Positions 1 through 64,000 of a stretch of DNA of 64,000 nt are shown here, one piece after another; within the stretch, counting starts at the first letter, position 1; the number at the start of each line of letters is the position of its first letter. A model generated the notes under the pieces. That model was not told the DNA's origin, did not search any database, and saw nothing but the letters and a program-made list of their open reading frames with translations. This DNA comes from Gammaproteobacteria bacterium (GTDB lineage Bacteria; Pseudomonadota; Gammaproteobacteria; UBA4575): NCBI GenBank assembly GCA_011523795.1, contig WTFY01000003.1, positions 1 to 64,000 of the forward strand, written 5' to 3'. Made by a program: the position numbers and the translations under genes.

Positions 1-57
1 AGTGAGGGCGAGTTGAAGATTGCCGCCAGGATGAATAAACAGGCCGGATACGCCTGA
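1..57 (+). CDS. C-terminal end of an unidentified gene (left-truncated)
   Basis: An open frame runs in from the left edge and ends at TGA 55-57, giving 18 residues that end in NKQAGYA. It is too short to recognise. It lies about 90 bases upstream of, and on the same strand as, a small ferredoxin gene, so it may be the oxygenase or oxidoreductase that the ferredoxin and the reductase at 1172 serve. That is inference from position only. Confidence 0.35.
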   Translation, partial: SEGELKIAARMNKQAGYA

Positions 58-146
58 ATCTTGGTGAATAGAAGCTAGAAAGAGAGACTGCGGTTGTCAA
101 ATCTGATAGAAAGTTATACAAATAAATAAACTAGGAGGTAATAACG

Positions 147-326
147 ATGGAAGTAACTTATGACGCAAATATCTGTATCCATGCTGGTGAGTGTGTGAAA
201 GGCTCCCCAACGGTCTTCAAGGTTGAAGACGGACAGTTTGTAATTGATACAAGCGCTGCTCCTGAAGCAGAGATTCGGGAGACAGTTTCGAAATGTCCAT
301 CTGGTGCGCTACAGATCCAGGATTGA
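147..326 (+). CDS. Small YjdI-type (divergent 4Fe-4S, Fer4_19) ferredoxin
   Basis: A 59-residue protein starting at ATG 147 behind a strong ribosome site (ctaggaggta at 131-140). Cysteines sit in CIHAGEC near the N-terminus and KCPSGAL near the C-terminus, the pattern of the divergent single-cluster ferredoxins related to E. coli YjdI. It probably carries electrons in the cytoplasm for a partner enzyme. Its neighbours are a GST-like protein and a flavin/2Fe-2S reductase. With only three cysteines visible, the cluster may be 3Fe-4S or have a non-Cys fourth ligand. Its physiological partner cannot be told from this window. Confidence 0.75.
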   Translation: MEVTYDANICIHAGECVKGSPTVFKVEDGQFVIDTSAAPEAEIRETVSKCPSGALQIQD

Positions 327-451
327 TTACACCACTCGGTTCAGAGTCTAATACTTTAGAATTTAAATAGCGGACATCAGGAAATTTGTTATAGCCAATT
401 CTTGGTGTGTACTCATGAAATGCTGATAAGACTTGTAAGTTAGGGGGGTAT

Positions 452-1105
452 ATGATTGGAGATCAATTGAGAACAAAAATGATTTTGAGTGGCCGACCAA
501 GTTGCCCGAACACAGGAAAGTGCTTACAGACAGCAGGTGAAAAAGGTGTAGATATAGAAGCAATTGTGATTCCAAGCATGGATGACAGTGAGTTTCTGGC
601 TAAATCTCCTTATGGCATAGGCCCTGTGCTACAGGATATTGATTTCGTGGTGTATGGAACCGGGGCCGTGATGTCTTATCTTGATGATAAAGGCTTTGGT
701 CCGTCACTAGTGCCACGTAATGGTGTACACCGAGCCGTCATGTATCAATGGGCTGGAATTGCTACTGAAAAAGTACAAGCTTTAATTGGTGATGATATTG
801 ATACGGCTGGAATAGCTACATTCTTTGATGGCTTGGATCAACAAGTCAAAAATCCACCTAAAAAAGGTGATTTTATATGTGGAGACTTCTCATTGGCAGA
901 TATTCATTGGGCAGCATGCTGCAACCTGATTGAAATCGGTGGTGCTGGAGACTTGATTAGTTCAAGGTCCGGTGTAAGTGCCTGGTACGAAAAAGTCAAA
1001 ACACATCCGTCTACAAGTAAAGAGAAGATCAACCCCTTTATTTGCCTGCCAACGGCAGATGATGTTAATTCCGGGATATTGAGAGGCATTTCAATTAACG
1101 TTTAA
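452..1105 (+). CDS. Glutathione S-transferase-like protein
   Basis: A 217-residue cytosolic protein with the two-part GST layout. The thioredoxin-fold half (about 8-85) contains GRPSCPNTGKC and the cis-Pro region YGIGPVL followed by VVYGTGAVMSYLDD, equivalent to the glutathione-binding turn of the family. The helical half (about 95-200) contains GDFSLADIHWAA, the conserved N-capping/Asp motif of GST C-terminal domains. ATG 452 follows taggggggta. The two N-terminal cysteines leave open a thiol-transferase role. The substrate is not recognisable. It is co-oriented with the flanking ferredoxin and reductase genes. Confidence 0.68.
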   Translation: MIGDQLRTKMILSGRPSCPNTGKCLQTAGEKGVDIEAIVIPSMDDSEFLAKSPYGIGPVLQDIDFVVYGTGAVMSYLDDKGFGPSLVPRNGVHRAVMYQWAGIATEKVQALIGDDIDTAGIATFFDGLDQQVKNPPKKGDFICGDFSLADIHWAACCNLIEIGGAGDLISSRSGVSAWYEKVKTHPSTSKEKINPFICLPTADDVNSGILRGISINV

Positions 1106-1171
1106 AAGCCTACTTTTTTAGTCACTAGCGTCCTCTACACCGGACAGGATGCCAGTGTAGGGTGAAGGGTT

Positions 1172-2269
1172 ATGTTTGGATTATTTGGCAGCGGTAAAAA
1201 AGACTGGCAAGCAAGTATCAATGCTGGTGAACACAAGTTTACTGTAAAAGCAGGAGATAATTTGCTCAATGCAGCATTGGGGCTTGGAATTCCTTGGCCG
1301 CATGATTGTCGGGTAGGTAGCTGTACTACTTGCAAGTGCATACTAAAAAGCGGCAAAACGAAGTCTCTTACTGATTTTTCGTATGTATTGGATCCTGACC
1401 AACTAAACGAAGGATGGATTCTTGCATGTCAAACCCGGTTAAAAAGTGATGTTGAAGTAGAAGTCGAGCTGGAAGATGCATCCCGTGCTCATCAAGTAGT
1501 TAAATTTGAGGGGTCTTTGAGCCGAATTACGAATTTGACACATGATATCAAGGAAATTGTTGTCACAGCTGACTACTCTCTACCGGACCGCAGTGGAATT
1601 GCAGGCCAGTATGCCGAGATAGGTGCTTCTGGTATAAGCGCTCCGCGATCCTATTCATTTGCTAAGGCTCCCGAAAATGAAGCTGAAAATGAAATGACTT
1701 TTTTTGTACGCCTGGTGCCGGGTGGAGAATTTACTGAATGGTTATTCAAACAAGACCGTACAGGCGAAAAAGTCACTGTGGCAGGGCCTTATGGCCAATT
1801 TTGGCTTCGACCAGGAGATGCCCAGATTGTTTGTATTGCTGGGGGTAGTGGAATAAGCTCAATCAAGGCAATTCTTGAGTCTGCAGTAAACGAGCAGGTT
1901 CAACGAAATTGCTTGTTCTTGTTCGGTGCAAGGACTCAAAAAGATCTGTATTGCTTGCAGGAAATGGACGATATTGGTACTGAATGGAATCAGAACCACT
2001 CATTTGAATTTGTTCCCGTACTCAACATGGAACCTGAAGATAGTGATTGGAAAGGTGCTAGAGGGTTGGTCACCGATCATTTGAAGTCGGCGTATATTGA
2101 TACTGGCAAACTATCTTTAAAAGAGTCACAGGGCTACTTGTGTGGTCCCCCGCCTATGATTGATGCAGCAATTGAAGTTATGGTGGCTCAGGGGATGCAG
2201 GAAGATAATATTTACTTTGATAAGTTTCTGGACGCAAGTTCTATGCCGGGAGGACGTAGCAACAGTTAG
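1172..2269 (+). CDS. 2Fe-2S/FAD/NAD(P)H oxidoreductase (oxygenase reductase component, MmoC/BenC type)
   Basis: A 365-residue three-domain electron-transfer protein. A plant-type 2Fe-2S ferredoxin domain (about 12-95) has CRVGSCTTCKC and a distal ILAC. An FAD domain (about 105-205) has RSYSFA. A pyridine-nucleotide domain (about 215-345) has IAGGSGISSIKAI and the terminal CGPPPMIDA. Such proteins move electrons from NAD(P)H to an oxygenase or hydroxylase. No oxygenase is encoded in the window, so the partner is probably upstream of the left edge. A small membrane protein gene follows by 31 bases and may belong to the same operon. Confidence 0.85.
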   Translation: MFGLFGSGKKDWQASINAGEHKFTVKAGDNLLNAALGLGIPWPHDCRVGSCTTCKCILKSGKTKSLTDFSYVLDPDQLNEGWILACQTRLKSDVEVEVELEDASRAHQVVKFEGSLSRITNLTHDIKEIVVTADYSLPDRSGIAGQYAEIGASGISAPRSYSFAKAPENEAENEMTFFVRLVPGGEFTEWLFKQDRTGEKVTVAGPYGQFWLRPGDAQIVCIAGGSGISSIKAILESAVNEQVQRNCLFLFGARTQKDLYCLQEMDDIGTEWNQNHSFEFVPVLNMEPEDSDWKGARGLVTDHLKSAYIDTGKLSLKESQGYLCGPPPMIDAAIEVMVAQGMQEDNIYFDKFLDASSMPGGRSNS

Positions 2270-2300
2270 CATGAGGTTGGAAAGTTCATAGGAGAAAAGT

Positions 2301-2516
2301 ATGCGTACAATTCAAGCTTTGTTTGTCATGGCATTATGGAGTGCTGTGTTTGTCGTGATACTGCATTTCGGTGGCTTTGTAGAGAATCATCGTGATGTGT
2401 TATGGGCCTTGGGTGGCGCAGCACTGCTTATCGTGATGCTTGTGGGAAATTTTTGGATATTTTTTGCTGTCGCCAAAGAAGATCCTTGGAGATGGGGCAA
2501 AAACCAAGATAGCTAA
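2301..2516 (+). CDS. Small two-helix membrane protein, unknown function
   Basis: A 71-residue protein with two hydrophobic segments (about 5-27 and 33-57) and a charged C-terminal tail KEDPWRWGKNQDS. ATG 2301 follows ataggaga. I do not recognise the family. It lies directly behind the oxygenase-reductase gene on the same strand, which suggests it helps anchor or complete that redox system. Confidence 0.5.
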   Translation: MRTIQALFVMALWSAVFVVILHFGGFVENHRDVLWALGGAALLIVMLVGNFWIFFAVAKEDPWRWGKNQDS

Positions 2517-2574
2517 GCGAAATAATTATTGCAGAAAAAAGAGGAATTAAGCATATATCCTCGAATCATCTCGA

Positions 2575-3624
2575 TCACGTATAGTTTTGTTTTTCCTTGA
2601 TTTCCTGGAGTGTTTTGCAGTCGATACATAAGGTTGCGGTTGGGCGTGCCTCAAGTCTCTTGATACCAATCTCAACTCCACATGCTTCGCAGTAACCATA
2701 TTCATCTGCATCAATAGCGGCTAGAGTCTGATTGATTTTTCTTACGAGCTTGCCTTCACGGTCACGTGTTCTTAGTTCTAGGCTAAACTCCTCTTCTTGT
2801 GTTGCCCTGTCAGCAGGGTCGGCGAACTGACTGGCGTCTTTTTTCATATGGTCTACTGTTCGACTGACTTCTTCAAGAAGTTCCTGCTTCCAGCGCAACA
2901 GAATGTTGCGAAAGTGTCCAAGCTGTTTTGGACTCATATAACTTTCACCACGGTGTGCGGTATAGGCAGGTATGCCTTCAACTGGGAGGGTAGCAGTAGC
3001 ACGTTTTTTTAGAAGTTGTATGCGCTTTTTCTTTTTCTCTTCTTTAGCCGCAAGCAGTATTTTCTCTTGTGATCTCGACTGAGATGATTTTGAAGTTGCA
3101 GGTTTTCTTTTTCCTGCTTGTTTGGGTTTAGTGACAGCAGGTTTTTTGGCGGTCGCACGCCGTTTAGTGGCAGCTTTCTTTTTAACAGTCGCTTTCGCGG
3201 CTGAAGGTTTCCTTACAGCTGAAGGTTTTTTTGCGGCTGTACGGGTCTTAGCCCCTGATTTTGTTACAGGTTTTCTTTTTCCTGCTTGTTTGGGTTTAGT
3301 GGCAGCAGGTTTTTTGGCAGTCGCACGCCGTTTAGTGGCAGCTTTCTTTTTAACAGTCGCTTTCGCGGCTGAAGGTTTCCTTACAGCTGAAGGTTTTTTT
3401 GCGGCTGTACGGGTCTTAGCCCCTGATTTTGTTACAGGTTTTCTTTTTCCTGCTTGTTTGGGTTTAGTGGCAGCAGGTTTTTTGGCAGTCGCACGCCGTT
3501 TAGTGGCAGCTTTCTTTTTTGCTACTGCTTTACCGGCTGATTTTTTCCCAGCAGTACGTGGTTTGGTACTAGTCTTCTTTTTGACTGCTGTTTTTTTCCG
3601 GGTAACTGATTTTTTTGCGACCAT
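2575..3624 (-). CDS. DksA/TraR-family protein with long histone-H1-like Lys/Ala repeat N-terminus
   Basis: 349 residues in two very different halves. Residues 1 to about 185 are almost only K, A, R, T, P and S (motifs such as KKAATKRRATAKKPA and KQAGKRKP), like bacterial histone-H1-like DNA-binding tails, and hold 2.5 copies of a 56-residue repeat. The C-terminal half starts near YMSPKQLGHF and is a DksA-like coiled coil followed by a C4 zinc finger (YCEACG ... LCIDC). DksA binds in the RNA polymerase secondary channel and works with ppGpp. The coiled-coil tip reads DPADRATQEEE, with the acidic character of DksA. The basic tail could tether the protein to DNA or RNA (inference). xseA lies upstream on the same strand. 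Confidence 0.85.
   Translation of the reverse strand: MVAKKSVTRKKTAVKKKTSTKPRTAGKKSAGKAVAKKKAATKRRATAKKPAATKPKQAGKRKPVTKSGAKTRTAAKKPSAVRKPSAAKATVKKKAATKRRATAKKPAATKPKQAGKRKPVTKSGAKTRTAAKKPSAVRKPSAAKATVKKKAATKRRATAKKPAVTKPKQAGKRKPATSKSSQSRSQEKILLAAKEEKKKKRIQLLKKRATATLPVEGIPAYTAHRGESYMSPKQLGHFRNILLRWKQELLEEVSRTVDHMKKDASQFADPADRATQEEEFSLELRTRDREGKLVRKINQTLAAIDADEYGYCEACGVEIGIKRLEARPTATLCIDCKTLQEIKEKQNYT
3101..3519. repeat. 168-bp in-frame tandem repeat, 2.5 copies
   Basis: Copy 1 is 3101-3268, copy 2 is 3269-3436, and a partial copy 3 is 3437 to about 3519. Copies 1 and 2 differ at only two positions that I can find. The unit is a multiple of three (56 codons), so copy number can change without breaking the DksA-like reading frame. 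Near-identity at DNA level points to recent duplication or ongoing homogenisation. Confidence 0.9.
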
Positions 3625-3713
3625 AGATCCCTCTTCTCAAATCAGCCGCCTTGATACCAGATAATAAGCAGTCTGGCAAGAACCACCTGTGATCAAATTG
3701 ACGAATGTGTATT

Positions 3714-3740
3714 TTTAAAATCATCTGGCAGGCCAGATGA
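3714..3740 (-). terminator. Rho-independent terminator of xseA
   Basis: A perfect 8-bp stem (3721-3728 with 3733-3740) and a 4-base loop. On the minus strand the stem is followed by ttttaaaaat. It sits 8 bases past the xseA stop codon. Confidence 0.6.
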
Positions 3741-3748
3741 GCAACATG

Positions 3749-5101
3749 TCAGTCTATATGCGCATTGAGGCGGCCCCTTGCCAGTCGAATGATGATTGCG
3801 TCATCAGTGTAGGCTTGTTTTGTATCGCGTAGAATTTTCCCGTCTTTCTTCAATGTAACTATTGAGTAACCCCTATTTAAAGTAGCTAGGGGACTGGCAG
3901 TGTCCAATGCGCAAACCTTTTTCTCAAGCTGATACTGAAGTTGCTCAATTCGTTTAGACAAAAGATTTTCCAGTTGCCAATACAAGTGCGAGAGAGTGAT
4001 ACAGGATTCATCCACATACGCTTTCGGAGACAACTTCTCAAATCTAATCAACAAGCTGACAAACCTTTTATCGTGGTCGGAAATTTGGTGGCTTGCGCCG
4101 CTAAGCAGACGCCTTTGAAGTTCTATTAGAAATTGCCTGTTATTCTGTACAGTCAGATCAGGGTGCAACTGATCAAGTCGTTTCGTTAACCAGTCCACTG
4201 TTTGATGGAGGTTGCCTACTGTCGTGTTGATCAGACGATTTAGAGTGTCACCACTGTGCTCAAGACTTTCAAGGACAGAGCCTGCATGTGGAACGACCAT
4301 CTCGGCAGCTGCTGAAGGAGTCGGTGCACGCAGGTCTGCAACAAAATCTGCAATAGTAAAATCTACCTCATGCCCGATGCCTGTGACAATGGGTAGCTTC
4401 GAAGCAAAAATTGCACGTGCCACGGATTCTTCATTAAAGGCCCAAAGGTCTTCAATTGAACCGCCACCCCGCGCCAGTATTATCAACTCTCCATCTCTGT
4501 TTTGATTGATGGAACGTATGGCTTCCACTACGGCGTCGGCACAAGCATCACCTTGTACTGGGGTGGCATATACCCGTATCTTGAGTAGTGGGAATCTTCT
4601 GCCCAGTACACTTAGAATGTCGCGAAGTGCAGCACCGGTAGCCGAAGTTATGATGCATAGTGATGCAGGGAAGGGAGGCAGTGTCTGCTTGTGTTTGGAA
4701 CTGAATAATCCTTCCTCGTCAAGCTTGCGTTTTAATGCTTCAAATCTGCGCTGTAAAACGCCGATACCCGCTTCTTCCATATGCTCTACTATAAGTTGAT
4801 ATTCTCCTCGAGGCTCATACAGGCCGACACGCGCCTTCACGAGTACGCTCATTCCTTCTTTGGCCTGAAAGGCCAGATGGCTGTTGGCATTCTGAAACAT
4901 GACACTGCGTACCTGGGCATGCTCATCCTTCAGTGAGAAATACATGTGACCTGAAGCAGGTCGTGAGATGTTGGAGAGTTCTCCTTCCACCCAAAGCAAT
5001 GGGAAAGTTTGCAGCAGCAGCTGTTTCACTGCCTGATTGAGTTCTTGAACAGAATAGACAGGATGTTTTTTATGAGTGAAATCTGACTGTGTGGGTTCCA
5101 T
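3749..5101 (-). CDS. xseA: Exodeoxyribonuclease VII large subunit
   Basis: 450 residues from ATG at 5101, the usual family length. An open frame extends further upstream, but only to a TTG that overlaps guaB and adds 39 unconserved residues, so I reject it. The N-terminal OB-fold (VYSVQELNQ, WVEGELSNI) is followed by the catalytic domain with the LARGGGSIEDLWAFN and TGIGHEVDFTIAD blocks, and then a long coiled-coil region. With XseB it degrades single-stranded DNA in repair and recombination. xseB is not in the window. The gene is divergent from guaB across 111 bases. Confidence 0.95.
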   Translation of the reverse strand: MEPTQSDFTHKKHPVYSVQELNQAVKQLLLQTFPLLWVEGELSNISRPASGHMYFSLKDEHAQVRSVMFQNANSHLAFQAKEGMSVLVKARVGLYEPRGEYQLIVEHMEEAGIGVLQRRFEALKRKLDEEGLFSSKHKQTLPPFPASLCIITSATGAALRDILSVLGRRFPLLKIRVYATPVQGDACADAVVEAIRSINQNRDGELIILARGGGSIEDLWAFNEESVARAIFASKLPIVTGIGHEVDFTIADFVADLRAPTPSAAAEMVVPHAGSVLESLEHSGDTLNRLINTTVGNLHQTVDWLTKRLDQLHPDLTVQNNRQFLIELQRRLLSGASHQISDHDKRFVSLLIRFEKLSPKAYVDESCITLSHLYWQLENLLSKRIEQLQYQLEKKVCALDTASPLATLNRGYSIVTLKKDGKILRDTKQAYTDDAIIIRLARGRLNAHID

Positions 5102-5155
5102 AGGGATTGTACGGCTCTGCTGTCGTGAGCAGATTCTACCTAGTATTAGCGCAAG

Positions 5156-5184
5156 TTTACCGTGATATGTGCAATCCTTATAAT
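5156..5184 (+). promoter_or_regulatory. Sigma-70 promoter of guaB
   Basis: -35 tttacc at 5156-5161, a 17-base spacer, and a perfect -10 tataat at 5179-5184. The start point would be near 5191, about 22 bases before the guaB ATG. Confidence 0.65.
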
Positions 5185-5212
5185 AAGCCACTAATACGGC
5201 ACAGGACCACTT

Positions 5213-6670
5213 ATGCAAATTAAATATGATGCTTTGACTTTTGATGATGTATCTCTGGTTCCGGCTTCCTCGAGCATTTTACCGAGAGATGTAGGTCTTA
5301 CTACGCAGCTCACCCGCAATATCAGTCTCAACATACCACTGCTTTCTTCTGCAATGGATACGGTGACCGAAGGTCGTCTTGCAATCTCGATTGCCCAGGA
5401 AGGTGGACTCGGTGTGATTCACAAAAATCTTTCGATTTCAGACCAAATAAACGAGGTGCGGATGGTCAAGAAGTTTGAAAGTGGTGTAATCAAAGATCCA
5501 ATTTGTGTCGATCCCAGCAGCAGTATCGGTGAAGTATTGGAACTCACTCGCAGAGAAAACATTTCAGGTGTGCCTGTTGTGGAAGGTGAATCTTTAGTAG
5601 GTATTGTGACCAGTCGCGATTTGCGATTTGAAACCCGCAAGGATGAGCCAGTATCAAAGATAATGACAACCCAGGAAAACCTGGTCACCGTCAAAGAAGG
5701 TGCAGGAAAAGATGAGATCAAGGCCTTGCTGCATGTGCATCGCATAGAAAAAATCTTGGTAGTAAATGATAACTTTGAATTGCGAGGCCTGATTACTGTG
5801 AAGGACATTCAGAAATCGACAGATTTTCCCCACGCATGCAAGGATGAAGAAGGAAGGTTGCTCGTTGGTGCTGCAGTGGGAGTCGGGCCTGATAAAGAAC
5901 AGCGTGTTCATGGACTAGTTCAGGCAGGAGCAGACGTGCTTGTAGTCGATACAGCTCACGGACATTCGAACACTGTGTTTGAATGCATACGCTGGATCAA
6001 GGCTGAATATCCTAAAATTCAGGTTATCGGCGGCAATATTGCTACAGGAGAAGCTGCACAAGATCTTATCCAAGCAGGTGCTGATGCGGTTAAGGTTGGA
6101 ATAGGGCCGGGTTCAATCTGTACAACAAGGATCGTGGCGGGTGTGGGTGTGCCGCAAATTAGTGCAATAGATAATGTACATCAGGCAATCAATTCTGAAA
6201 TTCCAATCATCGCTGATGGTGGTATACGCTATTCAGGTGATGTGGCCAAGGCAATTGCAGCGGGTGCCAATGCTGTCATGATTGGAGGTCTTTTTGCAGG
6301 TACCAAAGAGGCGCCGGGCGAAGTCGAGCTTTATCAGGGGCGTTCTTACAAGACTTATCGTGGTATGGGCTCCTTGTCAGCTATGCAGGAAGGCTCTGGA
6401 GATCGTTATTTCCAGGATGAAGATTCTGGAAAAGGTAAATTTGTTCCTGAAGGAATCGAGGGGCGGGTACCATACAGGGGAACTGTAGTTACTATCATCC
6501 AACAGCTTATAGGCGGCTTGCGTTCAAGCATGGGCTACGTAGGCTGTTCAGAAATTGAAGAAATGCGGACCAAGCCGGAGTTTGTAAAAATTTCATCTGC
6601 AGGGTTCCGCGAAAGCCATGTGCATGATGTAACAATCACCAAAGAAGCACCCAATTACCACCTTGAATGA
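5213..6670 (+). CDS. guaB: Inosine-5'-monophosphate dehydrogenase
   Basis: 485 residues. It oxidises IMP to XMP with NAD, the committed step of GMP synthesis. The TIM barrel is interrupted by two CBS domains (about 93-205). The catalytic loop [11 protein letters not shown] places the thioimidate cysteine at residue 303, and [12 protein letters not shown] and the flap RGMGSLSAM are present. guaA follows after 50 bases on the same strand, the usual gamma-proteobacterial guaBA operon. Confidence 0.98.
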
Positions 6671-6720
6671 ATATTTGGGCTGCTGGCAGTTACATCTATC
6701 TACTCTGTTAGCATGAAGCA

Positions 6721-8295
6721 ATGACTGATATTCAAGCGGACAAGGTATTGATTCTAGATTTTGGGTCCCAGTATACCCAGTTGATCGCCAGGTGCATCCG
6801 TGAACTCGGCACGTACTGTGAAATACACCCTTGTGATACCTCAGCTGAAATGATCAAGGCTTTCCAACCAAAAGGCATCGTCTTGTCAGGGGGTCCGGAA
6901 TCAGTCACCGCCAATGATTCATTCTATGAAGTTGAGCCGGTATTTGACCAGGGTGTGCCCGTGCTAGGCATTTGCTATGGCATGCATGCCATGGCAAAAC
7001 AAATGGGAGGGGAAGTGAAGGTTTCAGGTCTGCGGGAGTTTGGTTATGCCCAGGTCAGGATGGAATCAGACTCCGAATTGCTTGATGGCATCAGCGACAG
7101 CAGAATGCAAAATGGAGCTTGTGTCTTGGATGTCTGGATGTCTCACGGTGACCAGGTGGTAAGACTTCCTGATGGATTTAGAGTCATAGGGAGCACCAGT
7201 AGTTCTCCTATTGCAGCTATTGCAAACGAACAGAAAAGATTGTTTGGCCTGCAGTTTCACCCTGAAGTCACACATACCAAACAGGGCAGAAGTATTCTGA
7301 AACGGTTTGTACACTCGATATGCGGTTGTGACACCAGTTGGACAACTACAAATGTCATTCGGGAGTACAGCGAGAGAATAAAGCTTCAGGTGGGCAGCGA
7401 CAAAGTGTTGCTAGCATTATCTGGGGGAGTGGATTCATCTGTTGTTGCTGCACTTCTGCACGAGGCGGTAGGTGATCAATTGACATGTATTTTTGTTGAT
7501 ACAGGTCTGATGCGTCTGAATGAGGGCGATATAATCATGCAGACTTTTGACCGGCACTTGGGAGTGAAGGTCATCCGTGTAAATGCAGAGCAGCAATTTT
7601 TCAGTGCACTCAAGGGAGTTCAAGATCCAGAAAAAAAACGAATCATGATTGGGAATCTGTTTATCAAAACCTTTGAGCGTGAAGCAGCCAAACTCCGTGA
7701 TGTCAAGTGGCTGGCACAGGGAACGATCTATCCGGATGTCATCGAGTCGGCAGGCGCGGCAACAGGTAAAGCCCACTTGATCAAGTCCCATCACAACGTA
7801 GCGGGATTGCCAAAAAATATGACGTTAAAGCTTATTGAGCCACTTAAAGAATTGTTTAAGGACGAAGTTCGTAGGATAGGTCTTGAGCTCGGACTACCCA
7901 GTGAGATTGTTTCACGGCACCCATTTCCTGGACCAGGTCTCGGGGTACGCATATTAGGTTCTGTAAATAAGAAACTTGCGGACCTGTTGAGACATGCAGA
8001 TGACATTTTTATTTCTGAGCTCAAGCAAAATTCCTTGTATGATCAGGTTTCGCAGGCCTTTGCAGTACTCTTGCCGGTAAAGTCCGTAGGTGTCATGGGT
8101 GACGGCAGGAGGTATGAAAATGTGATTGCTCTACGTGCTGTAGAGACTACTGATTTTATGACTGCAAGCTGGGCGCGGCTTCCTTATGAGTTTCTCGATC
8201 ATGTTTCCAGGCGAATCATCAATGAAGTCAGTGGAATTTCCAGAGTGACTTACGATATTTCTGGGAAGCCCCCTGCCACAATTGAGTGGGAATGA
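6721..8295 (+). CDS. guaA: GMP synthase (glutamine-hydrolysing)
   Basis: 524 residues. It converts XMP, ATP and glutamine to GMP. The class-I amidotransferase domain has its nucleophile in GICYGM (Cys85) and the His/Glu pair in [10 protein letters not shown]. The ATP-pyrophosphatase domain has the P-loop [13 protein letters not shown]. The dimerisation domain ends in the conserved [10 protein letters not shown]. Second gene of the guaBA operon; tadA follows closely. Confidence 0.98.
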
Positions 8296-8322
8296 ACTGT
8301 ACTGTCGGTATCAGGAACACAT

Positions 8323-8772
8323 TTGGCTGACGACAAATTCTGGATGCGTGAGGCATTGAATTTAGCACAGCAAGCTCAGGTGTGCGATGAGGTACCGGTA
8401 GGTGCAGTGATTGTACAGGATGGTTGTATCATAGGAAAAGGATTCAATCAGCCTATACGTGCAAATGATCCAAGTGCACATGCTGAAATAGTTGCCATCC
8501 GTCTTGCTGCCAGGCATTTGGGAAATTACCGAATGCCAGGCACTACCTTATTTGTAACCTTGGAACCCTGCGTAATGTGTGCCGGTGCAATTCTGCAGGC
8601 TAGAATCAAAAGGCTAGTATTCGGCGCTCATGATCCCAGTACGGGAGCAGCAGGTTCTGTCTTCAATCTGATGTCTGACCGAAGGCATAACCATACTGTT
8701 GAAATTACTGGAGGGATCTTGGAACGGGAGTGTAGCTTGCTGCTAAAAGAATTTTTCAGGTTACGTAGGTAA
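8323..8772 (+). CDS. tadA: tRNA-specific adenosine-34 deaminase
   Basis: 149 residues from TTG 8323 (an ATG at 8344 would give 142). It deaminates A34 of tRNA-Arg(ACG) to inosine. The zinc-deaminase signature is complete: HAE (His53, Glu55) and PCVMCAG (Cys83, Cys86). The TTG start keeps the DDKFWMREAL stretch that matches the family N-terminus around WMR. It lies 27 bases after guaA and is probably cotranscribed with it. Confidence 0.92.
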   Translation: MADDKFWMREALNLAQQAQVCDEVPVGAVIVQDGCIIGKGFNQPIRANDPSAHAEIVAIRLAARHLGNYRMPGTTLFVTLEPCVMCAGAILQARIKRLVFGAHDPSTGAAGSVFNLMSDRRHNHTVEITGGILERECSLLLKEFFRLRR

Positions 8773-9278
8773 ATAAAATCATATTAATAACAAAAATATA
8801 GAGGATATTTTATGATCTATTTCTTATATTTGGCTGGAGGTTCTGCAGGACTCGTAAATTCTTACGTGTACCTTGGTATGAAATGATTTGCTTGAAAAAC
8901 AGTACGTGGATAAATTGGTAGGAGAAAACAAAAAATCTATAAATTACATCCTTGAAAAAATTTTAGAATAAATCGCAATCTGTGCATACAATGCTTGCAA
9001 AGCATTGGTTTACTGGTGTAAGTTTACAGCCTACCGAAAGCTGCGAATTAGAGAGAAAAATCGAGCTTCAGGAAATAAAACAATAAGAATTACAGTTGAT
9101 GTTTAAGCCCTATTGCTCTAGGTAAGCGAAAGTATAAGGGAAGAAAAAAATAAGTCAGGCGAGTGGAATTAAATCACACTGTAAGTTTTGAGATTTCAAA
9201 ATTGACAAATTGGAAGTTAGTGTCTTGCAATGAGCAGCTAGCTTGCATCAAGAATTCCAGAAAAGGGATGTAGCTTTC
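8773..9278. other. 506-bp AT-rich intergenic region
   Basis: No convincing gene. A 24-codon frame at 8812-8886 (begins MIYFLYLAGG) follows gagg and could be a small hydrophobic peptide, but nothing else supports it. A ttgaca hexamer at 9202-9207 could be the -35 of the acyl-CoA ligase operon; the -10 at the right distance is poor. Confidence 0.4.
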
Positions 9279-11165
9279 ATGGAAACAATTCCAAGTCTAT
9301 TCCAACAGCAGTATAGAAGTCGTACAAACGATACGGCTCTGCGAGTCAAGCGGCTTGGTCTGTGGCACGAGTGGACATGGGGAGAGGCGAGTCCCGTTGT
9401 AGAGAAATGTGCTTATGGCTTAGCTTCGAAGGGCCTGTCAGCAGGTGAAAAAGTAGCCATAATCGGAAGCAATATTCCTGAACTCTACTTGGCTATGGTA
9501 GCGGTCCAGGCCTTGGGAGCAGTTCCTGTACCTGTCCATCCAGATTCCAATACAGAAGAGCTTATTTCCTATCTCAATAATTGCGAGGCCAAGTTTGCCA
9601 TCGTACAAGACCAGCAACAGGTTGACGCTCTGTACAATGTAATAGACCAGTGCAAGAACCTTAGTGAAGTAATTTATTACAACGGCCGAGGCATGCAAGA
9701 GTATGACCATACTCATTTGAGCAGTTTTGAAGAGTTGCAGGTATCGGGTGAGAAGTACAAGTCCCAGCATCCCAGCTTGCTTGATGACACAATCGGGAAA
9801 ATTACAGAGGATACTGATGCGTTTATCTTGTACACATCTGGTGTATCTGGCCAGGAGCGTGGCTCTGTTCACACCCATGGAAGCATGATAAATACTGCTA
9901 AGGCCTTGGCCGAGCAAGAAAGGATACGGCAAGAGGAACAAGTTATTGCCTTCATGCCCATGTCTTATGCAGCAGGACTTTTGTTTACCTATGCATTATG
10001 GCTGTTAAAGGGTTTCACGGTTAATTGTCCTGAAAGCAACGAAACTATAATGAATGACTTGCGTGAAATTGGTCCTACGATACTTTACGCGCCGCCACAC
10101 TTCTACAAGCAGCTATATTCGGAAATTATTGCTCGGTCCCAGCGTTCAAGTACCAAGTCCTTCAACAAGTGGTTTGCCGTTGCGCGTGGCAACCGTGAGA
10201 AGTTTCTTAAAACTGGACAAATCAGTGGATTAGATAGTTTCTGGTTCAAGGTTGGAAGCATATTGATGTTTGCACCCCTCAAAAATGTCTACGGCTTATC
10301 CAAATTGCGTAAGGCATTGACAGGTGGCGATATCATGAGCAGTGAAATTTTCAACTTTTATCGCAGCATCGGTGTACACCTGAAAAAAACTTACGGAACT
10401 GCAGAAAGTGCTGGATTTATCTGCGTTCAGGGCCCTAGCCAGATTAACAGTCCGAACGGTGAGTTTGTGATGGGTACTCCTCTTCCGGGTGTGGAGATCA
10501 GGCGCTTTGAGGATGGAGAAATAGCCTTCAGAGGCGTTAACACATTCAAGGAATACTATGGCCATCCAAATGCTACGGCAGCAGTCAAGAACGCAGAAGG
10601 TTGGGTACGGACAGGTGACCTGGGATTAATTGATGAGCAGGGTTCCTTGAAAATTTCGGGACGTGTTGATTCACTTGGAAAGTTTGGTAATGGTGATACA
10701 TTTGCACCACAATTGGTCGAAAATGCACTCAAATCATCACCATTCATCAAGGATGCCATTGCAGTAGGCGAGGGTAAGGATTCACTTGCCGCGTTTTTGA
10801 TCATTGACAGCGATACAGTTGGGAGTTGGGCAGAGACCCATAATATAAGATTCACTGGTTACCGAGACTTGGCGACCAAGGATGAAGTGTATGACCTTGT
10901 GAGTGAGACTGTGAATGATGTCAATTCGCACATTGAACAAATCGAAGGTAAAGCCTGCCCCCCTATAAAACGATATTTGATCATGCACAGAGAATTTAAC
11001 GTAGAGACTGGTGAAATTACCCGCTCAAGAAAAATCAGGCGGGATGTAGTTATGGGCAAGCATAAGGCACTGGTTGATGCACTGTACTCCTCTCAACAGG
11101 CTTATGACGTCACGGATGCTTCAACTGGTGAAGTCTTAGCTACGTTGAAGCTTAAGTCAGCATAA
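9279..11165 (+). CDS. AMP-dependent acyl-CoA ligase of a LIV-type transporter operon
   Basis: 628 residues from ATG 9279; an upstream TTG at 9243 adds 12 unlikely residues. It is an adenylate-forming (ANL) enzyme. The phosphate-binding loop region reads ILYTSGVSGQERGSVHTHG, a divergent form of the usual TSGTTGxPKG because Lys is replaced. Further motifs are YGTAESAG, WVRTGDLG and ISGRVDSLGKFGNG. It probably activates a carboxylic acid to its CoA thioester. It starts an operon with two ABC ATPases and two LivHM permeases, a linkage often seen in proteobacteria, so the imported solute is probably an acid. The substrate is not predictable from sequence. Confidence 0.85.
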   Translation: METIPSLFQQQYRSRTNDTALRVKRLGLWHEWTWGEASPVVEKCAYGLASKGLSAGEKVAIIGSNIPELYLAMVAVQALGAVPVPVHPDSNTEELISYLNNCEAKFAIVQDQQQVDALYNVIDQCKNLSEVIYYNGRGMQEYDHTHLSSFEELQVSGEKYKSQHPSLLDDTIGKITEDTDAFILYTSGVSGQERGSVHTHGSMINTAKALAEQERIRQEEQVIAFMPMSYAAGLLFTYALWLLKGFTVNCPESNETIMNDLREIGPTILYAPPHFYKQLYSEIIARSQRSSTKSFNKWFAVARGNREKFLKTGQISGLDSFWFKVGSILMFAPLKNVYGLSKLRKALTGGDIMSSEIFNFYRSIGVHLKKTYGTAESAGFICVQGPSQINSPNGEFVMGTPLPGVEIRRFEDGEIAFRGVNTFKEYYGHPNATAAVKNAEGWVRTGDLGLIDEQGSLKISGRVDSLGKFGNGDTFAPQLVENALKSSPFIKDAIAVGEGKDSLAAFLIIDSDTVGSWAETHNIRFTGYRDLATKDEVYDLVSETVNDVNSHIEQIEGKACPPIKRYLIMHREFNVETGEITRSRKIRRDVVMGKHKALVDALYSSQQAYDVTDASTGEVLATLKLKSA

Positions 11166-11168
11166 GGG

Positions 11169-11972
11169 GTGGTCAAGGTGGCAAACGGAGCAAACGGAAA
11201 AACACCTCACATGGTGATTGAAAGTATAGACCTGTCTTTTGGTGGTGCGAAAGCTATCACGGACATTAGCTTTACTGTCTATGAAGGAGAAATTTGCGCC
11301 GTGATTGGCCCGAATGGTGCAGGTAAAAGCTCGATGCTGAATGTGATCAATGGGGTCTATACTCCGCAACAAGGCTCAATAACCTATGAGGGGAAAAAAT
11401 TTGCCAAGATGAGGCCACATTCTGCCGCGGTCATGGGAATAGCGCGGACCTTTCAGAACATTGCGCTGTTTTCCGGCATGACAACCGTTGAGAACATCAT
11501 GACAGGTCGAAATTTGATGATGAAATCAACGTTCATAGAAAATGCATTGGGAATCGGTCGAAGTCGACGTGAGGAGCTGCGGCACCGTGAAGCCGTAGAA
11601 GAAATTATCGAGTTTTTAGGGCTTCAAGCAATTCGGAAGATTCCCGTGTCTTCATTATCCTATGGTCTGCAAAAACGAGTGGAGCTTGGCCGAGCTTTGG
11701 CCTCGGAGCCAAAGATGCTACTATTGGATGAGCCCATTGCAGGCATGAATCTGGATGAAAAACTGGACATGGCCTGTTTCATCCAGGAAATCAATCGAAA
11801 CCGTGGAACAACGATAGTCCTGATTGAGCATGATATGGGAGTGGTAATGGATATTTCCGATCATGTGATTGTAATGGATTATGGTAAGAAAATTGGTGAC
11901 GGCACGCCCGAGGAAATAAAAAACAATCAAGATGTGATTGATGCGTATCTGGGTGTAAGTCATGGAGATTAA
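11169..11972 (+). CDS. LivG-type ABC transporter ATP-binding protein
   Basis: 267 residues from GTG 11169; a second GTG at 11178 and an ATG at 11211 are alternative starts. Walker A GPNGAGKSS, signature SYGLQKRVELGRAL, Walker B MLLLDEPIAGM and switch His LIEHDMG are all present. It belongs to the branched-chain amino acid/amide group (LivG), with the long insertion after the Q-loop (ARTFQNIALFSGMTTVENI). It lies 3 bases after the ligase stop codon, so translational coupling is likely. Confidence 0.92.
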   Translation: MVKVANGANGKTPHMVIESIDLSFGGAKAITDISFTVYEGEICAVIGPNGAGKSSMLNVINGVYTPQQGSITYEGKKFAKMRPHSAAVMGIARTFQNIALFSGMTTVENIMTGRNLMMKSTFIENALGIGRSRREELRHREAVEEIIEFLGLQAIRKIPVSSLSYGLQKRVELGRALASEPKMLLLDEPIAGMNLDEKLDMACFIQEINRNRGTTIVLIEHDMGVVMDISDHVIVMDYGKKIGDGTPEEIKNNQDVIDAYLGVSHGD

Positions 11973-11999
11973 AAACCTAGGAATAGTGGAGGAATACTA

Positions 12000-12947
12000 G
12001 TGGAAGTTTTAAATTCGCTAGTGGGCGCATTTGCTGAAATGTTCACCTTGTTTGGCCTCGAAGTATTCGTGGGTGGCATGCTCTCCGGGATTATGTATTC
12101 GCTGGTGGCAATAGGATTTGTTCTGGTTTACAAGTCATCTGGCGTGTTCAATTTTGCCCAAGGCACCATGCTTCTATTTGCCGCCCTGACCTTTGTTAGC
12201 CTTACTGAGCGTCAGGTTAACTTTTGGGTAGCATTTGCTATCACGTGTGTGGTTATGGTGATCATGGGGATCATTATTGAACGTACTGTGATGCGACCTT
12301 TGGCAAACCAGGATCTGTTATCTTTGTTCATGGCGACAGTAGGCGTGAATTATTTCTTGGAAGGTCTGGCGCAGGGAACTTGGGATTCTGCGGTTCATGG
12401 TGTCGAGTTGGGGGTTCCTACTGACCCAGTATTTGTTTCAGAAATTATTCCATGGTTGGACATATTGGTAAGCAAGTTCGATGGTTTTGCAGCAGCGGTT
12501 GCATTGAGCCTTGTAATCGGGCTTTATCTGTTTTTTCAGTACACTCGTACGGGCCTCTCGTTGCGAGCCGTATCAGATGATCACATGGCATCTCAGGCAG
12601 TTGGCATCCCTCTCACAAAAATCTGGGCTATCGTATGGGCTGTGACAGGTGTTATCTGCTTTATTGCAGGGCTAATCTGGGCAGATCGACTGAGTGTCTC
12701 CTTCACTCTTACTTGGGCCGTATTGAAAGGTTTGCCTGTCATACTGATAGGTGGACTGACTTCAATTCCTGGCTGCCTTGTTGGCGGCTTGATTATTGGA
12801 GCAAGCGAGAAGCTGGGTGAGATCTTTTTTGCAGACGTATTCGGTGGTCAGGGAATCGAACACTGGTGGGCCTATTTGACCGCATTGGTCTTTATCTTGA
12901 TACGCCCCACAGGAATATTTGGTGAACGTGATATTGAGAGAATTTAA
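12000..12947 (+). CDS. LivH-type ABC transporter permease
   Basis: 315 residues from GTG 12000 with a gtggagg ribosome site at 11986-11992. About eight hydrophobic segments, with LivH hallmarks: GIMYSLVAIGFVLVYKSSG near the N-terminus and RAVSDDHMASQAVGIPL in the cytoplasmic loop that docks the ATPase. It forms the inner-membrane channel with the permease encoded next. Confidence 0.92.
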   Translation: MEVLNSLVGAFAEMFTLFGLEVFVGGMLSGIMYSLVAIGFVLVYKSSGVFNFAQGTMLLFAALTFVSLTERQVNFWVAFAITCVVMVIMGIIIERTVMRPLANQDLLSLFMATVGVNYFLEGLAQGTWDSAVHGVELGVPTDPVFVSEIIPWLDILVSKFDGFAAAVALSLVIGLYLFFQYTRTGLSLRAVSDDHMASQAVGIPLTKIWAIVWAVTGVICFIAGLIWADRLSVSFTLTWAVLKGLPVILIGGLTSIPGCLVGGLIIGASEKLGEIFFADVFGGQGIEHWWAYLTALVFILIRPTGIFGERDIERI

Positions 12948-12966
12948 AGAAAGGTAAGCTTACAGC

Positions 12967-14079
12967 ATGTATTACCGAGAAACAGGCCAGATCGTCAGCA
13001 GCTATATTGAAGACCGCCGCATGGTCCCGGTGCGGGAAGACCGGTGGATAATGTGGGCATTCCTGGCATTCATGTTTTTTGTTGTGCCGTTTATTGGCAA
13101 TGATTACTGGTTCAGTGCAATCCTGATACCGATAATGGTACTGGGCATTGCAAGTCTTGGGTTGAATATCGCATCAGGTTATACAGGCCAGCTTTCACTT
13201 GGTACTGCTGGGTTTATGTCATTTGGCGCATTTACAGCTTATAACCTGCTATTGCGTGTTGAATGGATGAATATTTGGCTGGCATTTCTGGCTGCGGGTG
13301 TAGTGGCTGGTCTCATGGGGGTAATATTCGGTCTCCCAAGCCTGCGTATCAAGGGCTTCTACCTGCTTGTATCGACTTTGTGCGCACAGTTTTTCCATGA
13401 GTGGTTGTTCAACGCTTATCCCTGGTTCTTGAACTATGCAAGCTCGGGTGTGGTGCATCTGCCGCCATTCCATTATCGTTTCATGCCATTTCAGGACCAG
13501 ATTTTTGACATGCTTGGCATGGCCAAGGAATACAATGCTTATGTTTGGAGGTACTTGATCGCCTTGATAGTCTGTGTGGTATTGGCACTAGCTGCCAAAA
13601 ACATGGTTCGCAGTTCTACTGGAAGAAACTGGATGGCTGTCAGGGATATGGATATTGCTGCCAAGGTTATTGGTATTCCAGTTGGCAAAACAAAGTTAAA
13701 TGCATTTTTTGTAAGTTGTTTTTATTGCGGAGTCGCCGGTGCAATGTACTCATATTGCTATATCGGAAATCTGGACTTCATGATTTATGACTTACGCAGG
13801 TCGTTTCTTGTGATGTTTATGATCATTCTAGGAGGGCTGGGTTCAATTCTTGGTTCGTTCTTGGGAGCAATATTCGTATACGGTTGGCCAATCCTGGTTA
13901 CCCGGTTTGGAGATGCTGTATTCGGCGGAGGCTATCTTGATACAGCCTTCGTGGAAAATAATTCGAAGATCGTAGTAGGCACTATCATTGTTGTCCTGCT
14001 CATTTATCAGCCTTTCGGCTTTGCGGGACTATGGAATACGATTAAACACAGATTGCGAATCTGGCCATTCAGGACATAA
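12967..14079 (+). CDS. LivM-type ABC transporter permease
   Basis: 370 residues from ATG 12967. It has a charged cytoplasmic N-terminus of about 45 residues, then eight to ten membrane segments with the LivM signatures LGLNIASGYTGQLSLG and AVRDMDIAAKVIGI (coupling loop). It pairs with LivH. The extended N-terminus is common in members linked to acyl-CoA ligases. Confidence 0.92.
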   Translation: MYYRETGQIVSSYIEDRRMVPVREDRWIMWAFLAFMFFVVPFIGNDYWFSAILIPIMVLGIASLGLNIASGYTGQLSLGTAGFMSFGAFTAYNLLLRVEWMNIWLAFLAAGVVAGLMGVIFGLPSLRIKGFYLLVSTLCAQFFHEWLFNAYPWFLNYASSGVVHLPPFHYRFMPFQDQIFDMLGMAKEYNAYVWRYLIALIVCVVLALAAKNMVRSSTGRNWMAVRDMDIAAKVIGIPVGKTKLNAFFVSCFYCGVAGAMYSYCYIGNLDFMIYDLRRSFLVMFMIILGGLGSILGSFLGAIFVYGWPILVTRFGDAVFGGGYLDTAFVENNSKIVVGTIIVVLLIYQPFGFAGLWNTIKHRLRIWPFRT

Positions 14080-14108
14080 TACTTTCCAATCAGACCGGAT
14101 AGGTAAAT

Positions 14109-14915
14109 ATGAGCACTACTCCCCCTGCACTTGCAATCAACAACATAGAAGCTGTGTATGGTGGCGCGATACTTGCGTTGCGTGGGGTTTCGCTCACTGT
14201 AAATAAAGGCGAAGTAGTTTCTTTACTTGGTGCTAACGGTGCTGGGAAGACTACGACACTGAAAGCGTGTTCGCGTCTACTGGGGGCTGAAAGAGGCGAA
14301 GTTACCAAAGGTACCATCGAATTGTATGGCGAAGATATCTCCAAGTTTAACGCTTATGAGATAGTGAGGCAGGGTGTCGTGCAGGTACTGGAGGGACGCC
14401 ATATCTTCTCGCACCTAAATGTAGAGGATAATCTGCTGACGGGCTCTTTTATCAGAAACATGAGCAAGGCGGAGCAGAAAAGAAATCTTGAGCATGTATA
14501 TGAGTTGTTTCCGCGTCTCACGAGCAGACGGAAAAATCCTGGAGGCTTATGCTCTGGTGGTGAACAACAGATGATTGCTGTTGGCAGGGCATTGATGGCC
14601 AAGCCCAGTCTGATTTTACTGGATGAACCTTCCATGGGACTTGCACCGCAGTTCATTGAACAAATATTTGAAATCATTAAGCGTTTGAATGAAGAAGAGG
14701 GCGTCAGTTTTCTCGTGTCAGAACAAAATGCAATGGTAGCATTACGTTATGCCTCAGTTGGTTATGTCATTGAAAATGGGCGTGTAGTGAAAAGAGGTTC
14801 ATCAAAAGAATTGCTTGAATCTACAGATGTAGCAGAGATGTACCTTGGAGGCGGGAAGGATGTATCATTCGATGGAGTCAAGTACTACCACCGCCGCCGC
14901 CCCAGCTTTGTGTGA
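14109..14915 (+). CDS. LivF-type ABC transporter ATP-binding protein
   Basis: 268 residues. Walker A GANGAGKTTTLKA, signature CSGGEQQMIAVGRAL, Walker B LILLDEPSMGLAP. It is the LivF partner of the ATPase at 11169. The C-terminal tail (SFDGVKYYHRRRPSFV) is longer than in amino acid transporters and fits the ligase-linked subgroup. No periplasmic binding protein follows: the next genes are on the opposite strand, so the binding protein must be encoded elsewhere or is shared. Confidence 0.92.
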   Translation: MSTTPPALAINNIEAVYGGAILALRGVSLTVNKGEVVSLLGANGAGKTTTLKACSRLLGAERGEVTKGTIELYGEDISKFNAYEIVRQGVVQVLEGRHIFSHLNVEDNLLTGSFIRNMSKAEQKRNLEHVYELFPRLTSRRKNPGGLCSGGEQQMIAVGRALMAKPSLILLDEPSMGLAPQFIEQIFEIIKRLNEEEGVSFLVSEQNAMVALRYASVGYVIENGRVVKRGSSKELLESTDVAEMYLGGGKDVSFDGVKYYHRRRPSFV

Positions 14916-14920
14916 TCTGA

Positions 14921-15892
14921 CTATTCGTTGACTTTTTGCCGGGATTGCTTGTCAAGCCTGTCCAGCCATACTTCCAGTCCGGCCGTATTCAGATTCAGAT
15001 CGTCCCTGAGAAATTCCGTGGTTACATCTATGTCTTGTGTGAAGTCACAGTCTTTCAGTCGCTGGTGCAGGTACTCAGTCAGGGATGCAAGGATTTTTGA
15101 ACCACGACCATCTTCCCGCGCATGTAGTTTGGCAATTTCTGCGTAACGATTTATATCTTGGCGCAGCTCTTTTGCAAGTCGGCTAATTTCAGTCACACGG
15201 CCAAAATGTGTTAAGTACATATTTTGGGGGCAAAATTCAAGCAACCTGTCCAATGAACTTTGCCAGGCATCTGGATCAAACTGTACGGGTGTCGTAGTGG
15301 GCATGATAAAAGCTCCATTTTTGTTATCCAGTTCCTTGTAGGAAAGACCAAAGGTATCCCCGGTAAAAAACCCCTTACTCGTTTCATCATAAACACAGAA
15401 ATGGTGACGTGCATGTCCCGGTGTGTCTATAAAAGTAAGTGTGCGGGATGCAAGCTTGATAGTTGTCTGGTCCTCTGCAGTGAATACACGCTGCTTGTTA
15501 ACTGCCCTGATTTCTCCAAAGTGGCGCATGAAATTCTCGGCCCCATAGACTTCTGTTGCCCCCATCACGAGTTTGGTGGGATCTATCAAATGACGTGCCC
15601 CGTTTGGATGAATGACTAATGTAGCATTAGGCAGTTTTTCCATTAATACACCTGCTCCACCTGCATGATCCAGATGCACATGAGTAGGAATGACAAATTC
15701 GACTGCTTCAGGTGGGATACGTTTTGATTTCAGCACTTCTAGCAAGTACGGCACAGTATGAGCAGTGCCCGTGTCAATAAATGCGGCCCGGTTATCTTGT
15801 ACAATCAGATAACAAGCCGCTCGTCCGGGCTGGACATACATGGTATCAATGCAGGTGATACCCCAACCATAGTCGTAAATCACAGGATCCAT
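14921..15892 (-). CDS. Metallo-beta-lactamase-fold hydrolase
   Basis: 323 residues. The metal motif THVHLDHAGG is at about 70-80, with further ligands in PGHARHHFC and TGDTFG. The C-terminal region is helical. This fold covers glyoxalase II-like thioesterases, lactonases and others, so the substrate is open. It is 12 bases downstream of rraA and converges with the transporter operon with a 5-base gap. A CoA-thioester or lactone substrate would fit the neighbouring acyl-CoA ligase, but that is inference. Confidence 0.8.
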   Translation of the reverse strand: MDPVIYDYGWGITCIDTMYVQPGRAACYLIVQDNRAAFIDTGTAHTVPYLLEVLKSKRIPPEAVEFVIPTHVHLDHAGGAGVLMEKLPNATLVIHPNGARHLIDPTKLVMGATEVYGAENFMRHFGEIRAVNKQRVFTAEDQTTIKLASRTLTFIDTPGHARHHFCVYDETSKGFFTGDTFGLSYKELDNKNGAFIMPTTTPVQFDPDAWQSSLDRLLEFCPQNMYLTHFGRVTEISRLAKELRQDINRYAEIAKLHAREDGRGSKILASLTEYLHQRLKDCDFTQDIDVTTEFLRDDLNLNTAGLEVWLDRLDKQSRQKVNE

Positions 15893-15904
15893 ACAAGAAC
15901 TTAG

Positions 15905-16393
15905 TCAGGTTTTGGCGAGAAGATTTTTCTCGCTCACTATTATCCCGTCTTTGTCTGCATATAAATAGTGACCGGGAACAAATGTCACGTTTGCAAACTG
16001 TACTGGAACGTCTTTTTCTCCTACACCCTTTTTCTGGGTTTTGAGCGGTACAGTACCAATTGCTTTGCAGCCTATCTTGATTGTTGCGATAACACGGGAG
16101 TCGCGAATGCACCCATGGACTACGATACCGGACCAGTTATTGTCCATTCCTTTTCTCGCTAAAATATCACCAATCAGTGCCCTTCGTGTAGATCCTCCCC
16201 CATCAATTACCAGCACGTGACCAGACCCTGGGCTGCTTAGCGTGTCACGGACCAGCGAGTTGTCTTCAAAGCACTTGACGGTCGTAATTTTTCCGCAAAA
16301 TGAGTCAAGGCCACCAAAATCTTTGAATAGCGGTTCTGCTACATAGAGGTTTGATTCGTGAGCATCGCAAAGGTCTGCGGTATGAATTTGCAT
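15905..16393 (-). CDS. rraA: RraA-family protein (RNase E activity regulator / HMG aldolase-like)
   Basis: 162 residues, close to E. coli RraA in length and sequence: ADLCDAHE, VAEPLFKDFGG, ITTVKCFEDNSL, LVIDGGGSTRRAL and the near-terminal YADKDGIIVS. E. coli RraA binds RNase E and dampens its activity; other family members are class II aldolases. GDILA followed by GCIRDS retains residues used by the aldolase members, so both roles remain possible. First gene of a two-gene minus-strand operon. Confidence 0.88.
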   Translation of the reverse strand: MQIHTADLCDAHESNLYVAEPLFKDFGGLDSFCGKITTVKCFEDNSLVRDTLSSPGSGHVLVIDGGGSTRRALIGDILARKGMDNNWSGIVVHGCIRDSRVIATIKIGCKAIGTVPLKTQKKGVGEKDVPVQFANVTFVPGHYLYADKDGIIVSEKNLLAKT

Positions 16394-16694
16394 TGGATAC
16401 TAACTTCAAACGGTAGCGTGAAAGTGCTGCCCTGGCAGGCAAGCAGACTGCAAGGGAGTAATCCTTATAGTGGGCTGCCACTTTAGCCCACCGTAGTTAT
16501 CTCGTTCGACCTGCCTGCTTGCTTAAAGATATGTTGCTATTTACCTGGATAATTCGGCGTGATGAGTTTCAAATTTTTTAGTTACTTCAAACTAGTATCT
16601 GATAGTATACACTTTCCGTTTGAGCATTGAGCCTGATTCTGGCCTCAGTGCTAATATTCAGTAGATTTTGATGGCTTCAGAAGGAGATATGGTT
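16394..16694. other. 301-bp divergent rraA/aceA regulatory region
   Basis: It holds a 7-bp inverted repeat gtgggct/agcccac (16470-16476 and 16485-16491) without a T tract, more like an operator than a terminator. The separated pair gcaagcag (16439-16446) and ctgcttgc (about 16514-16521) is also inverted. No promoter with good hexamers was found, though gatagtatac at 16601-16610 could be a -10. Confidence 0.35.
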
Positions 16695-17993
16695 GTGAGT
16701 GATAGTAGAACTGCACAGGTAAAAGAGCTGGAGAAGGAGTGGAAGGAGAACCCACGCTGGAAAAATGTCAGGCGTAATTACACGGCAGAGGATGTGATAC
16801 GTCTGCGAGGCTCATTGCAGATAGAGCATACGCTGGCAAAAAGAGGTGCAGAGAAGCTTTGGGAACTGGTTAATGAAGAAGATTATATACATTGCCTGGG
16901 TGCATTGACTGGCGGTCAGGCGGTGCAACAAGTCAAAGCAGGAATCAAGGCGATTTACTTGTCAGGTTGGCAGGTTGCAGCAGATGCCAATACCAGTGAG
17001 ACCATGTATCCGGACCAGTCACTCTACGCGTATGATTCGGTGCCTACCGTCGTACGGCGCATCAACAATGCATTCAAGCGTGCGGATGAAATTCAATGGG
17101 AACGAGGTGAAAACGAAATTGACTACTTTGTTCCTATTGTGGCAGATGCAGAAGCCGGATTTGGCGGTGTACTTAATGCATTTGAACTGATGAAAAACAT
17201 GATAGAGGCAGGTGCAGCAGGAGTTCACTTTGAAGATCAGTTGGCTGCAGTCAAAAAATGCGGTCACATGGGTGGCAAAGTTCTCGTTCCGACTCAGGAA
17301 GCGTGTCAAAAGCTCAACGCCGCCAGACTGGCAGCAGATATTATGGGTGTTCCTACCGTAGTTTTGGGGCGCACTGATGCGGAAGCTGCCAACTTGCTTA
17401 CATCTGATTGTGATGAGAGGGATCATCAGTTTTTGACAGGAGAGAGGACATCAGAGGGTTTCCTTCGCGTCAGGAACGGGCTGGAGCAGGCTATCTCTCG
17501 TGGTGTCGCCTATGCAGAATATGCAGATTTGATCTGGTGTGAAACAGGCACGCCAGATTTGGAGTTTGCTAAAGCATTTGCTGAAGGTGTACGCAAGCAC
17601 CACCCTGAACAGTTACTTGCCTATAACTGTTCTCCTTCTTTCAATTGGAAGAAGAATCTTGATGATGCCACCATTGCCAAATTCCAGCGTGAGTTGGGGG
17701 CAATGGGTTATAAATACCAATTCATTACGTTGGCTGGAATACACAGCATGTGGTACAACATGTTTGATCTTGCAGAGGCATATGCTGAAGATGGAATGAC
17801 TGCTTATGTCAACATGGTGCAGCAACCTGAATTCGAGGCACGGTCTCGTGGTTACACATTTGTTAGCCATCAGCAGGAAGTTGGAGCGGGCTATTTTGAT
17901 GATGTCACCACTACGATTCAAGGAGGACACTCTTCTGTTACTGCGCTCACTGGTTCTACTGAGGAGATGCAGTTTAAGACCAAGGTCGGATAA
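16695..17993 (+). CDS. aceA: Isocitrate lyase
   Basis: 432 residues from GTG 16695. I chose this start because AGGAG (16682-16686) is 8 bases upstream and the resulting N-terminus [15 protein letters not shown] lines up with E. coli AceA; ATGs at 16671 and 16689 are alternatives. It cleaves isocitrate to glyoxylate and succinate. The active-site signature [14 protein letters not shown] has its cysteine at 189. The next gene is isocitrate dehydrogenase, so both branch-point enzymes are adjacent. Malate synthase is not in the window. Confidence 0.96.
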
Positions 17994-18068
17994 TTCTCTT
18001 GTTTCTTGTGCAGGATTCAAGTTTTTACAGAATGGCTATAGTTATATCTAATTCTTTCGAGGTATTTG

Positions 18069-19412
18069 ATGCAGCACAAGCCTTATGAGCATGTTCAAGT
18101 TCCAGCACAAGGGGAGTCCATCTCCCTTAATCCAGATAAAAGCTTGGATGTTCCAGATAACCCGATAATTCCATTTATTGAGGGTGATGGCATTGGTCTG
18201 GACGTAACTCCAGTCATGAGGCGGGTCGTTTCTGCAGCAGTCAAGCGTGCCTATGATGGCAAGCGACGTATTAGCTGGATGGAGATTTATGCAGGGGAAA
18301 AAGCTGCACGTTTGTATGGCAAACATAATTTCCTTCCGGAAGAAACACTCGATGTAATGAGAAAATATGCAGTGTCGATAAAAGGTCCCTTAGCCACACC
18401 TGTAGGTGAGGGCATGCGGTCATTAAATGTGGCCATTCGTCAGAAGCTTGATCTATTTGCCTGCGTGCGGCCGATACGTTACTTCCCAGGAACCCCTACA
18501 CCATTGAAGGATTCGGCCACCACTGACATGGTGATCTTCAGAGAGAATACTGAGGACATCTATGCAGGAATTGAGTGGGAAGCCCAGAGTGAAGAGGCAA
18601 GCAAGGTCATAAATTTTTTGCGCAAGGAGATGAATGTAACAAAAATTCGTTTCCCGGATACGTCAGGAATCGGTATCAAGCCCGTTTCCAAGGAAGGTTC
18701 GGTACGATTGATTCGAAAGGCAGTCCAGTATGCTATTGATAATAACCGCACTTCTGTTTCGCTTGTGCACAAGGGGAACATTATGAAATTTACGGAAGGT
18801 GCGTTTCGAAACTGGGGGTATGAGCTTGCACAGCAAGAGTTCAAGGCAGAAGTAATTGGTGAGGGTCCTTGGTGCAAGATAAAGAATCCAAACAACGGTA
18901 ATGAAATCATCATCAAGGACGTAATTGCTGACAATTTTTTACAGCAAATCCTATTAAAACCTGAAAGCTTTGAAGTAATTGCCACCTTGAATCTGAATGG
19001 TGATTACATTTCTGATGCACTAGCTGCACAAGTAGGAGGCATTGGAATTGCACCAGGTGCAAATATTTCTGATGATGTCGCATGTTTCGAGGCAACGCAT
19101 GGTACGGCACCCAGTCACGCGGGGAAAGACAGGGTAAATCCCGGGTCCATAATCTTGTCAGCTGAGATGATGCTTCGGCATTTGGGCTGGAGCGAGGCTG
19201 CGGATTTGGTAATCGCCGGGATTTCTGGCGCCATAGCCTCTAGGACTGTGACTTATGACTTGGCTCGAGCTCGAGCAGGATTCCAAACCAGGGCAAGACG
19301 GCCTGGCACATCCAAAGAGGTTCAGGAGGATCTTGAACGTTTGATGCCTGGAGCTACTCTGGTAAGCACTTCGGGGTTCGGAGACGCTATAATCAGTTAT
19401 ATGCACACATAG
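18069..19412 (+). CDS. icd: Isocitrate dehydrogenase (NADP-type family)
   Basis: 447 residues from ATG 18069 (gagg at 18059-18062). It oxidises isocitrate to 2-oxoglutarate and CO2. Landmarks are [13 protein letters not shown], the substrate and phosphorylation loop region [38 protein letters not shown] and [15 protein letters not shown]. It is about 30 residues longer than E. coli Icd. The excess lies near the C-terminus, where about 25 residues (roughly 393-417, Arg/Ala-rich then Glu-rich) stand between TVTYDLAR and LMPGATLV, which are adjacent in E. coli. aceA is upstream. Confidence 0.94.
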
Positions 19413-19570
19413 ATTTCGAGAGGACAGCTTGTGTTTGATGTTGGTCTGTTACATACAGGTTAGGGTCTGTGAAGTTTTTTGTCTGGTGGTAGTTGGATTG
19501 TGTAGAGTAGTGAGACCATGAGCGACTGTCACGTGGAAAACAAGGAAATGTTCGGGAGTGACCGAATTAA

Positions 19571-19912
19571 ATGATGCCCAAAAAGCAGCTTTACAAAATC
19601 AGCTTTTATAACTTGGACAAGATATACGAAGTCTATGCTCATCAGGTATACCAGTCTGATTTGTACGGGTTCGTTACCATAGAAGGCCTGACATTTGATG
19701 AGAGATCAAAGGTCGTCGTAGACCCTGGTGAAGAAAAGCTCAAGTCCGAGTTCAAGCAGGTAAAACGGTTTTTTGTGCCGATGCATGCCATCATCCGGAT
19801 AGATGAGGTGGATAAGCAGGGCGTATCAAAAATTTCTGAGGCTGGAGAAAATGTCGCGCATTTCCCATCATCGGTCTATAGCCCTGGTAATGATAGAGGC
19901 AAGAAATCGTAG
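19571..19912 (+). CDS. DUF1820 family protein
   Basis: 113 residues. YKISFYNLDKIYEVYAHQVYQSD, then GFVTIEGLTF and KRFFVPMHAIIRIDEV, match the small DUF1820 family common in gammaproteobacteria, whose function is not known. The C-terminal part is rich in Ser/Pro/Gly and probably disordered. It sits between icd and a tRNA gene. An ATG three bases later (19574) is equally good as start. Confidence 0.8.
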   Translation: MMPKKQLYKISFYNLDKIYEVYAHQVYQSDLYGFVTIEGLTFDERSKVVVDPGEEKLKSEFKQVKRFFVPMHAIIRIDEVDKQGVSKISEAGENVAHFPSSVYSPGNDRGKKS

Positions 19913-19988
19913 CCGGCAGGGTATCAGCAGTAGGCTAAAGGGCAGATAATGCTGCTTGTGTCCTGAATACAGTTTCGGATTACAACTT

Positions 19989-20080
19989 GGAGAGATGCCG
20001 GAGTGGTCGAACGGGCTCGCCTGGAAAGTGAGTGTGTCCTCAACGGGGCACCGAGGGTTCGAATCCCTCTCTCTCCGCCA
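19989..20080 (+). tRNA. tRNA-Ser (anticodon GGA)
   Basis: A 92-base gene with CCA encoded. The acceptor stem ggagaga pairs with tctctcc. The anticodon stem ctcgc/gtgag encloses loop ctGGAaa (anticodon at 20023-20025). A long variable arm typical of serine tRNAs and the T-loop ggttcgaatcc are present. It reads UCC and UCU. Confidence 0.97.
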
Positions 20081-20410
20081 GGAAAACATTGAGTTGTAGA
20101 CAAAGCACGTATCAAGACAGCCTCCTTGAACGTAGTGCAGAAAGTACACCTGTAGCGGGTTTTGAAAACTTTTTTTCCACATTTTCATCAGTACATTTTC
20201 TAAATGGCAGCTTGCCTCAAGCAGGGATTGAAGCTTTTAATTTTGGTATGCAAACAGTGGCAAGAATAAATTAAATTCATGAGCAGGGTACGGTATCAGT
20301 CACCACATTTTGGATGACTAACATTCATTGGTGATCATTTCTATTAATGATGGTTTCCTGTATCACTATATGTATTTTAAAAAGCCATGTTGTTAGGTTA
20401 TAGTCATAAT
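20081..20410. other. 330-bp stretch between tRNA-Ser and SRP RNA
   Basis: No gene supported. Short frames overlap the tRNA and have no family resemblance. No clear promoter hexamers seen, although the SRP RNA must be transcribed from here. Confidence 0.4.
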
Positions 20411-20523
<113 letters not shown>

Positions 20524-20561
20524 TTAACTGCTGAAAGAGAGTATCCTGCACAGTTTTCACG

Positions 20562-22142
20562 ATGAGTTATCAAGTCCTGGCCCGCAAATGGCGGCCAAAA
20601 AGATTTACTGAAGTAGTAGGTCAAGCTCATGTTGTGAAGGCCTTGACCAATGCCTTAGAGCAGCAACGACTGCATCACGCATACTTGTTTACAGGTACTC
20701 GTGGAGTTGGCAAAACCACTCTCGCACGTATTTTTGCCAAGTGTTTAAGCTGTGAACAAGGTGCAAGTGCCAATCCGTGTAGTACATGCAGTGCATGCCA
20801 GGAAATTGATGAAGGTCGATACATTGACCTTATAGAAGTGGATGCTGCCTCTCGTACAAAAGTCGAGGATACACGCGAGTTACTCGATAATGTGCAATAT
20901 AGTCCGACCAGAGGGCGCTTCAAGGTTTATCTTATTGACGAAGTTCATATGCTATCTGGACATAGCTTCAATGCATTACTCAAAACTTTGGAAGAGCCTC
21001 CACCACATGTAAAGTTTCTTCTGGCAACGACTGACCCCCAAAAATTACCAATTACTGTGTTGTCACGGTGTTTGCAGTTTAATTTGAAAAAACTGCCCAG
21101 TGACGCAATGGTTCAACAACTGGAAAATCTCATGCAGGCGGAAAACTTACCGTTTGAAAAACCTGCACTACTTTCGATAGCAAAGGCAGCAGATGGCAGT
21201 ATGCGAGATGCATTGAGTCTGCTTGACCAGGCTATCGCCTACAGTGAAGAAAATGTGACCGAGATCGCGGTTCAAGACATGCTAGGAACTGTTCCAAGGG
21301 AAAATTTGTACAACCTGATGCAGGCATTGGTTGATGAGGATGCCTCCAGGGTCATGGCAAGTACACATGAATTGGCACAATTATCTGCAGATTTCAGCGG
21401 TCTATTTGAAGACATCATTGATATTCTCCATCAAACTGCAATTATCCAGGCCTTGCAGCGTCCTGCAGATTGCGTAGGGTTTGATGAGGCTTTAGTAGAC
21501 CAGTTGGGCAAACGTTTAAGTCCTGAAGACGTGCAGTTGTTTTATCAGATTGCACTGATTGGCAGACGTGATATGAATCTTTCAACATCACCGCAAAGCG
21601 CCCTGGAAATGACGTTATTGCGTATGCTCGCATTCAGGCCGGTTGATCAAGTCTCTACCAAGCCAGAAAAGGTCAGTGAACGCGATGAGTCGGTGAAGCA
21701 TGAATTTCCCACAAAAGCTGAACATGTGGTCAATGCTACGGTGCAAGACCTTGCAAGCGGTGAGGGATGGTCAAAGGTAACAGAAACTTTAAATCTAAAA
21801 GGTGCAGCTTATGAACTGGCTGTTCGTTGCAGCGTAAACAAGGTTATAGGCAATCAAATTGAGCTTGTTCTTTCGAAAGAGCACGAGAGCATCGCGGCAG
21901 AAGGTACCTGTAGAAAACTGGAACAGGCTCTACAGGCCTACTTTGGTCAAAAAGAGATCAGGGTAAGCCTTGAACTGACTTCTGATGATATTGACACCCC
22001 GGCTAACAAGAAAGATCAAATGATGAAGCAGAGACAGCGATTAGCCGAAAAATACGTTGAAGAAGATGAAACAATCAGAGAACTTAAGCTGAGTTTTGGT
22101 GCTCAGATTGTTCCTGGTTCAGTGAAGCCTATTGGAGAATAA
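20562..22142 (+). CDS. dnaX: DNA polymerase III tau/gamma subunit
   Basis: 526 residues. The clamp-loader ATPase has Walker A GTRGVGKTTLARIF, the zinc-binding cluster CLSCEQG...CSTCSAC, Walker B LIDEVHML and the sensor 1/SRC region TTDPQKLPITVLSRC. The tau-specific C-terminus is shorter than in E. coli (643 residues). I looked for the A-AAA-AAG slippery heptamer that makes gamma in E. coli and did not find it, so the product may be tau only. It heads the dnaX-ybaB-recR operon. Confidence 0.96.
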   Translation: MSYQVLARKWRPKRFTEVVGQAHVVKALTNALEQQRLHHAYLFTGTRGVGKTTLARIFAKCLSCEQGASANPCSTCSACQEIDEGRYIDLIEVDAASRTKVEDTRELLDNVQYSPTRGRFKVYLIDEVHMLSGHSFNALLKTLEEPPPHVKFLLATTDPQKLPITVLSRCLQFNLKKLPSDAMVQQLENLMQAENLPFEKPALLSIAKAADGSMRDALSLLDQAIAYSEENVTEIAVQDMLGTVPRENLYNLMQALVDEDASRVMASTHELAQLSADFSGLFEDIIDILHQTAIIQALQRPADCVGFDEALVDQLGKRLSPEDVQLFYQIALIGRRDMNLSTSPQSALEMTLLRMLAFRPVDQVSTKPEKVSERDESVKHEFPTKAEHVVNATVQDLASGEGWSKVTETLNLKGAAYELAVRCSVNKVIGNQIELVLSKEHESIAAEGTCRKLEQALQAYFGQKEIRVSLELTSDDIDTPANKKDQMMKQRQRLAEKYVEEDETIRELKLSFGAQIVPGSVKPIGE

Positions 22143-22144
22143 AT

Positions 22145-22471
22145 ATGACGCAAGGTGGGTTAGGGAACCTGATGAAGCAGGCCCAAAAAATTCAACAAGA
22201 CATGAAGAAAGCGCAGGAAGAGTTGAAAAACCTCGAAGTTGAAGGACAAGCTGGAGGAGGACTGGTAAAAATAGTCATGACAGGTAAGCATGAGGTGCGC
22301 AAGGTATGTATAGAAGACAGCCTACTGGAAGAGGATAGGGACATGCTCGAGGATTTAGTAGCCGCAGCTATCAACGACGCATCAAATAAAGTGGAGCAGT
22401 TGACAAAAGATCAGCTTTCAAGTTTGACAGGTGGTTTGAATTTGCCTGCCGGGCTTAAGATACCATTTTAG
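22145..22471 (+). CDS. ybaB: YbaB/EbfC nucleoid-associated protein
   Basis: 108 residues. The N-terminal helix [20 protein letters not shown], then the conserved [18 protein letters not shown] strand region and a C-terminal Gly/Pro-rich end. It forms a dimer that binds DNA. It starts 2 bases after the dnaX stop codon and sits before recR, the standard operon. Confidence 0.95.
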
Positions 22472-22476
22472 GCCAT

Positions 22477-23097
22477 ATGTCAAAAATTCAATATGGTGAC
22501 AAGTCATCCTTGTCACTGCTTGATGCATTGGTTGAATCACTGAAATGTTTACCAGGTGTAGGGCCGAAGTCTGCACAACGCATGGCCTTTCACTTGTTAC
22601 AGCGCGACCGGGATGGTGCCAAAATATTGGCGCACACTTTAAATCGGGCGATTAGAGATATTGGCCACTGTAAGTCCTGCCGTATCTTGACTGAGCAGGA
22701 ATACTGTTCAATATGCCTGGATGATTCACGGGTTCGTACAAAAATATGTGTTGTTGAAAATCCAGCAGATGTTTTGGCGATTGAGAAAAGCACTGATTAC
22801 AAAGGTGTATACTTCGTGCTCATGGGCCGCCTGTCTCCTCTTGATGGTATTGGACCCCAAGAATTAGGTCTCAATGTTCTTGAAGGCCGCCTGAAGAGTG
22901 ACGCAGTTGATGAACTGATTCTGGCCACAAACTCTACAGTTGAGGGAGAAGTCACTGCTCATGTCCTGAGTGAAATGGCAAGCAGGCATCGAATACAGAC
23001 GACACGTCTGGCACAAGGCGTGCCTGTAGGAGGAGAGCTGGAATTTGTGGATCAAAACACGATTGCACAAGCATTTGCAGGAAGAAAAAGCTACTAG
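22477..23097 (+). CDS. recR: Recombination protein RecR
   Basis: 206 residues. Helix-hairpin-helix region [18 protein letters not shown]4 zinc finger CKSC...CSIC, Toprim domain with [13 protein letters not shown] and the C-terminal Walker-B-like segment through [16 protein letters not shown]. With RecO (and RecF) it loads RecA on gapped DNA. Third gene of the dnaX operon. Confidence 0.96.
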
Positions 23098-23240
23098 AAT
23101 CACAAATCTTGTTACTCTTTGATGCGGGGGTGATCACTGCTTATGTAGTGAATGTGGTGAAAGGACCTCATTTGTCATGGGTGGCGATGCTTGTCATTGC
23201 CTTGTAATCAGGCTGGGAATGAAATGGGCAAGGGAAGTAC

Positions 23241-23783
23241 ATGAGCGCTGGCAATTTGATTTGGATAGACTTGGAAATGACAGGTCTTGATCCGTTCAAA
23301 GATCGCATAATTGAAATTGCAGTCGTGGTTACTGATAAGGATCTGGAGGAAATTGCTGTAGGGCCCGTGTTTGCAATCCATCAGGAAGCTTCTGTAATGG
23401 ATGCCATGGATGATTGGAATACGAAGCAACATGCCCAGTCAGGGCTTACCCAGAGGGTGGGTGAAAGCAGTGTTAGTGAACGAGAGGCTGAGATCGCGGT
23501 TTTAAATTTTATTCGCCAGCATGTTCCAAGCAATCATTCACCAATGTGTGGCAATAGCATTTGTCAGGACCGGCGATTTTTAGCGCGTTTGATGCCTGAA
23601 TTGGAAAGCTATTTTCACTACCGTAATCTTGATGTCAGCACACTCAAAGAGCTAGCCCGGCGCTGGTACCCTGACTTAAAAGGTTTTGAGAAAGAATCCA
23701 AGCACCTCGCGCTTTCTGATATTCGTAATTCCATCGAAGAACTAAAATACTACCGTAAACACCTGTTAAGAAATAGGGTATAG
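23241..23783 (+). CDS. orn: Oligoribonuclease
   Basis: 180 residues, a DEDDh 3'-5' exoribonuclease that clears short RNAs and pGpG. Exo I is [11 protein letters not shown], exo II includes [13 protein letters not shown] and exo [17 protein letters not shown], so all acidic ligands and the general-base His are present. It converges on nadB with an 8-base gap. Confidence 0.96.
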
Positions 23784-23791
23784 AAAGGGCT

Positions 23792-25438
23792 TCAGGATGC
23801 CTTTTGCACTGGTTTCACTTTTTGATGCTTTGTAGTCAGGTTTAACACCGTATCGATGTGTTCCAGTTGGGGATCTGTATATAGATAATCAAGTGTGTAG
23901 TGAAGTCCACGGCTTTCTTTTCTGGATAATGCACTTCTGATAATTATTTCCGCGACTAGCGTAATATTTCTCAACTCGATCAAGTCACTGCTTACTCGGA
24001 AGTTGCTGTAATACTCATCAATTTCCGAGATTAGCAAATCAACCCGATGCTTTGCGCGCTGTAGCCGTTTGGTTGTCCGCACAATACCCACATAATCCCA
24101 CATGAATCTTCGCAACTCGTCCCAGTTGTGAGCAACAACGATTTCCTCGTCAGGTTCAGTTACGCGGCTTTCGTCCCAGGGCGGGATGTCAAGGTTTGAT
24201 GTTTCGGGAAGGCGTCTAGTATTGATGTCTATACTTGCCAAGTTGGCAAATACTAAACACTCAAGCAGTGAATTGCTCGCCATTCTATTCGCCCCATGCA
24301 AGCCAGTATGACTGGTTTCGCCAATCGCATATAGAAATTTGACATCTGTTCGGCCGTGCAGGTCCGTCATGATTCCCCCACAAGTGTAATGTGCTGCCGG
24401 TACAACGGGTACAGGCTCTTTGGTCATGTCATATCCGGATTTGAGGCAGCGTGCATATACATTGGGGAAATGCCTTTCTATAAATTTCTTCGGCTTGTGG
24501 CTGATATCGATGTATACACAGTCAATGCCTAGTTTTTTCATTTTGTGATCAATGGCTCTGGCTACAATGTCTCGAGGTGCGAGCACACCGCGTGGGTCAA
24601 ATTCATGCATAAATTCTGAACCGTCAGGTAGCAGGAGTTTTCCGCCCTCTCCGCGGATACTTTCAGTGATGAGGTATGATTTTGCATCAGGGTGATACAG
24701 GCATGTAGGGTGAAACTGAATGAATTCCATATTTGCTATTCGACAGCCCGCACGCCAGGCCATGGCTATGCCGTCTCCCGATGCCCCGTCAGGGTTGCTT
24801 GTATAAAGGTAGACCTTACCTGCTCCGCCCGTTGCGAGTACCGTGTATTTAGCTTTGAAGGTGTCTATATGCTGTTTTTTAGTATTCAGCACGTATGCTC
24901 CAACACACTGATTGCCCGATTCAGACGTTTGGTTTTGGACAAGCTTATTCGTTGTAATCAGATCGACAGTTATGTGATGCTCAAAAATGCTGATATGTTC
25001 TTGCTCGGATGCATGCCTGATTAGTTCATTTTGTATGGCCCATCCCGTCGCATCTGCTGCATGCACGATCCTGCGCTGGGTATGCCCACCTTCTCGAGTT
25101 AAGTGCAGATAGGATTTTCCAGCCGAATCAGTTTCACGCGTGAATTGTATGCCTAGATCAGTCAGCCAAGAGACCATTTCTCTGCCATAAGATGCTGTGT
25201 GGTACACTACCTCTTCATCACAGAGTCCAGCACCGGCGTCTATAGTATCCGCAACATGCAGGTCTATCGAATCTTCTTCATCAATTACGGCAGACATACC
25301 ACCCTGTGCCCAAGCAGTACTACCTGCATCCAGGGAACCTTTGGAAAGTACAGCGATCTTTAGCCTTGGGTCAATGCGTAGTGCCAAGCTTAATCCTGCT
25401 GCTCCACTGCCAATAATCAAAACGTCAAATTCATGCAT
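23792..25438 (-). CDS. nadB: L-aspartate oxidase
   Basis: 548 residues. First enzyme of de novo NAD synthesis: L-aspartate to iminoaspartate. The FAD-binding N-terminus is [15 protein letters not shown]. The flavin and active-site region has [12 protein letters not shown], the [15 protein letters not shown] block and YTCGGI. The helical C-terminus has the [12 protein letters not shown] segment. The length matches gamma-proteobacterial NadB. As in E. coli it is divergent from rpoE, separated by 189 bases. Confidence 0.96.
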
Positions 25439-25551
25439 TGCTAAAGAAAATTTGGGGTTGTTCTCGGTGAAATGGTGCCAAAATTTGATCTATTCAGTTT
25501 AGCAAATCTTTACTTCATGATATCTAAAGAAAAACTAAATGTACTTGAAAA

Positions 25552-25578
25552 GAACTCTTATATCTTAAAATTGTCTTA
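25552..25578 (+). promoter_or_regulatory. Candidate sigma-E autoregulated promoter of rpoE
   Basis: gaactc at 25552-25557, 16 bases, then tctta at 25574-25578, resembling the sigma-E consensus GAACTT-N16-TCTGA. It lies about 50 bases before the rpoE ATG. Sigma-E promoters upstream of rpoE are known in the family; the match here is partial. Confidence 0.4.
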
Positions 25579-25627
25579 TAGCTACGGCGACAGCTATGGA
25601 TAGCAGAAATACAGGGGCCAGTCCTAA

Positions 25628-26200
25628 ATGGACACAAGTGATAATGATAAAGAACTTGTAAAGAGAGCCAAGCAAGGAGATAGGGCGGCTTTCGATGCGC
25701 TGGTAACCAAGTATCAATATAGAGTCATTAATCTGGTTGGGCGATTTGTAAAAGATGGAGATGAGGCTCAGGATGTTGCGCAAGAGGCATTCATCAAGGC
25801 TTACAGAGGGCTGGCAAATTTTAGAGGTGACAGCACATTCTATACATGGCTGTATCAGGTTGTGATTAATTCTGCTAAGAATTATATAGTATCCAAGAGT
25901 CGTAAGACTCCACCCAGGGCAATTGACATAGAAGAGGCAGAGCACATGGGTGCAGCTTCTATGAAAGAGTTGGATACACCCGAAGGGCATATGCTGACTG
26001 AAGAGATAGAAAGAGTGGTCTGGCAGGCTATTCAGGAGCTTCAGGAAGATTTAAAGACGGCTATTACTCTGCGCGAAATAGACGGAATGACTTATGAAGA
26101 AATAGCTAGTGTAATGGATTGTCCGGTCGGGACAGTCAGATCGAGGATCTTTCGGGCACGTGCGGCCATAGATAAATATCTCAAACCACTTTTGTACTGA
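25628..26200 (+). CDS. rpoE: RNA polymerase sigma-E factor (RpoE/AlgU)
   Basis: 190 residues, an ECF sigma factor for envelope stress. Region 2 has QYRVINLVGRFVKDGDEAQD and FRGDSTFYTWLYQVVINSAKNY; region 4 has ITLREIDGMTYEEIA and CPVGTVRSRIFRARA. It is followed by rseA, rseB and a mucD-type protease gene, so its usual control by regulated proteolysis is encoded in place. Confidence 0.96.
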   Translation: MDTSDNDKELVKRAKQGDRAAFDALVTKYQYRVINLVGRFVKDGDEAQDVAQEAFIKAYRGLANFRGDSTFYTWLYQVVINSAKNYIVSKSRKTPPRAIDIEEAEHMGAASMKELDTPEGHMLTEEIERVVWQAIQELQEDLKTAITLREIDGMTYEEIASVMDCPVGTVRSRIFRARAAIDKYLKPLLY

Positions 26201-26220
26201 TTACATGGGGAGATAGAATC

Positions 26221-26775
26221 ATGAGGGAAGCAGACCAGGAACTCATATCCAGAATACTGGATGAGAATATCTCCGAGCTTGAAACCAGGCGAATTTTAAA
26301 AGTAGTCAAGCAGAATCCCGAAGCGTACACGATGTTTCAACGTTACAGTCTCATCGGGCATGCCATGCGTGGAGAATTGCCTGCCAGGTTAAATCAGGAT
26401 TTCAACAAGGACGTAATGAACCGGTTGATTTCCAAGCATGATGCCAAAGAAAATGTTGACGTTAGCAGGCATCGGAATAAGGTGAGGCTATCTGTGGCCT
26501 TGGGAGTCATAGCCATGTTTACCGCGCTTTTCTTTATAACAGCGCAGAATTTGGTGCAACATGATCTGAATGGAGTTACTCCTTCATTAGATACAATTGC
26601 TGAGCAAGAGAGTGATGAAATACGGCAGGATTTCATCTTGAATCCAAAGGCTGCAGAAGACTTTAACAGTTATATTGTTAACCATGCGGAATATGCCTCG
26701 CCGCGTGTATCCATTCCACATGTGAGAATTGTGAGTGATAACCGGGGCTATCATCTAGAGCATAGTGATCAATAA
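26221..26775 (+). CDS. rseA: Anti-sigma-E factor RseA/MucA
   Basis: 184 residues. The N-terminal cytoplasmic sigma-binding domain (RRILKVVKQNPEAYTMFQRY) ends near residue 85. One membrane helix follows at about 89-108 (SVALGVIAMFTALFFITAQN), then a periplasmic tail. It sequesters RpoE until cleaved by DegS/RseP-type proteases. Its TAA stop shares a base with the rseB ATG. Confidence 0.9.
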   Translation: MREADQELISRILDENISELETRRILKVVKQNPEAYTMFQRYSLIGHAMRGELPARLNQDFNKDVMNRLISKHDAKENVDVSRHRNKVRLSVALGVIAMFTALFFITAQNLVQHDLNGVTPSLDTIAEQESDEIRQDFILNPKAAEDFNSYIVNHAEYASPRVSIPHVRIVSDNRGYHLEHSDQ

Positions 26776-27746
26776 TGATGTTCGTGATTAGAGTATTGTT
26801 GGTTTTTTTGCTGACTAGCGGCACGTTTTCTTCTGTATCCGCAGAAAACAAGATGTGGAAGCTATTGGGAGATATGAATCATGCACTGGAGACGAGCAAT
26901 TACCAGGGTACATTTGTATTTATTCATGACGGAATTGTCGAGGCTATGAGAATTGTACATGGTTATACCGATTATGGAGTCAGAGAGAAACTAGTTTCGC
27001 TGACTGGTGATGCGCGAGAAGTGATTCGGGATAAGGATTTGCTTACATGCATATTGCCCAAGGATAAGCTGGTTGTGATTGAGACTGCTAGGGCGGGTCA
27101 TGGCTTGCCATCTGTCCTGCTGGAAAATCTGGATCAGCTGGCAATTCGTTATCAACTTGAGGAAGCAGGCTCAGACCGCATTGCCGGATTCAGTTGTAAA
27201 ATTGTGCGGTTTGACCCCATGGATGCGTACCGTTATGGCCACGAATTATGTATCAATACTGAAACCGGGATGCTGCTTAAGTCCAGAACTTTTGACGTTG
27301 AAGGTGAAACGATTGAAAGCATGATGTTTACCAGTTTCCGTATGTTGGACCATGTTCCTGATTCAGCATTTGAGCACAGTACATCCCTTGAGGATTATAC
27401 CTGGAAGACTGTGGGGGCTAGTTTGAACGGGAAAATGCAGCCAGATCGTGCGTGGAAGATACGCAATCTGCCGCCAGGATTTTCACTGAGTAGTGTGACA
27501 CAACGCCTGATGAGTGCAAGCCGAAATCCTGTACAACATATTGTACTGACAGATGGTTTGGCATCTGTTTCTGTATTCATAAGTAAGGTGGAAGATCCCA
27601 AGCATATTTATCACGGTGCGCACAACAGAGGTGTGATCAACGTCTATGCGCGTGATTTAAACCGTCACCAGATTACTGTTATAGGAGAAGTTCCTAAAGA
27701 CACTGTAATAAGTATTGGTGAGTCGGTTTTTTATTCAGACCAGTAG
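26775..27746 (+). CDS. rseB: Sigma-E regulatory protein RseB/MucB
   Basis: 323 residues with a signal peptide ending near SSVSA. The MucB/RseB N-terminal domain has NYQGTFVFIHDGIVEAMRIVHGY, and the C-terminal domain continues from AWKIRNLPPGFSLSS. It binds the periplasmic part of RseA and senses mislocalised lipoproteins and LPS. Overlap with rseA implies translational coupling; a second in-frame ATG is at 26778. No rseC is present. Confidence 0.93.
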   Translation: MMFVIRVLLVFLLTSGTFSSVSAENKMWKLLGDMNHALETSNYQGTFVFIHDGIVEAMRIVHGYTDYGVREKLVSLTGDAREVIRDKDLLTCILPKDKLVVIETARAGHGLPSVLLENLDQLAIRYQLEEAGSDRIAGFSCKIVRFDPMDAYRYGHELCINTETGMLLKSRTFDVEGETIESMMFTSFRMLDHVPDSAFEHSTSLEDYTWKTVGASLNGKMQPDRAWKIRNLPPGFSLSSVTQRLMSASRNPVQHIVLTDGLASVSVFISKVEDPKHIYHGAHNRGVINVYARDLNRHQITVIGEVPKDTVISIGESVFYSDQ

Positions 27747-27823
27747 CGTATTTGCAATCGCGACAATCTGGTTTTTGCGAATACTCTTCAAATTTTCTTG
27801 TTGGCTACAGGAGTCAAGTTGCG

Positions 27824-29296
27824 ATGATTCATTTTTTTGGAAAACACACATTTCAGATGCTGAAAGAGCATCGGATCAGGAATATTTTTCTTGGTTATCT
27901 GGTGGCACAGCTAATTCTGGTTGCTGTGCCTGCTCATGCCCGCTACAGCCTGCCTGACTTTACGGAGCTTGTTGAAGAAACCGCTGGTGCTGTAGTCAAT
28001 ATCAGCACGAGCAAGCCAGTCAAGGCTCAAGGTGGTCTGCCGCCAGGAATGGAAATCCCAGAGCAATATAGAGATACTCCATTCGGTGATTTTTTCAATC
28101 GGTTTTTTGGTGAACCTGAGGAAAATGACGACAGGTATTTTAACTCACGTTCTCTGGGATCAGGATTTATCATCTCAGACGATGGTTATGTAATTACAAA
28201 CTATCATGTCATAAAAGGTGCAGATGAAATTATCGTGAAGCTGAGTGACCGTAGACAATTCGTTGCCGAGCTTGTCGGGAGTGATCCTCGAAGTGATATT
28301 GCATTGCTGAAATTGGATGCGACTGGACTGCCTGCTGTAAAGCTTGGGTCCTCTGAAAGTGTAAAGGTAGGCCAGTGGGTACTGGCAATTGGTTCCCCGT
28401 TCGGTTTTGATGCGTCAGTCACTGCAGGAATCGTAAGTGCTAAAGGGCGCAGCTTGCCAAGTGAAAATTATGTTCCCTTCATCCAAACAGATGTAGCCAT
28501 CAATCCAGGAAATTCCGGCAGCCCACTATTTGATCTTGACGGACATGTCGTTGGCATCAATTCCCAGATTTACACTCGTTCAGGTGGCTTCATGGGCCTT
28601 TCATTTGCAATTCCAATAGAAGTTGCAGTCGATGTTGTCAATCAGATCAAGGAGCATGGTCATGTATCCAGAGGGTGGCTCGGAGTTTATATACAGGAAG
28701 TTACTATGGAGCTTGCCGAGTCATTCGGTATGGATAAACCAGCAGGCGCCCTGGTTGCAAAGGTCTTGCCAAACAGTCCTGCAGAGGGAACTGATATTGA
28801 AGTCGGAGATATTATTTTGGATTTCAATGGTAAGGACGTGAAAAACTCTGCAGCTTTACCACCTATGGTGGGTCAGACAAAAGCTGGAGAGACAGTAAGA
28901 TTGAGAGTCATGCGAGATGGCAAAAACAGGGTCGTCAAGTTGAAGGTTGGTAAGTTGCCAGATAAGGACAAGATTCTCATGAGCGGACCGAATGAACTCG
29001 AGGAGCCCGAAGATACTGTACTCGGTCTATCATTGAGAGCACTTACTGAAGATGAAATCAAGGCGATGAAGCTGGAAGCTGGTGGTCTCGTGGTTCTCGA
29101 CGTACAAGGGGATTCGGCACGATCCGCCGGGATTCGTAATGGTGATGTGATCCAGATGGTCAACGGAAAGCCTGTCAGCACAGTTAGTGATATCAAAAAG
29201 CTGGTAGAAGGATTGCCGCCCGGCAAGTTTGTATCACTTTTCTTACAACGTCCACATGGCCCGGAGTTTTTAGCCATGCGTGTTCCCGAGCAATAA
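27824..29296 (+). CDS. mucD: Periplasmic Do-type serine protease (MucD/DegP/DegQ)
   Basis: 490 residues from ATG 27824 (ggag at 27810-27813). The longer frame starting at TTG 27752 lacks a signal-peptide-compatible N-terminus. The signal peptide ends at VPAHA. Trypsin-like triad: His128 (NYHVI), Asp158 (SDIALL) and Ser231 (PGNSGSP). Two PDZ domains follow (about 295-385 and 400-485). It degrades misfolded envelope proteins. Its place after rseB is the arrangement of Pseudomonas mucD, so sigma-E control is likely. Confidence 0.94.
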
Positions 29297-29370
29297 GAAT
29301 ACGCGGTTACAGCATTTGTATCCTTGAGGCAACTTTAGCAACAGGATTTATTCGCACGGCCGGGTGGCAT

Positions 29371-31161
29371 ATGGATTTAATTCGAAATTTTTCAATCATT
29401 GCGCATATTGACCATGGTAAATCCACGTTAGCGGATCGTTTCATTCAGCATTGTGGTGGGCTGTCTGAACGCGAGATGAGTGAACAGGTACTTGATACCA
29501 TGGATTTAGAGCGTGAACGTGGTATCACAATCAAGGCACAAAGTGTTTCATTGCAGTATTTGGCTAAAAATGGGCAGAAATATCAGTTGAATTTTATTGA
29601 TACCCCGGGGCATGTTGACTTTTCCTATGAAGTGTCTCGCTCTTTGGCTGCCTGTGAGGGTGCTCTCCTGATAGTGGATGCTTCCCAAGGGGTGGAAGCC
29701 CAAAGCGTTGCAAACTGTCATACTGCTGTCGCTTTGGGTCTGGAAATAATTCCAGTACTCAACAAGATTGATTTGCCATCAGCTGAACCCGAACGTGTAG
29801 CCTCGGAAATTGAAGAGGTAATAGGCATTGATGTTTCAGAACCCTTACTGGTAAGTGCTAAGACCGGCCAGGGCGTTGAAAACTTGTTGGAGGCAATAGT
29901 GCACCGTTTTCCGTCGCCAACGGGCGCCGCAGAAGCTCCACTTAAGGCCTTGGTCGTGGATTCTTGGTTTGACAGCTATGTTGGTGTGATCTCACTAGTA
30001 CGCGTGATACAGGGATCAATCAGAGCCAAGCAAAAAATAATCGTCATGTCCACAGGCGTAGCTTACCAAGTTGAAAAGCTCGGGATATTTACTCCTAAGC
30101 GAGCAGAGATGGAATCTTTGCTGCCGGGGCAAGTAGGTTTTGTTGTTTGTGGAATAAAGAACATATCTGCTGCTAAAGTTGGCGATACCCTTACATCTGC
30201 TTCAAGGCCAGTAGCCGAGCCATTGGCAGGGTTCAAGGAAATTAAACCGAATGTATTTGCAGGTGTATTTCCAGTCCATTCAAGTGATTACGAATCGTTT
30301 AGAAATGCATTAGAAAAACTGCAGCTCAATGATTCAGCATTCACATATGAGCCAGAGACATCGGATGCTCTAGGGTTTGGATTTCGATGTGGATTTCTGG
30401 GGATGTTGCACATGGAGATTGTTCAGGAGCGGTTGGAACGGGAGTACGCTCTGGAACTGATTACTACAGCTCCGACAGTAGCGCATGAGGTTCATACCAA
30501 GGATGGAGCAATAAGATATATCCATAACCCTTCTGCATTGCCTTCGACAAACCTCATAAGCGAGGTAAGAGAGCCGATAATTCAGGCTTCGATACTTGTA
30601 CCGCATGAATATGTCGGGAATGTAATAACACTGTGCATTGAGAGACGCGGTACACAAAAGAGCCTGCATTATCATGACAACCAGGTGTCTCTGGTTTTTG
30701 AGTTGCCATTGAGTGAGGTTGTGTTGGACTTTTTTGACAGGCTGAAATCGGTGAGCCGGGGTTATGCATCTTTTGATTATTATCAATCACACTTCTCAAC
30801 AGTGTCTTTGGTAAAGCTTGATATATTGATAAATGGTGAGAAGGTAGATGCCCTGTCCACTATTGTCCACAAGACCCAGGCAGAGGCATATGGAAGGGAT
30901 ATTGCGGGAAAAATGAAAGAAACTATACCAAGGCAGCAGTACGATGTTTCCATACAGGCGGCGATTGGCTCAAGAGTTATCGCCAGAACTACAACCCGCG
31001 CATTGAGGAAGAATGTTACTGCTAAATGTTACGGTGGTGATGTCACGCGTAAAAGGAAACTTTTGGAAAAACAAAAAGCAGGTAAAAAACGCATGAAACA
31101 AATTGGCAAAGTTGTGATACCCCAGGAAGCATTCTTAGCGGCATTGACACTGGATAAATGA
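29371..31161 (+). CDS. lepA: Elongation factor 4 (LepA)
   Basis: 596 residues, a ribosomal GTPase. G motifs [18 protein letters not shown] and [11 protein letters not shown]-like domains; and the LepA-only C-terminal domain ending [13 protein letters not shown]. The signal peptidase gene lepB that usually follows is missing; a secreted metallo-hydrolase gene comes next. Confidence 0.97.
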
Positions 31162-31182
31162 TCTTTGGAAAACTTGTTCGAA

Positions 31183-32121
31183 ATGCACGCGTCTAAGTCT
31201 CGGTTGTACCTGTTTCTGATCTGGATACTGTTAGTACTTCCGGATATAGGATTTACAGACCATTTTATACGTGTCAGCCTGTTGGGAACCGGAAGTCCTC
31301 GCATGCACCCTGAAAAATCTGGTCCAGCAGTACTGGTTGAGGCTGGAGGAAGTTTCTTGATATTTGATGCGGGTCGAGGAGTAGTTCTAAGACTTACCCA
31401 ACTTAATATCCCAATCACACAAATTAACTCGGTATTCCTTACGCATTTGCATGCTGATCATATTTTCGCACTAGATGATCTGTGGTTGACCGGCTGGATC
31501 TATCAACGTCCTATACCACTTTCCATTTATGGGCCGGAGGGAACAGAGGCTTTTGTTCAGGGTCTGCGACAGGCTTTTTCTTATGATGTTTCAATTCGGA
31601 ATCGTTATTCAGGCTTGGACAAGGATTTGGCGCAGCTTATAGTGCATGAGATTACCCCCGGCATGGTTTACTCAAAAAATGGAGTCAGAGTCACGGCGTT
31701 TACAGTGAGCCATGCGCCCGTGCACCCGGCATACGGGTATAAGGTTGATTTTGGAAATCGCTCAATAGTGATATCTGGTGACACAACCTACTCTGAAAAT
31801 CTGGTTGAGCATTCCCGGGGCGTAGACCTGCTCATACATGAAATTTTTGCTGCTCATCCGGACTGGGTTGAAAAAAATCCACGTTTGCAGAAAATTGAAC
31901 GATATCACACCAACCCGGCACAGTTAGTACAAGTATTGCATGAAGCTGGGCCAAAGCTGACAGTGCTTACACATATGATACTGGTAGGAATCCGAGAAAA
32001 TGATCTAATTCAGAATTTGCGGAGTGAATACTCTGGAAGGATTATTTTAGGAAAAGACTTGATGAGACTGAATGTGGGGAGCGAAATCGAGGTATTGCCA
32101 TTTAACGGCAGCTATAAATAG
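31183..32121 (+). CDS. Exported metallo-beta-lactamase-fold hydrolase (RNase Z-like subgroup)
   Basis: 312 residues from ATG 31183; a frame from TTG 31165 adds six residues. A hydrophobic N-terminal segment (LYLFLIWILLVLPDIGF) looks like a signal peptide or anchor. LLGTGSPRM, the metal motif THLHADHIFALDD, YGPEGTEAF and SGDTTYSEN place it in the RNase Z/arylsulfatase-like branch. Export argues against a tRNA-processing role; a periplasmic ester, lactone or sulfate-ester hydrolase is more likely (inference). It lies close behind lepA and before folP. Confidence 0.78.
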   Translation: MHASKSRLYLFLIWILLVLPDIGFTDHFIRVSLLGTGSPRMHPEKSGPAVLVEAGGSFLIFDAGRGVVLRLTQLNIPITQINSVFLTHLHADHIFALDDLWLTGWIYQRPIPLSIYGPEGTEAFVQGLRQAFSYDVSIRNRYSGLDKDLAQLIVHEITPGMVYSKNGVRVTAFTVSHAPVHPAYGYKVDFGNRSIVISGDTTYSENLVEHSRGVDLLIHEIFAAHPDWVEKNPRLQKIERYHTNPAQLVQVLHEAGPKLTVLTHMILVGIRENDLIQNLRSEYSGRIILGKDLMRLNVGSEIEVLPFNGSYK

Positions 32122-32157
32122 GTAAGTACAGATGCTGTTCTCAAGGAGCACGCTAAT

Positions 32158-32976
32158 TTGAACTTGGATTATTCACGACCACTGTTGATGGGCGTACTAA
32201 ATGTGACGCCGGACAGCTTTTCAGATGGAGGGGCCTATCCCTCTTCAAAGGATGCTATTGCCTGCGGGATTGAAATGGCTGAACAGGGAGCGGATATCAT
32301 TGATGTGGGTGGAGAATCAACTCGCCCAGGGGCTTCACGCATAGGTGCATCGGAACAAATTCGCAGGGTTGTCGACGTAATTGCCGGGCTGAATTCAGAG
32401 CTGCCTGGACACGTTCGCATCAGCATAGACACAACTTTATCTGAAGTTGCCAAGGCAGCCTTGGATGCTGGTGCTACGATTCTGAATGATGTAAGCGCAG
32501 GTAGTGAGGATATTAATCTGTTGAAGCTTGCGGCAAAGGCTGATGTGCCAGTTTGTCTGATGCACATGTTGGGAGAACCTAAAACCATGCAAGATAATCC
32601 TGTGTATGAAAATGTTACGAAGGAAGTTACTGATGTCCTTTTGGCCAGGGCCAAGAAAGCAGAGTCGTTGGGTGTGAATAGTGCAAACATCATTCTTGAT
32701 CCAGGTATCGGCTTTGGCAAACGTACACAGCATAACCTTGAGTTGTTAAGAGATCTGAAAGAATTAACAGGATTAGGTTATCCGATAATGCTTGGCACAA
32801 GCCGTAAACGGTTTATGGGTGAGATTTCGAAACAGAATAATCCAAGGGCTAGAATGCCAGCGACATGTGCGACTTCTGCACTGGGTGTACTTGCAGGAGT
32901 GAAGATTTTTCGTGTGCATGATGTTTGGCAAAATCGTCAGGCAGTCGATGTCGCTTGGGCTATCATGACAGCTTAA
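32158..32976 (+). CDS. folP: Dihydropteroate synthase
   Basis: 272 residues from TTG 32158, with aaggag at 32141-32146. It condenses 6-hydroxymethyl-dihydropterin pyrophosphate with pABA. Signatures: MGVLNVTPDSFSDGG, GGESTRPGAS, SIDTTLSEVA, ILDPGIGFGK and the terminal RVHDV. This folate enzyme coexists with the separate pABA-using beta-RFAP synthase at 52 kb, so both folate and H4MPT are made. Confidence 0.95.
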   Translation: MNLDYSRPLLMGVLNVTPDSFSDGGAYPSSKDAIACGIEMAEQGADIIDVGGESTRPGASRIGASEQIRRVVDVIAGLNSELPGHVRISIDTTLSEVAKAALDAGATILNDVSAGSEDINLLKLAAKADVPVCLMHMLGEPKTMQDNPVYENVTKEVTDVLLARAKKAESLGVNSANIILDPGIGFGKRTQHNLELLRDLKELTGLGYPIMLGTSRKRFMGEISKQNNPRARMPATCATSALGVLAGVKIFRVHDVWQNRQAVDVAWAIMTA

Positions 32977-33013
32977 GGCATGTATGCGCCAGATTAAGAC
33001 CAAATTACGTGGA

Positions 33014-33568
33014 TTAATGGAAGTTGTTTGCGGAATTGGTTCGGCCGTCAAGTATTTCCGCGTTCCAATTACATTCTGGATTTGAAATGGCCTTAGTGCA
33101 ATGAAAGATAGTGGAGATCATGCCCCAGATCAATCCAATCACAACTCCTGCATCAAGTAAGCCCTTCCATGGTTGGGGAATGTAACGAAATAAAAGAATA
33201 AATACTATGATCATGATAGTTAAAGTAATAGTAGTAAAGACGCGCTTTGCTGGAGCGTGGAAATAACCCATGCAGAAAAATGGTGCAAAGATACACTGAA
33301 CTGGTGTGCTGTTTGCTAGCAGGTATTTGGTTCGTGCAGCAAAACGCGGAGAAAAGTTTTTTTGAAACCCTTTATACCCTTCACTATGCGCCATGAACCC
33401 GGTGAATCCAATGAGCACCAACCAGTGCATCCAGTTCAGATGCATCTGCAAGGACTCGAGTGTATAAGTGGATAATTTCCAGATGGCAAATCCAAGTAAA
33501 ACTAACAGGCCAGAAATGCTCCATCCCACTGCAATCACACCTAGAGCAGTAACAGGTCTTTCATTCAT
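33014..33568 (-). CDS. Four-helix membrane protein, unknown function
   Basis: 184 residues with hydrophobic segments at about 9-29, 43-60, 110-130 and 138-155. The N-terminal MNERP and C-terminal tail are polar. I do not recognise the family. It is divergent from the HvfA-like Cys-rich peptide gene with 405 bases between them, and convergent with folP. A link to the peptide is possible but not shown. Confidence 0.6.
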   Translation of the reverse strand: MNERPVTALGVIAVGWSISGLLVLLGFAIWKLSTYTLESLQMHLNWMHWLVLIGFTGFMAHSEGYKGFQKNFSPRFAARTKYLLANSTPVQCIFAPFFCMGYFHAPAKRVFTTITLTIMIIVFILLFRYIPQPWKGLLDAGVVIGLIWGMISTIFHCTKAISNPECNWNAEILDGRTNSANNFH

Positions 33569-33973
33569 TGTGTCTAAGAACAGGTCAGGTTTAAGGGTGT
33601 GTACTGATAGCTACTTCTATCAGATATTCGAATAGGAACCTGCGTTTTTCTTGTACATAATTTTGAGCTATGTAAGATCAGTAACAGTCATGGGTTTTGA
33701 CAACTATTAGGAACTGGCCTGTCGATTCCTTTGTTTGCGCGCATGGGATAATCATATCTGCATGAATGCTATTTTCATACTGTGTGAAACTTGACTGACA
33801 GATTGATGCAAAGATTGAAAAGGTCTTACTCTAAATCTTGCGCTTAGTTTACCTGACTGGATTGCATATGGTAACTTTACCGAATTAAGGACAACTGGCT
33901 TAAGCAATTTTTCTCCCTACAAAATTATGTTTCTTATGAATCGACTGAAACCCAGAAAATATAGGAGTGTATT
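33569..33973. other. 405-bp divergent intergenic region
   Basis: AT-rich, without a supported gene. It must carry promoters for both the membrane-protein gene and the Cys-rich peptide gene. A ttgact hexamer at 33791-33796 has no good -10 at the right distance. The peptide gene has a strong ribosome site (aggag, 33963-33967). Confidence 0.4.
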
Positions 33974-34315
33974 ATGAAAACTAAACCCGAAATGAAGCCG
34001 CTCGTGGTAGCAGTAGGTACTGTCTTGGCTACAAGCGCATTTGGTATCTCTACAGCAAGTGCGGATCAGAATCTGTTTCAAATGACAGAACTCTCTTCTG
34101 GCTACATGGTTGCAGACAGTCATGGTGCAGGAGAGGGTAAGTCTGAAGAGGGTAAATGTGGCGAAGGCAAGTGTGGTGAAGGCAAGTGTGGAGAGGACAA
34201 GTCTGAAGAGGACAAGTCTGAAGAGGGTAAATGTGGCGAAGGCAAGTGTGGCGAAGGCAAGTGTGGAGAGAGCAAGTCTGAAGAGGGCAAGTGTGGCGAA
34301 GATAAATCTGAATAA
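33974..34315 (+). CDS. HvfA-like secreted Cys-rich repeat peptide (candidate copper-binding RiPP precursor)
   Basis: 113 residues. A signal peptide is visible (PLVVAVGTVLATSAFGIS), with a likely cut after TASA at about residue 30. After a short linker the last 60 residues are pentapeptide units: seven EGKCG motifs mixed with EDKSE/EGKSE/ESKSE units, so all cysteines of the mature part sit in EGKCG. EGKCG repeats behind a signal peptide are the hallmark of HvfA-type precursors, whose Cys residues are modified by a DUF692 (MNIO) enzyme with a DUF2063 partner to copper-binding heterocycles (family knowledge, from memory). No such enzyme is in the window, so this copy is an orphan. A strong terminator follows. 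Confidence 0.8.
   Translation: MKTKPEMKPLVVAVGTVLATSAFGISTASADQNLFQMTELSSGYMVADSHGAGEGKSEEGKCGEGKCGEGKCGEDKSEEDKSEEGKCGEGKCGEGKCGESKSEEGKCGEDKSE
34135..34312 (+). repeat. 15-bp period coding repeat (EGKCG/EDKSE units)
   Basis: Near-identical 15-base units such as gaaggcaagtgtggc and gaggacaagtctgaa alternate through the 3' half of the peptide gene. Nucleotide identity between units suggests expansion by slippage. Confidence 0.85.
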
Positions 34316-34366
34316 GGCTGAAGCAACAGCTGAAGTCAATTTTCAGATTGTCACGTAGCTTAGTAA

Positions 34367-34397
34367 AAACGGCGAACATAAAGTTCGCCGTTTCTAC
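34367..34397 (+). terminator. Rho-independent terminator after the HvfA-like gene
   Basis: A perfect 11-bp stem aaacggcgaac/gttcgccgttt (34367-34377 with 34383-34393), a 5-base loop, then a short T-rich run. Confidence 0.8.
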
Positions 34398-34495
34398 ATT
34401 TCAAACAGTAAGTACAGTAGTTGATGGCAATTGTGGCCTAGCGATTCACTAGCAGTGAGATAGGTTCATTATCGTTAGATGTGTACGAGGTTAGC

Positions 34496-35371
34496 ATGGC
34501 GGCAATTCTAATTGATGGTAAGACAATTGCTACAGAAATCAAACTTGAAGTTAAAGATCTAGTCAGCAAGCTGCGCTCTCAGGGTGTTCACCCTTGTTTG
34601 GCTGTGATTTTGGTCGGAACTGACCCAGCTTCTCATGCCTATGTTAGTGCCAAGCGTCGGATGAGCCAGGAAGTCGGTATTCGATTGATTCAGCATAATC
34701 TACTACAGGGAATTTCGGAGTTTGAACTAATCAGATTAATACATTCGTTAAATGCTGATTCTGAAGTGCATGGCATTTTAGTCCAGCTACCTTTACCTGC
34801 ACATATTGAAGAACACAATGTTATTGAAGCGATATCACCTGAAAAAGACGTTGATGGATTCCACCCGTGCAACGTCGGTTGCCTAGTAACCGGGCTGGAC
34901 ACTTTAATTTCTTGCACACCCCATGCAGTGTCTCAGCTGATGACTAGAAGCGGAATATCAACAAGTGGTAAACACACAGTGATTGTTGGTCGAAGTAATA
35001 TAGTAGGCAAACCCCTCATGAATCTGCTGGTACAAAAAACCGTAGGAGGCAACTCGACAGTGACGGTATGCCATTCCGGAACCAAAAACATAAAAAACTT
35101 TACTGTACAGGCAGATATTTTGATCGTAGCAATCGGGAAAGCCAGGCTAGTGTCGGCAGACATGATCAAGCCTGGAGCAGTTGTTATCGATGTAGGGATT
35201 AACCGCGTTGAAGAAAACGGTAAGACCCGGCTAATTGGAGATGTGGATTTTGATCATGCGAGGAATGTTGCTTCAATGATCACACCTGTGCCAGGTGGCG
35301 TTGGTCCAATGACTGTTGCCATGTTGATGAAAAATGTAGTTAAGGCGGCCACCTGGTCTATCCGAACATGA
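34496..35371 (+). CDS. folD: Methylene-THF dehydrogenase / methenyl-THF cyclohydrolase
   Basis: 291 residues from ATG 34496 (cgagg at 34486-34490); a GTG at 34481 is rejected. Bifunctional folate enzyme that interconverts methylene-, methenyl- and 10-formyl-THF. The catalytic Tyr/Lys motif is AYVSAKRRMSQEVG; VQLPLPAHI, PEKDVDGFHP, the dinucleotide site IVGRSNIVGKPL and MITPVPGGVGPMT are all intact. It runs parallel to the H4MPT pathway further right and would link its formate to biosynthesis. Confidence 0.96.
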   Translation: MAAILIDGKTIATEIKLEVKDLVSKLRSQGVHPCLAVILVGTDPASHAYVSAKRRMSQEVGIRLIQHNLLQGISEFELIRLIHSLNADSEVHGILVQLPLPAHIEEHNVIEAISPEKDVDGFHPCNVGCLVTGLDTLISCTPHAVSQLMTRSGISTSGKHTVIVGRSNIVGKPLMNLLVQKTVGGNSTVTVCHSGTKNIKNFTVQADILIVAIGKARLVSADMIKPGAVVIDVGINRVEENGKTRLIGDVDFDHARNVASMITPVPGGVGPMTVAMLMKNVVKAATWSIRT

Positions 35372-35605
35372 TCCTGACAAGCATCTTCAATGAAACTGCG
35401 GTTGATGATATTTGAAAGGGGTAAGCGGATTGGTCAAAAAATGGCGGTTGAGGTAGTCTGACTGAGATACTGCAATTCTGGGTAGTACGGTGCAATCGTT
35501 GGCAATTTTAGGGCTTTGTCTGCTGGATTCAAATGTGGCATAAGCACACATACGATATAGAGTGGTATAGTGCGAATACATTGGTATTTTTAAGGGGCGG
35601 CTGGT

Positions 35606-35992
35606 ATGTCTAAGTGGCGTGATATCAAATCCGAACAGACCTATTCAGAGGAACAAATAAAAGAAAGACTTTCTGAGGAGCTTCCTGCCTGGTATTACGA
35701 AAATGGTTGGATTCGTAGAAAATACAGGACTCATGGTTGGAAGGGAACTCTAATGGTCGTGAATACTATAGGGCATTTGGCGGAGGCTGCATTTCATCAC
35801 CCGGACCTTACAGTGTCTTATGCGTTCGTAATTTGCAAACTTATGAATCATGCAGCTAAGGGCGTTACAAATAAGGACTTTGAACTAGCTAAGAAAATCG
35901 AAGAGATAGTCATGTGGCAGCCTAGTGCAGATACTGGGGATTTAGAGGGCACTCCTTCGGACCCACGATTTGCATACATCCAGTACAAGTGA
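35606..35992 (+). CDS. Pterin-4a-carbinolamine dehydratase-like protein
   Basis: 128 residues. The motif EAAFHHPDLTVSYAFV with downstream LMNHAAKGVTNKDFELA matches the PCD/DCoH signature, including the paired His and the later His and Asp. N- and C-terminal extensions (about 35 and 20 residues) make it longer than the 100-residue dehydratases. No aromatic amino acid hydroxylase is nearby. Related genes are linked to H4MPT functions in methylotrophs, so a role in pterin cofactor handling is plausible. Confidence 0.78.
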   Translation: MSKWRDIKSEQTYSEEQIKERLSEELPAWYYENGWIRRKYRTHGWKGTLMVVNTIGHLAEAAFHHPDLTVSYAFVICKLMNHAAKGVTNKDFELAKKIEEIVMWQPSADTGDLEGTPSDPRFAYIQYK

Positions 35993-35999
35993 TGAATGG

Positions 36000-36575
36000 C
36001 TAATGATGCTGTGTGCTTGGTATCAGGGTCTCTATATTTTTCAGGAGAACCTGCAGGGGTGTACCGTAAGGAAGAATACTTGCTACCTTGCCGTCTGTGT
36101 CGATGACATACAAGTTGGAAGTGTGGTCGATGGAATATGAAGCCTCTGGCAAATTTTCGCCACGGGTGTAATAAAAGCCACCAAACTGCTTGACAACGGT
36201 GTCAATTTCCTTGATCGAACCGGTCAATCCAATAAATCGGTTTCCAAAGTATTCGAGGTAGTTTGCCAGCGTTTCAGGAGTGTCGCGTTCAGGGTCAACA
36301 GAAATAAACAGTGGTTGTACATGAGATGCTCTTTTACCTAATTGGGTTAACACACTTTTGATAGTGCCCAATGTGTGAGGGCAGACATCTGGACAGTTGG
36401 TAAAACCAAAAAATAATAGAACTACTTGGCCTTTTGAGCTTGACAGTGTGTAGGGTTCGTTCCAGTGTGTCGTAAGTTTAAAATTTCCGCCTAAATTCCT
36501 GTTTTCTGCTGAGCTACTGGCAATACAAAGTGCTAATACAAAAAATAAATAAATTCTAAGGAAATAATGCGACAT
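36000..36575 (-). CDS. SCO1/SenC-family copper protein
   Basis: 191 residues with a signal peptide ending near SSSA (residue 23). It has a thioredoxin fold with the copper-binding CPDVC (Cys61, Cys65) and a distal His in SIDHTSNLYVID. SCO proteins deliver or reduce copper at cupredoxin sites such as CuA of cytochrome oxidase. It is divergent from the methanethiol oxidase gene, which is itself thought to need copper. A second SCO gene lies at 38356. Confidence 0.93.
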   Translation of the reverse strand: MSHYFLRIYLFFVLALCIASSSAENRNLGGNFKLTTHWNEPYTLSSSKGQVVLLFFGFTNCPDVCPHTLGTIKSVLTQLGKRASHVQPLFISVDPERDTPETLANYLEYFGNRFIGLTGSIKEIDTVVKQFGGFYYTRGENLPEASYSIDHTSNLYVIDTDGKVASILPYGTPLQVLLKNIETLIPSTQHH

Positions 36576-36880
36576 TTTTAAAAAACTGTTACGGGTTTAG
36601 GTCAGTTTTGTTTGTCCTGTATGCAGTTACATGCCTAAAGCCGGGGTATGCGAATTGTTGAATTTGTAGCCGGTAGCTGTTGTTCTTGCTAGATAATTCA
36701 AGGCTGACAGGTTGCGAGCTGCAGCTACTTTCCGGTACATGTCAGTTGAAACAAAACTAGGGATATTGGTCGATACAGCCTTGAATCGAATACTGGATAC
36801 GGCATAATGCACGGTAGAGCTTTTCATAGGGTCTAGGTTATAGTTTCAATCAACAAAAATGATACAGGAGTCCTGTAGTT
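36576..36880. other. 305-bp divergent region between SCO and mtoX genes
   Basis: No gene. It contains the candidate mtoX promoter at 36781-36808 and a 13-base palindrome, acagga-g-tcctgt, at 36864-36876 that overlaps the mtoX ribosome site. Confidence 0.45.
36781..36808 (+). promoter_or_regulatory. Candidate sigma-70 promoter of mtoX
   Basis: -35 ttgaat (36781-36786), 16-base spacer, -10 cataat (36803-36808). The start point would be near 36815, leaving a leader of about 65 bases. Confidence 0.42.
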
Positions 36881-38257
36881 ATGAAAATTATGGCAAAAAT
36901 AAAAGCTAAGTGGATGCAAGGTAGTCTTGCGCTTGTTGGGGCGATACTTGCATCTACAATTGGCTTCCACACTACTGCCATGGCTGATGAGACTTGTATG
37001 TCTCCTTATATGGCTAAGATTGTCGGCCAAGAAGATTATGTATATGTTTGGACACTGGGTGTAGAAGGGCTTGGCGATGAGCAGGATAAGCTTGTTACAA
37101 TATCCGTCAACCCAAACTCTGTTAACTATGGAAAAGTAGTCAATGTACTTTCTGTAGGGGGTCGGAATGAAGCACATCACTCCGGCTTGACGGATGATCG
37201 ACGTTATCTGTTTGCAGGTGGTTTAGACAGTAACAAAATCTTTATCTTTGATGTCCACACCAATCCCAGTAAACCAACCCTGCATAAGGTAATTACTGAT
37301 TTTGTAGAGAAAACTGGTGGCATGGTAGGTCCGCATACAATGTATGCCTTGCCTGGCCGCATCCTTGTCAGCGCTTTATCCAATAATGTTGATCATGGTG
37401 GTAGGACCGGACTTGCCGAGTTCACGAATGAGGGTGAATTCGTAGCTGCCCATTGGATGCCGACAGACGAAAATATGCGCGGTGCCAAGAAGGTCGGGAA
37501 TATTGCTGACGGATATGGATATGATGTACGTGTATTGCCACGCAGAAACATAATGGTTACTTCCTCATTTACTGGATGGTCCAATTACATGATGGATTTC
37601 AGCAAGATGCTGGCCGATGCAGAAGCCATGAAACGCTTCGGCAATACCGTTGTCGTCTGGGATCTACATACTCGCAAACCAAAGAAAGTGTTTGAAGTAC
37701 CTGGCGCACCATTAGAGATTCGTTGTGCATGGGGTTCACGCAACAACTACTGTCTCACTACCACGGCATTGACTTCGCAAATTTGGTTGATTTATGAAGA
37801 CGATTCGGGTGAATGGCAAGCCAAAGCTGTAGGGGATATTGGTGATCCTTCTAAGGTGCCCCTGCCGGTGGATATCTCAATTACTGCAGATGACCAAGGT
37901 CTTTGGGTACAAACCTTCATGGATGGCAAGACTCGATATTTTGACATTTCGGACCCATTTAATCCGAAACAGATATATGAACATGTGATTGGCTCACAAG
38001 TGAATATGATTTCTCAAAGCTGGGATGGCAAGCGAACCTACTTCACATCTTCGTTGCTTGGTAACTGGGATAAAACAGGCGAATCTGATGAACAATTTTT
38101 CAAGTTGTTCAAGTGGAACGGTGAGGAACTTGTGCATGAGTTCACAGTGGATTTCTATGCACTGAAACTTGGGCGAGCCCATCAGATGCGATTTGGCGCC
38201 TATTCACTCTATTCACAAAAATCGAACTCCACAGGCACGCTGCTGTCTCAAAGGTAG
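36881..38257 (+). CDS. mtoX: Methanethiol oxidase (selenium-binding protein 56 family, MtoX)
   Basis: 458 residues with a signal peptide ending near TTAMA, so periplasmic. Bacterial SBP56 proteins oxidise methanethiol to formaldehyde, H2S and H2O2. Family blocks: YVYVWTLGVEGLGDEQDKLV, EAHHSGLTDDRRYLFAGGLDS, GPHTMYALPGRILVSALSN, YDVRVLPRRNIMVTSSFTGW and PLPVDISITADDQGLWVQ; conserved His residues are candidate copper ligands. SCO, MauG-like and thioredoxin genes around it match the known mtoX gene neighbourhood. Its formaldehyde would feed the fae pathway encoded from 42 kb. A terminator follows. Confidence 0.93.
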   Translation: MKIMAKIKAKWMQGSLALVGAILASTIGFHTTAMADETCMSPYMAKIVGQEDYVYVWTLGVEGLGDEQDKLVTISVNPNSVNYGKVVNVLSVGGRNEAHHSGLTDDRRYLFAGGLDSNKIFIFDVHTNPSKPTLHKVITDFVEKTGGMVGPHTMYALPGRILVSALSNNVDHGGRTGLAEFTNEGEFVAAHWMPTDENMRGAKKVGNIADGYGYDVRVLPRRNIMVTSSFTGWSNYMMDFSKMLADAEAMKRFGNTVVVWDLHTRKPKKVFEVPGAPLEIRCAWGSRNNYCLTTTALTSQIWLIYEDDSGEWQAKAVGDIGDPSKVPLPVDISITADDQGLWVQTFMDGKTRYFDISDPFNPKQIYEHVIGSQVNMISQSWDGKRTYFTSSLLGNWDKTGESDEQFFKLFKWNGEELVHEFTVDFYALKLGRAHQMRFGAYSLYSQKSNSTGTLLSQR

Positions 38258-38303
38258 CAAGCGCATTGCTTTTGCTATGGCGCTAATACGCGTATAAATG
38301 TGG

Positions 38304-38337
38304 AACAAGGCCGCCTGCGGGCGGCCTTGTTGTTTTT
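38304..38337 (+). terminator. Rho-independent terminator after mtoX
   Basis: A 12-bp GC-rich stem, aacaaggccgcc/ggcggccttgtt (38304-38315 with 38320-38331), 4-base loop, followed by gttttt. It separates a probably abundant mtoX transcript from the downstream maturation genes. Confidence 0.85.
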
Positions 38338-38355
38338 GAAGGGTTATTGCGGCTA

Positions 38356-39102
38356 ATGAGAAAAGTGTTCAGATACTTGATGCTGTGCGGGGTTATCTTT
38401 CTCGGAACGAGCTGTGATCAATCACCCGAGCATGACTCTTATCTCCCTGGTTCTCATGCAGCCCTTTCACAAATTAGAGTAATTGCAGATGGATGGAAGC
38501 CTGATTTGCCTTATGAAGTGCCTGAACCGGGAACTTATGACTTGCCAAGGATTCGGGCAGCTGGAGGTGGCAAGGTACTTGGCCCGGATGGGAATGAGTT
38601 GGAACTTGGGAATCTTATGGGTGATAAGATCGTCCTGCTGACGTTCATATATAGTAGCTGTAGAGATTTGAACGGTTGTCCTTTAGCTACAGCTGTATTC
38701 TACAAGGTGAAAGAACGGTTCAAGCATGATCTGGAACTTGCAGATAAGGTGCGTCTGATTAGCGTGAGCTTTGACCCTGAACACGACACACCAGAAGTTA
38801 TGAAATTATATGGTAAAGGGTTTGAAGAGGGTGACCCACAATGGATGTTTCTGACCACAGCTTCCGAAAATATTTTGGGGCCCATTATCAGCCACTATGG
38901 GCAGATGGTGATCAAGGAATATGATGAAAATGGTGAGTACAAAGGAACAATGGCACATGTTTTACGTGCATTTCTTATAGACATGTCAAAAAATATTAGA
39001 CAGGAATACAGCGTTTCGTTTTTGCATGACCAATTGGTTACAGCAGATATCAAAACGCTGCTTATTGAGCAAGGAGTATTAACTGCGCATACAGACTCGT
39101 GA
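38356..39102 (+). CDS. SCO-family lipoprotein with CX5C motif
   Basis: 248 residues from ATG 38356 (a TTG at 38347 is rejected). Lipobox LGTSC puts the lipidated cysteine at 20. The SCO thioredoxin fold has IYSSCRDLNGCPLA, a CX5C spacing (Cys102, Cys108) instead of the usual CX3C, plus SVSFDPEHDTPEVM and a distal His in AHVLRAFLID. It probably serves copper insertion or thiol reduction for MtoX or the adjacent di-heme protein. The stop overlaps the next ATG. Confidence 0.86.
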   Translation: MRKVFRYLMLCGVIFLGTSCDQSPEHDSYLPGSHAALSQIRVIADGWKPDLPYEVPEPGTYDLPRIRAAGGGKVLGPDGNELELGNLMGDKIVLLTFIYSSCRDLNGCPLATAVFYKVKERFKHDLELADKVRLISVSFDPEHDTPEVMKLYGKGFEEGDPQWMFLTTASENILGPIISHYGQMVIKEYDENGEYKGTMAHVLRAFLIDMSKNIRQEYSVSFLHDQLVTADIKTLLIEQGVLTAHTDS

Positions 39103-40451
39103 TGCAATTAATTAAAAGGTCAACTCTGAATTTCAATTTCCAGACCGTATTTAGTGTAATTTTCCTTGCTCTTGTACTGTTAGCCTCAGATGATGTTCTT
39201 GCCGACTTGAATGAGTTAGCAGATCACGCGGTATTTGGTCCTGGGGATAACAAAGAGGGTTATGAGTCGGCAGATTACCGGACCAATTCTCTGGACCTGG
39301 AAAAGCGTTTAGGCAAGGAAGCCAATCTGATAGATTTTGTAAATAACCCACCGTTGGGACTACCACCCGTTCCCATACCAGAAGACAATCCCATGACGAT
39401 TAAAAAAATCAAATTGGGAAGAAAGATGTTCTTCGATCGCCGTCTTTCTATCAATGACACTTTTTCTTGTGCAATTTGCCATATTCCTGAGCAGGGTTTT
39501 ACGAATAATGAGATTCAGACAGCTGTAGGCGTAGAGGGGCGCACAGTAAAGCGTAATTCGCCTACTATTTACAATTCCGCCTATCTGGAGAAGATTTTCC
39601 ATGATGGGCGCGAATCTACTCTAGAGCAGCAAGTTTGGTCACCATTACTAGCCAGGAATGAGATGGCTAATCCATCCATCGGGTATGTAATTAACAAGCT
39701 CAGGGCAATTCGTGAATATGATGGTCTGTTCGAAGGAGCTTTTCAGGGTCGTGGGCCGACCATGGAAACGATAGGTATGGCATTTGCTAATTATCAGCGA
39801 ACGCTGAATGCGGCTGATTCACCCTTTGATCGCTGGTATTACGGCAAAGATGAGGACGCAGTCAGTGAACAGGTAAAGCGTGGGTTCGAAGTGTTCATGG
39901 GCAAGGGTGGCTGTAGTGCATGTCATGTCCTCAACAAGAAATATGCCTTGTTCAGTGATAACCTTTTGCATAATACCGGGGTAGGATTCCAGGAATCCAT
40001 GGGTATAGAACCTAAGACCAGAAGAGTGCAGCTGGCCCCTGGTGTATACACGCATCTGGATACAAGCGTAATAAAGTCTGTATCAAGACCCAAGGAAAAT
40101 GATCTGGGTTTGTATGAGGTTACTGAAAATCCAAATGACCGATGGAAGTACCGTACACCTTCCTTACGAAATGTTTCTTTAACTGCGCCATACATGCATA
40201 ACGGTTCACTGTTGACCCTGCATGATGTTATGGTCTTCTACAATGATGGAGGCGTACCAAACGAGTTACTCAGTCCCTTGATTCGGCCATTGAATCTGAC
40301 TGATACTGAAATAGATGAATTGGTGTCGTTTCTGGAATCCTTGACGGGCAATAATGTCAATGTTTTGGTAAAGGATGCATTCGCCGCACCTATTGGTGAT
40401 ATCAGTCCTGATGATCCCAATTGGGCTCATGAGAATCAACTGAAATTCTAA
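39102..40451 (+). CDS. MauG/cytochrome-c-peroxidase-family di-heme protein
   Basis: 449 residues from ATG 39102, with a membrane-type signal segment ending near VLADL. Two haem-binding sites: CAICH (123-127) and CSACH (271-275). Peroxidase-family blocks include LGRKMFFDRRLSINDTFSC, NSPTIYNSAYLEKIFHDGR and RTPSLRNVSLTAPYMHNGSL. MauG-like proteins use H2O2 for post-translational oxidation; peroxidases remove it. Methanethiol oxidase makes H2O2, so either role fits. mauG-like genes accompany mtoX in other bacteria. Confidence 0.92.
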   Translation: MQLIKRSTLNFNFQTVFSVIFLALVLLASDDVLADLNELADHAVFGPGDNKEGYESADYRTNSLDLEKRLGKEANLIDFVNNPPLGLPPVPIPEDNPMTIKKIKLGRKMFFDRRLSINDTFSCAICHIPEQGFTNNEIQTAVGVEGRTVKRNSPTIYNSAYLEKIFHDGRESTLEQQVWSPLLARNEMANPSIGYVINKLRAIREYDGLFEGAFQGRGPTMETIGMAFANYQRTLNAADSPFDRWYYGKDEDAVSEQVKRGFEVFMGKGGCSACHVLNKKYALFSDNLLHNTGVGFQESMGIEPKTRRVQLAPGVYTHLDTSVIKSVSRPKENDLGLYEVTENPNDRWKYRTPSLRNVSLTAPYMHNGSLLTLHDVMVFYNDGGVPNELLSPLIRPLNLTDTEIDELVSFLESLTGNNVNVLVKDAFAAPIGDISPDDPNWAHENQLKF

Positions 40452-40664
40452 TTCATATGTGTATGTTTCACATTCATTGCGTGGATGTTTGGGTTTGTCA
40501 TGTCGCCCAGGTCTCCGGGGAAATTATTGACAACCGTAAATCCTGTCCACAAACATTGGATAGAAATCATGGCACTACATAAGCCTGATTGAGGGGTTAG
40601 AATGGCTTCCTGACAAGCTAGTATGGTAGTGAGTACCTATTCACAAAAACAGAGATTATTGGAA

Positions 40665-41330
40665 ATGACTAAAAAGCTGGTGTTTAGCTTGTTGTTTTGG
40701 GCATGCATGTCTCCGAATTTGGTTCAAGCTAGAGTGCCCATGGAGCCTATCGCAGGCAATTCTTTTGCAGAGGACTTTAGCTTGAATTCTGTAGGGGGCA
40801 CGAAGATCAGATTGCAAGATTTTCAGGGAAAGTTTGTACTACTGAATTTTTGGGCCACATGGTGCGCACCATGCAGAAATGAGATGCCTGCTTTGGATAA
40901 TTTGCACAATGCAATGCGTCGTAATGGTCTGGAGGTGATAGGTGTGCATGTAGGTCCTAGCCTTGAGAGTGTTACAAAGTTCTTGGATCAAGTACCTGTT
41001 AAATTCACTATCTTGATTGATCAGGATATGAGACTTGCAAACTGGGGGGTGATGGGCTTGCCAACGACATTTTTAGTTAGTCCTGAGGGCCGGTTAGTCT
41101 ACAAAGCTGTTGGTGAGCGGGAATGGGACTCACCAGCGATAAAGAAGTTTTTGACGGGAGTAATATCTGGTCATGCCCAGATAGTACATTCTCATCAGGA
41201 TGCATCAACTGAATCTTTCCTGAAACAGTTGAAAAGAGTCTTTAAACGGTTGTATCAAAAAACAGTTGGTCAGCTACTTACTGACATGGATCACAGGTTA
41301 TTCTATCAGCCTTATAATCTCTCAGCCTGA
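40665..41330 (+). CDS. TlpA-like periplasmic thioredoxin
   Basis: 221 residues from ATG 40665, which gives a clean signal peptide (LVFSLLFWACMSPNLVQA); a further ATG at 40623 would add 14 residues. The thioredoxin motif is WATWCAPCRNEMPALDN (Cys67, Cys70), followed by LPTTFLVSPEGRLVYKAVGE with the cis-Pro. The C-terminal 50 residues are basic and not part of the fold. It could keep the copper sites of the SCO proteins or cytochrome haem thiols reduced. Confidence 0.87.
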   Translation: MTKKLVFSLLFWACMSPNLVQARVPMEPIAGNSFAEDFSLNSVGGTKIRLQDFQGKFVLLNFWATWCAPCRNEMPALDNLHNAMRRNGLEVIGVHVGPSLESVTKFLDQVPVKFTILIDQDMRLANWGVMGLPTTFLVSPEGRLVYKAVGEREWDSPAIKKFLTGVISGHAQIVHSHQDASTESFLKQLKRVFKRLYQKTVGQLLTDMDHRLFYQPYNLSA

Positions 41331-41357
41331 CAGAATAACCTGTAATTCAGTAACGTC

Positions 41358-41630
41358 TTATTCAGCCGTGGTTGGGCTGATAACTGTTTTGATTTCAGCT
41401 ATCTTATTTGCTGGGAATCCACCTTCTTCAGCATGCTTGCGAATTTCATCTTCATTGGGCGCAATATAGGTACAGTATATCTTGTTATCTGTAACAAAAC
41501 TTTCAACCCACTGAATCTGAGGACCCATTTCTCTTAAGATACTGCATGATTTCTGAGAAATACCCTTGAGGTCATCTGCCTGCAGATCTCCAGCTCCCGG
41601 GATTTCGCGTTCAATTATATATTTTGGCAT
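41358..41630 (-). CDS. DUF4242 family small protein
   Basis: 90 residues: PKYIIEREIPGAGDL, QIQWVESFVTDNKIYCTYIAPNEDEIRKHAE and FPANKIAEIKTVI, the pattern of DUF4242 (dimeric alpha-beta barrel, some members reported to bind nickel). It converges on the TlpA-like gene. Function unknown. Confidence 0.75.
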   Translation of the reverse strand: MPKYIIEREIPGAGDLQADDLKGISQKSCSILREMGPQIQWVESFVTDNKIYCTYIAPNEDEIRKHAEEGGFPANKIAEIKTVISPTTAE

Positions 41631-41821
41631 AGCAAATTTCTCCTAATTGCATAAACTGATACAGGCAAATTCACGCCTGCCGTTACAAACAAGCTATTTA
41701 TCTTCTGTCAGGCATAGTAACAAATTTTACTGTAAAGGTTGCTGCCTGTGAAATCCCTGCCAATTTTCACCACTTATCCTGAACGTTTCAAATATAATCA
41801 TGGTGGCAAATTTCGGGAATA

Positions 41822-42085
41822 GTGTCATACCAGATTGATAATCCCCAATTCAAAAGCATCCATTCCTTAGAAGTGGGTAGTCGGATAACTTCTCTATTTT
41901 TTGGTCCGCAAGCTGGAATGTACTTGAAAGGAAATCTTCTTGAAAGACAGTTTGAGGTATGTCAGTCGGGTTTTACGGGTTCTGAGAGACTTAAAACCCA
42001 CGGAATCCGACATTATTTCAAATGCAGATTCATGGTAACCCATGTCTTCAATTGCTTATTGGCTAAGTCTAATAATAAATTTTAG
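41822..42085 (+). CDS. Doubtful 87-residue ORF
   Basis: Starts at GTG 41822 behind cggga. The composition is protein-like (LEVGSRITSLFFGPQAGMYL), but I recognise no family and the C-terminal third looks random. It could be a gene remnant in an otherwise non-coding stretch. Confidence 0.22.
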   Translation: MSYQIDNPQFKSIHSLEVGSRITSLFFGPQAGMYLKGNLLERQFEVCQSGFTGSERLKTHGIRHYFKCRFMVTHVFNCLLAKSNNKF

Positions 42086-42213
42086 TTCTGATCATTGATT
42101 CTGAGTGAAAAACAACCCATTCTGGTTATTCTAGTGATGAATTGGGTCTCTGCTTCTCTTGAAAGCCAGTTACAATGGTGACCGTAAGAGTAACTAGGTC
42201 GGAGCAGGTTTTC

Positions 42214-42256
42214 CTCACAAATTTTGTTTAATATACTCACAAATTTTGTTTAATAT
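42214..42256. repeat. Two 22-bp direct repeats, each with a palindrome acaaattttgt (operator candidates)
   Basis: Repeat 1 is 42214-42234 and repeat 2 is 42236-42256, identical over 21 bases with a 22-base period (two helical turns). Each holds acaaa-t-tttgt, an inverted repeat (42217-42227 and 42239-42249). The second overlaps the presumed -35 and spacer of the fwd/fhc promoter, so a dimeric regulator binding two sites on one DNA face is likely. Confidence 0.75.
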
Positions 42257-42264
42257 GGTAATAT
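42236..42264 (+). promoter_or_regulatory. Candidate extended -10 promoter of the fwd/fhc operon
   Basis: The extended -10 tggtaatat (TG at 42256-42257, taatat at 42259-42264) has a weak -35 ctcaca at 42236-42241 with a 17-base spacer. The element tatggta is shared with the fae promoter at 58 kb. Confidence 0.5.
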
Positions 42265-42289
42265 CGAGGCGTCGAAGAGTTAGCACACA

Positions 42290-42352
42290 CTACCGCCCAA
42301 GGAAGGACCTGGTAGGCTACAGGCAGTCTGATGCTAGATGGACCCTGACTGC
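42290..42352 (+). ncRNA. Structured 5' leader with two hairpins (possible riboregulator)
   Basis: Hairpin 1: ctacc/ggtag (42290-42294 with 42311-42315) around a purine-rich 16-base loop gcccaaggaaggacct. Hairpin 2: gcagtc/gactgc (42323-42328 with 42347-42352). Together they fill the leader between the promoter and the fwdD-like start. I cannot assign a riboswitch class. A molybdenum/tungsten-cofactor sensor would suit the operon but is a guess. Confidence 0.35.
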
Positions 42353-42412
42353 AACTCCATTTTCTCTCGCCCCGACTCAATCGTAGCTATATTATTTCAG
42401 GGGTCAAATATT

Positions 42413-42757
42413 GTGGAAACGATGTTACTCGTACCTGGCCGATCTCAGAGTCAAGGGACATCCCTGAACAAAGGTAAGCTGAAGGATGAATATCTGGTAG
42501 TGACTGCGACTGCTGAATTGAATGAGAATGATATGCGTAGATTAAAACTTGTAGATGGTGACAAGATTCGGTTGGCGTCAGAAGTAGGACAGACAGTCGT
42601 GGCATGTAAAGCCAAGAAGCAGGATGATTTACCTGAGGGAATGATTTTTATTCCATATGGACCATCATCAAGCCAATTGATGGGATCAGACACGGCAGCA
42701 TCAGGTATGCCCATGTCGAAACATATGGAGGTCAGTGTGGAAAAAGTAGAAAGTTAA
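42413..42757 (+). CDS. FwdD-like subunit of formylmethanofuran dehydrogenase (molybdopterin-dinucleotide-binding domain)
   Basis: 114 residues from GTG 42413 (aggg at 42399-42402 plus g); ATG 42422 is an alternative and the longer frame from 42338 would begin inside the hairpin leader. LLVPGRSQSQGT, GKLKDEYLVVTATAELNEND and PEGMIFIPYGPSSSQLMGSDTAASGMP resemble archaeal FwdD/FmdD, the subunit that closes the Mo/W-pterin site. It directly precedes fhcB. As far as I recall, the M. extorquens fhc operon has no such gene. It suggests that the cofactor is present in this complex. Confidence 0.85.
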   Translation: METMLLVPGRSQSQGTSLNKGKLKDEYLVVTATAELNENDMRRLKLVDGDKIRLASEVGQTVVACKAKKQDDLPEGMIFIPYGPSSSQLMGSDTAASGMPMSKHMEVSVEKVES

Positions 42758-42782
42758 ACCGAGAATCGTGTCAGGAAAAGCT

Positions 42783-44144
42783 ATGCCAGAACCCAATCAA
42801 CCAAGCCCTAAAGAAAAAAACAAAAATATCAAGATTGTGAAAGATGCAACTTGCACATTCTGCGGTTGTGTCTGTGATGATATGGAACTTACTGTTGATC
42901 TTGACGAACATCGCATCACAAAGGCCAAGAGAGCTTGTGTACTTGGCCGTGCATGGTTTTACGAGCATACCCTGGAAGATAGACCGGTGGTACTCATTGA
43001 TGGCAAAGAGGCAACACTTGAAGAAGGTATGGATGTTGCTGCCCAGATCTTGGTAGATGCAAAGTTTCCTATTACCTATGGCCTCAGTGACTGTACCTGT
43101 GAAGCACAGCGCATTGCTGTCGACATCATGGATACGATCAATGGCAATATCGATACAACTACGTCAGTGTGTCACGGCCCTTCGGGTATGGCGTTTCAAG
43201 GTGTCGGTGAAAGTACCGCTACGCTTGGTGAAATTAGAAACAGGGCAGACCTTGTGATCTATTGGGGTGGCAATCCAGCAGAATCTCATCCGCGTCATTT
43301 CACGCGTTATGCGGTGACTCCAAAAGGCATGTACATCCCCAATGGGAAAAAAGACCGTACGGTTGTCTTGGTAGATGTGCGCAAAACTCCAAGCACACCT
43401 GTCGCCGATATTTTTGTGCGAGTCAAACCCGGAAAGGATTTTGAAGTGTTATGGGCGTTACGTGCGCTGGTCAAAGGGAAAAGAATAAGTAATGACATTG
43501 AAGAGCAGACGGGTGTTTCGAGGGAAATGCTCGATGATCTGGTTTACCGTATGAAAAACTGCCAGTACGGGATACTGTTTTTGGGTATGGGTTTAACAAT
43601 GACGCGTGGACGTCATTTCAATTCGGGTGCAATTTATTCGCTGGCAGCGGATCTCAATGAATATACCCACTTTGTTGCCAAACCTGTGCGTGGCCATGGG
43701 AATGTAACAGGTGCGGACAATGTGGTTTCCTGGCAGACAGGTTATCCATTCGGAGTCAATTTTAATCGTGGATTTCCCAGATTTAATCCGGGAGAGTTCA
43801 CAACTAGTGATTTACTTGCTAGAGGTGAAACGGATGCGGCCATGATTATAGCTTCAGATCCAGCATCCAACTTCTCAAAGAAAGCCATCGAACATTTGGC
43901 AAAAATTCCAGTTATCACAATGGATGCCAAGGAAACGCATACGACCAAACTTTCAAAAGTTCGATTTGCAGTTGCAACCTATGGAATCAATACGGGCGGC
44001 ACAGTGTACAGAATGGATGATATACCCATTTCCCTGCGCCCTGCTTTTGACTCACCATTCCCAACAGACCAGGAAATACTTGAAGGGATACGCCAGCGTA
44101 TAAGAAAACTTTTGACAGGAAGCAAAGCAAGAACTGCATTTTAG
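42783..44144 (+). CDS. fhcB: Formylmethanofuran dehydrogenase subunit B / FhcB, metal-site-retaining type
   Basis: 453 residues from ATG 42783 (aggaaaag at 42773-42780); GTG 42768 is the alternative. Archaeal FwdB features are kept: N-terminal 4Fe-4S cysteines 24, 27, 31 and 52 (CTFCGCVC ... RACVLGRAW) and TSVCHGPSGMAF, whose Cys130 corresponds to the Mo/W-ligand Cys or Sec of FwdB. NRADLVIYWGGNPAESHPRH, PVRGHGNVTGADNV, GYPFGVNFNRGFPRFNPGE and MIIASDPASNF follow the archaeal sequence closely. It would oxidise the formate released by FhcA to CO2, or be structural if the metals are absent. Confidence 0.93.
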   Translation: MPEPNQPSPKEKNKNIKIVKDATCTFCGCVCDDMELTVDLDEHRITKAKRACVLGRAWFYEHTLEDRPVVLIDGKEATLEEGMDVAAQILVDAKFPITYGLSDCTCEAQRIAVDIMDTINGNIDTTTSVCHGPSGMAFQGVGESTATLGEIRNRADLVIYWGGNPAESHPRHFTRYAVTPKGMYIPNGKKDRTVVLVDVRKTPSTPVADIFVRVKPGKDFEVLWALRALVKGKRISNDIEEQTGVSREMLDDLVYRMKNCQYGILFLGMGLTMTRGRHFNSGAIYSLAADLNEYTHFVAKPVRGHGNVTGADNVVSWQTGYPFGVNFNRGFPRFNPGEFTTSDLLARGETDAAMIIASDPASNFSKKAIEHLAKIPVITMDAKETHTTKLSKVRFAVATYGINTGGTVYRMDDIPISLRPAFDSPFPTDQEILEGIRQRIRKLLTGSKARTAF

Positions 44145-44215
44145 GAGCTTTATTGCCTGTTGGCCTTCATGGTGCGGTTTGGCAGTAACCACGTGACTAT
44201 AGTAGCCAAAAAGAG

Positions 44216-45862
44216 ATGTCGTCTGAATTAATAATTGTAAATGGTCAGGTATATGACCCTGCCAATCATGTAGATGGAGAGGTCAAGGATATATGTGTCA
44301 GAGATGGCAAGATTGTAGAATCTGTATCGAAGTCTGCAACTAGGATTGATGCGCATGGCATGGTCGTGATGCCAGGTGCTATTGACATTCATTGTCATAT
44401 TGCAGGGCCCAAGGTGAATCTGGCTCGAAAATTAATGCCGGAAGATCATCGTCTGGACGTTCATCCCAAAACTGCGGTTACACGCTCAGGTACTGGAGGC
44501 ATTGTTCCTTCGACATTTGCAACTGGTTACCGTTATTGCACTATGGGCTATACGACTGCCATGGAAGCGGCTGTTCCTCCAATTACTGCAAGACATGTAT
44601 TGGAAGAGCTAGACGACACACCAGTGATTGACAAGGGATTCTATGTGCTGCTGGGGAATAACGCCTTCCTATACAAATTATTGAAAGAGGGGCGGAAAAA
44701 TGAATTCAAGGAGGCGATTGCATGGTGGGTTAATGCCGTACATGCATACACTGTAAAACTAGTAAATACTGGCAGCGATGAGCTATGGAAAGGCCGAAAA
44801 AATGCAAACATCACGAACGTGAACGAAAACATTGATCATTACGACATTACTCCTGTTCATGTGATGGAAAGTTTTATTGAGGCAGCACACGAATTAGGGT
44901 TACCCCATCCTCCCCACATTCACTGCAATAACTTGGGACACAGCGGTAATATCAGCACTACGCTGGATACGATGAAAGCGGCGCAAGGCAGGCGTGTACA
45001 TATGGCTCATGTCCAGTTTCACAGCTTTGGCGGTGAATTGAATAAAAACCCTGTATCTGGTGCAAGAGAGATTATCGATTACATAAACGACCATGAAAAT
45101 ATCACTTCAGATGTGGGTCAAGTCATGTTTGGTAAGGCTACTGCAATGACGGCAGATGCTCCGCTTGCCTGGATGCTGCGCAATGTCAAGCTTGACAAGT
45201 GGGTAAATGCAGATACGGAATGTGAGAGTGGTTGTGGAATCCTTCCATTTTCTTACCAAGAGGCTATCTACACGCACACACTGCAGTGGGCAATGGGTTT
45301 GGAATTGTTTTTGATGTCTAAAGACCCATGGAGAGTATTGATGTCCACTGACCATCCTAATGGGGGTTCATTTATGAACTATCCAAAGTTAATCAAATTA
45401 TTGATGGACAGTGCTTATCGAAGAGAGGCATTAAGCCACCTGAATCAAAAAGCCATAAATAAAACAGTATTGAGCGACTTAGACCGTGAGTACACCCTGA
45501 ATGAGATTGCAATCATTACACGCGCGGGACCTGCAAGAGCGTTGGGTTTGGCAAACAAGGGCCATCTGGGAGTGGGGGCAGATGCTGACATCACGATATA
45601 CACAGAAGAAGAAGACAGGGAGCAGATGTTTAATGCGCCCCGTTACGTGATTAAAGACGGTATAACTGTAATCAAGGATCATGAATTTGCGACTGATCAC
45701 CGAGGTAAAATTCTGCATTCCAAACCAGGCTACAATGAAGACATCGCAGGTGAAATAGAACCATTTTTTGAAGATTATTATTCAGTCAAGTTCAGCAACT
45801 ATGCTGTCAGTGATGACTATCTGCATCTTCATGAGGAAATTCCTACGCATCCAAAATCATGA
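44216..45862 (+). CDS. fhcA: Formylmethanofuran hydrolase subunit A / FhcA
   Basis: 548 residues, an amidohydrolase-fold subunit that hydrolyses formyl-methanofuran (or its bacterial analogue) to formate. Di-zinc ligands are visible: DIHCHIAGP (HxH), the lysine in AYTVKLVNTGSDE, HCNNLGHSG, MAHVQFHSFGG and STDHPNGGSF. The 71-base gap after fhcB holds no gene. Its last codons overlap fhcD by 4 bases (ATGA). Confidence 0.96.
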   Translation: MSSELIIVNGQVYDPANHVDGEVKDICVRDGKIVESVSKSATRIDAHGMVVMPGAIDIHCHIAGPKVNLARKLMPEDHRLDVHPKTAVTRSGTGGIVPSTFATGYRYCTMGYTTAMEAAVPPITARHVLEELDDTPVIDKGFYVLLGNNAFLYKLLKEGRKNEFKEAIAWWVNAVHAYTVKLVNTGSDELWKGRKNANITNVNENIDHYDITPVHVMESFIEAAHELGLPHPPHIHCNNLGHSGNISTTLDTMKAAQGRRVHMAHVQFHSFGGELNKNPVSGAREIIDYINDHENITSDVGQVMFGKATAMTADAPLAWMLRNVKLDKWVNADTECESGCGILPFSYQEAIYTHTLQWAMGLELFLMSKDPWRVLMSTDHPNGGSFMNYPKLIKLLMDSAYRREALSHLNQKAINKTVLSDLDREYTLNEIAIITRAGPARALGLANKGHLGVGADADITIYTEEEDREQMFNAPRYVIKDGITVIKDHEFATDHRGKILHSKPGYNEDIAGEIEPFFEDYYSVKFSNYAVSDDYLHLHEEIPTHPKS

Positions 45863-46758
45863 AGATTGGAAAAACAGAAATCGCTGATACATTTGCAGAA
45901 GCTTTTGAAATGTGGGGTGCTCGTATCATTATTACAGCTGACAGCAAGCAGTGGGCGCGCGCCGCAGCCGCTTCGATGACAGGATTTGCAACTTCTGTCA
46001 TTCGCTGCAAGCTCGAAGCTGCAGTTGAATGTGAAATTCGCAAAGAAGATACACCTGATAACCGCCCAGGAGTCAGTGTGCTGCTGTTCACAATGAGTGG
46101 GAAAACAATTGCAGGTCAGTTAATTGACCGGATAGGACAATGCGTGATGACATGTCCGACGACTGCGGCATATAACGGGATCGAGTCAGATAAAACAGTT
46201 TCAGTTGGTGGGAAATTACGTTTCTTTGGTGACGGGTACCAGATCAGCAAGGTTTTATGTGGCCGAAGGATCTGGCGTATCCCCATTATGGAAGGTGAGT
46301 TCCTGATCGAGGATACATTTGGAATTCAGCCAGCTGTAGGTGGTGGAAATTTGATAATTCTTGGCACTAGCAAATACTCAGCATTACAAGCTGCAACTGC
46401 TGCAAGCAGTGCCATGCGGGAGGTTGCTGGTGTATTCCTGCCATTTCCTCAAGGAGTAGTGGGTTCAGGGAGTAAGATAGGTTCACGATACAAGGCCATG
46501 ATAGCTTCAACGAATGATATGTATTGTCCAACCCTGCGTTCGATTGCCAACAATGGCGTTCTGCCTGACAATGTGGAGGCCGTTTATGAGATTGTTGTGG
46601 ACGGACTGAATGAAGAAGCTGTGAAAGAGGCCATGCGTCGAGGCATGCACGCTGCTGCAAGAAAAGGAATTATAATGATCACTGCTGGAAATTACGGTGG
46701 AAAATTAGGGAAATATAAATTCAGCTTGCATGAAATTATAAACGGAACAGTTAGTTAA
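45859..46758 (+). CDS. fhcD: Formylmethanofuran:tetrahydromethanopterin formyltransferase (FhcD/Ftr)
   Basis: 299 residues, usual Ftr length. It moves the formyl group between H4MPT and methanofuran. Blocks: IADTFAEAFEMWGARIIITAD, CKLEAAVECEI, RPGVSVLLFTMSGKT, CVMTCPTTAAYNGIE and KIGSRYKAMIASTNDMYCPTL. It is translationally coupled to fhcA and precedes fhcC, giving the order B-A-D-C. Confidence 0.96.
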   Translation: MKIGKTEIADTFAEAFEMWGARIIITADSKQWARAAAASMTGFATSVIRCKLEAAVECEIRKEDTPDNRPGVSVLLFTMSGKTIAGQLIDRIGQCVMTCPTTAAYNGIESDKTVSVGGKLRFFGDGYQISKVLCGRRIWRIPIMEGEFLIEDTFGIQPAVGGGNLIILGTSKYSALQAATAASSAMREVAGVFLPFPQGVVGSGSKIGSRYKAMIASTNDMYCPTLRSIANNGVLPDNVEAVYEIVVDGLNEEAVKEAMRRGMHAAARKGIIMITAGNYGGKLGKYKFSLHEIINGTVS

Positions 46759-46779
46759 AACGATTTATTCAATTGATTT

Positions 46780-47595
46780 ATGACAACACTTCTGAGTTTG
46801 CATTCCCAGCCGGATGTTCCATTAGAGGCTGACACAATCAGCCCTGACGCAATTACAGGATTGTCTGAGTTAGGCATTGAACATTTGCAGGTTTTACATG
46901 GAAATATCAAGGCGAGGGTTGGCGACTTTTTTAAAGTGACTGGGAAGGGTGTCTCCGACATCTGTTTAGAAGGCGATTTGAGCAAAGTAAAGATGATCGG
47001 AGCCAGCATGTCAGTCGGGAGTATTACGGTTGAAGGCAATGTTGGCATGCATGTTGGCATAGGCATGTCAGGGGGCCAGATACTGGTCAAGGGCGACGCA
47101 TCAGACTGGGTAGGTCCTGAGATGACGGGTGGACGCATAATTGTCAAGGGAAATGCTGGGCACATGGTAGGCAGCGCATTCCGCGGACAGGCTGTTGGAA
47201 TTACAGGTGGAGAAATCTTCATTCATGGTGATGCGAAGAATGAGATAGGCAATTCCATGCGACGCGGGCTGATTGTAATCGGTGGTGATGCGGGAGATTT
47301 TACAGGAGTAAACATGCGCGCAGGTACAATCATCGTTATGGGCAAGATGGGTATTCGTACAGGCGCTGGAATGATACGCGGAACAGTCGCTTGTTTCGAG
47401 GATGCACCAATGTTGCCTAGTTTTGAATATTCGTGTAAATATCAGCCTTTATTCTTGCGCCTTTACCTGATAAGGCTGCAGAAAAATGGGTTCGAAAACA
47501 AAATAGAGGACAGACACCTGAACGGTAAATACAGACGCTTCAGCGGAGACGGGATTGAACTTAATCGTGGTGAGATCTTGCTTTACTTGCGGTAA
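46780..47595 (+). CDS. fhcC: Formylmethanofuran dehydrogenase subunit C / FhcC
   Basis: 271 residues. The central part is a right-handed beta-helix of Gly-rich repeats (SVGSITVEGNVGMHVGIGMS, GGRIIVKGNAGHMVGSAF, RRGLIVIGGDAGDFTG), as in FwdC and the glutamate synthase GXGXG domain. It scaffolds FhcA and FhcD. Last subunit gene; fdxA follows. Confidence 0.95.
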   Translation: MTTLLSLHSQPDVPLEADTISPDAITGLSELGIEHLQVLHGNIKARVGDFFKVTGKGVSDICLEGDLSKVKMIGASMSVGSITVEGNVGMHVGIGMSGGQILVKGDASDWVGPEMTGGRIIVKGNAGHMVGSAFRGQAVGITGGEIFIHGDAKNEIGNSMRRGLIVIGGDAGDFTGVNMRAGTIIVMGKMGIRTGAGMIRGTVACFEDAPMLPSFEYSCKYQPLFLRLYLIRLQKNGFENKIEDRHLNGKYRRFSGDGIELNRGEILLYLR

Positions 47596-47669
47596 TCAAA
47601 TACTCATTATGGAAGCTTTCGCCTTGGCAAGTCTGTTTTATCCCCGTTCATAGAATAGGAGACAGTTGC

Positions 47670-47975
47670 ATGACTACAGTTGTAACAGAAAATTGTAAAG
47701 GATGCAGATTCACAGACTGTGTAGCAGTGTGCCCTGTTGCATGCTTTCACTATGATGATGAAATGCTTTATATAGATCCGGATGTCTGTATTGATTGCAG
47801 TGCCTGTATTCCGGAGTGTCCGGTAGAGGCAATATTTGAGGAGGACGATTTGCCGGAAGGCCTCGAAAATTGGGTAGAAATCAATGCGGAAAAAGCTCCT
47901 GATCTGCCTTTGATTGAAGAACCTATGGAACCACTCCCTGAAGCGGAAGATCGAAAGGCTGATCTGGGCTTTTGA
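47670..47975 (+). CDS. fdxA: 7Fe/8Fe ferredoxin, FdxA type
   Basis: 101 residues. CKGCRFTDCVAVCPVACF and CIDCSACIPECPVEAIF give two clusters (3Fe-4S plus 4Fe-4S pattern of FdxA), with the C-terminal acidic tail PLPEAEDRK. Its place between fhcC and a ferredoxin-NADP reductase suggests that it accepts electrons from the FhcB/FwdD metal subunit. Archaeal complexes use FwdF/G polyferredoxins instead, which are absent here. Confidence 0.93.
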   Translation: MTTVVTENCKGCRFTDCVAVCPVACFHYDDEMLYIDPDVCIDCSACIPECPVEAIFEEDDLPEGLENWVEINAEKAPDLPLIEEPMEPLPEAEDRKADLGF

Positions 47976-48066
47976 GGTGTTGGTCAATGTTTTGCAGTAT
48001 TGACAGGTACAGTTTCTTTGCCTTCAAGCTAATACATGCATTAGCTGAATCGGTTTAGGATTTTTT

Positions 48067-49449
48067 ATGAGTAAGTCAGGGGGCAGTTCAGTACCGCTGA
48101 GTGTCGCAATTGTAGGTAGTGGCCCAAGCGGGTTTTATTCTACGGAAGCGTTGATCAAGTCAGGTATCAATGTAGAGATAGATTTGATTGATCGTCTCCC
48201 CGCACCGTATGGTTTGGTACGGAGTGGAGTAGCTCCTGATCATCCAAAGCTCAAGCAGGCAATCGAGGTATATAAGAAAATTGCTCAAAGTAATGAGTTC
48301 AATTTTGTAGGGAATGTGACAGTTGGCCGAGATATCGAAGCAGAAGAACTGCAACGGACGCATCATGCGGTTATTTATACATGTGGCGCTGAAACTGACC
48401 GCAAGCTAGGTATACCGGGTGAGGAGTTAGCTGGCAGCCATACTGCCACCGAGTTTGTAGGCTGGTATAACGGTCATCCTGACTATCGGAACCTGAACTT
48501 TGACTTGTCTCATGAAACTGCAGTAGTTATCGGGCAGGGTAATGTAGCAGCAGATGTGGCCAGGATATTGGCAAAGTCTGTTGATGAACTAAAGCATACT
48601 GATATTGCACAACACGCGCTTGACGCACTTGCCAGCAGCCAGGTGAGAAAGATCTATGTAGTGGGTCGACGAGGTCCAGCGCAGGCAAAGTTCACTTCTA
48701 AGGAACTTAAGGAATTTTTGGAAATTGGAAACTGCCGCCCTTATATTGATCCAGTTGAACTTGAGTTGAACTCGACAAGCTTGCAGGAGCTTGATGCAAA
48801 AGAAGGCAGAGGAAATAAAAGGAATATTGAAATATTTCGAAAGTTTGCAGAATCCGAGGATACAGGCAAGCAACGAACCTGTATTTCCACTTTCTTGAAA
48901 AGTCCGATTCGCTTGCAGGGTGTGGACCGGCTGCAAAAAGTTGTATTTGAGGAAAATGACCTGTCAGGTGAGCCCTTTAAGCAGTCTGCAAAGGGAACAG
49001 GTAGAACCATGGAATTAGAGTGTGGACTTCTATTTCGCAGTATCGGCTATAATGGCGTCCCCATTCCAGGCGTGCCATTTAACGATAGGTGGGGCACCAT
49101 TCCAAACCGGGCAGGGAGAATTACTTCTGAGCAGGAGGGTGCTGTGTTACCCGGTTTGTATACTGCCGGCTGGATCAAGCGTGGCCCCTCTGGAATCATT
49201 GGCACCAATCGAGCTTGTGCGGTGGAGTCAGTAAATGCTTTGCTTGAAGATGTAGACCAGCTTGTTGCGGAAGACAAACCCGGCCGTAATGGCCTGTATG
49301 CCATACTCGAACGTAATGGCGTACAGCACATTAATTTTGCACAGTGGGAAAAAATCGATGCAGCAGAAATTGCTGCAGGAAGTCCCAAGGGCAAACCTCG
49401 CGAAAAATTTACCTATTATAATGAGATGCTAGCTGCTGCCAAAGGCTGA
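48067..49449 (+). CDS. Ferredoxin-NADP+ reductase, adrenodoxin-reductase (FprA) type
   Basis: 460 residues. FAD site VAIVGSGPSGFYSTEAL; PYGLVRSGVAPDHPKLK; NADP site VIGQGNVAADVARIL; VVGRRGPAQAKFTSKE; and the terminal GWIKRGPSGIIGTNR. It passes electrons between NADPH and a ferredoxin. Directly downstream of fdxA, it would turn reduced ferredoxin from formate oxidation into NADPH. A 20-base imperfect palindrome (48027-48046, agctaat/attagct arms) lies just upstream and may be an operator. Confidence 0.93.
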   Translation: MSKSGGSSVPLSVAIVGSGPSGFYSTEALIKSGINVEIDLIDRLPAPYGLVRSGVAPDHPKLKQAIEVYKKIAQSNEFNFVGNVTVGRDIEAEELQRTHHAVIYTCGAETDRKLGIPGEELAGSHTATEFVGWYNGHPDYRNLNFDLSHETAVVIGQGNVAADVARILAKSVDELKHTDIAQHALDALASSQVRKIYVVGRRGPAQAKFTSKELKEFLEIGNCRPYIDPVELELNSTSLQELDAKEGRGNKRNIEIFRKFAESEDTGKQRTCISTFLKSPIRLQGVDRLQKVVFEENDLSGEPFKQSAKGTGRTMELECGLLFRSIGYNGVPIPGVPFNDRWGTIPNRAGRITSEQEGAVLPGLYTAGWIKRGPSGIIGTNRACAVESVNALLEDVDQLVAEDKPGRNGLYAILERNGVQHINFAQWEKIDAAEIAAGSPKGKPREKFTYYNEMLAAAKG

Positions 49450-49647
49450 GGCTAGTCAAAGAATTCTCACTTTCCAGTCTGAAAAACTAACAGGCATGAG
49501 CCAGGTGCTTTAAGGATGCTTTGGCACCTGATAGTGCAATCCATGCAATACCGGATCAAGCGGTAATTTATTTCCCTGAGTGATAAAAATGGAATAGAGT
49601 GTACTACTATGATTTTTAGCTAGGCTTGAATAGGTCAAGGAGTTGAA

Positions 49648-50034
49648 ATGTTTAATCCACTTACTGTCCCATTTGGTTGTGTGATGCTGTACAACGTTGT
49701 CAAGCTGAAAGACCATGTATCAGAGGAGGATATACAACTGGCATTGGGCGAGATGTGCAATGTGGTCAAGAACACATATGGCGATGACAAAGGCGGGTTT
49801 ATCGGTGGGCAGGTATATAAGTTTGCTGGGTTTGTTTCAGATGAAGGCTCATTTGCTTCAAAGAACCAGACCGAGGACCACGTTGCGATTGTGACCTATT
49901 GGCAGTCTTTTGATCAGCATGAGCAGTCTCATGCAGATGAAGTGTTCAGGGAGAAGTTTGAAGCCTTAAGCCAGTATGCAATTGAAACCTATGAAATCGG
50001 GTACCAGATGCTTTGGCAGGGAGAGCCAGATTAG
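49648..50034 (+). CDS. Conserved-looking small protein (antibiotic-monooxygenase/dimeric alpha-beta barrel type?)
   Basis: 128 residues from ATG 49648 with aaggag upstream. GGFIGGQVYKFAG, AIVTYWQSFDQHEQSHA and EIGYQMLWQGE suggest the ferredoxin-like alpha-beta fold of ABM-type proteins, in which a WxSxEAHxxH-like segment is typical. Not firmly recognised. It sits between the reductase gene and cysS within the C1 block. Confidence 0.55.
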   Translation: MFNPLTVPFGCVMLYNVVKLKDHVSEEDIQLALGEMCNVVKNTYGDDKGGFIGGQVYKFAGFVSDEGSFASKNQTEDHVAIVTYWQSFDQHEQSHADEVFREKFEALSQYAIETYEIGYQMLWQGEPD

Positions 50035-50085
50035 CCAACCAATTTCGCCCTGGTTGGCTATGGAAGTATACAGCTTGTTCTAGCT

Positions 50086-51465
50086 ATGAGCATTTACCTC
50101 TACAACACTGCCACACGAAAAAAAGAGGAGTTTGTCCCTGCAGACCCAACGCGGGTGACAATGTATGTTTGTGGCCCTACCGTATACAGCTTTCCTCATA
50201 TAGGCAATGCACGTCCAGCTGTCGTGTTTGACGTGCTTTACCGTTTGCTGATGCATGAATTTGAAGAAGTAGTCTACGTTCGTAACATTACAGATGTTGA
50301 TGACAAGATTAATGCAGCAGCACAAAATGAGGGGGTCCCGATTGATCAGATTAGTACCCGATACACTGAGGCGTATCACCAGAATATGGCAGATCTTGGG
50401 GTACTGTCACCTTCAGCAGAGCCAAAAGTGACAGAGCACATGCCTCAGATTATCGAGATGATCAAGCGCCTAGTTGCTTCCGGAAATGCATATCAGGCTG
50501 AAGGACACGTGTTGTTCCATGTCCCATCGTATACCGATTACGGAACCTTGTCAGGCCGCAATATTAAGGACTTGATAGCAGGTGCACGTGTAGATGTTGC
50601 TCCCTATAAGGCTGATGAAACAGACTTTGTTTTATGGAAACCCTCCATAGAGGGGCAGCCAGCATGGGACAGTCCGTGGGGAGCCGGCAGACCAGGCTGG
50701 CATATTGAATGCTCAGCAATGATTGAGAAACACCTTGGAGATACGATTGATATCCACGGAGGCGGACAGGACCTCATTTTTCCGCATCATGAGAATGAAA
50801 GAGCTCAAAGTACGTGTGCACACTATGGAAAACTGTTTAGCCGTTTCTGGTTACACAATGGATTTGTTAACGTTAATCATGAAAAAATGTCGAAATCCAT
50901 CGGCAATATCTTGTTGGTTCAGGACCTGCTTGGACAAGCTTCAGGAGAAGCCATACGATTTACACTTCTGGGCACACACTATCGAAGTCCCTTGGACTGG
51001 ACAGATCAAGCTCTTGACCAATCTTCCAGGAGCTTGGAAAGGCTGTACGAAGTGCTTCGGAAACTGCAAGATCTCAAGGTAGACGAGCAGGATGTAGAGG
51101 TCCCTACAGAGTTCATGCATGCATTAAAAGATGATTTGAACATACCGGCAGCAATTGCTGAATTGCACAGCTTGGCAAAAAAACTGAATTCGGCGTTTGG
51201 GAAAAGCACCCGGCAAGCTCTTAAGAGTCAATTGCTGGCAGCAGGGAAAATGCTTGGTCTGCTTCAGCAAGATCCCGTAGCGTGGTTTCAAGGGGTTGGT
51301 GAAATAAACGAAGCAGAGATTCTCGAATTGGTTAAGCTGAGGACTACTGCTAAAAAAGATAGGAATTTTCAGCATGCGGATGAAATCAGGGATCAACTGG
51401 CGGGAATGGGGATTCAGGTTCAGGATCTACCTGATGGGACATCCAGTTGGAGAAAAATCAAATAG
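50086..51465 (+). CDS. cysS: Cysteinyl-tRNA synthetase
   Basis: 459 residues. Class I signatures: FPHIGNARPAVVFDVL (HIGH) and KMSKSIGN (KMSKS). Zinc ligands lie in YVCGPTVY, WHIECSAM and FPHHENERAQ. ATG 50086. A housekeeping gene embedded in a methanopterin cluster is unusual; it may simply mark the insertion site of the cluster. Confidence 0.97.
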   Translation: MSIYLYNTATRKKEEFVPADPTRVTMYVCGPTVYSFPHIGNARPAVVFDVLYRLLMHEFEEVVYVRNITDVDDKINAAAQNEGVPIDQISTRYTEAYHQNMADLGVLSPSAEPKVTEHMPQIIEMIKRLVASGNAYQAEGHVLFHVPSYTDYGTLSGRNIKDLIAGARVDVAPYKADETDFVLWKPSIEGQPAWDSPWGAGRPGWHIECSAMIEKHLGDTIDIHGGGQDLIFPHHENERAQSTCAHYGKLFSRFWLHNGFVNVNHEKMSKSIGNILLVQDLLGQASGEAIRFTLLGTHYRSPLDWTDQALDQSSRSLERLYEVLRKLQDLKVDEQDVEVPTEFMHALKDDLNIPAAIAELHSLAKKLNSAFGKSTRQALKSQLLAAGKMLGLLQQDPVAWFQGVGEINEAEILELVKLRTTAKKDRNFQHADEIRDQLAGMGIQVQDLPDGTSSWRKIK

Positions 51466-51525
51466 TTACCTGCTAAATGTACCAGCAATTGTCATGAAAA
51501 GTACCAGATATTTGGGTGAGTCAGC

Positions 51526-51765
51526 TTGAGAGGAATGGTACCACCTGATCCGGAAGGAGGCGTTTCCAAGACCCGATATGCTGTAGTCTACGTTCCCAGA
51601 CGCAGTCGAAATCGGTTCGCAGCTACCTGTGTGGAACTGAAAGAAAATGCTGAACATGCACAAGCTGCATCAGACCCTGGCAGCAAAAAATTCGCAGCAA
51701 AGGTGCTAGGTCCATCCAAGTCATCTGAAGGGCAAGTAATTTACTACCTGCTGAAATGGTTATGA
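51526..51765 (+). CDS. Small unknown protein in the H4MPT cluster
   Basis: 79 residues from TTG 51526; an ATG at 51535 would give 76 but has its purine-rich site too close. KTRYAVVYVPRRSRNRFAA, then a helical AEHAQAASDPGSKKFAA, then GQVIYYLLKWL. Basic and compact, no membrane segment. I do not recognise the family. Codon use and composition look coding, and its position ahead of beta-RFAP synthase suggests a cofactor-related role. Confidence 0.5.
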   Translation: MRGMVPPDPEGGVSKTRYAVVYVPRRSRNRFAATCVELKENAEHAQAASDPGSKKFAAKVLGPSKSSEGQVIYYLLKWL

Positions 51766-51958
51766 TATGAGCTGCTGCATGTCATATAACCGGCTCAGCA
51801 GTATTGTTTTTACCTGTAGTTAAGCTATGACAGTATATGCTCAAAAGTAACTTGTGTACTTTACTTTCCGGAATTTCTGGAGGGCCTACCACTTTACAAA
51901 ATGTGTTATGACGCCAAGAAAAATTTCCAGGGTCAGAATCACTGAATTTAATAAAATT

Positions 51959-52954
51959 ATGTACATGAACAGCCCGCAGGTATATATCAAGGCACCAGCT
52001 CGCCTGCATCTAGGATTTCTGGATCTTGAGGGTAGCTTGGGGAGACGGTTTGGTAGCCTTGGACTCACACTCGATGGGATTGCTACACGCATCGTTGCAA
52101 GGCGTGATAGTCATTTCAATGTGCTTGGCAAGCCTGATGAACGGGTGGTGAAACTAGCAGAAAGATTTTTTGAGATCAAAGGATTGCCCGGTGGATGTGA
52201 AATTGAAGTGTTGGAGCAGATACCCGCCCATTCGGGACTAGGTTCTGGAACTCAGCTTGCGCTTGCAGTAGGAACTGCGATTTCCAAGCTCTATTCACTT
52301 GGATTTTCCTGTGAGGATATTGCTGTTACCTTAGATCGAGGCAAAAGATCTGGAGTTGGAATCGGCGCATTTCAACATGGTGGATTTCTGCTAGATGCAG
52401 GGAAAAATCAGAGCAATTTTATTCCACCCATTGTATCGAGGATTGCATTCCCATCTAAATGGCGTGTGGTTCTCATCATGGATTCGGCTTCGCACGGCTT
52501 GTATGGAGATGATGAAAGCACTTCATTTTCTAGCTTACCTCCAGTCTCTTCTGATATAGCATCATACCTGTGCAGGTTGACTTTGATGCAAATTATGCCA
52601 GCAGTGTCAGAGCAGGATTTGGGTACATTCAGCAAAGGAATTCATGACCTGCAGCGATGTATGAGTGATTTTTTCGCATCACAGCAAGGTGGACGTTATA
52701 CTAGTCATGTAGTCGGAGATGCGATTGGTTACATAGAGTCGCTGGGAATTAAGGGTGTAGGACAAAGCTCTTGGGGACCAATAGGATTTGCCTTTGTAGG
52801 CAGTGAAGAGCAGGCACTTGTACTGTTACGTGCCTTGCAGGAAGAGTTCAGGAAAAAGAAAGAATTACAATTCAAGATAGTTTCAGGGCGAAACACAGGA
52901 GCTGTGGTTCAGCAGCAAGGCACGGTATCTTTGCCTGCAGCAGCAAAATTCTGA
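51959..52954 (+). CDS. Beta-ribofuranosylaminobenzene 5'-phosphate synthase
   Basis: 331 residues from ATG 51959 (ATG 51965 or 51908 are alternatives; the frame itself opens at GTG 51854). A GHMP-kinase-fold enzyme that joins pABA and PRPP with loss of CO2 and PPi, the first committed step to H4MPT. APARLHLGFLDLEGSLGRRF, EQIPAHSGLGSGTQLALAVG (GHMP glycine loop), GKRSGVGIGAFQHGGF and GVGQSSWGPIGFAF are family blocks. pabB at the right end of the window would supply its substrate. Confidence 0.93.
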   Translation: MYMNSPQVYIKAPARLHLGFLDLEGSLGRRFGSLGLTLDGIATRIVARRDSHFNVLGKPDERVVKLAERFFEIKGLPGGCEIEVLEQIPAHSGLGSGTQLALAVGTAISKLYSLGFSCEDIAVTLDRGKRSGVGIGAFQHGGFLLDAGKNQSNFIPPIVSRIAFPSKWRVVLIMDSASHGLYGDDESTSFSSLPPVSSDIASYLCRLTLMQIMPAVSEQDLGTFSKGIHDLQRCMSDFFASQQGGRYTSHVVGDAIGYIESLGIKGVGQSSWGPIGFAFVGSEEQALVLLRALQEEFRKKKELQFKIVSGRNTGAVVQQQGTVSLPAAAKF

Positions 52955-53031
52955 AAATTCAATACATGCGGGAACACACAGCTAATCGTGCAGGGTGATT
53001 AATTAATACAGAATAATTGTGAGAGGGAATA

Positions 53032-53934
53032 ATGGAAAAGCCACAAATTTTGCACATGATTACCCCGGCTAAGAATCTAAGCCCATTTGATGTGAATATG
53101 GCTCTAGATGCAGGGTGGGGTCATGCAGTGGGCTACACTGATGTTGAAAAAGAGGAGGTGCAAGGTCTGATCCAGGATGCAATTTTTTCTCGAGGGCCCG
53201 CTGGCGCGAAGCGAACCGGAGTGTTTTTAGGCGGGCGGGATATGCATGTCGCAATGGAAATGTTGCAGATTTGCAAGGAATCAATGGTGCCACCTTTTGA
53301 AGCCTCCTGTTTCGCTGATCCCAGCGGTGCATTCACAACTGCTGCAGGAATGGTGGCTTGTGTCGAGCATACCCTTGAAGAAAAATTCAGTACGAGCCTC
53401 CAAGGGAAACAGGTTGTGATAATGGGAGGTACAGGTCCAGTGGGTTCTACGGCTGCTGTTTTGGCAGCCAATGCCAGGGCAATTGTATACATTCTTGGTC
53501 GAAACAAAGAAAAATCTGAGAAAGTTGCTACTTTGTGTAATCGGGAGTATGGCCAGGGAACCACAGAAATTCGCGGGGAAGCGAACGAAGTGATACATGA
53601 ATTAATGCAAAATACAGACGTAGTACTTGCCGCAGGTGCTGCTGGGGTGCAGCTTGTTTCTGCAAAAAATATTGAAAGTTCAAGTGAGCTGAAGGTTGCT
53701 GCAGATGTTAATGCTGTACCACCTTCAGGTGTTGCAGGACTTGATGTGATGGGAAACTGTAAACCTATTGAAGGTTCAGGCAGTGGTGCAGTCGGTATTG
53801 GTGCACTGGTTATTGGTAATGTGAAATACCAGACGCAGCATAGGTTATTGCAAAAAATGTGTGGTGCAGAAAAGCCGACATATCTGCACTTTGAGCATGC
53901 CTTCGAAACAGCCAGGGAGATTGCCCGGGAGTAG
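53032..53934 (+). CDS. mtdB: NAD(P)-dependent methylene-H4MPT dehydrogenase
   Basis: 300 residues from ATG 53032 (tgagaggg upstream). It oxidises methylene-H4MPT to methenyl-H4MPT. HMITPAKNLSPFDVNMALDAG, FLGGRDMHVAMEML, CFADPSGAFTTAAGMV and the nucleotide site VIMGGTGPVGSTAAVLAAN are typical of MtdB (and close to MtdA). H4MPT context favours MtdB. The stop TAG at 53932-53934 abuts the next gene. Confidence 0.94.
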   Translation: MEKPQILHMITPAKNLSPFDVNMALDAGWGHAVGYTDVEKEEVQGLIQDAIFSRGPAGAKRTGVFLGGRDMHVAMEMLQICKESMVPPFEASCFADPSGAFTTAAGMVACVEHTLEEKFSTSLQGKQVVIMGGTGPVGSTAAVLAANARAIVYILGRNKEKSEKVATLCNREYGQGTTEIRGEANEVIHELMQNTDVVLAAGAAGVQLVSAKNIESSSELKVAADVNAVPPSGVAGLDVMGNCKPIEGSGSGAVGIGALVIGNVKYQTQHRLLQKMCGAEKPTYLHFEHAFETAREIARE

Positions 53935-53937
53935 AAG

Positions 53938-55059
53938 ATTTTTCTGGTTGTAGCCATCTCTGGCCGCGCTATTGCTGAATCCTTGAAAGCCTGTGGCTAT
54001 TCTGTGGCTGTTGTTGACGGGTTTTGCGACATGGATACATGTTCTGTTGCTGATGCCAGTCTAAAAGTGTCACGAAAAACATCAGGCCTGGATAGTAGTG
54101 AAACTCTCGAGGCTGTGCAGAATTTGCGTAACACGTACCACCTGAAAGGTTTGTTTTACGATGCTGCCTTGGAGTTTGATCCCGACATGCTGGATGCTGT
54201 CTCATTTGACAAGGTCATTGGCAATTCAAGTGCTACTCTGCGAATGTGCAAAGATCCAGAAGTATTTTTTTCGGTACTTGATGCAAACCAAATTCCGTAT
54301 CCAGAGATCAGTTTCAAGCCTGTGCAGGGTGACGAAGAGCAATGGTTGTGCAAAAGGTCAAGGAGTGCAGGCGGTACTGGTGTCACTACATTGACTGGTC
54401 CTCAGGAACAGGACCAAGGATCTTACTATCAGCGTAAATTAGAGGGCGTGCCCTTTTCATTGACATTCTTGTCTAATGGTCAAAACCTGCATGCATTGGG
54501 ATTCAATACCTTGTGGTGCAGGGATGCCGAGCCCGGTATGCCTTTCCTATACGAAGGAGCAATCAATCACGCCAATCTTACAGATGAACAACGACTCGCC
54601 GCTTTGGGTTATACAACCAGCTTGGTTCATGAATTTGAGTTGGTCGGATTAAACAGTATCGATTTTATTCTTTCAAATGGACATGTTTTCGTGCTTGAAG
54701 TAAATCCACGTATTCCTGCGACCTTTGAATTATATGAGACCAGACAGGGTAGCCTGATAAGAAATCACATAGATGCTTGTGTGCATGCTAGACTCAACCC
54801 GGCACCGGGAAGAACAAAGTTGCATGCACATGTTATCGTTTATTCTCCAGCCACAATGTGTGTCCCGAGCAGCTTTAACTGGCCATTATGGACAGCGGAT
54901 CGGCCTCATCCAGGGGAAGTCATCCGTAAAAATGAACCTCTATGCAGTGTATTTGCTGGAGGTAAAAATGTGTCTCAGGCATGTACTGCGGTGTGGTCGC
55001 GCAAGCAGGTCATTTTGGACATGTTCATGCAGGCAGGATCGAAATCTTTTAAATCTTGA
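53938..55059 (+). CDS. ATP-grasp ligase of the H4MPT cluster, apparently starting at ATT
   Basis: 373 residues if translation starts at ATT 53938, where ccgggag ends 6 bases upstream. The conserved-looking N-terminus FLVVAISGRAIAESLKACGY precedes the first standard start (TTG 53983) and would be lost with it. ATP-grasp features: WLCKRSRSAGGTGV (ATP loop), YYQRKLEGVPFSLTFL, GLNSIDFIL and VLEVNPRIPATFELYE (metal-binding E...N). It is related to the predicted carboligases found in methylotroph H4MPT clusters; substrate unknown. It is followed by mch with an 11-base gap. Confidence 0.85.
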   Translation: MFLVVAISGRAIAESLKACGYSVAVVDGFCDMDTCSVADASLKVSRKTSGLDSSETLEAVQNLRNTYHLKGLFYDAALEFDPDMLDAVSFDKVIGNSSATLRMCKDPEVFFSVLDANQIPYPEISFKPVQGDEEQWLCKRSRSAGGTGVTTLTGPQEQDQGSYYQRKLEGVPFSLTFLSNGQNLHALGFNTLWCRDAEPGMPFLYEGAINHANLTDEQRLAALGYTTSLVHEFELVGLNSIDFILSNGHVFVLEVNPRIPATFELYETRQGSLIRNHIDACVHARLNPAPGRTKLHAHVIVYSPATMCVPSSFNWPLWTADRPHPGEVIRKNEPLCSVFAGGKNVSQACTAVWSRKQVILDMFMQAGSKSFKS

Positions 55060-55070
55060 AAAGAGAACTA

Positions 55071-56024
55071 ATGATGCAAAATGTAAGTATAAATCGGTTA
55101 GTAAAGCCGTTAGTTCAGGAACTGATAGACAAGAACAGCGCTTTGAGAGTTGAGGTGGGTGAATTCAGTAATGGTGCAAAATTCATCGACGCAGGAATAG
55201 GCTGCACCGGTGGTCTTGAAGCTGGCCGGGTCATAGGAGAAATTTGTATGGGAGGACTGGGAACGATAACACTGTATCATGCGACAGCTGTGAGTGACTG
55301 GCCACTTTCCCTTCATGTTCATTCATCCAATCCTGTCCTAGCATGTTTGGCAAGCCAGTATGCTGGCTGGAGCTTATCGCATGAAGAATTTCATGCTCTG
55401 GGTTCTGGGCCGGGCCGCGCAATTGCGCGTAAAGAGTCCCTATTTGATGATTTAGGTTATGAAGATACTTGCGACAGTGCAACATTTGTGCTTGAAGTGG
55501 ACCGGGCTCCTCCGGTGGCGCTCATTGACCGAATTGCCGAAACATGCAAGCTGGTGCCAGAAGCGTTGACATTTATTCTAACACCTACCAGGTCCATTGC
55601 AGGAACCGTGCAGATTGTTTCCAGAGTGCTGGAAGTTGCTATGCACAAGGTTCATGTGTTGGGGTTTCCTCTTGACGATATCATGGACGGCTCTGCAAGC
55701 GCACCACTATCTCCACCAGCACCTGATTTTGCAAAAGCTATGGAACGCACCAATACGACTATTCTGTTTGCCGGTAGAGTACATCTATTTGTTCGTGGAG
55801 ATGATGCAAGTGCTGAAAAACTTGCCAAGGAGCTTCCATCCAGCTCATCTGCTGATTACGGCAAGCCCTTTGCAGGTATACTTGAAGACTGTGGATATGA
55901 CTTTTTCAAAATTGATCCAATGTTGTTCAGCCCTGCATGGGTGGCAGTTACATCAGTTGAAAGTGGTCGAACCTTCCAAGGTGGTCAACTGGCCCCAGAC
56001 TTGCTAGCAGATTCGTTCTCCTGA
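55071..56024 (+). CDS. mch: Methenyl-H4MPT cyclohydrolase
   Basis: 317 residues from ATG 55071 (agaga upstream); a TTG frame overlapping the previous gene is rejected. It hydrolyses methenyl-H4MPT to formyl-H4MPT. FIDAGIGCTGGLEAGRVIGEICMGG, HALGSGPGRAIARKE and FGYDFFKIDP-like YDFFKIDPMLFSPA are family blocks. It sits between two ATP-grasp genes. Confidence 0.95.
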   Translation: MMQNVSINRLVKPLVQELIDKNSALRVEVGEFSNGAKFIDAGIGCTGGLEAGRVIGEICMGGLGTITLYHATAVSDWPLSLHVHSSNPVLACLASQYAGWSLSHEEFHALGSGPGRAIARKESLFDDLGYEDTCDSATFVLEVDRAPPVALIDRIAETCKLVPEALTFILTPTRSIAGTVQIVSRVLEVAMHKVHVLGFPLDDIMDGSASAPLSPPAPDFAKAMERTNTTILFAGRVHLFVRGDDASAEKLAKELPSSSSADYGKPFAGILEDCGYDFFKIDPMLFSPAWVAVTSVESGRTFQGGQLAPDLLADSFS

Positions 56025-56027
56025 ACC

Positions 56028-56954
56028 ATGTCGCGTCATATCGCCATCGTCACCGATGATCCTGGTTGGCATGGGCAGCAGTTGCGAAAGGCTTTTAATG
56101 CCAAAGGCTATCGCTGTACCAATGTTTCATTGAAGAGTTGTCATTTGGACACAGCACTGAAACCTTACGGTTTGTGTATCCCTGGATTTGAAGGATCTTT
56201 ACCTTCCGGCGTATTTGTCCGAGGTGTACCCGGCGGCACCTTGGAAGAAGTTGTGTTTTATCTGGACATATTGCATGCAATGCGCGAACTCAATGTATTT
56301 GTATATAACGAAGTACGTGCAATAGAACGGAGCGTCGATAAAGGAATGACGAGTTTTCTGCTTAGTCAAGCAGGAATTTCTACACCTCCTACATGGGTAG
56401 GCAACAACATTCATGATGCATATGCCTTTATTCGAAAACAGTTAGGATCAGGGTATAAGGTAGTTTTGAAGCCTCTGTTTGGTTCACAGGGTAAAAATTT
56501 GCAACTGATTACTGGGCATAGTGATTTTGCAGATTTTACTCTTTACAACAACCTGTTTTATTTGCAGAGATATATAGAAACTGGTTCAGAAGGTGCTCAT
56601 GATTGGAGGTTGCTCGTCATAGGGGAACGAGTAGTTGCAATGATGAAAAGACAGGGAAGCAGCTGGATTTCCAATGTAGCAACAGGCGGAAAATGTATTC
56701 CTGCAGTCCTGGATGAGAAGTTTACAGGACTGGCGAAGAGTGCTGTAAAGGCAGTCGATATGCATTATGGTGGTGTGGATGTTATGCGTGATGACTGCGG
56801 AACTCTCTGGGTAACTGAAGTAAACAGCATTCCAGCATGGAAAGGTCTGCAAAGTGTGAGCCAGATAGATGTTTCGGAGATGCTGGTTGAGCATTTCCTG
56901 TGCAGTCTGCAGCAATATTCTGATTTCACGTGCTCAGACAAGATTGGAGGTTGA
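56028..56954 (+). CDS. RimK-like ATP-grasp ligase (candidate cofactor glutamyl ligase)
   Basis: 308 residues, 3 bases after mch. RimK-family features: VYNEVRAIERSVDKGMTSFLL, YKVVLKPLFGSQGKN (ATP loop), LLVIGERVVAMMKRQ, and GVDVMRDDCGTLWVTEVNSIPAW (metal ligands Asp, Glu, Asn). In archaea the related MptN and CofF add glutamate to H4MPT and F420. Adding glutamate to an H4MPT or methanofuran tail is the likely job here (inference). Confidence 0.85.
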   Translation: MSRHIAIVTDDPGWHGQQLRKAFNAKGYRCTNVSLKSCHLDTALKPYGLCIPGFEGSLPSGVFVRGVPGGTLEEVVFYLDILHAMRELNVFVYNEVRAIERSVDKGMTSFLLSQAGISTPPTWVGNNIHDAYAFIRKQLGSGYKVVLKPLFGSQGKNLQLITGHSDFADFTLYNNLFYLQRYIETGSEGAHDWRLLVIGERVVAMMKRQGSSWISNVATGGKCIPAVLDEKFTGLAKSAVKAVDMHYGGVDVMRDDCGTLWVTEVNSIPAWKGLQSVSQIDVSEMLVEHFLCSLQQYSDFTCSDKIGG

Positions 56955-57175
56955 GAAGGGATTGCACATATAAAATAAGTCTTTGTCGGGATAGTGCTCC
57001 AAGCATTGACACTGCTAAATCTTCATCTACAGGTAAGGGGAGTTCAAGGCTTATCACCAGAGGTCCGCAAGTTGCATCCTGTGATCTTGTTTCGAGGAAT
57101 CCCACAAATCTGTTTCACCCTGCTTTGCCAGCAAATACTTGAATTCTTGTCGCAATTTCAACATTACTTCTCACG

Positions 57176-58030
57176 ATGGATGACCTGACTTCCCGCTGTG
57201 CAGCCTTAGCAAAACTGTATCGGCATGCATGCTGGGTCGATATACATGCACTGAAACCGGGCAATACAGGAATCCACTCCATGAACCCATCCCCTAGTGT
57301 TCAGGAATTCTTGTACAGTGCCGAAGTTAGCGCCCCACCTCTGACAGCGCCTGGCTTGACGTTGGGAGCACGGATATTGCAGGCGGTACAAGCCACACAG
57401 ACGATGGTTGGCACGAATACGAATCTAGGAATCATACTGCTCATAGCTCCTATGGTTCAGGCTTCTCTGAGCAAGGAAACAGTGTCTGGTTATGCTGATT
57501 TGTTAGCAGAAGTTCTGCTGCGGTCAACAGTAGAGGATGCAAGAAATGTGTATGAGGCAATCAGAACAGCAAAGCCAGGAGGGCTTGGACATAAAAAAGA
57601 CCAGGATATACTTGAAGAACCTACAGTAACTCTTTTAGATACAATGAAAATTTCTTCTTCATGGGACAGTGTTGCCAGGCAGTATTCAAGTAATTTCCAA
57701 GATATACTTGATTTTGGTGTACCACGGTTTAAGGATTTGATGGAACGGTGGAACGATGAATGCTGGGCTGCAACGGGGCTGTATATCGGTTTCCTGGCAA
57801 GATTCCACGATAGTCTGATTGAACGGAAATACGGCATATTAAAAGCTCGTGCAATTAGTGATATGATCTCCCCGCTTGAAAAGGAATTCTATAGTTCGGA
57901 TTCGCCAGTCAGGTATAAGGCTCAATTACTGGAAATTGATGGTCTGCTGAGGCGTGATCATATTAATCCGGGAACTACAGCGGACCTGACTGTGGCTAGT
58001 ATCTTTGCAACTGGGCTAGGTATGTTGTAA
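57176..58030 (+). CDS. Triphosphoribosyl-dephospho-CoA synthase (CitG/MdcB)-like protein
   Basis: 284 residues. HACWVDIHALKPGNTGIHS, TNTNLGIILLIAPMVQA, ARNVYEAIRTAKPGGLG and HINPGTTADLTVASIFA align with the CitG/MdcB family, which transfers phosphoribosyl groups. No citrate lyase or malonate decarboxylase genes are present. Homologues are recurrent members of bacterial H4MPT clusters; the role there is not established. The 221 bases before it (56955-57175) contain no supported gene. Confidence 0.87.
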   Translation: MDDLTSRCAALAKLYRHACWVDIHALKPGNTGIHSMNPSPSVQEFLYSAEVSAPPLTAPGLTLGARILQAVQATQTMVGTNTNLGIILLIAPMVQASLSKETVSGYADLLAEVLLRSTVEDARNVYEAIRTAKPGGLGHKKDQDILEEPTVTLLDTMKISSSWDSVARQYSSNFQDILDFGVPRFKDLMERWNDECWAATGLYIGFLARFHDSLIERKYGILKARAISDMISPLEKEFYSSDSPVRYKAQLLEIDGLLRRDHINPGTTADLTVASIFATGLGML

Positions 58031-58033
58031 GTA

Positions 58034-58042
58034 TGGTATAAT
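58034..58042 (+). promoter_or_regulatory. Extended -10 promoter of fae
   Basis: tggtataat: an extended TG motif (58034-58035) with a perfect tataat at 58037-58042 and no good -35. The transcription start would be near 58049. It shares tatggta with the fwd/fhc promoter. Confidence 0.6.
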
Positions 58043-58127
58043 TCAGCGCTGCTAGCGTGATCCAACAGGGTACAAGCGGACCTGTGGTCTGCAGTTATCG
58101 ACAATAAAATGAAACAGGAGAACTATA

Positions 58128-58655
58128 ATGGCATTGATTAACAAAGTAATGGTCGGGGAGTCGCTCGTTAACGATAACGATCCTTCCGGCACAATGGCAG
58201 AAATCGCACATATTGACTTATTGATTGGTCCGCGTGGCTCTGCTGTTGAGACTGCTTTTTGTAATGGCTTGGTTAATAATAAGGACGGCTTTTCCACTTT
58301 GCTGGCTGTAATTGCCCCTAATTTACCTTGTAAGCCAAACACTATGATGTTCAACAAGGTTACAATCAAAGGTGCAAATCAAGCAGTACAGATGTTTGGT
58401 CCTGCACAGATGGCAGTAGCAAAGGCTGTAGCGGACAGTGTTGAAGATGGGACTATCCCTGCGGATGAAGCAGATGATGTGTTCGTATGTGTAGGAGTTT
58501 TCATTCATTGGGAGGCCAAGGACAATGCGGCGATCTATGAAAACAACTACAAGGCAGTGAAGGAATCACTGGCACGTGCGATAAAAGATGAGCCTAAGGC
58601 TTCTGCAGTTGTTGCCCAGAAGGACAGCGCGGAGCATCCATTCAAAGGCTTCTGA
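58128..58655 (+). CDS. fae: Formaldehyde-activating enzyme
   Basis: 175 residues. It speeds condensation of formaldehyde with H4[72 protein letters not shown] and VFIHWEAKD are family blocks; the His of AHID is the catalytic candidate. A few extra residues (NDNDPSGTM) occur before that His compared with M. extorquens Fae. Own promoter, strong ribosome site (caggag) and own terminator predict high expression. Confidence 0.97.
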
Positions 58656-58680
58656 TCTCAATTTTGAGAAAGGCTATGAA

Positions 58681-58710
58681 AATGCCCCGCAATTGCGGGG
58701 CATTTTTTTT
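58681..58710 (+). terminator. Rho-independent terminator after fae
   Basis: A perfect 10-bp stem aatgccccgc/gcggggcatt (58681-58690 with 58695-58704), 4-base loop, followed by a run of T to 58710. Confidence 0.92.
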
Positions 58711-58781
58711 GGTGGATGTGTTTGTTGATATAATTGGATAAACGATGTGCAGATGGACCAAATCAACAGCTGGGGTTATAC

Positions 58782-60002
58782 ATGCAGTGCCTTGATTGTC
58801 GAAAAGATGTAGGCAGTCAGTTGACAAATGAGCATCTCCTAGCATGCAGCGGATTGACGCTGCAAGAGTACGCATTACGCCATCATCTGCCTTTGGACAT
58901 GATTCTTAGCACGGATCAGATAAATCAGGCAGATGACCTTTCTTTGTACCGCAAACCGGGAAGAAGTGTGAACAAGCTGGCGCTGGATGTTCTTGCAGGT
59001 TTGGAGATGGCACGGGCACTCAAGCAGCATGGTGAGTTTACAATCGTATCATTGGGCATACGCAGGCTAGAGCAATTGCTATGGTATCTGGAATCGTTGT
59101 GCTCTTTGGGGTTTCAGTTCAGACAGGAATATACATATGAAGATTCCACACACCGTGTCATTGCCAAGAACAGCTTGAAAATTCCAAGTGCATGGCTGGC
59201 TTCACAAATTGAGCAGTCTTCTACAGGGTCATTTCTGCAGCGCCTGTCCATACTAGTTGCTCATATCGGCGAAATACATGCAGGGTATCTATTTATAGAC
59301 TTTCCAGAGAGCAAGGATGCGATCAGGATAAGTGATCATTTGGAAAGAAATTTTCATATCCATTTGAAGCATTTGGATGCTTCGAAACATGAAAACGGCA
59401 TACTGGCAAGGTGCAAGACTCGAACAGACTCGTCTTGTTTACTGAGTCTAGTCAAAGAGTATCTGGAAAACATACCGGTTGCAAAAGACAGGTTTTTTGG
59501 AAAATACGATCAGGCCACAGTGGTCAAGGAACTGGTATTCGATTCGGCCCATTTTATTACTGACCATCCTGGTAAATGTGCGAATTTGCACGGCGGTCGC
59601 TATGCCATGAGGGTCAAAGTCAGGGATCAAATTGATCCACTTACGGGTTTTGTCGTGGATTATGGGCACTTGAAACAAACAGTCAGCCGGAAAGTGATAG
59701 CAAAACTTGATCACCAAACACTGAATTATGTTACTGCTGGCTTGAGTTGGCGTTCCAGCACTGAGTTACTTACCGTTTACATATGGGAAAATCTGATTGA
59801 ATACCTGCCAGGCCTAACTGAATTGCAAATATTTGAAACAGACAGGTCGTACTGCAGTTACACCGGTCCCAAACTACATGAACTGCAAAAACGTGGACAG
59901 AATGTCTTGCTGGATTATTTCTCGTCAGACAACTTGGGCAAGTCGGGCTTGAGGTGGCTGTTACATCAGGACATGCGGGAAAGACTGAAAGTTATCGGTT
60001 GA
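58782..60002 (+). CDS. Two-part protein with C-terminal 6-pyruvoyl-tetrahydropterin synthase/QueD domain and unknown N-terminus
   Basis: 406 residues from ATG 58782 (ggggt upstream); a TTG at 58734 is rejected. The C-terminal domain (about 250-380) is PTPS-like: FDSAHFITD, CANLHGGRYAMRV, DPLTGFVVDYGHLK and KLDHQTLNYV. Where the family has HGH, two zinc ligands, this protein has H270-G-G272, so one zinc ligand is missing; His257 and Cys266 remain. Residues 1-40 hold CLDC...LTNEHLLACSGLTLQEYA, like a MucR/Ros zinc-finger region. The middle 200 residues are not recognised. A role in the pterin part of H4MPT synthesis is likely by context. Confidence 0.8.
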   Translation: MQCLDCRKDVGSQLTNEHLLACSGLTLQEYALRHHLPLDMILSTDQINQADDLSLYRKPGRSVNKLALDVLAGLEMARALKQHGEFTIVSLGIRRLEQLLWYLESLCSLGFQFRQEYTYEDSTHRVIAKNSLKIPSAWLASQIEQSSTGSFLQRLSILVAHIGEIHAGYLFIDFPESKDAIRISDHLERNFHIHLKHLDASKHENGILARCKTRTDSSCLLSLVKEYLENIPVAKDRFFGKYDQATVVKELVFDSAHFITDHPGKCANLHGGRYAMRVKVRDQIDPLTGFVVDYGHLKQTVSRKVIAKLDHQTLNYVTAGLSWRSSTELLTVYIWENLIEYLPGLTELQIFETDRSYCSYTGPKLHELQKRGQNVLLDYFSSDNLGKSGLRWLLHQDMRERLKVIG

Positions 60003-60699
60003 ATTTCTGCAGCTCATTCTTGGTGATTGATTTTTTGTGCAGTGCAGTGGAAAGTAATGCGCCTGCAGCACCTATTTTTTTCAACTGCAGCAAATCAGCA
60101 TAATTTCTGATACCGCCACCGTAAAATATATTGTGTTTTTCAAATAAATCATGCTGGTTGAGAATCATTGGAAAGTCGACGCCCATGCAAGTACCTACAT
60201 TGTCAAGATTAAGCACTACAACATCAGGAGGCCATGACCCCTTGTCCTGTATGATTTCCTGTGAGCCAATCAAGGTATTAGCTCTGAAGTCTACAGAAAG
60301 CAAGAACTGGTGATTCCGATAATTCGTTCTAAGCATGCTGAAAGTTGAAGCAGAGAGCATCGATTCAGTTGAAAGGATTATCCTTAGCAAGCGACAGTCC
60401 AGCCTATCTAGGTAGAGGCTGATTAAAGAAAGTCCAGTATCCAGCCATATTTCAAGTTCTGGAAATTCGGAAATTATTTTCTGAATGACCCGAGAGTTAT
60501 CCCCCTGATTTTCAATGGCATCAAGGTCTGCTATATAAAGTTTTTGAAAGCAGTGAAGCTCTAAATAGCTGTGAACTATTTCTACTGGATTTGCTGATGG
60601 GCATAAGGAAGACTGTATTGGCCTATAATGATTCCGGTTGCCGTTCTTTGCATGCACTACCAAACCTTTGGAGAGGTCTAGTACCGGAATAATTTGCAC
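59992..60699 (-). CDS. HisA/COG1411-like TIM-barrel protein of the H4MPT cluster
   Basis: 235 residues. IIPVLDLSKGLVVHAKNG at the N-terminus and FYGGGIRNYADLLQLKKIGAAGALLSTAL (phosphate-binding end) resemble HisA, including the first catalytic Asp. The second catalytic region (LNLDNVGTCMGVD) differs from TDIxRDGTL of HisA, so it is probably not the histidine enzyme. Such HisA-like genes are common in methanogens and H4MPT methylotrophs. The only minus-strand gene of the block; it overlaps the PTPS gene tail-to-tail by 11 bases and is divergent from the MfnD-like gene. Confidence 0.83.
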   Translation of the reverse strand: MQIIPVLDLSKGLVVHAKNGNRNHYRPIQSSLCPSANPVEIVHSYLELHCFQKLYIADLDAIENQGDNSRVIQKIISEFPELEIWLDTGLSLISLYLDRLDCRLLRIILSTESMLSASTFSMLRTNYRNHQFLLSVDFRANTLIGSQEIIQDKGSWPPDVVVLNLDNVGTCMGVDFPMILNQHDLFEKHNIFYGGGIRNYADLLQLKKIGAAGALLSTALHKKSITKNELQKFNR

Positions 60700-60710
60700 T
60701 ATGGGTTAAG

Positions 60711-61706
60711 GTGAATATTCTAGTTTTTGAGTATACCACTGGTGGAGGTATGCAGGGCCATCCCCTGCCATATTCATTGGCCAGGGAAGGTGAAATGATG
60801 CTCCAGGCTGTAGTCAGAGATTTTCTTCAGCTGCCTGGCTTAAGGATTTCAACTCTTAGAGACAGGAGAATAGGTAACAGTGTGCCAGGTACCAATACGG
60901 TATTCGTAGAACATACAGGGCACTACATGCAGAGACTCGAAGAGCTCGTACAGGATATGGATGCGTTGCTGGTTATTGCACCTGAAAATGATGGCATCTT
61001 GTTATCGATCTGTGAAAGATTTTCAAGTCATTGTCCAGTTCTGTTCAACTGCGAGGCAGAAACAATAAAACTGACCAGCAACAAATATTCGACTTATCAG
61101 TACCTGCAAACCCAGGGTGTTCCACTGATACCGACATGCCTTGCAGAAGATTCCCTGCATCTGGAAGGTGAACAATTTGTGATGAAGCCTGTTGATGGTG
61201 TTGGGTGTGACAGAATATCTCTATTCAGGAACAAGTCTGAGCTACAGGTGGCCTCAGTACGTGCTGACCGGAGTCACTTTATTGTCCAGCCCTATGTTAA
61301 GGGTATTCACGCAAGTTTGAGTCTGCTGTGTTTGCACGGAGAATGTTTGATTATGAGCTGCAATCGGCAGCACGTTTCTGAAACAAATGGTCGGTTGCAA
61401 TGGCTTAAATGCAATGTAAATGCCTTTGAGAGAGACAGATTTATACCATTTGCTACCAAGCTAGCTAGGGCATTGCCTGGACTGCAGGGTTATGTGGGTG
61501 TCGATATTGTAATTTCTAACGAAAAAATTCTGTTGGTTGAAATCAACCCCAGGTTGACAACATCGTATGTGGGCCTTAGTGCGGCTTTGCATGTAAACCC
61601 TGCAGAGTTGATCTTGAAATGTTTTCGAGAAGAGATATTGCCGGATACGATCCCTGTTAGCGCTACTACAGTTATGGTTGATTTGGAGGTAAACGCTGTT
61701 GTATGA
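60711..61706 (+). CDS. ATP-grasp ligase, MfnD-like (tyramine-glutamate ligase homologue)
   Basis: 331 residues from GTG 60711 (aagg upstream). VFEYTTGGGM, APENDGILLSICERF, FNCEAETIKLTSNKYSTY, FVMKPVDGVGCDRI and LVEINPRLTTSYVGL match the archaeal MfnD/COG1821 group. MfnD joins glutamate to tyramine in methanofuran. With the MfnF-like gene that overlaps its end, it indicates local synthesis of a methanofuran analogue. Confidence 0.87.
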   Translation: MNILVFEYTTGGGMQGHPLPYSLAREGEMMLQAVVRDFLQLPGLRISTLRDRRIGNSVPGTNTVFVEHTGHYMQRLEELVQDMDALLVIAPENDGILLSICERFSSHCPVLFNCEAETIKLTSNKYSTYQYLQTQGVPLIPTCLAEDSLHLEGEQFVMKPVDGVGCDRISLFRNKSELQVASVRADRSHFIVQPYVKGIHASLSLLCLHGECLIMSCNRQHVSETNGRLQWLKCNVNAFERDRFIPFATKLARALPGLQGYVGVDIVISNEKILLVEINPRLTTSYVGLSAALHVNPAELILKCFREEILPDTIPVSATTVMVDLEVNAVV

Positions 61707-62748
61707 AAGTGTACTAGGCTGGGATATTGGTGGGGCACATCTAAAGGTAGCCGAGGCTGTTGGTACTACGCAAATTTCCAGAGTGTATCAGGTACCTTGT
61801 GAGTTATGGCGTGGCTTGGACCAAATGAATTTTTCAATTGATTTTCTCAAGCATCGATTTGATGTATCAAAAGCCTTGATAGCAATCACTATGACAGGTG
61901 AAATGGTGGATGGTTTCACCAGCCGCAAGGAAGGTGTACGAAGAATTATTGGTGAAGTTGAGAAAATCTTCAGCAATATGAAAGTTTCCTATTTTGCTGG
62001 AGAAAGCGGGTTCTTGGGCGCCGGATCGGCGAAAAGCAGTTACTTGCAAGTTGCTTCGGCAAATTGGCTGGGAAGTGCAGCTTTTGTTGCATCCCAGGTA
62101 GAGGATGCGCTTTTTTTGGATATAGGGAGTACGACCACAGATATTGTAGCCGTTAAAAATAATCGGGTTATGAACGAAGGACGCACAGATTCTGAGAGAT
62201 TGTACACACAGGAGATGGTTTATTGCGGTGTAGTACGAACACCAGTTTTCGCGCTGTGCAGAGCCGCACCTGTTGGAAACCGGCTCATCCCGGTTATAAA
62301 TGAATATTTTTCTAATGCTGCTGACCTGTATAACTTAACGGGAGAGTTGCCGAGCTGGGCAGATATGTGCAGAACTCCAGACAATCGAGGAGCTGATGAC
62401 GGATCCTGTGCAGCTCGTTTGGCAAGAACATTTGGATACGATTCAGTGCCGGAAGACTTGACCATGTGGCGAGAAGTTGCAGAGTACATACGTGAGCAAC
62501 AGATCCAGACAATAATTAACGCATGTCGGAAACGCTTGTCTAGGCTGGGACCGTCTCTTGAGATTCCGATAATCGGTGGGGGTGCAGGACGGTTTCTTGT
62601 GAAAGAAATTGCACAACGTCTGAACCGACAGTACGTGGATGCTGCTAGCTTGTTTGAATTTGAAAGCAAGAAAAAGGGTTTTGATCCAGGAGCTTGTGCA
62701 CCTGCCGCATCCATTGCCTGCTTAGGTTTTCAGAGATTCTGCAGATGA
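61699..62748 (+). CDS. MfnF-like protein (hydantoinase/oxoprolinase-A-like, H4MPT-linked C1 family)
   Basis: 349 residues from TTG 61699 (ggagg at 61685-61689). It has an ASKHA-type fold: LGWDIGGAHLKVAEAV, AITMTGEMVDGF, ALFLDIGSTTTDIVAVKNN, YCGVVRTPVFAL and PIIGGGAGRFLVKEIAQR. The archaeal homologue MfnF couples the furan and tyramine halves of methanofuran. It overlaps the ligase gene upstream by 8 bases and pabB downstream by ATGA, so all three are coupled. Confidence 0.88.
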   Translation: MYESVLGWDIGGAHLKVAEAVGTTQISRVYQVPCELWRGLDQMNFSIDFLKHRFDVSKALIAITMTGEMVDGFTSRKEGVRRIIGEVEKIFSNMKVSYFAGESGFLGAGSAKSSYLQVASANWLGSAAFVASQVEDALFLDIGSTTTDIVAVKNNRVMNEGRTDSERLYTQEMVYCGVVRTPVFALCRAAPVGNRLIPVINEYFSNAADLYNLTGELPSWADMCRTPDNRGADDGSCAARLARTFGYDSVPEDLTMWREVAEYIREQQIQTIINACRKRLSRLGPSLEIPIIGGGAGRFLVKEIAQRLNRQYVDAASLFEFESKKKGFDPGACAPAASIACLGFQRFCR

Positions 62749-64000
62749 CAGCACTTACGTACGTTGATCTTCCATACAAGGAAGACAGCACGTTGCTCTT
62801 CGACAGAATTGCTGCAGAACCATGGTCAGTGTTTATCGACAGCAACCATCCCGGCAGCACACTTGGCCGCTACGACATCATGGTAGCAAGACCTGACGTG
62901 CGTGTAATTACGCAAAACTTTGACACGAAGATACACACCTGCTCGCAATCTTATTCTGTATTGGATGGACCTTTTACGGTTCTGAAAGAACTGCTCTCGG
63001 AAGACAGGCAATTCGCATGCGATCTTCCATTTGTGGGTGGCGCACTTGGCTTCTTGAGTTATGACCTGTGTCGTTATATGGAGAGTATACCTTCCATAGC
63101 TGAGAGTGATGGGGCTATACCCGACATGGCTATGGGCATCTACTCTTGGGCTATAGTTGTTGACCATAAGAAAAAGAAATCAGTTTTGGTGGGGGACCTG
63201 TCCAGTTCAAGGACCAGAAGAAATTGGAATGAATTAATCAGGTTGTTTAAATGTCCTGTCGGCTACAAGAACTCTCAAGGGTTCAGGGTTGTAACTCCTA
63301 CTCGTTCCAATATGACTCATGACTACTATTCTCATGCGTTCAGAAAAATAAAAAAATATATTATTGAAGGCGATTGTTACCAAGTAAATCTTGCCCAGCG
63401 ATTTACTACTGAGGTCGAGGGGGATCCTTGGTCGGCTTACCGGATTTTGAGAAGAATTAACCCGTCACCATTCAGTGCCTACATGAGCTATCCCGACTTC
63501 AAGATTTTGAGTAATTCACCTGAGCAATTTTTGTCAGTCAAAGGCGGTATTGTGCAGACAAAGCCGATAAAGGGAACTCGCCCACGTTCTTCAGATCAAG
63601 ATAGAGATCGGAATTTAGTTCAGGAGTTAGTAGACAGCATAAAGGATCAAGCAGAAAACCTTATGATCGTAGATCTGTTGCGCAACGATATCAGCAAGAA
63701 TTGCGCGCTGGGGTCCGTGCAAGTGAAGAAGCTTTTCGACATAGAAACTTTTCCAAATGTTCACCACATGGTGAGTACCATTACAGGCAAGCTGAAAGCT
63801 CAACGCTCAGCAGTGGATTTGCTACGCGGCTGTTTCCCTGGTGGTTCAATAACTGGTGCCCCAAAAGTTCGTTCAATGCAGATCATCGAAGAACTTGAGC
63901 CACACCGGCGTGGAATCTATTGTGGATCGATCGGGTACATCGGATTTGATGGAAACATGGATATTAATATTGCAATCCGTACGATCTTACATCGAAACAA
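62745..64000 (+). CDS. pabB: Aminodeoxychorismate synthase component I (right-truncated by window edge)
   Basis: At least 418 residues; the frame stays open to the last base. Chorismate-binding motifs: TKPIKGTRPR, NLMIVDLLRNDIS, HHMVSTITGKL, FPGGSITGAPKVRSM and IYCGSIGYIGF. The Lys in PIKGT is the PabB-type nucleophile (TrpE has PIAGT), so pABA rather than anthranilate is the likely product. Start ATG 62745 overlaps the previous stop. pABA is needed by both folP and beta-RFAP synthase in this window. Confidence 0.93.
   Translation, partial: MTALTYVDLPYKEDSTLLFDRIAAEPWSVFIDSNHPGSTLGRYDIMVARPDVRVITQNFDTKIHTCSQSYSVLDGPFTVLKELLSEDRQFACDLPFVGGALGFLSYDLCRYMESIPSIAESDGAIPDMAMGIYSWAIVVDHKKKKSVLVGDLSSSRTRRNWNELIRLFKCPVGYKNSQGFRVVTPTRSNMTHDYYSHAFRKIKKYIIEGDCYQVNLAQRFTTEVEGDPWSAYRILRRINPSPFSAYMSYPDFKILSNSPEQFLSVKGGIVQTKPIKGTRPRSSDQDRDRNLVQELVDSIKDQAENLMIVDLLRNDISKNCALGSVQVKKLFDIETFPNVHHMVSTITGKLKAQRSAVDLLRGCFPGGSITGAPKVRSMQIIEELEPHRRGIYCGSIGYIGFDGNMDINIAIRTILHRN

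Follow-up and report, generated by a model that had tools for sequence, protein, structure and literature searches.

A seven-gene gammaproteobacterial operon predicted to encode a tungsten- or molybdenum-dependent formylmethanofuran dehydrogenase linked to NADP

The bacterial, H4MPT-dependent oxidation of formaldehyde is taught as ending with hydrolysis to free formate, which is then taken up by a separate formate dehydrogenase (FDH), and the metal-containing formylmethanofuran dehydrogenase has so far been studied, to our knowledge, only in archaea. An fhc operon of a gammaproteobacterium (assembly GCA_011523795.1), located in the first 64,000 nucleotides of contig WTFY01000003.1 (hereafter the window), raises the question of whether some bacteria close the pathway in the archaeal manner. 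The original prediction was that the operon specifies a full Mo/W formylmethanofuran dehydrogenase which oxidises formate to CO2 inside the complex, with electrons conserved. Alignment, predicted fold, phylogeny and the cofactor genes of the genome lend support to this reading, and we consider it likely, from sequences and structural models, that the operon encodes a complete W- or Mo-dependent enzyme, joined to its formyltransferase and wired to NADP.

The operon and its neighbourhood

Open reading frame calls recovered, at their reported positions, the five genes already recognised (fwdD, fhcB, fhcA, ftr/fhcD and fhcC), and extended the operon to seven genes in the order fwdD-fhcB-fhcA-ftr-fhcC-fdxA-fprA, the last two specifying a 7Fe ferredoxin and an FprA-type ferredoxin-NADP reductase (Table 1). 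Neighbourhood comparison showed that this order is kept across dozens of genomes and the operon is under strong purifying selection, so that the arrangement is not due to chance. A scan for promoters and terminators gave signals at chance level only, and a plasmid collection searched with FhcB returned no match. The host is related to sponge-associated bacteria.

Table 1. Positions of the operon genes and of neighbouring one-carbon genes in the window
Feature	Position	Strand	Basis
fwdD, molybdopterin-dinucleotide-binding subunit D	42413..42757	+	GTG start; frame open from 42338; PF01568, NCBIfam FwdD, PDB FwdD
fhcB/fwdB, catalytic subunit	42768..44144	+	GTG 42768 or ATG 42783; TIGR03129
fhcA/fwdA, amidohydrolase subunit, binuclear metal site	44216..45862	+	TIGR03121
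fhcD/ftr, formylmethanofuran:H4MPT formyltransferase	45859..46758	+	TIGR03119, PF01913, PF02741
fhcC/fwdC, beta-helical scaffold subunit	46780..47595	+	TIGR03122
fdxA, ferredoxin with two clusters (7Fe type), proposed to accept electrons from FhcB	47670..47975	+	Azotobacter FdI match, NCBIfam FdxA, same place in most relatives
FprA/adrenodoxin-reductase-type ferredoxin-NADP reductase	48067..49449	+	FprA and adrenodoxin reductase matches
mtoX, methanethiol oxidase	36881-38257	+	MtoX NF052453, 765 bits (cut-off 650)
SCO1 (38347), MauG-like di-haem peroxidase (39099)	within 36881..40451	+	PF02630, PF03150
H4MPT genes: GHMP-fold RFAP-synthase-like (51854), mtdB (53032), ATP-grasp (53983), mch (55056)	51854..56024	+	PF00288, PF09176, PF02655; mch TIGR03120, 380 bits
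H4MPT/methylofuran-pathway-type genes: RimK-like (56028), CitG-like (57176), fae (58128-58655), PTPS (58734), ATP-grasp (60711), hydantoinase-A-like (61699)	56028..62748	+	Pfam; fae TIGR03126, 232 bits
HisA-like, amid the H4MPT/methylofuran-pathway-type genes	59992-60699	-	Pfam

FhcA, FhcB, FhcC and Ftr, the components of a formyltransferase/hydrolase complex, are thus encoded together, with matches of 701 bits for FhcA, 420 bits for FhcD and 262 bits for FhcC to their family models. The mtoX, SCO1 and MauG-like genes are the likely source of formaldehyde, and mtoX lies upstream of the full-type locus in the relatives L046-L049, L051, L052 and L056 too. In the mechanism that we propose, formaldehyde from the adjacent MtoX would enter the H4MPT pathway via Fae, MtdB and Mch, Ftr would transfer the formyl group to methylofuran, and FhcA would hydrolyse formyl-methylofuran to formate in an inner cavity. 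FhcB and FwdD would then oxidise this formate, yielding CO2, at a W/Mo-bisMGD that has Cys135 as its ligand, with participation of His136 and Arg308; the electrons would leave FhcB through its only 4Fe-4S cluster and travel via FdxA and the FprA-type reductase to NADP+. The last one-carbon step of formaldehyde oxidation would in this way probably yield CO2 and NADPH directly, without formate release.

The catalytic subunit and its partners

FhcB matches TIGR03129 with 501 bits (cut-off 328), and among PDB sequences it scores 371-377 bits to archaeal FwdB, compared with 52 bits to the FhcB of Methylorubrum. Its identity to the archaeal FwdB chains 5t5i_B and 8rja_B is 41-42%, and its predicted structure superposes on both with a TM of 0.93 and an rmsd of 2.0 (about 2 Å), versus a TM of 0.86-0.88 and an rmsd of 3.2-3.4 for Methylorubrum FhcB. 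As the original prediction had claimed, cysteines 24, 27, 31, 52 and 130, counted from ATG 42783, occupy cluster and metal positions, aligning with C9, C12, C16, C35 and C118 of FwdB. Numbered from GTG 42768, as we do here, the 4Fe-4S cysteines are C29, C32, C36 and C57 and the Mo/W ligand is C135, accompanied by H136 and R308; judged by alignment, the entire archaeal FwdB active site is retained. In the tree, full-type FhcB clusters with archaeal FwdB and apart from degenerate FhcB (SH-aLRT 92), a result in favour of the original prediction.

One premise did not hold, namely that the four N-terminal cysteines mark the metal form: we rejected them as a marker because each is retained in 40-45 of the 45 degenerate FhcB. 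The residues C118, H119 and R288 (FwdB numbering) are present in all five archaeal and all 85 full-type bacterial proteins and absent from all 45 degenerate ones. At the alignment level, the diagnostic of the predicted metal form is therefore the Mo/W-ligand Cys, taken together with the adjacent His and the Arg farther along the chain. Two apparent degenerate FhcB carrying Cys-His-Arg (L072 and L041) turned out to be formate dehydrogenases. More broadly, 21 of the 55 residues invariant in the archaeal and full-type proteins are missing from the degenerate group.

The other subunits are in keeping with this picture. The FwdD-like subunit, correctly placed directly upstream of fhcB in the original prediction, is the one which completes the dinucleotide site; it exceeds the cut-off of PF01568 (43.8 bits), its best NCBIfam match is FwdD with 80 bits, under that model's strict cut-off of 175, and in the PDB it matched the FwdD entries 2ki8, 9sfi and 5t5i, its model reaching a TM of 0.81 to 5t5i_D. 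FwdD is found near full-type fhcB in 76 of the 80 named loci. FhcA keeps the binuclear-metal ligands and the catalytic Asp of FwdA, since H59, H61, K66, K181, H236 and D379 align with H57, H59, K64, K178, H231 and D385 of 5t5i_A. The operon therefore resembles archaeal FwdABCDFG (M. wolfei, 5t5i) by its A/B/C/D subunits, catalytic Cys-His-Arg, 4Fe-4S cysteines, FwdA metal residues and fold, but it lacks FwdF/FwdG, includes Ftr, is followed by fdxA and an NADP reductase, and belongs to a bacterial host with MtdB/Fae formaldehyde oxidation.

A candidate electron route to NADP

The FwdF/FwdG polyferredoxin module is present in methanogens and is not universal. None was found in the operon or its neighbourhood, where a single FdxA stands instead. 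This ferredoxin matches the Azotobacter FdI 7Fe ferredoxin with 105 bits and the NCBIfam FdxA model with 113.6 bits (below the cut-off of 135), and the reductase scores 370 bits to FprA and 340 to adrenodoxin reductase. Lying downstream of fhcC and overlooked in the original prediction, the pair provides a concrete candidate route for the conserved electrons.

The fdxA/fnr pair occurs at 47 of the 70 full-type loci long enough to tell. In Methylococcales, its place is taken by a fusion protein of FwdD with a CysJ-like NADPH diflavin reductase; a reductase of this type is found at nine of the 70 loci (eight seen fused, one with Ns). The Methylococcales fusion scores above the NCBI CysJ cut-off and would therefore be named a sulfite reductase, a likely mis-annotation. 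That two unrelated NADP reductases occupy one place argues that FhcB passes electrons. Genome-wide, the FNR (at least 59% identity) is present in 13 of 14 genomes with full FhcB, compared with 3 of the 355 remaining genomes of the class (Fisher 2.6e-20). We found no description of NADP-reductase modules at bacterial fwd loci in the literature searched.

An unlikely alternative is that FhcB oxidises formate to CO2 but delivers the electrons to a different ferredoxin or to a carrier of the respiratory chain, FdxA/FprA serving some other route such as sulphur or nitrogen metabolism. The 11 of 70 loci with neither reductase close by (Planctomycetes, Chloroflexi and some Alphaproteobacteria) would suit it, as would the three genomes having FNR without full FhcB (G085, G246 and G332), but it fits poorly with the fusion of one reductase to FwdD, the recruitment of two in different lineages and the strength of the FNR co-occurrence. 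FdxA and NADP are the acceptors that we infer.

An archaeal precedent exists in the Fwd of Ca. Ethanoperedens (8rja), which is coupled to a flavin-dependent F420 reductase (PMC11493965). The likeness lies in the oxidative direction, proposed here, and in a direct link between the dehydrogenase and a flavin reductase that serves a soluble hydride carrier. The proteins differ, the archaeal complex using F420 with a bound F420 reductase and the bacterial one, as proposed, NADP via FdxA/FprA or the CysJ-like module. Bacterial FwdB and fwdDBA-ftr-fwdC operons are known already: those of the Hakuba Actinobacteria, as described in the available portion of that report, share the order fwdD-B-A-ftr-C, the catalytic Cys118, the 4Fe-4S domain and a bacterial host, and lack FwdEFG, but they belong to a Wood-Ljungdahl context, in genomes lacking the genes for H4MPT synthesis, and the same portion describes no NADP reductase module (PMC7325909).

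Cofactor supply and the fate of formate

The genome encodes MoaA, MoeA, MobA and FdhD for synthesis and insertion of a Mo/W cofactor, together with a TupABC-type tungstate importer, which bears out the expectation of cofactor and transport genes. TupA scores 236 bits to the TupA model and 222 to 3lr1, the TupA and TupB matches lying below strict NCBIfam equivalog cut-offs; no ModB exceeded its cut-off in the genome, a weak 92-bit match leading to TupB. These genes are indirect evidence of a bound metal, presumed to be tungsten rather than molybdenum. Two further Mo-bisPGD-type enzymes, acetylene-hydratase-like, could be another reason for the cofactor genes and FdhD.

No FDH alpha subunit was detected above cut-off in this genome (G000) or in G180, G039 and G287, which carry full-type FhcB only, nor was an NAD-dependent FDH detected in G000; FDH was found in all 20 sampled genomes with degenerate FhcB. 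G174 has full-type FhcB only, yet possesses an FDH, and at 97% completeness of our assembly a missing FDH is no proof of absence. The PF00384 matches in our genome were one NuoG and the two acetylene-hydratase-like proteins, which lack the FDH Cys-His motif, and a high-scoring match in G209, first taken as FDH, was a NasA-type nitrate reductase (CMSS motif).

The complex might still be an ordinary Fhc which only releases formate, with FhcB and FwdD as a scaffold and the conserved cysteines inherited but idle. The Methylorubrum homologue works in this way, its FhcB being a scaffold without Mo/W-bisPGD (PMC10100899), and the four cluster cysteines persist in degenerate gammaproteobacterial FhcB despite loss of the Mo ligand, so that the cysteines alone prove little. 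We judge this improbable, given the invariance of the Mo ligand, His and Arg in the full-type proteins, the retention of FwdD, the coexistence of both FhcB types, side by side in several genomes, and a formate that would have no detected consumer in the genome. Methylorubrum extorquens Fhc (6s6y) is similar in encoding FhcA, FhcB, FhcC and Ftr together and in its role in formyl-H4MPT disposal, but it has no Mo/W cofactor in FhcB and releases formate, whereas the present operon has an intact FhcB site and a FwdD, in a genome without a detected FDH.

The standard potential of NADPH is about -320 mV. That the same metal enzyme works in reverse, NADPH reducing CO2 to formyl-MFR through FdxA for one-carbon supply as in methanogens and CO2-fixing archaea, is very improbable: archaeal Fwd is reversible (PMC11656701) and no formate-THF ligase was detected in the genome, so another source of one-carbon units might be useful, but the CO2/formyl-MFR couple lies near -530 mV (PMC11656701), well under NADPH, no energy coupling is visible, and the presence of mtoX, fae, mtdB and mch points to formaldehyde oxidation as the natural direction.

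A metal-loaded FhcB working oxidatively, with CO2 as its product, hence remains our preferred reading. We are inclined to think that these loci represent a widespread bacterial Fwd branch for aerobic-type formaldehyde oxidation without free formate, in which an often tungsten-dependent FwdBD would feed NADP+ by way of either of two reductases recruited independently (FdxA/FprA, or the CysJ-like diflavin protein fused to FwdD) and would replace FDH in some lineages. Genomes holding metal and metal-free versions side by side offer a natural comparison. One scan of species genomes returned 403 matching loci. Should the clade prove active, an archaeal-type metal enzyme which bypasses free formate and makes NADPH directly would be present in many bacteria, and CO2/formate chemistry would gain a formylmethanofuran dehydrogenase of bacterial origin that may tolerate oxygen better.

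Active site and partner subunits of FhcB

We call full-type the FhcB proteins which keep an archaeal FwdB-like Mo/W site, and degenerate those which have lost it, as in Methylorubrum. The FhcB of the window aligned over its whole length with archaeal FwdB (371-377 bits), but only partially with Methylorubrum FhcB (52 bits). Residues were compared among 5 archaeal FwdB from the PDB, 85 full-type proteins and 47 low-identity proteins (45 degenerate FhcB and 2 formate dehydrogenases, FDH). The Mo/W ligand C118 of FwdB (C135 in our protein), the adjoining histidine (H119/H136) and a distant arginine (R288/R308) were present in all archaeal and full-type proteins and in none of the 45 degenerate FhcB; 21 of the 55 residues invariant across the archaeal and full-type proteins were lost in the degenerate group. 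Two low-identity proteins with Cys-His-Arg were rejected as degenerate FhcB, being the formate dehydrogenases.

The original prediction took five FhcB cysteines as ligands of the 4Fe-4S cluster and the metal. The list was correct, but the fifth alone is diagnostic: with the 2 FDH removed, the four cluster cysteines are retained in 40, 45, 40 and 42 of the 45 degenerate FhcB, and on this alignment they do not separate the two types. Degenerate proteins such as that of locus L036 (see table) may still bind a cluster despite the lost Mo/W site.

The predicted FhcB structure (pLDDT 86.6) superimposed on archaeal 8rja_B and 5t5i_B with a TM of 0.93 and an rmsd of about 2 Å, the next-best match being metal-free Methylorubrum FhcB (TM 0.86-0.88, rmsd 3.2-3.4). 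The FwdD model best matched archaeal FwdD. By alignment, FhcA retained the metal ligands, the inner-cavity lysine and the catalytic aspartate. The roles given to these residues follow PMC11656701 and general knowledge of FwdA.

Distribution and phylogeny

Identity to our FhcB across 369 genomes of the class was two-humped, with full-type proteins at 66-76% and degenerate ones at about 20-31%. The full type occurred in 14 of the 369, many others having the degenerate form only; several genomes carry both, often in tandem. A scan of GTDB genomes gave 403 loci; represented among the best 80 are Gammaproteobacteria (many MAGs, Thiotrichaceae, Legionellales, Methylococcales, ca. Porisulfidus), Beta- and Alphaproteobacteria, Gemmatimonadota, Chloroflexota and Planctomycetota. 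The nearest relatives, at 94% identity, are the MAGs APA_bin and COS4_bin, sponge-derived to judge from their names. In a tree built by a quick method (SH-aLRT only), whose several long branches call for care with the joins, full-type and degenerate FhcB each formed one clade (99 for both), and the full type grouped with archaeal FwdB (92). A previous survey found 149 bacterial FwdB and attributed them to transfer from Archaea (PMC10100899), and another article describes fwdDBA-ftr-fwdC with Cys118 in Actinobacteria without H4MPT synthesis genes (PMC7325909).

The operon and its proposed electron partners

The assembly (2.07 Mb, 97% complete, gammaproteobacterial) carries the window on its contig C22, where seven consecutive genes, from fwdD to an FprA-type reductase, are separated by 10-92 bases or overlap. 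Assignment of the Fhc/Fwd subunits to their families is firm by sequence. Compared with close relatives, all seven genes show four-fold sites close to saturation and second codon positions that have hardly changed, which indicates purifying selection on each of them.

Coordinates of the operon and of other features
Feature	Position	Strand	Remarks
fwdD	42413-42757	+	
fhcB	42768-44144	+	
fhcA	44216-45862	+	
ftr	45859-46758	+	
fhcC	46780-47595	+	
fdxA	47670-47975	+	nearest match Azotobacter 7Fe FdI
FprA-type ferredoxin-NADP reductase	48067-49449	+	nearest FprA/adrenodoxin reductase
mtoX, SCO1, MauG, TlpA-like (methanethiol oxidase cluster)	36881-41330		window; mtoX kept there in close relatives
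Small ORF	33974-34315		window; Cys-rich repeat (GEGKCGEGKCGEDKSEE)
FwdD-CysJ-like fusion (L102, L106, L107, L108, L113, L115, L116, L120)	upstream of fhcB	-	Methylococcales
Aldehyde ferredoxin oxidoreductase (L119, L122, L123)	2.7-2.8 kb upstream of fhcB	-	planctomycete full-type loci; divergent from fwdD-fhcB
Pyr_redox_2 protein (~1,180 aa) and 2-oxoacid:ferredoxin oxidoreductase (L112, L117)	13.8-19.3 kb		alphaproteobacterial full-type loci; downstream
Degenerate fhcB (L036)	14015-15253		example of the degenerate group, which lacks the Mo/W site
Acetylene-hydratase/DMSOR-like enzyme (L130)	749-3103		own genome, contig C7
Acetylene-hydratase/DMSOR-like enzyme (L132)	1674-3839		own genome, contig C18
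TupABC-type importer	5.6-7.9 kb		own genome, contig C4

Among the best 80 of the 403 loci, fwdD lies close to full-type fhcB in 76. Ten of the 80 were set aside, their contigs ending too early. Of the 70 informative loci, 47 have fdxA and/or the ferredoxin-NADP reductase gene inside the cluster, 9 a CysJ-like diflavin reductase and 3 aldehyde ferredoxin oxidoreductase as only candidate; 11 have none of these. Eight of the nine diflavin loci read as fusions (one cut by a contig end) and the ninth contains Ns. In Methylococcales the fusion is one protein of 730-758 aa with Molydop_binding, flavodoxin, FAD and NAD domains; it exceeds the NCBI cut-off for CysJ and would be named a sulfite reductase flavoprotein. 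Ferredoxin-NADP reductase at 59% identity or more was found in 13 of the 14 full-type genomes versus 3 of the 355 others, a co-occurrence which spans about ten families, with counts not adjusted for relatedness. The best evidence that FhcB would pass on electrons, with NADP as end acceptor, is the recruitment of two unrelated NADP reductases to the same dehydrogenase, one of them fused to the cofactor-covering FwdD. The proteins downstream at L112 and L117 possibly form another electron route. Aldehyde ferredoxin oxidoreductase is a tungsten-enzyme family. We found no report in the open-access literature of the fdxA/fprA module at a fwd operon, of the FwdD-diflavin module or of FDH replacement by full-type Fwd.

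Metal supply, formate dehydrogenase and proposed working

The genome encodes MoaA, MoeA (adjoining MoaE- and Mog-like genes), MobA and FdhD. Since it has a TupABC-type importer and a profile search gave no ModB over the cut-off, tungsten is the likelier metal of the complex; its TupA scores 236 bits to the TupA model, which falls short of that model's strict 400, and matches 3lr1, a tungstate-binding protein, with 222 bits. Its two acetylene-hydratase/DMSOR-like molybdopterin enzymes each adjoin an FAD/NAD(P) reductase.

Searches of the same genome gave no FDH-alpha over the cut-off, no NAD-FDH and no formate-THF ligase. FDH was present in all 20 tested genomes with intact degenerate FhcB and absent from 4 of the 5 with full-type FhcB only, G174 being the exception; G209, with degenerate fragments only, was left outside either group. 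Because the four FDH-lacking genomes represent about three independent lineages, this gene-content pattern is suggestive of full-type FhcB going with missing FDH.

Among the other genes of the window are fae, mtdB, mch and several of the pterin pathway; mtoX-sco1-mauG lies upstream of the operon, as in close relatives. In the proposed working, methanethiol would yield formaldehyde, which would be converted to methylene-, methenyl- and then formyl-H4MPT; Ftr would transfer the formyl group to methanofuran (MFR), FhcA would release formate from formyl-MFR in the cavity, and FhcB/FwdD would oxidize it to CO2. An archaeal Fwd coupled to a flavin-dependent F420 reductase offers a precedent (PMC11493965). 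The CO2/formyl-MFR couple, at about -0.53 V (PMC11656701), is well below NADP, so the oxidative direction is downhill, and the electrons from FhcB/FwdD would flow through FdxA and FprA to NADP+.
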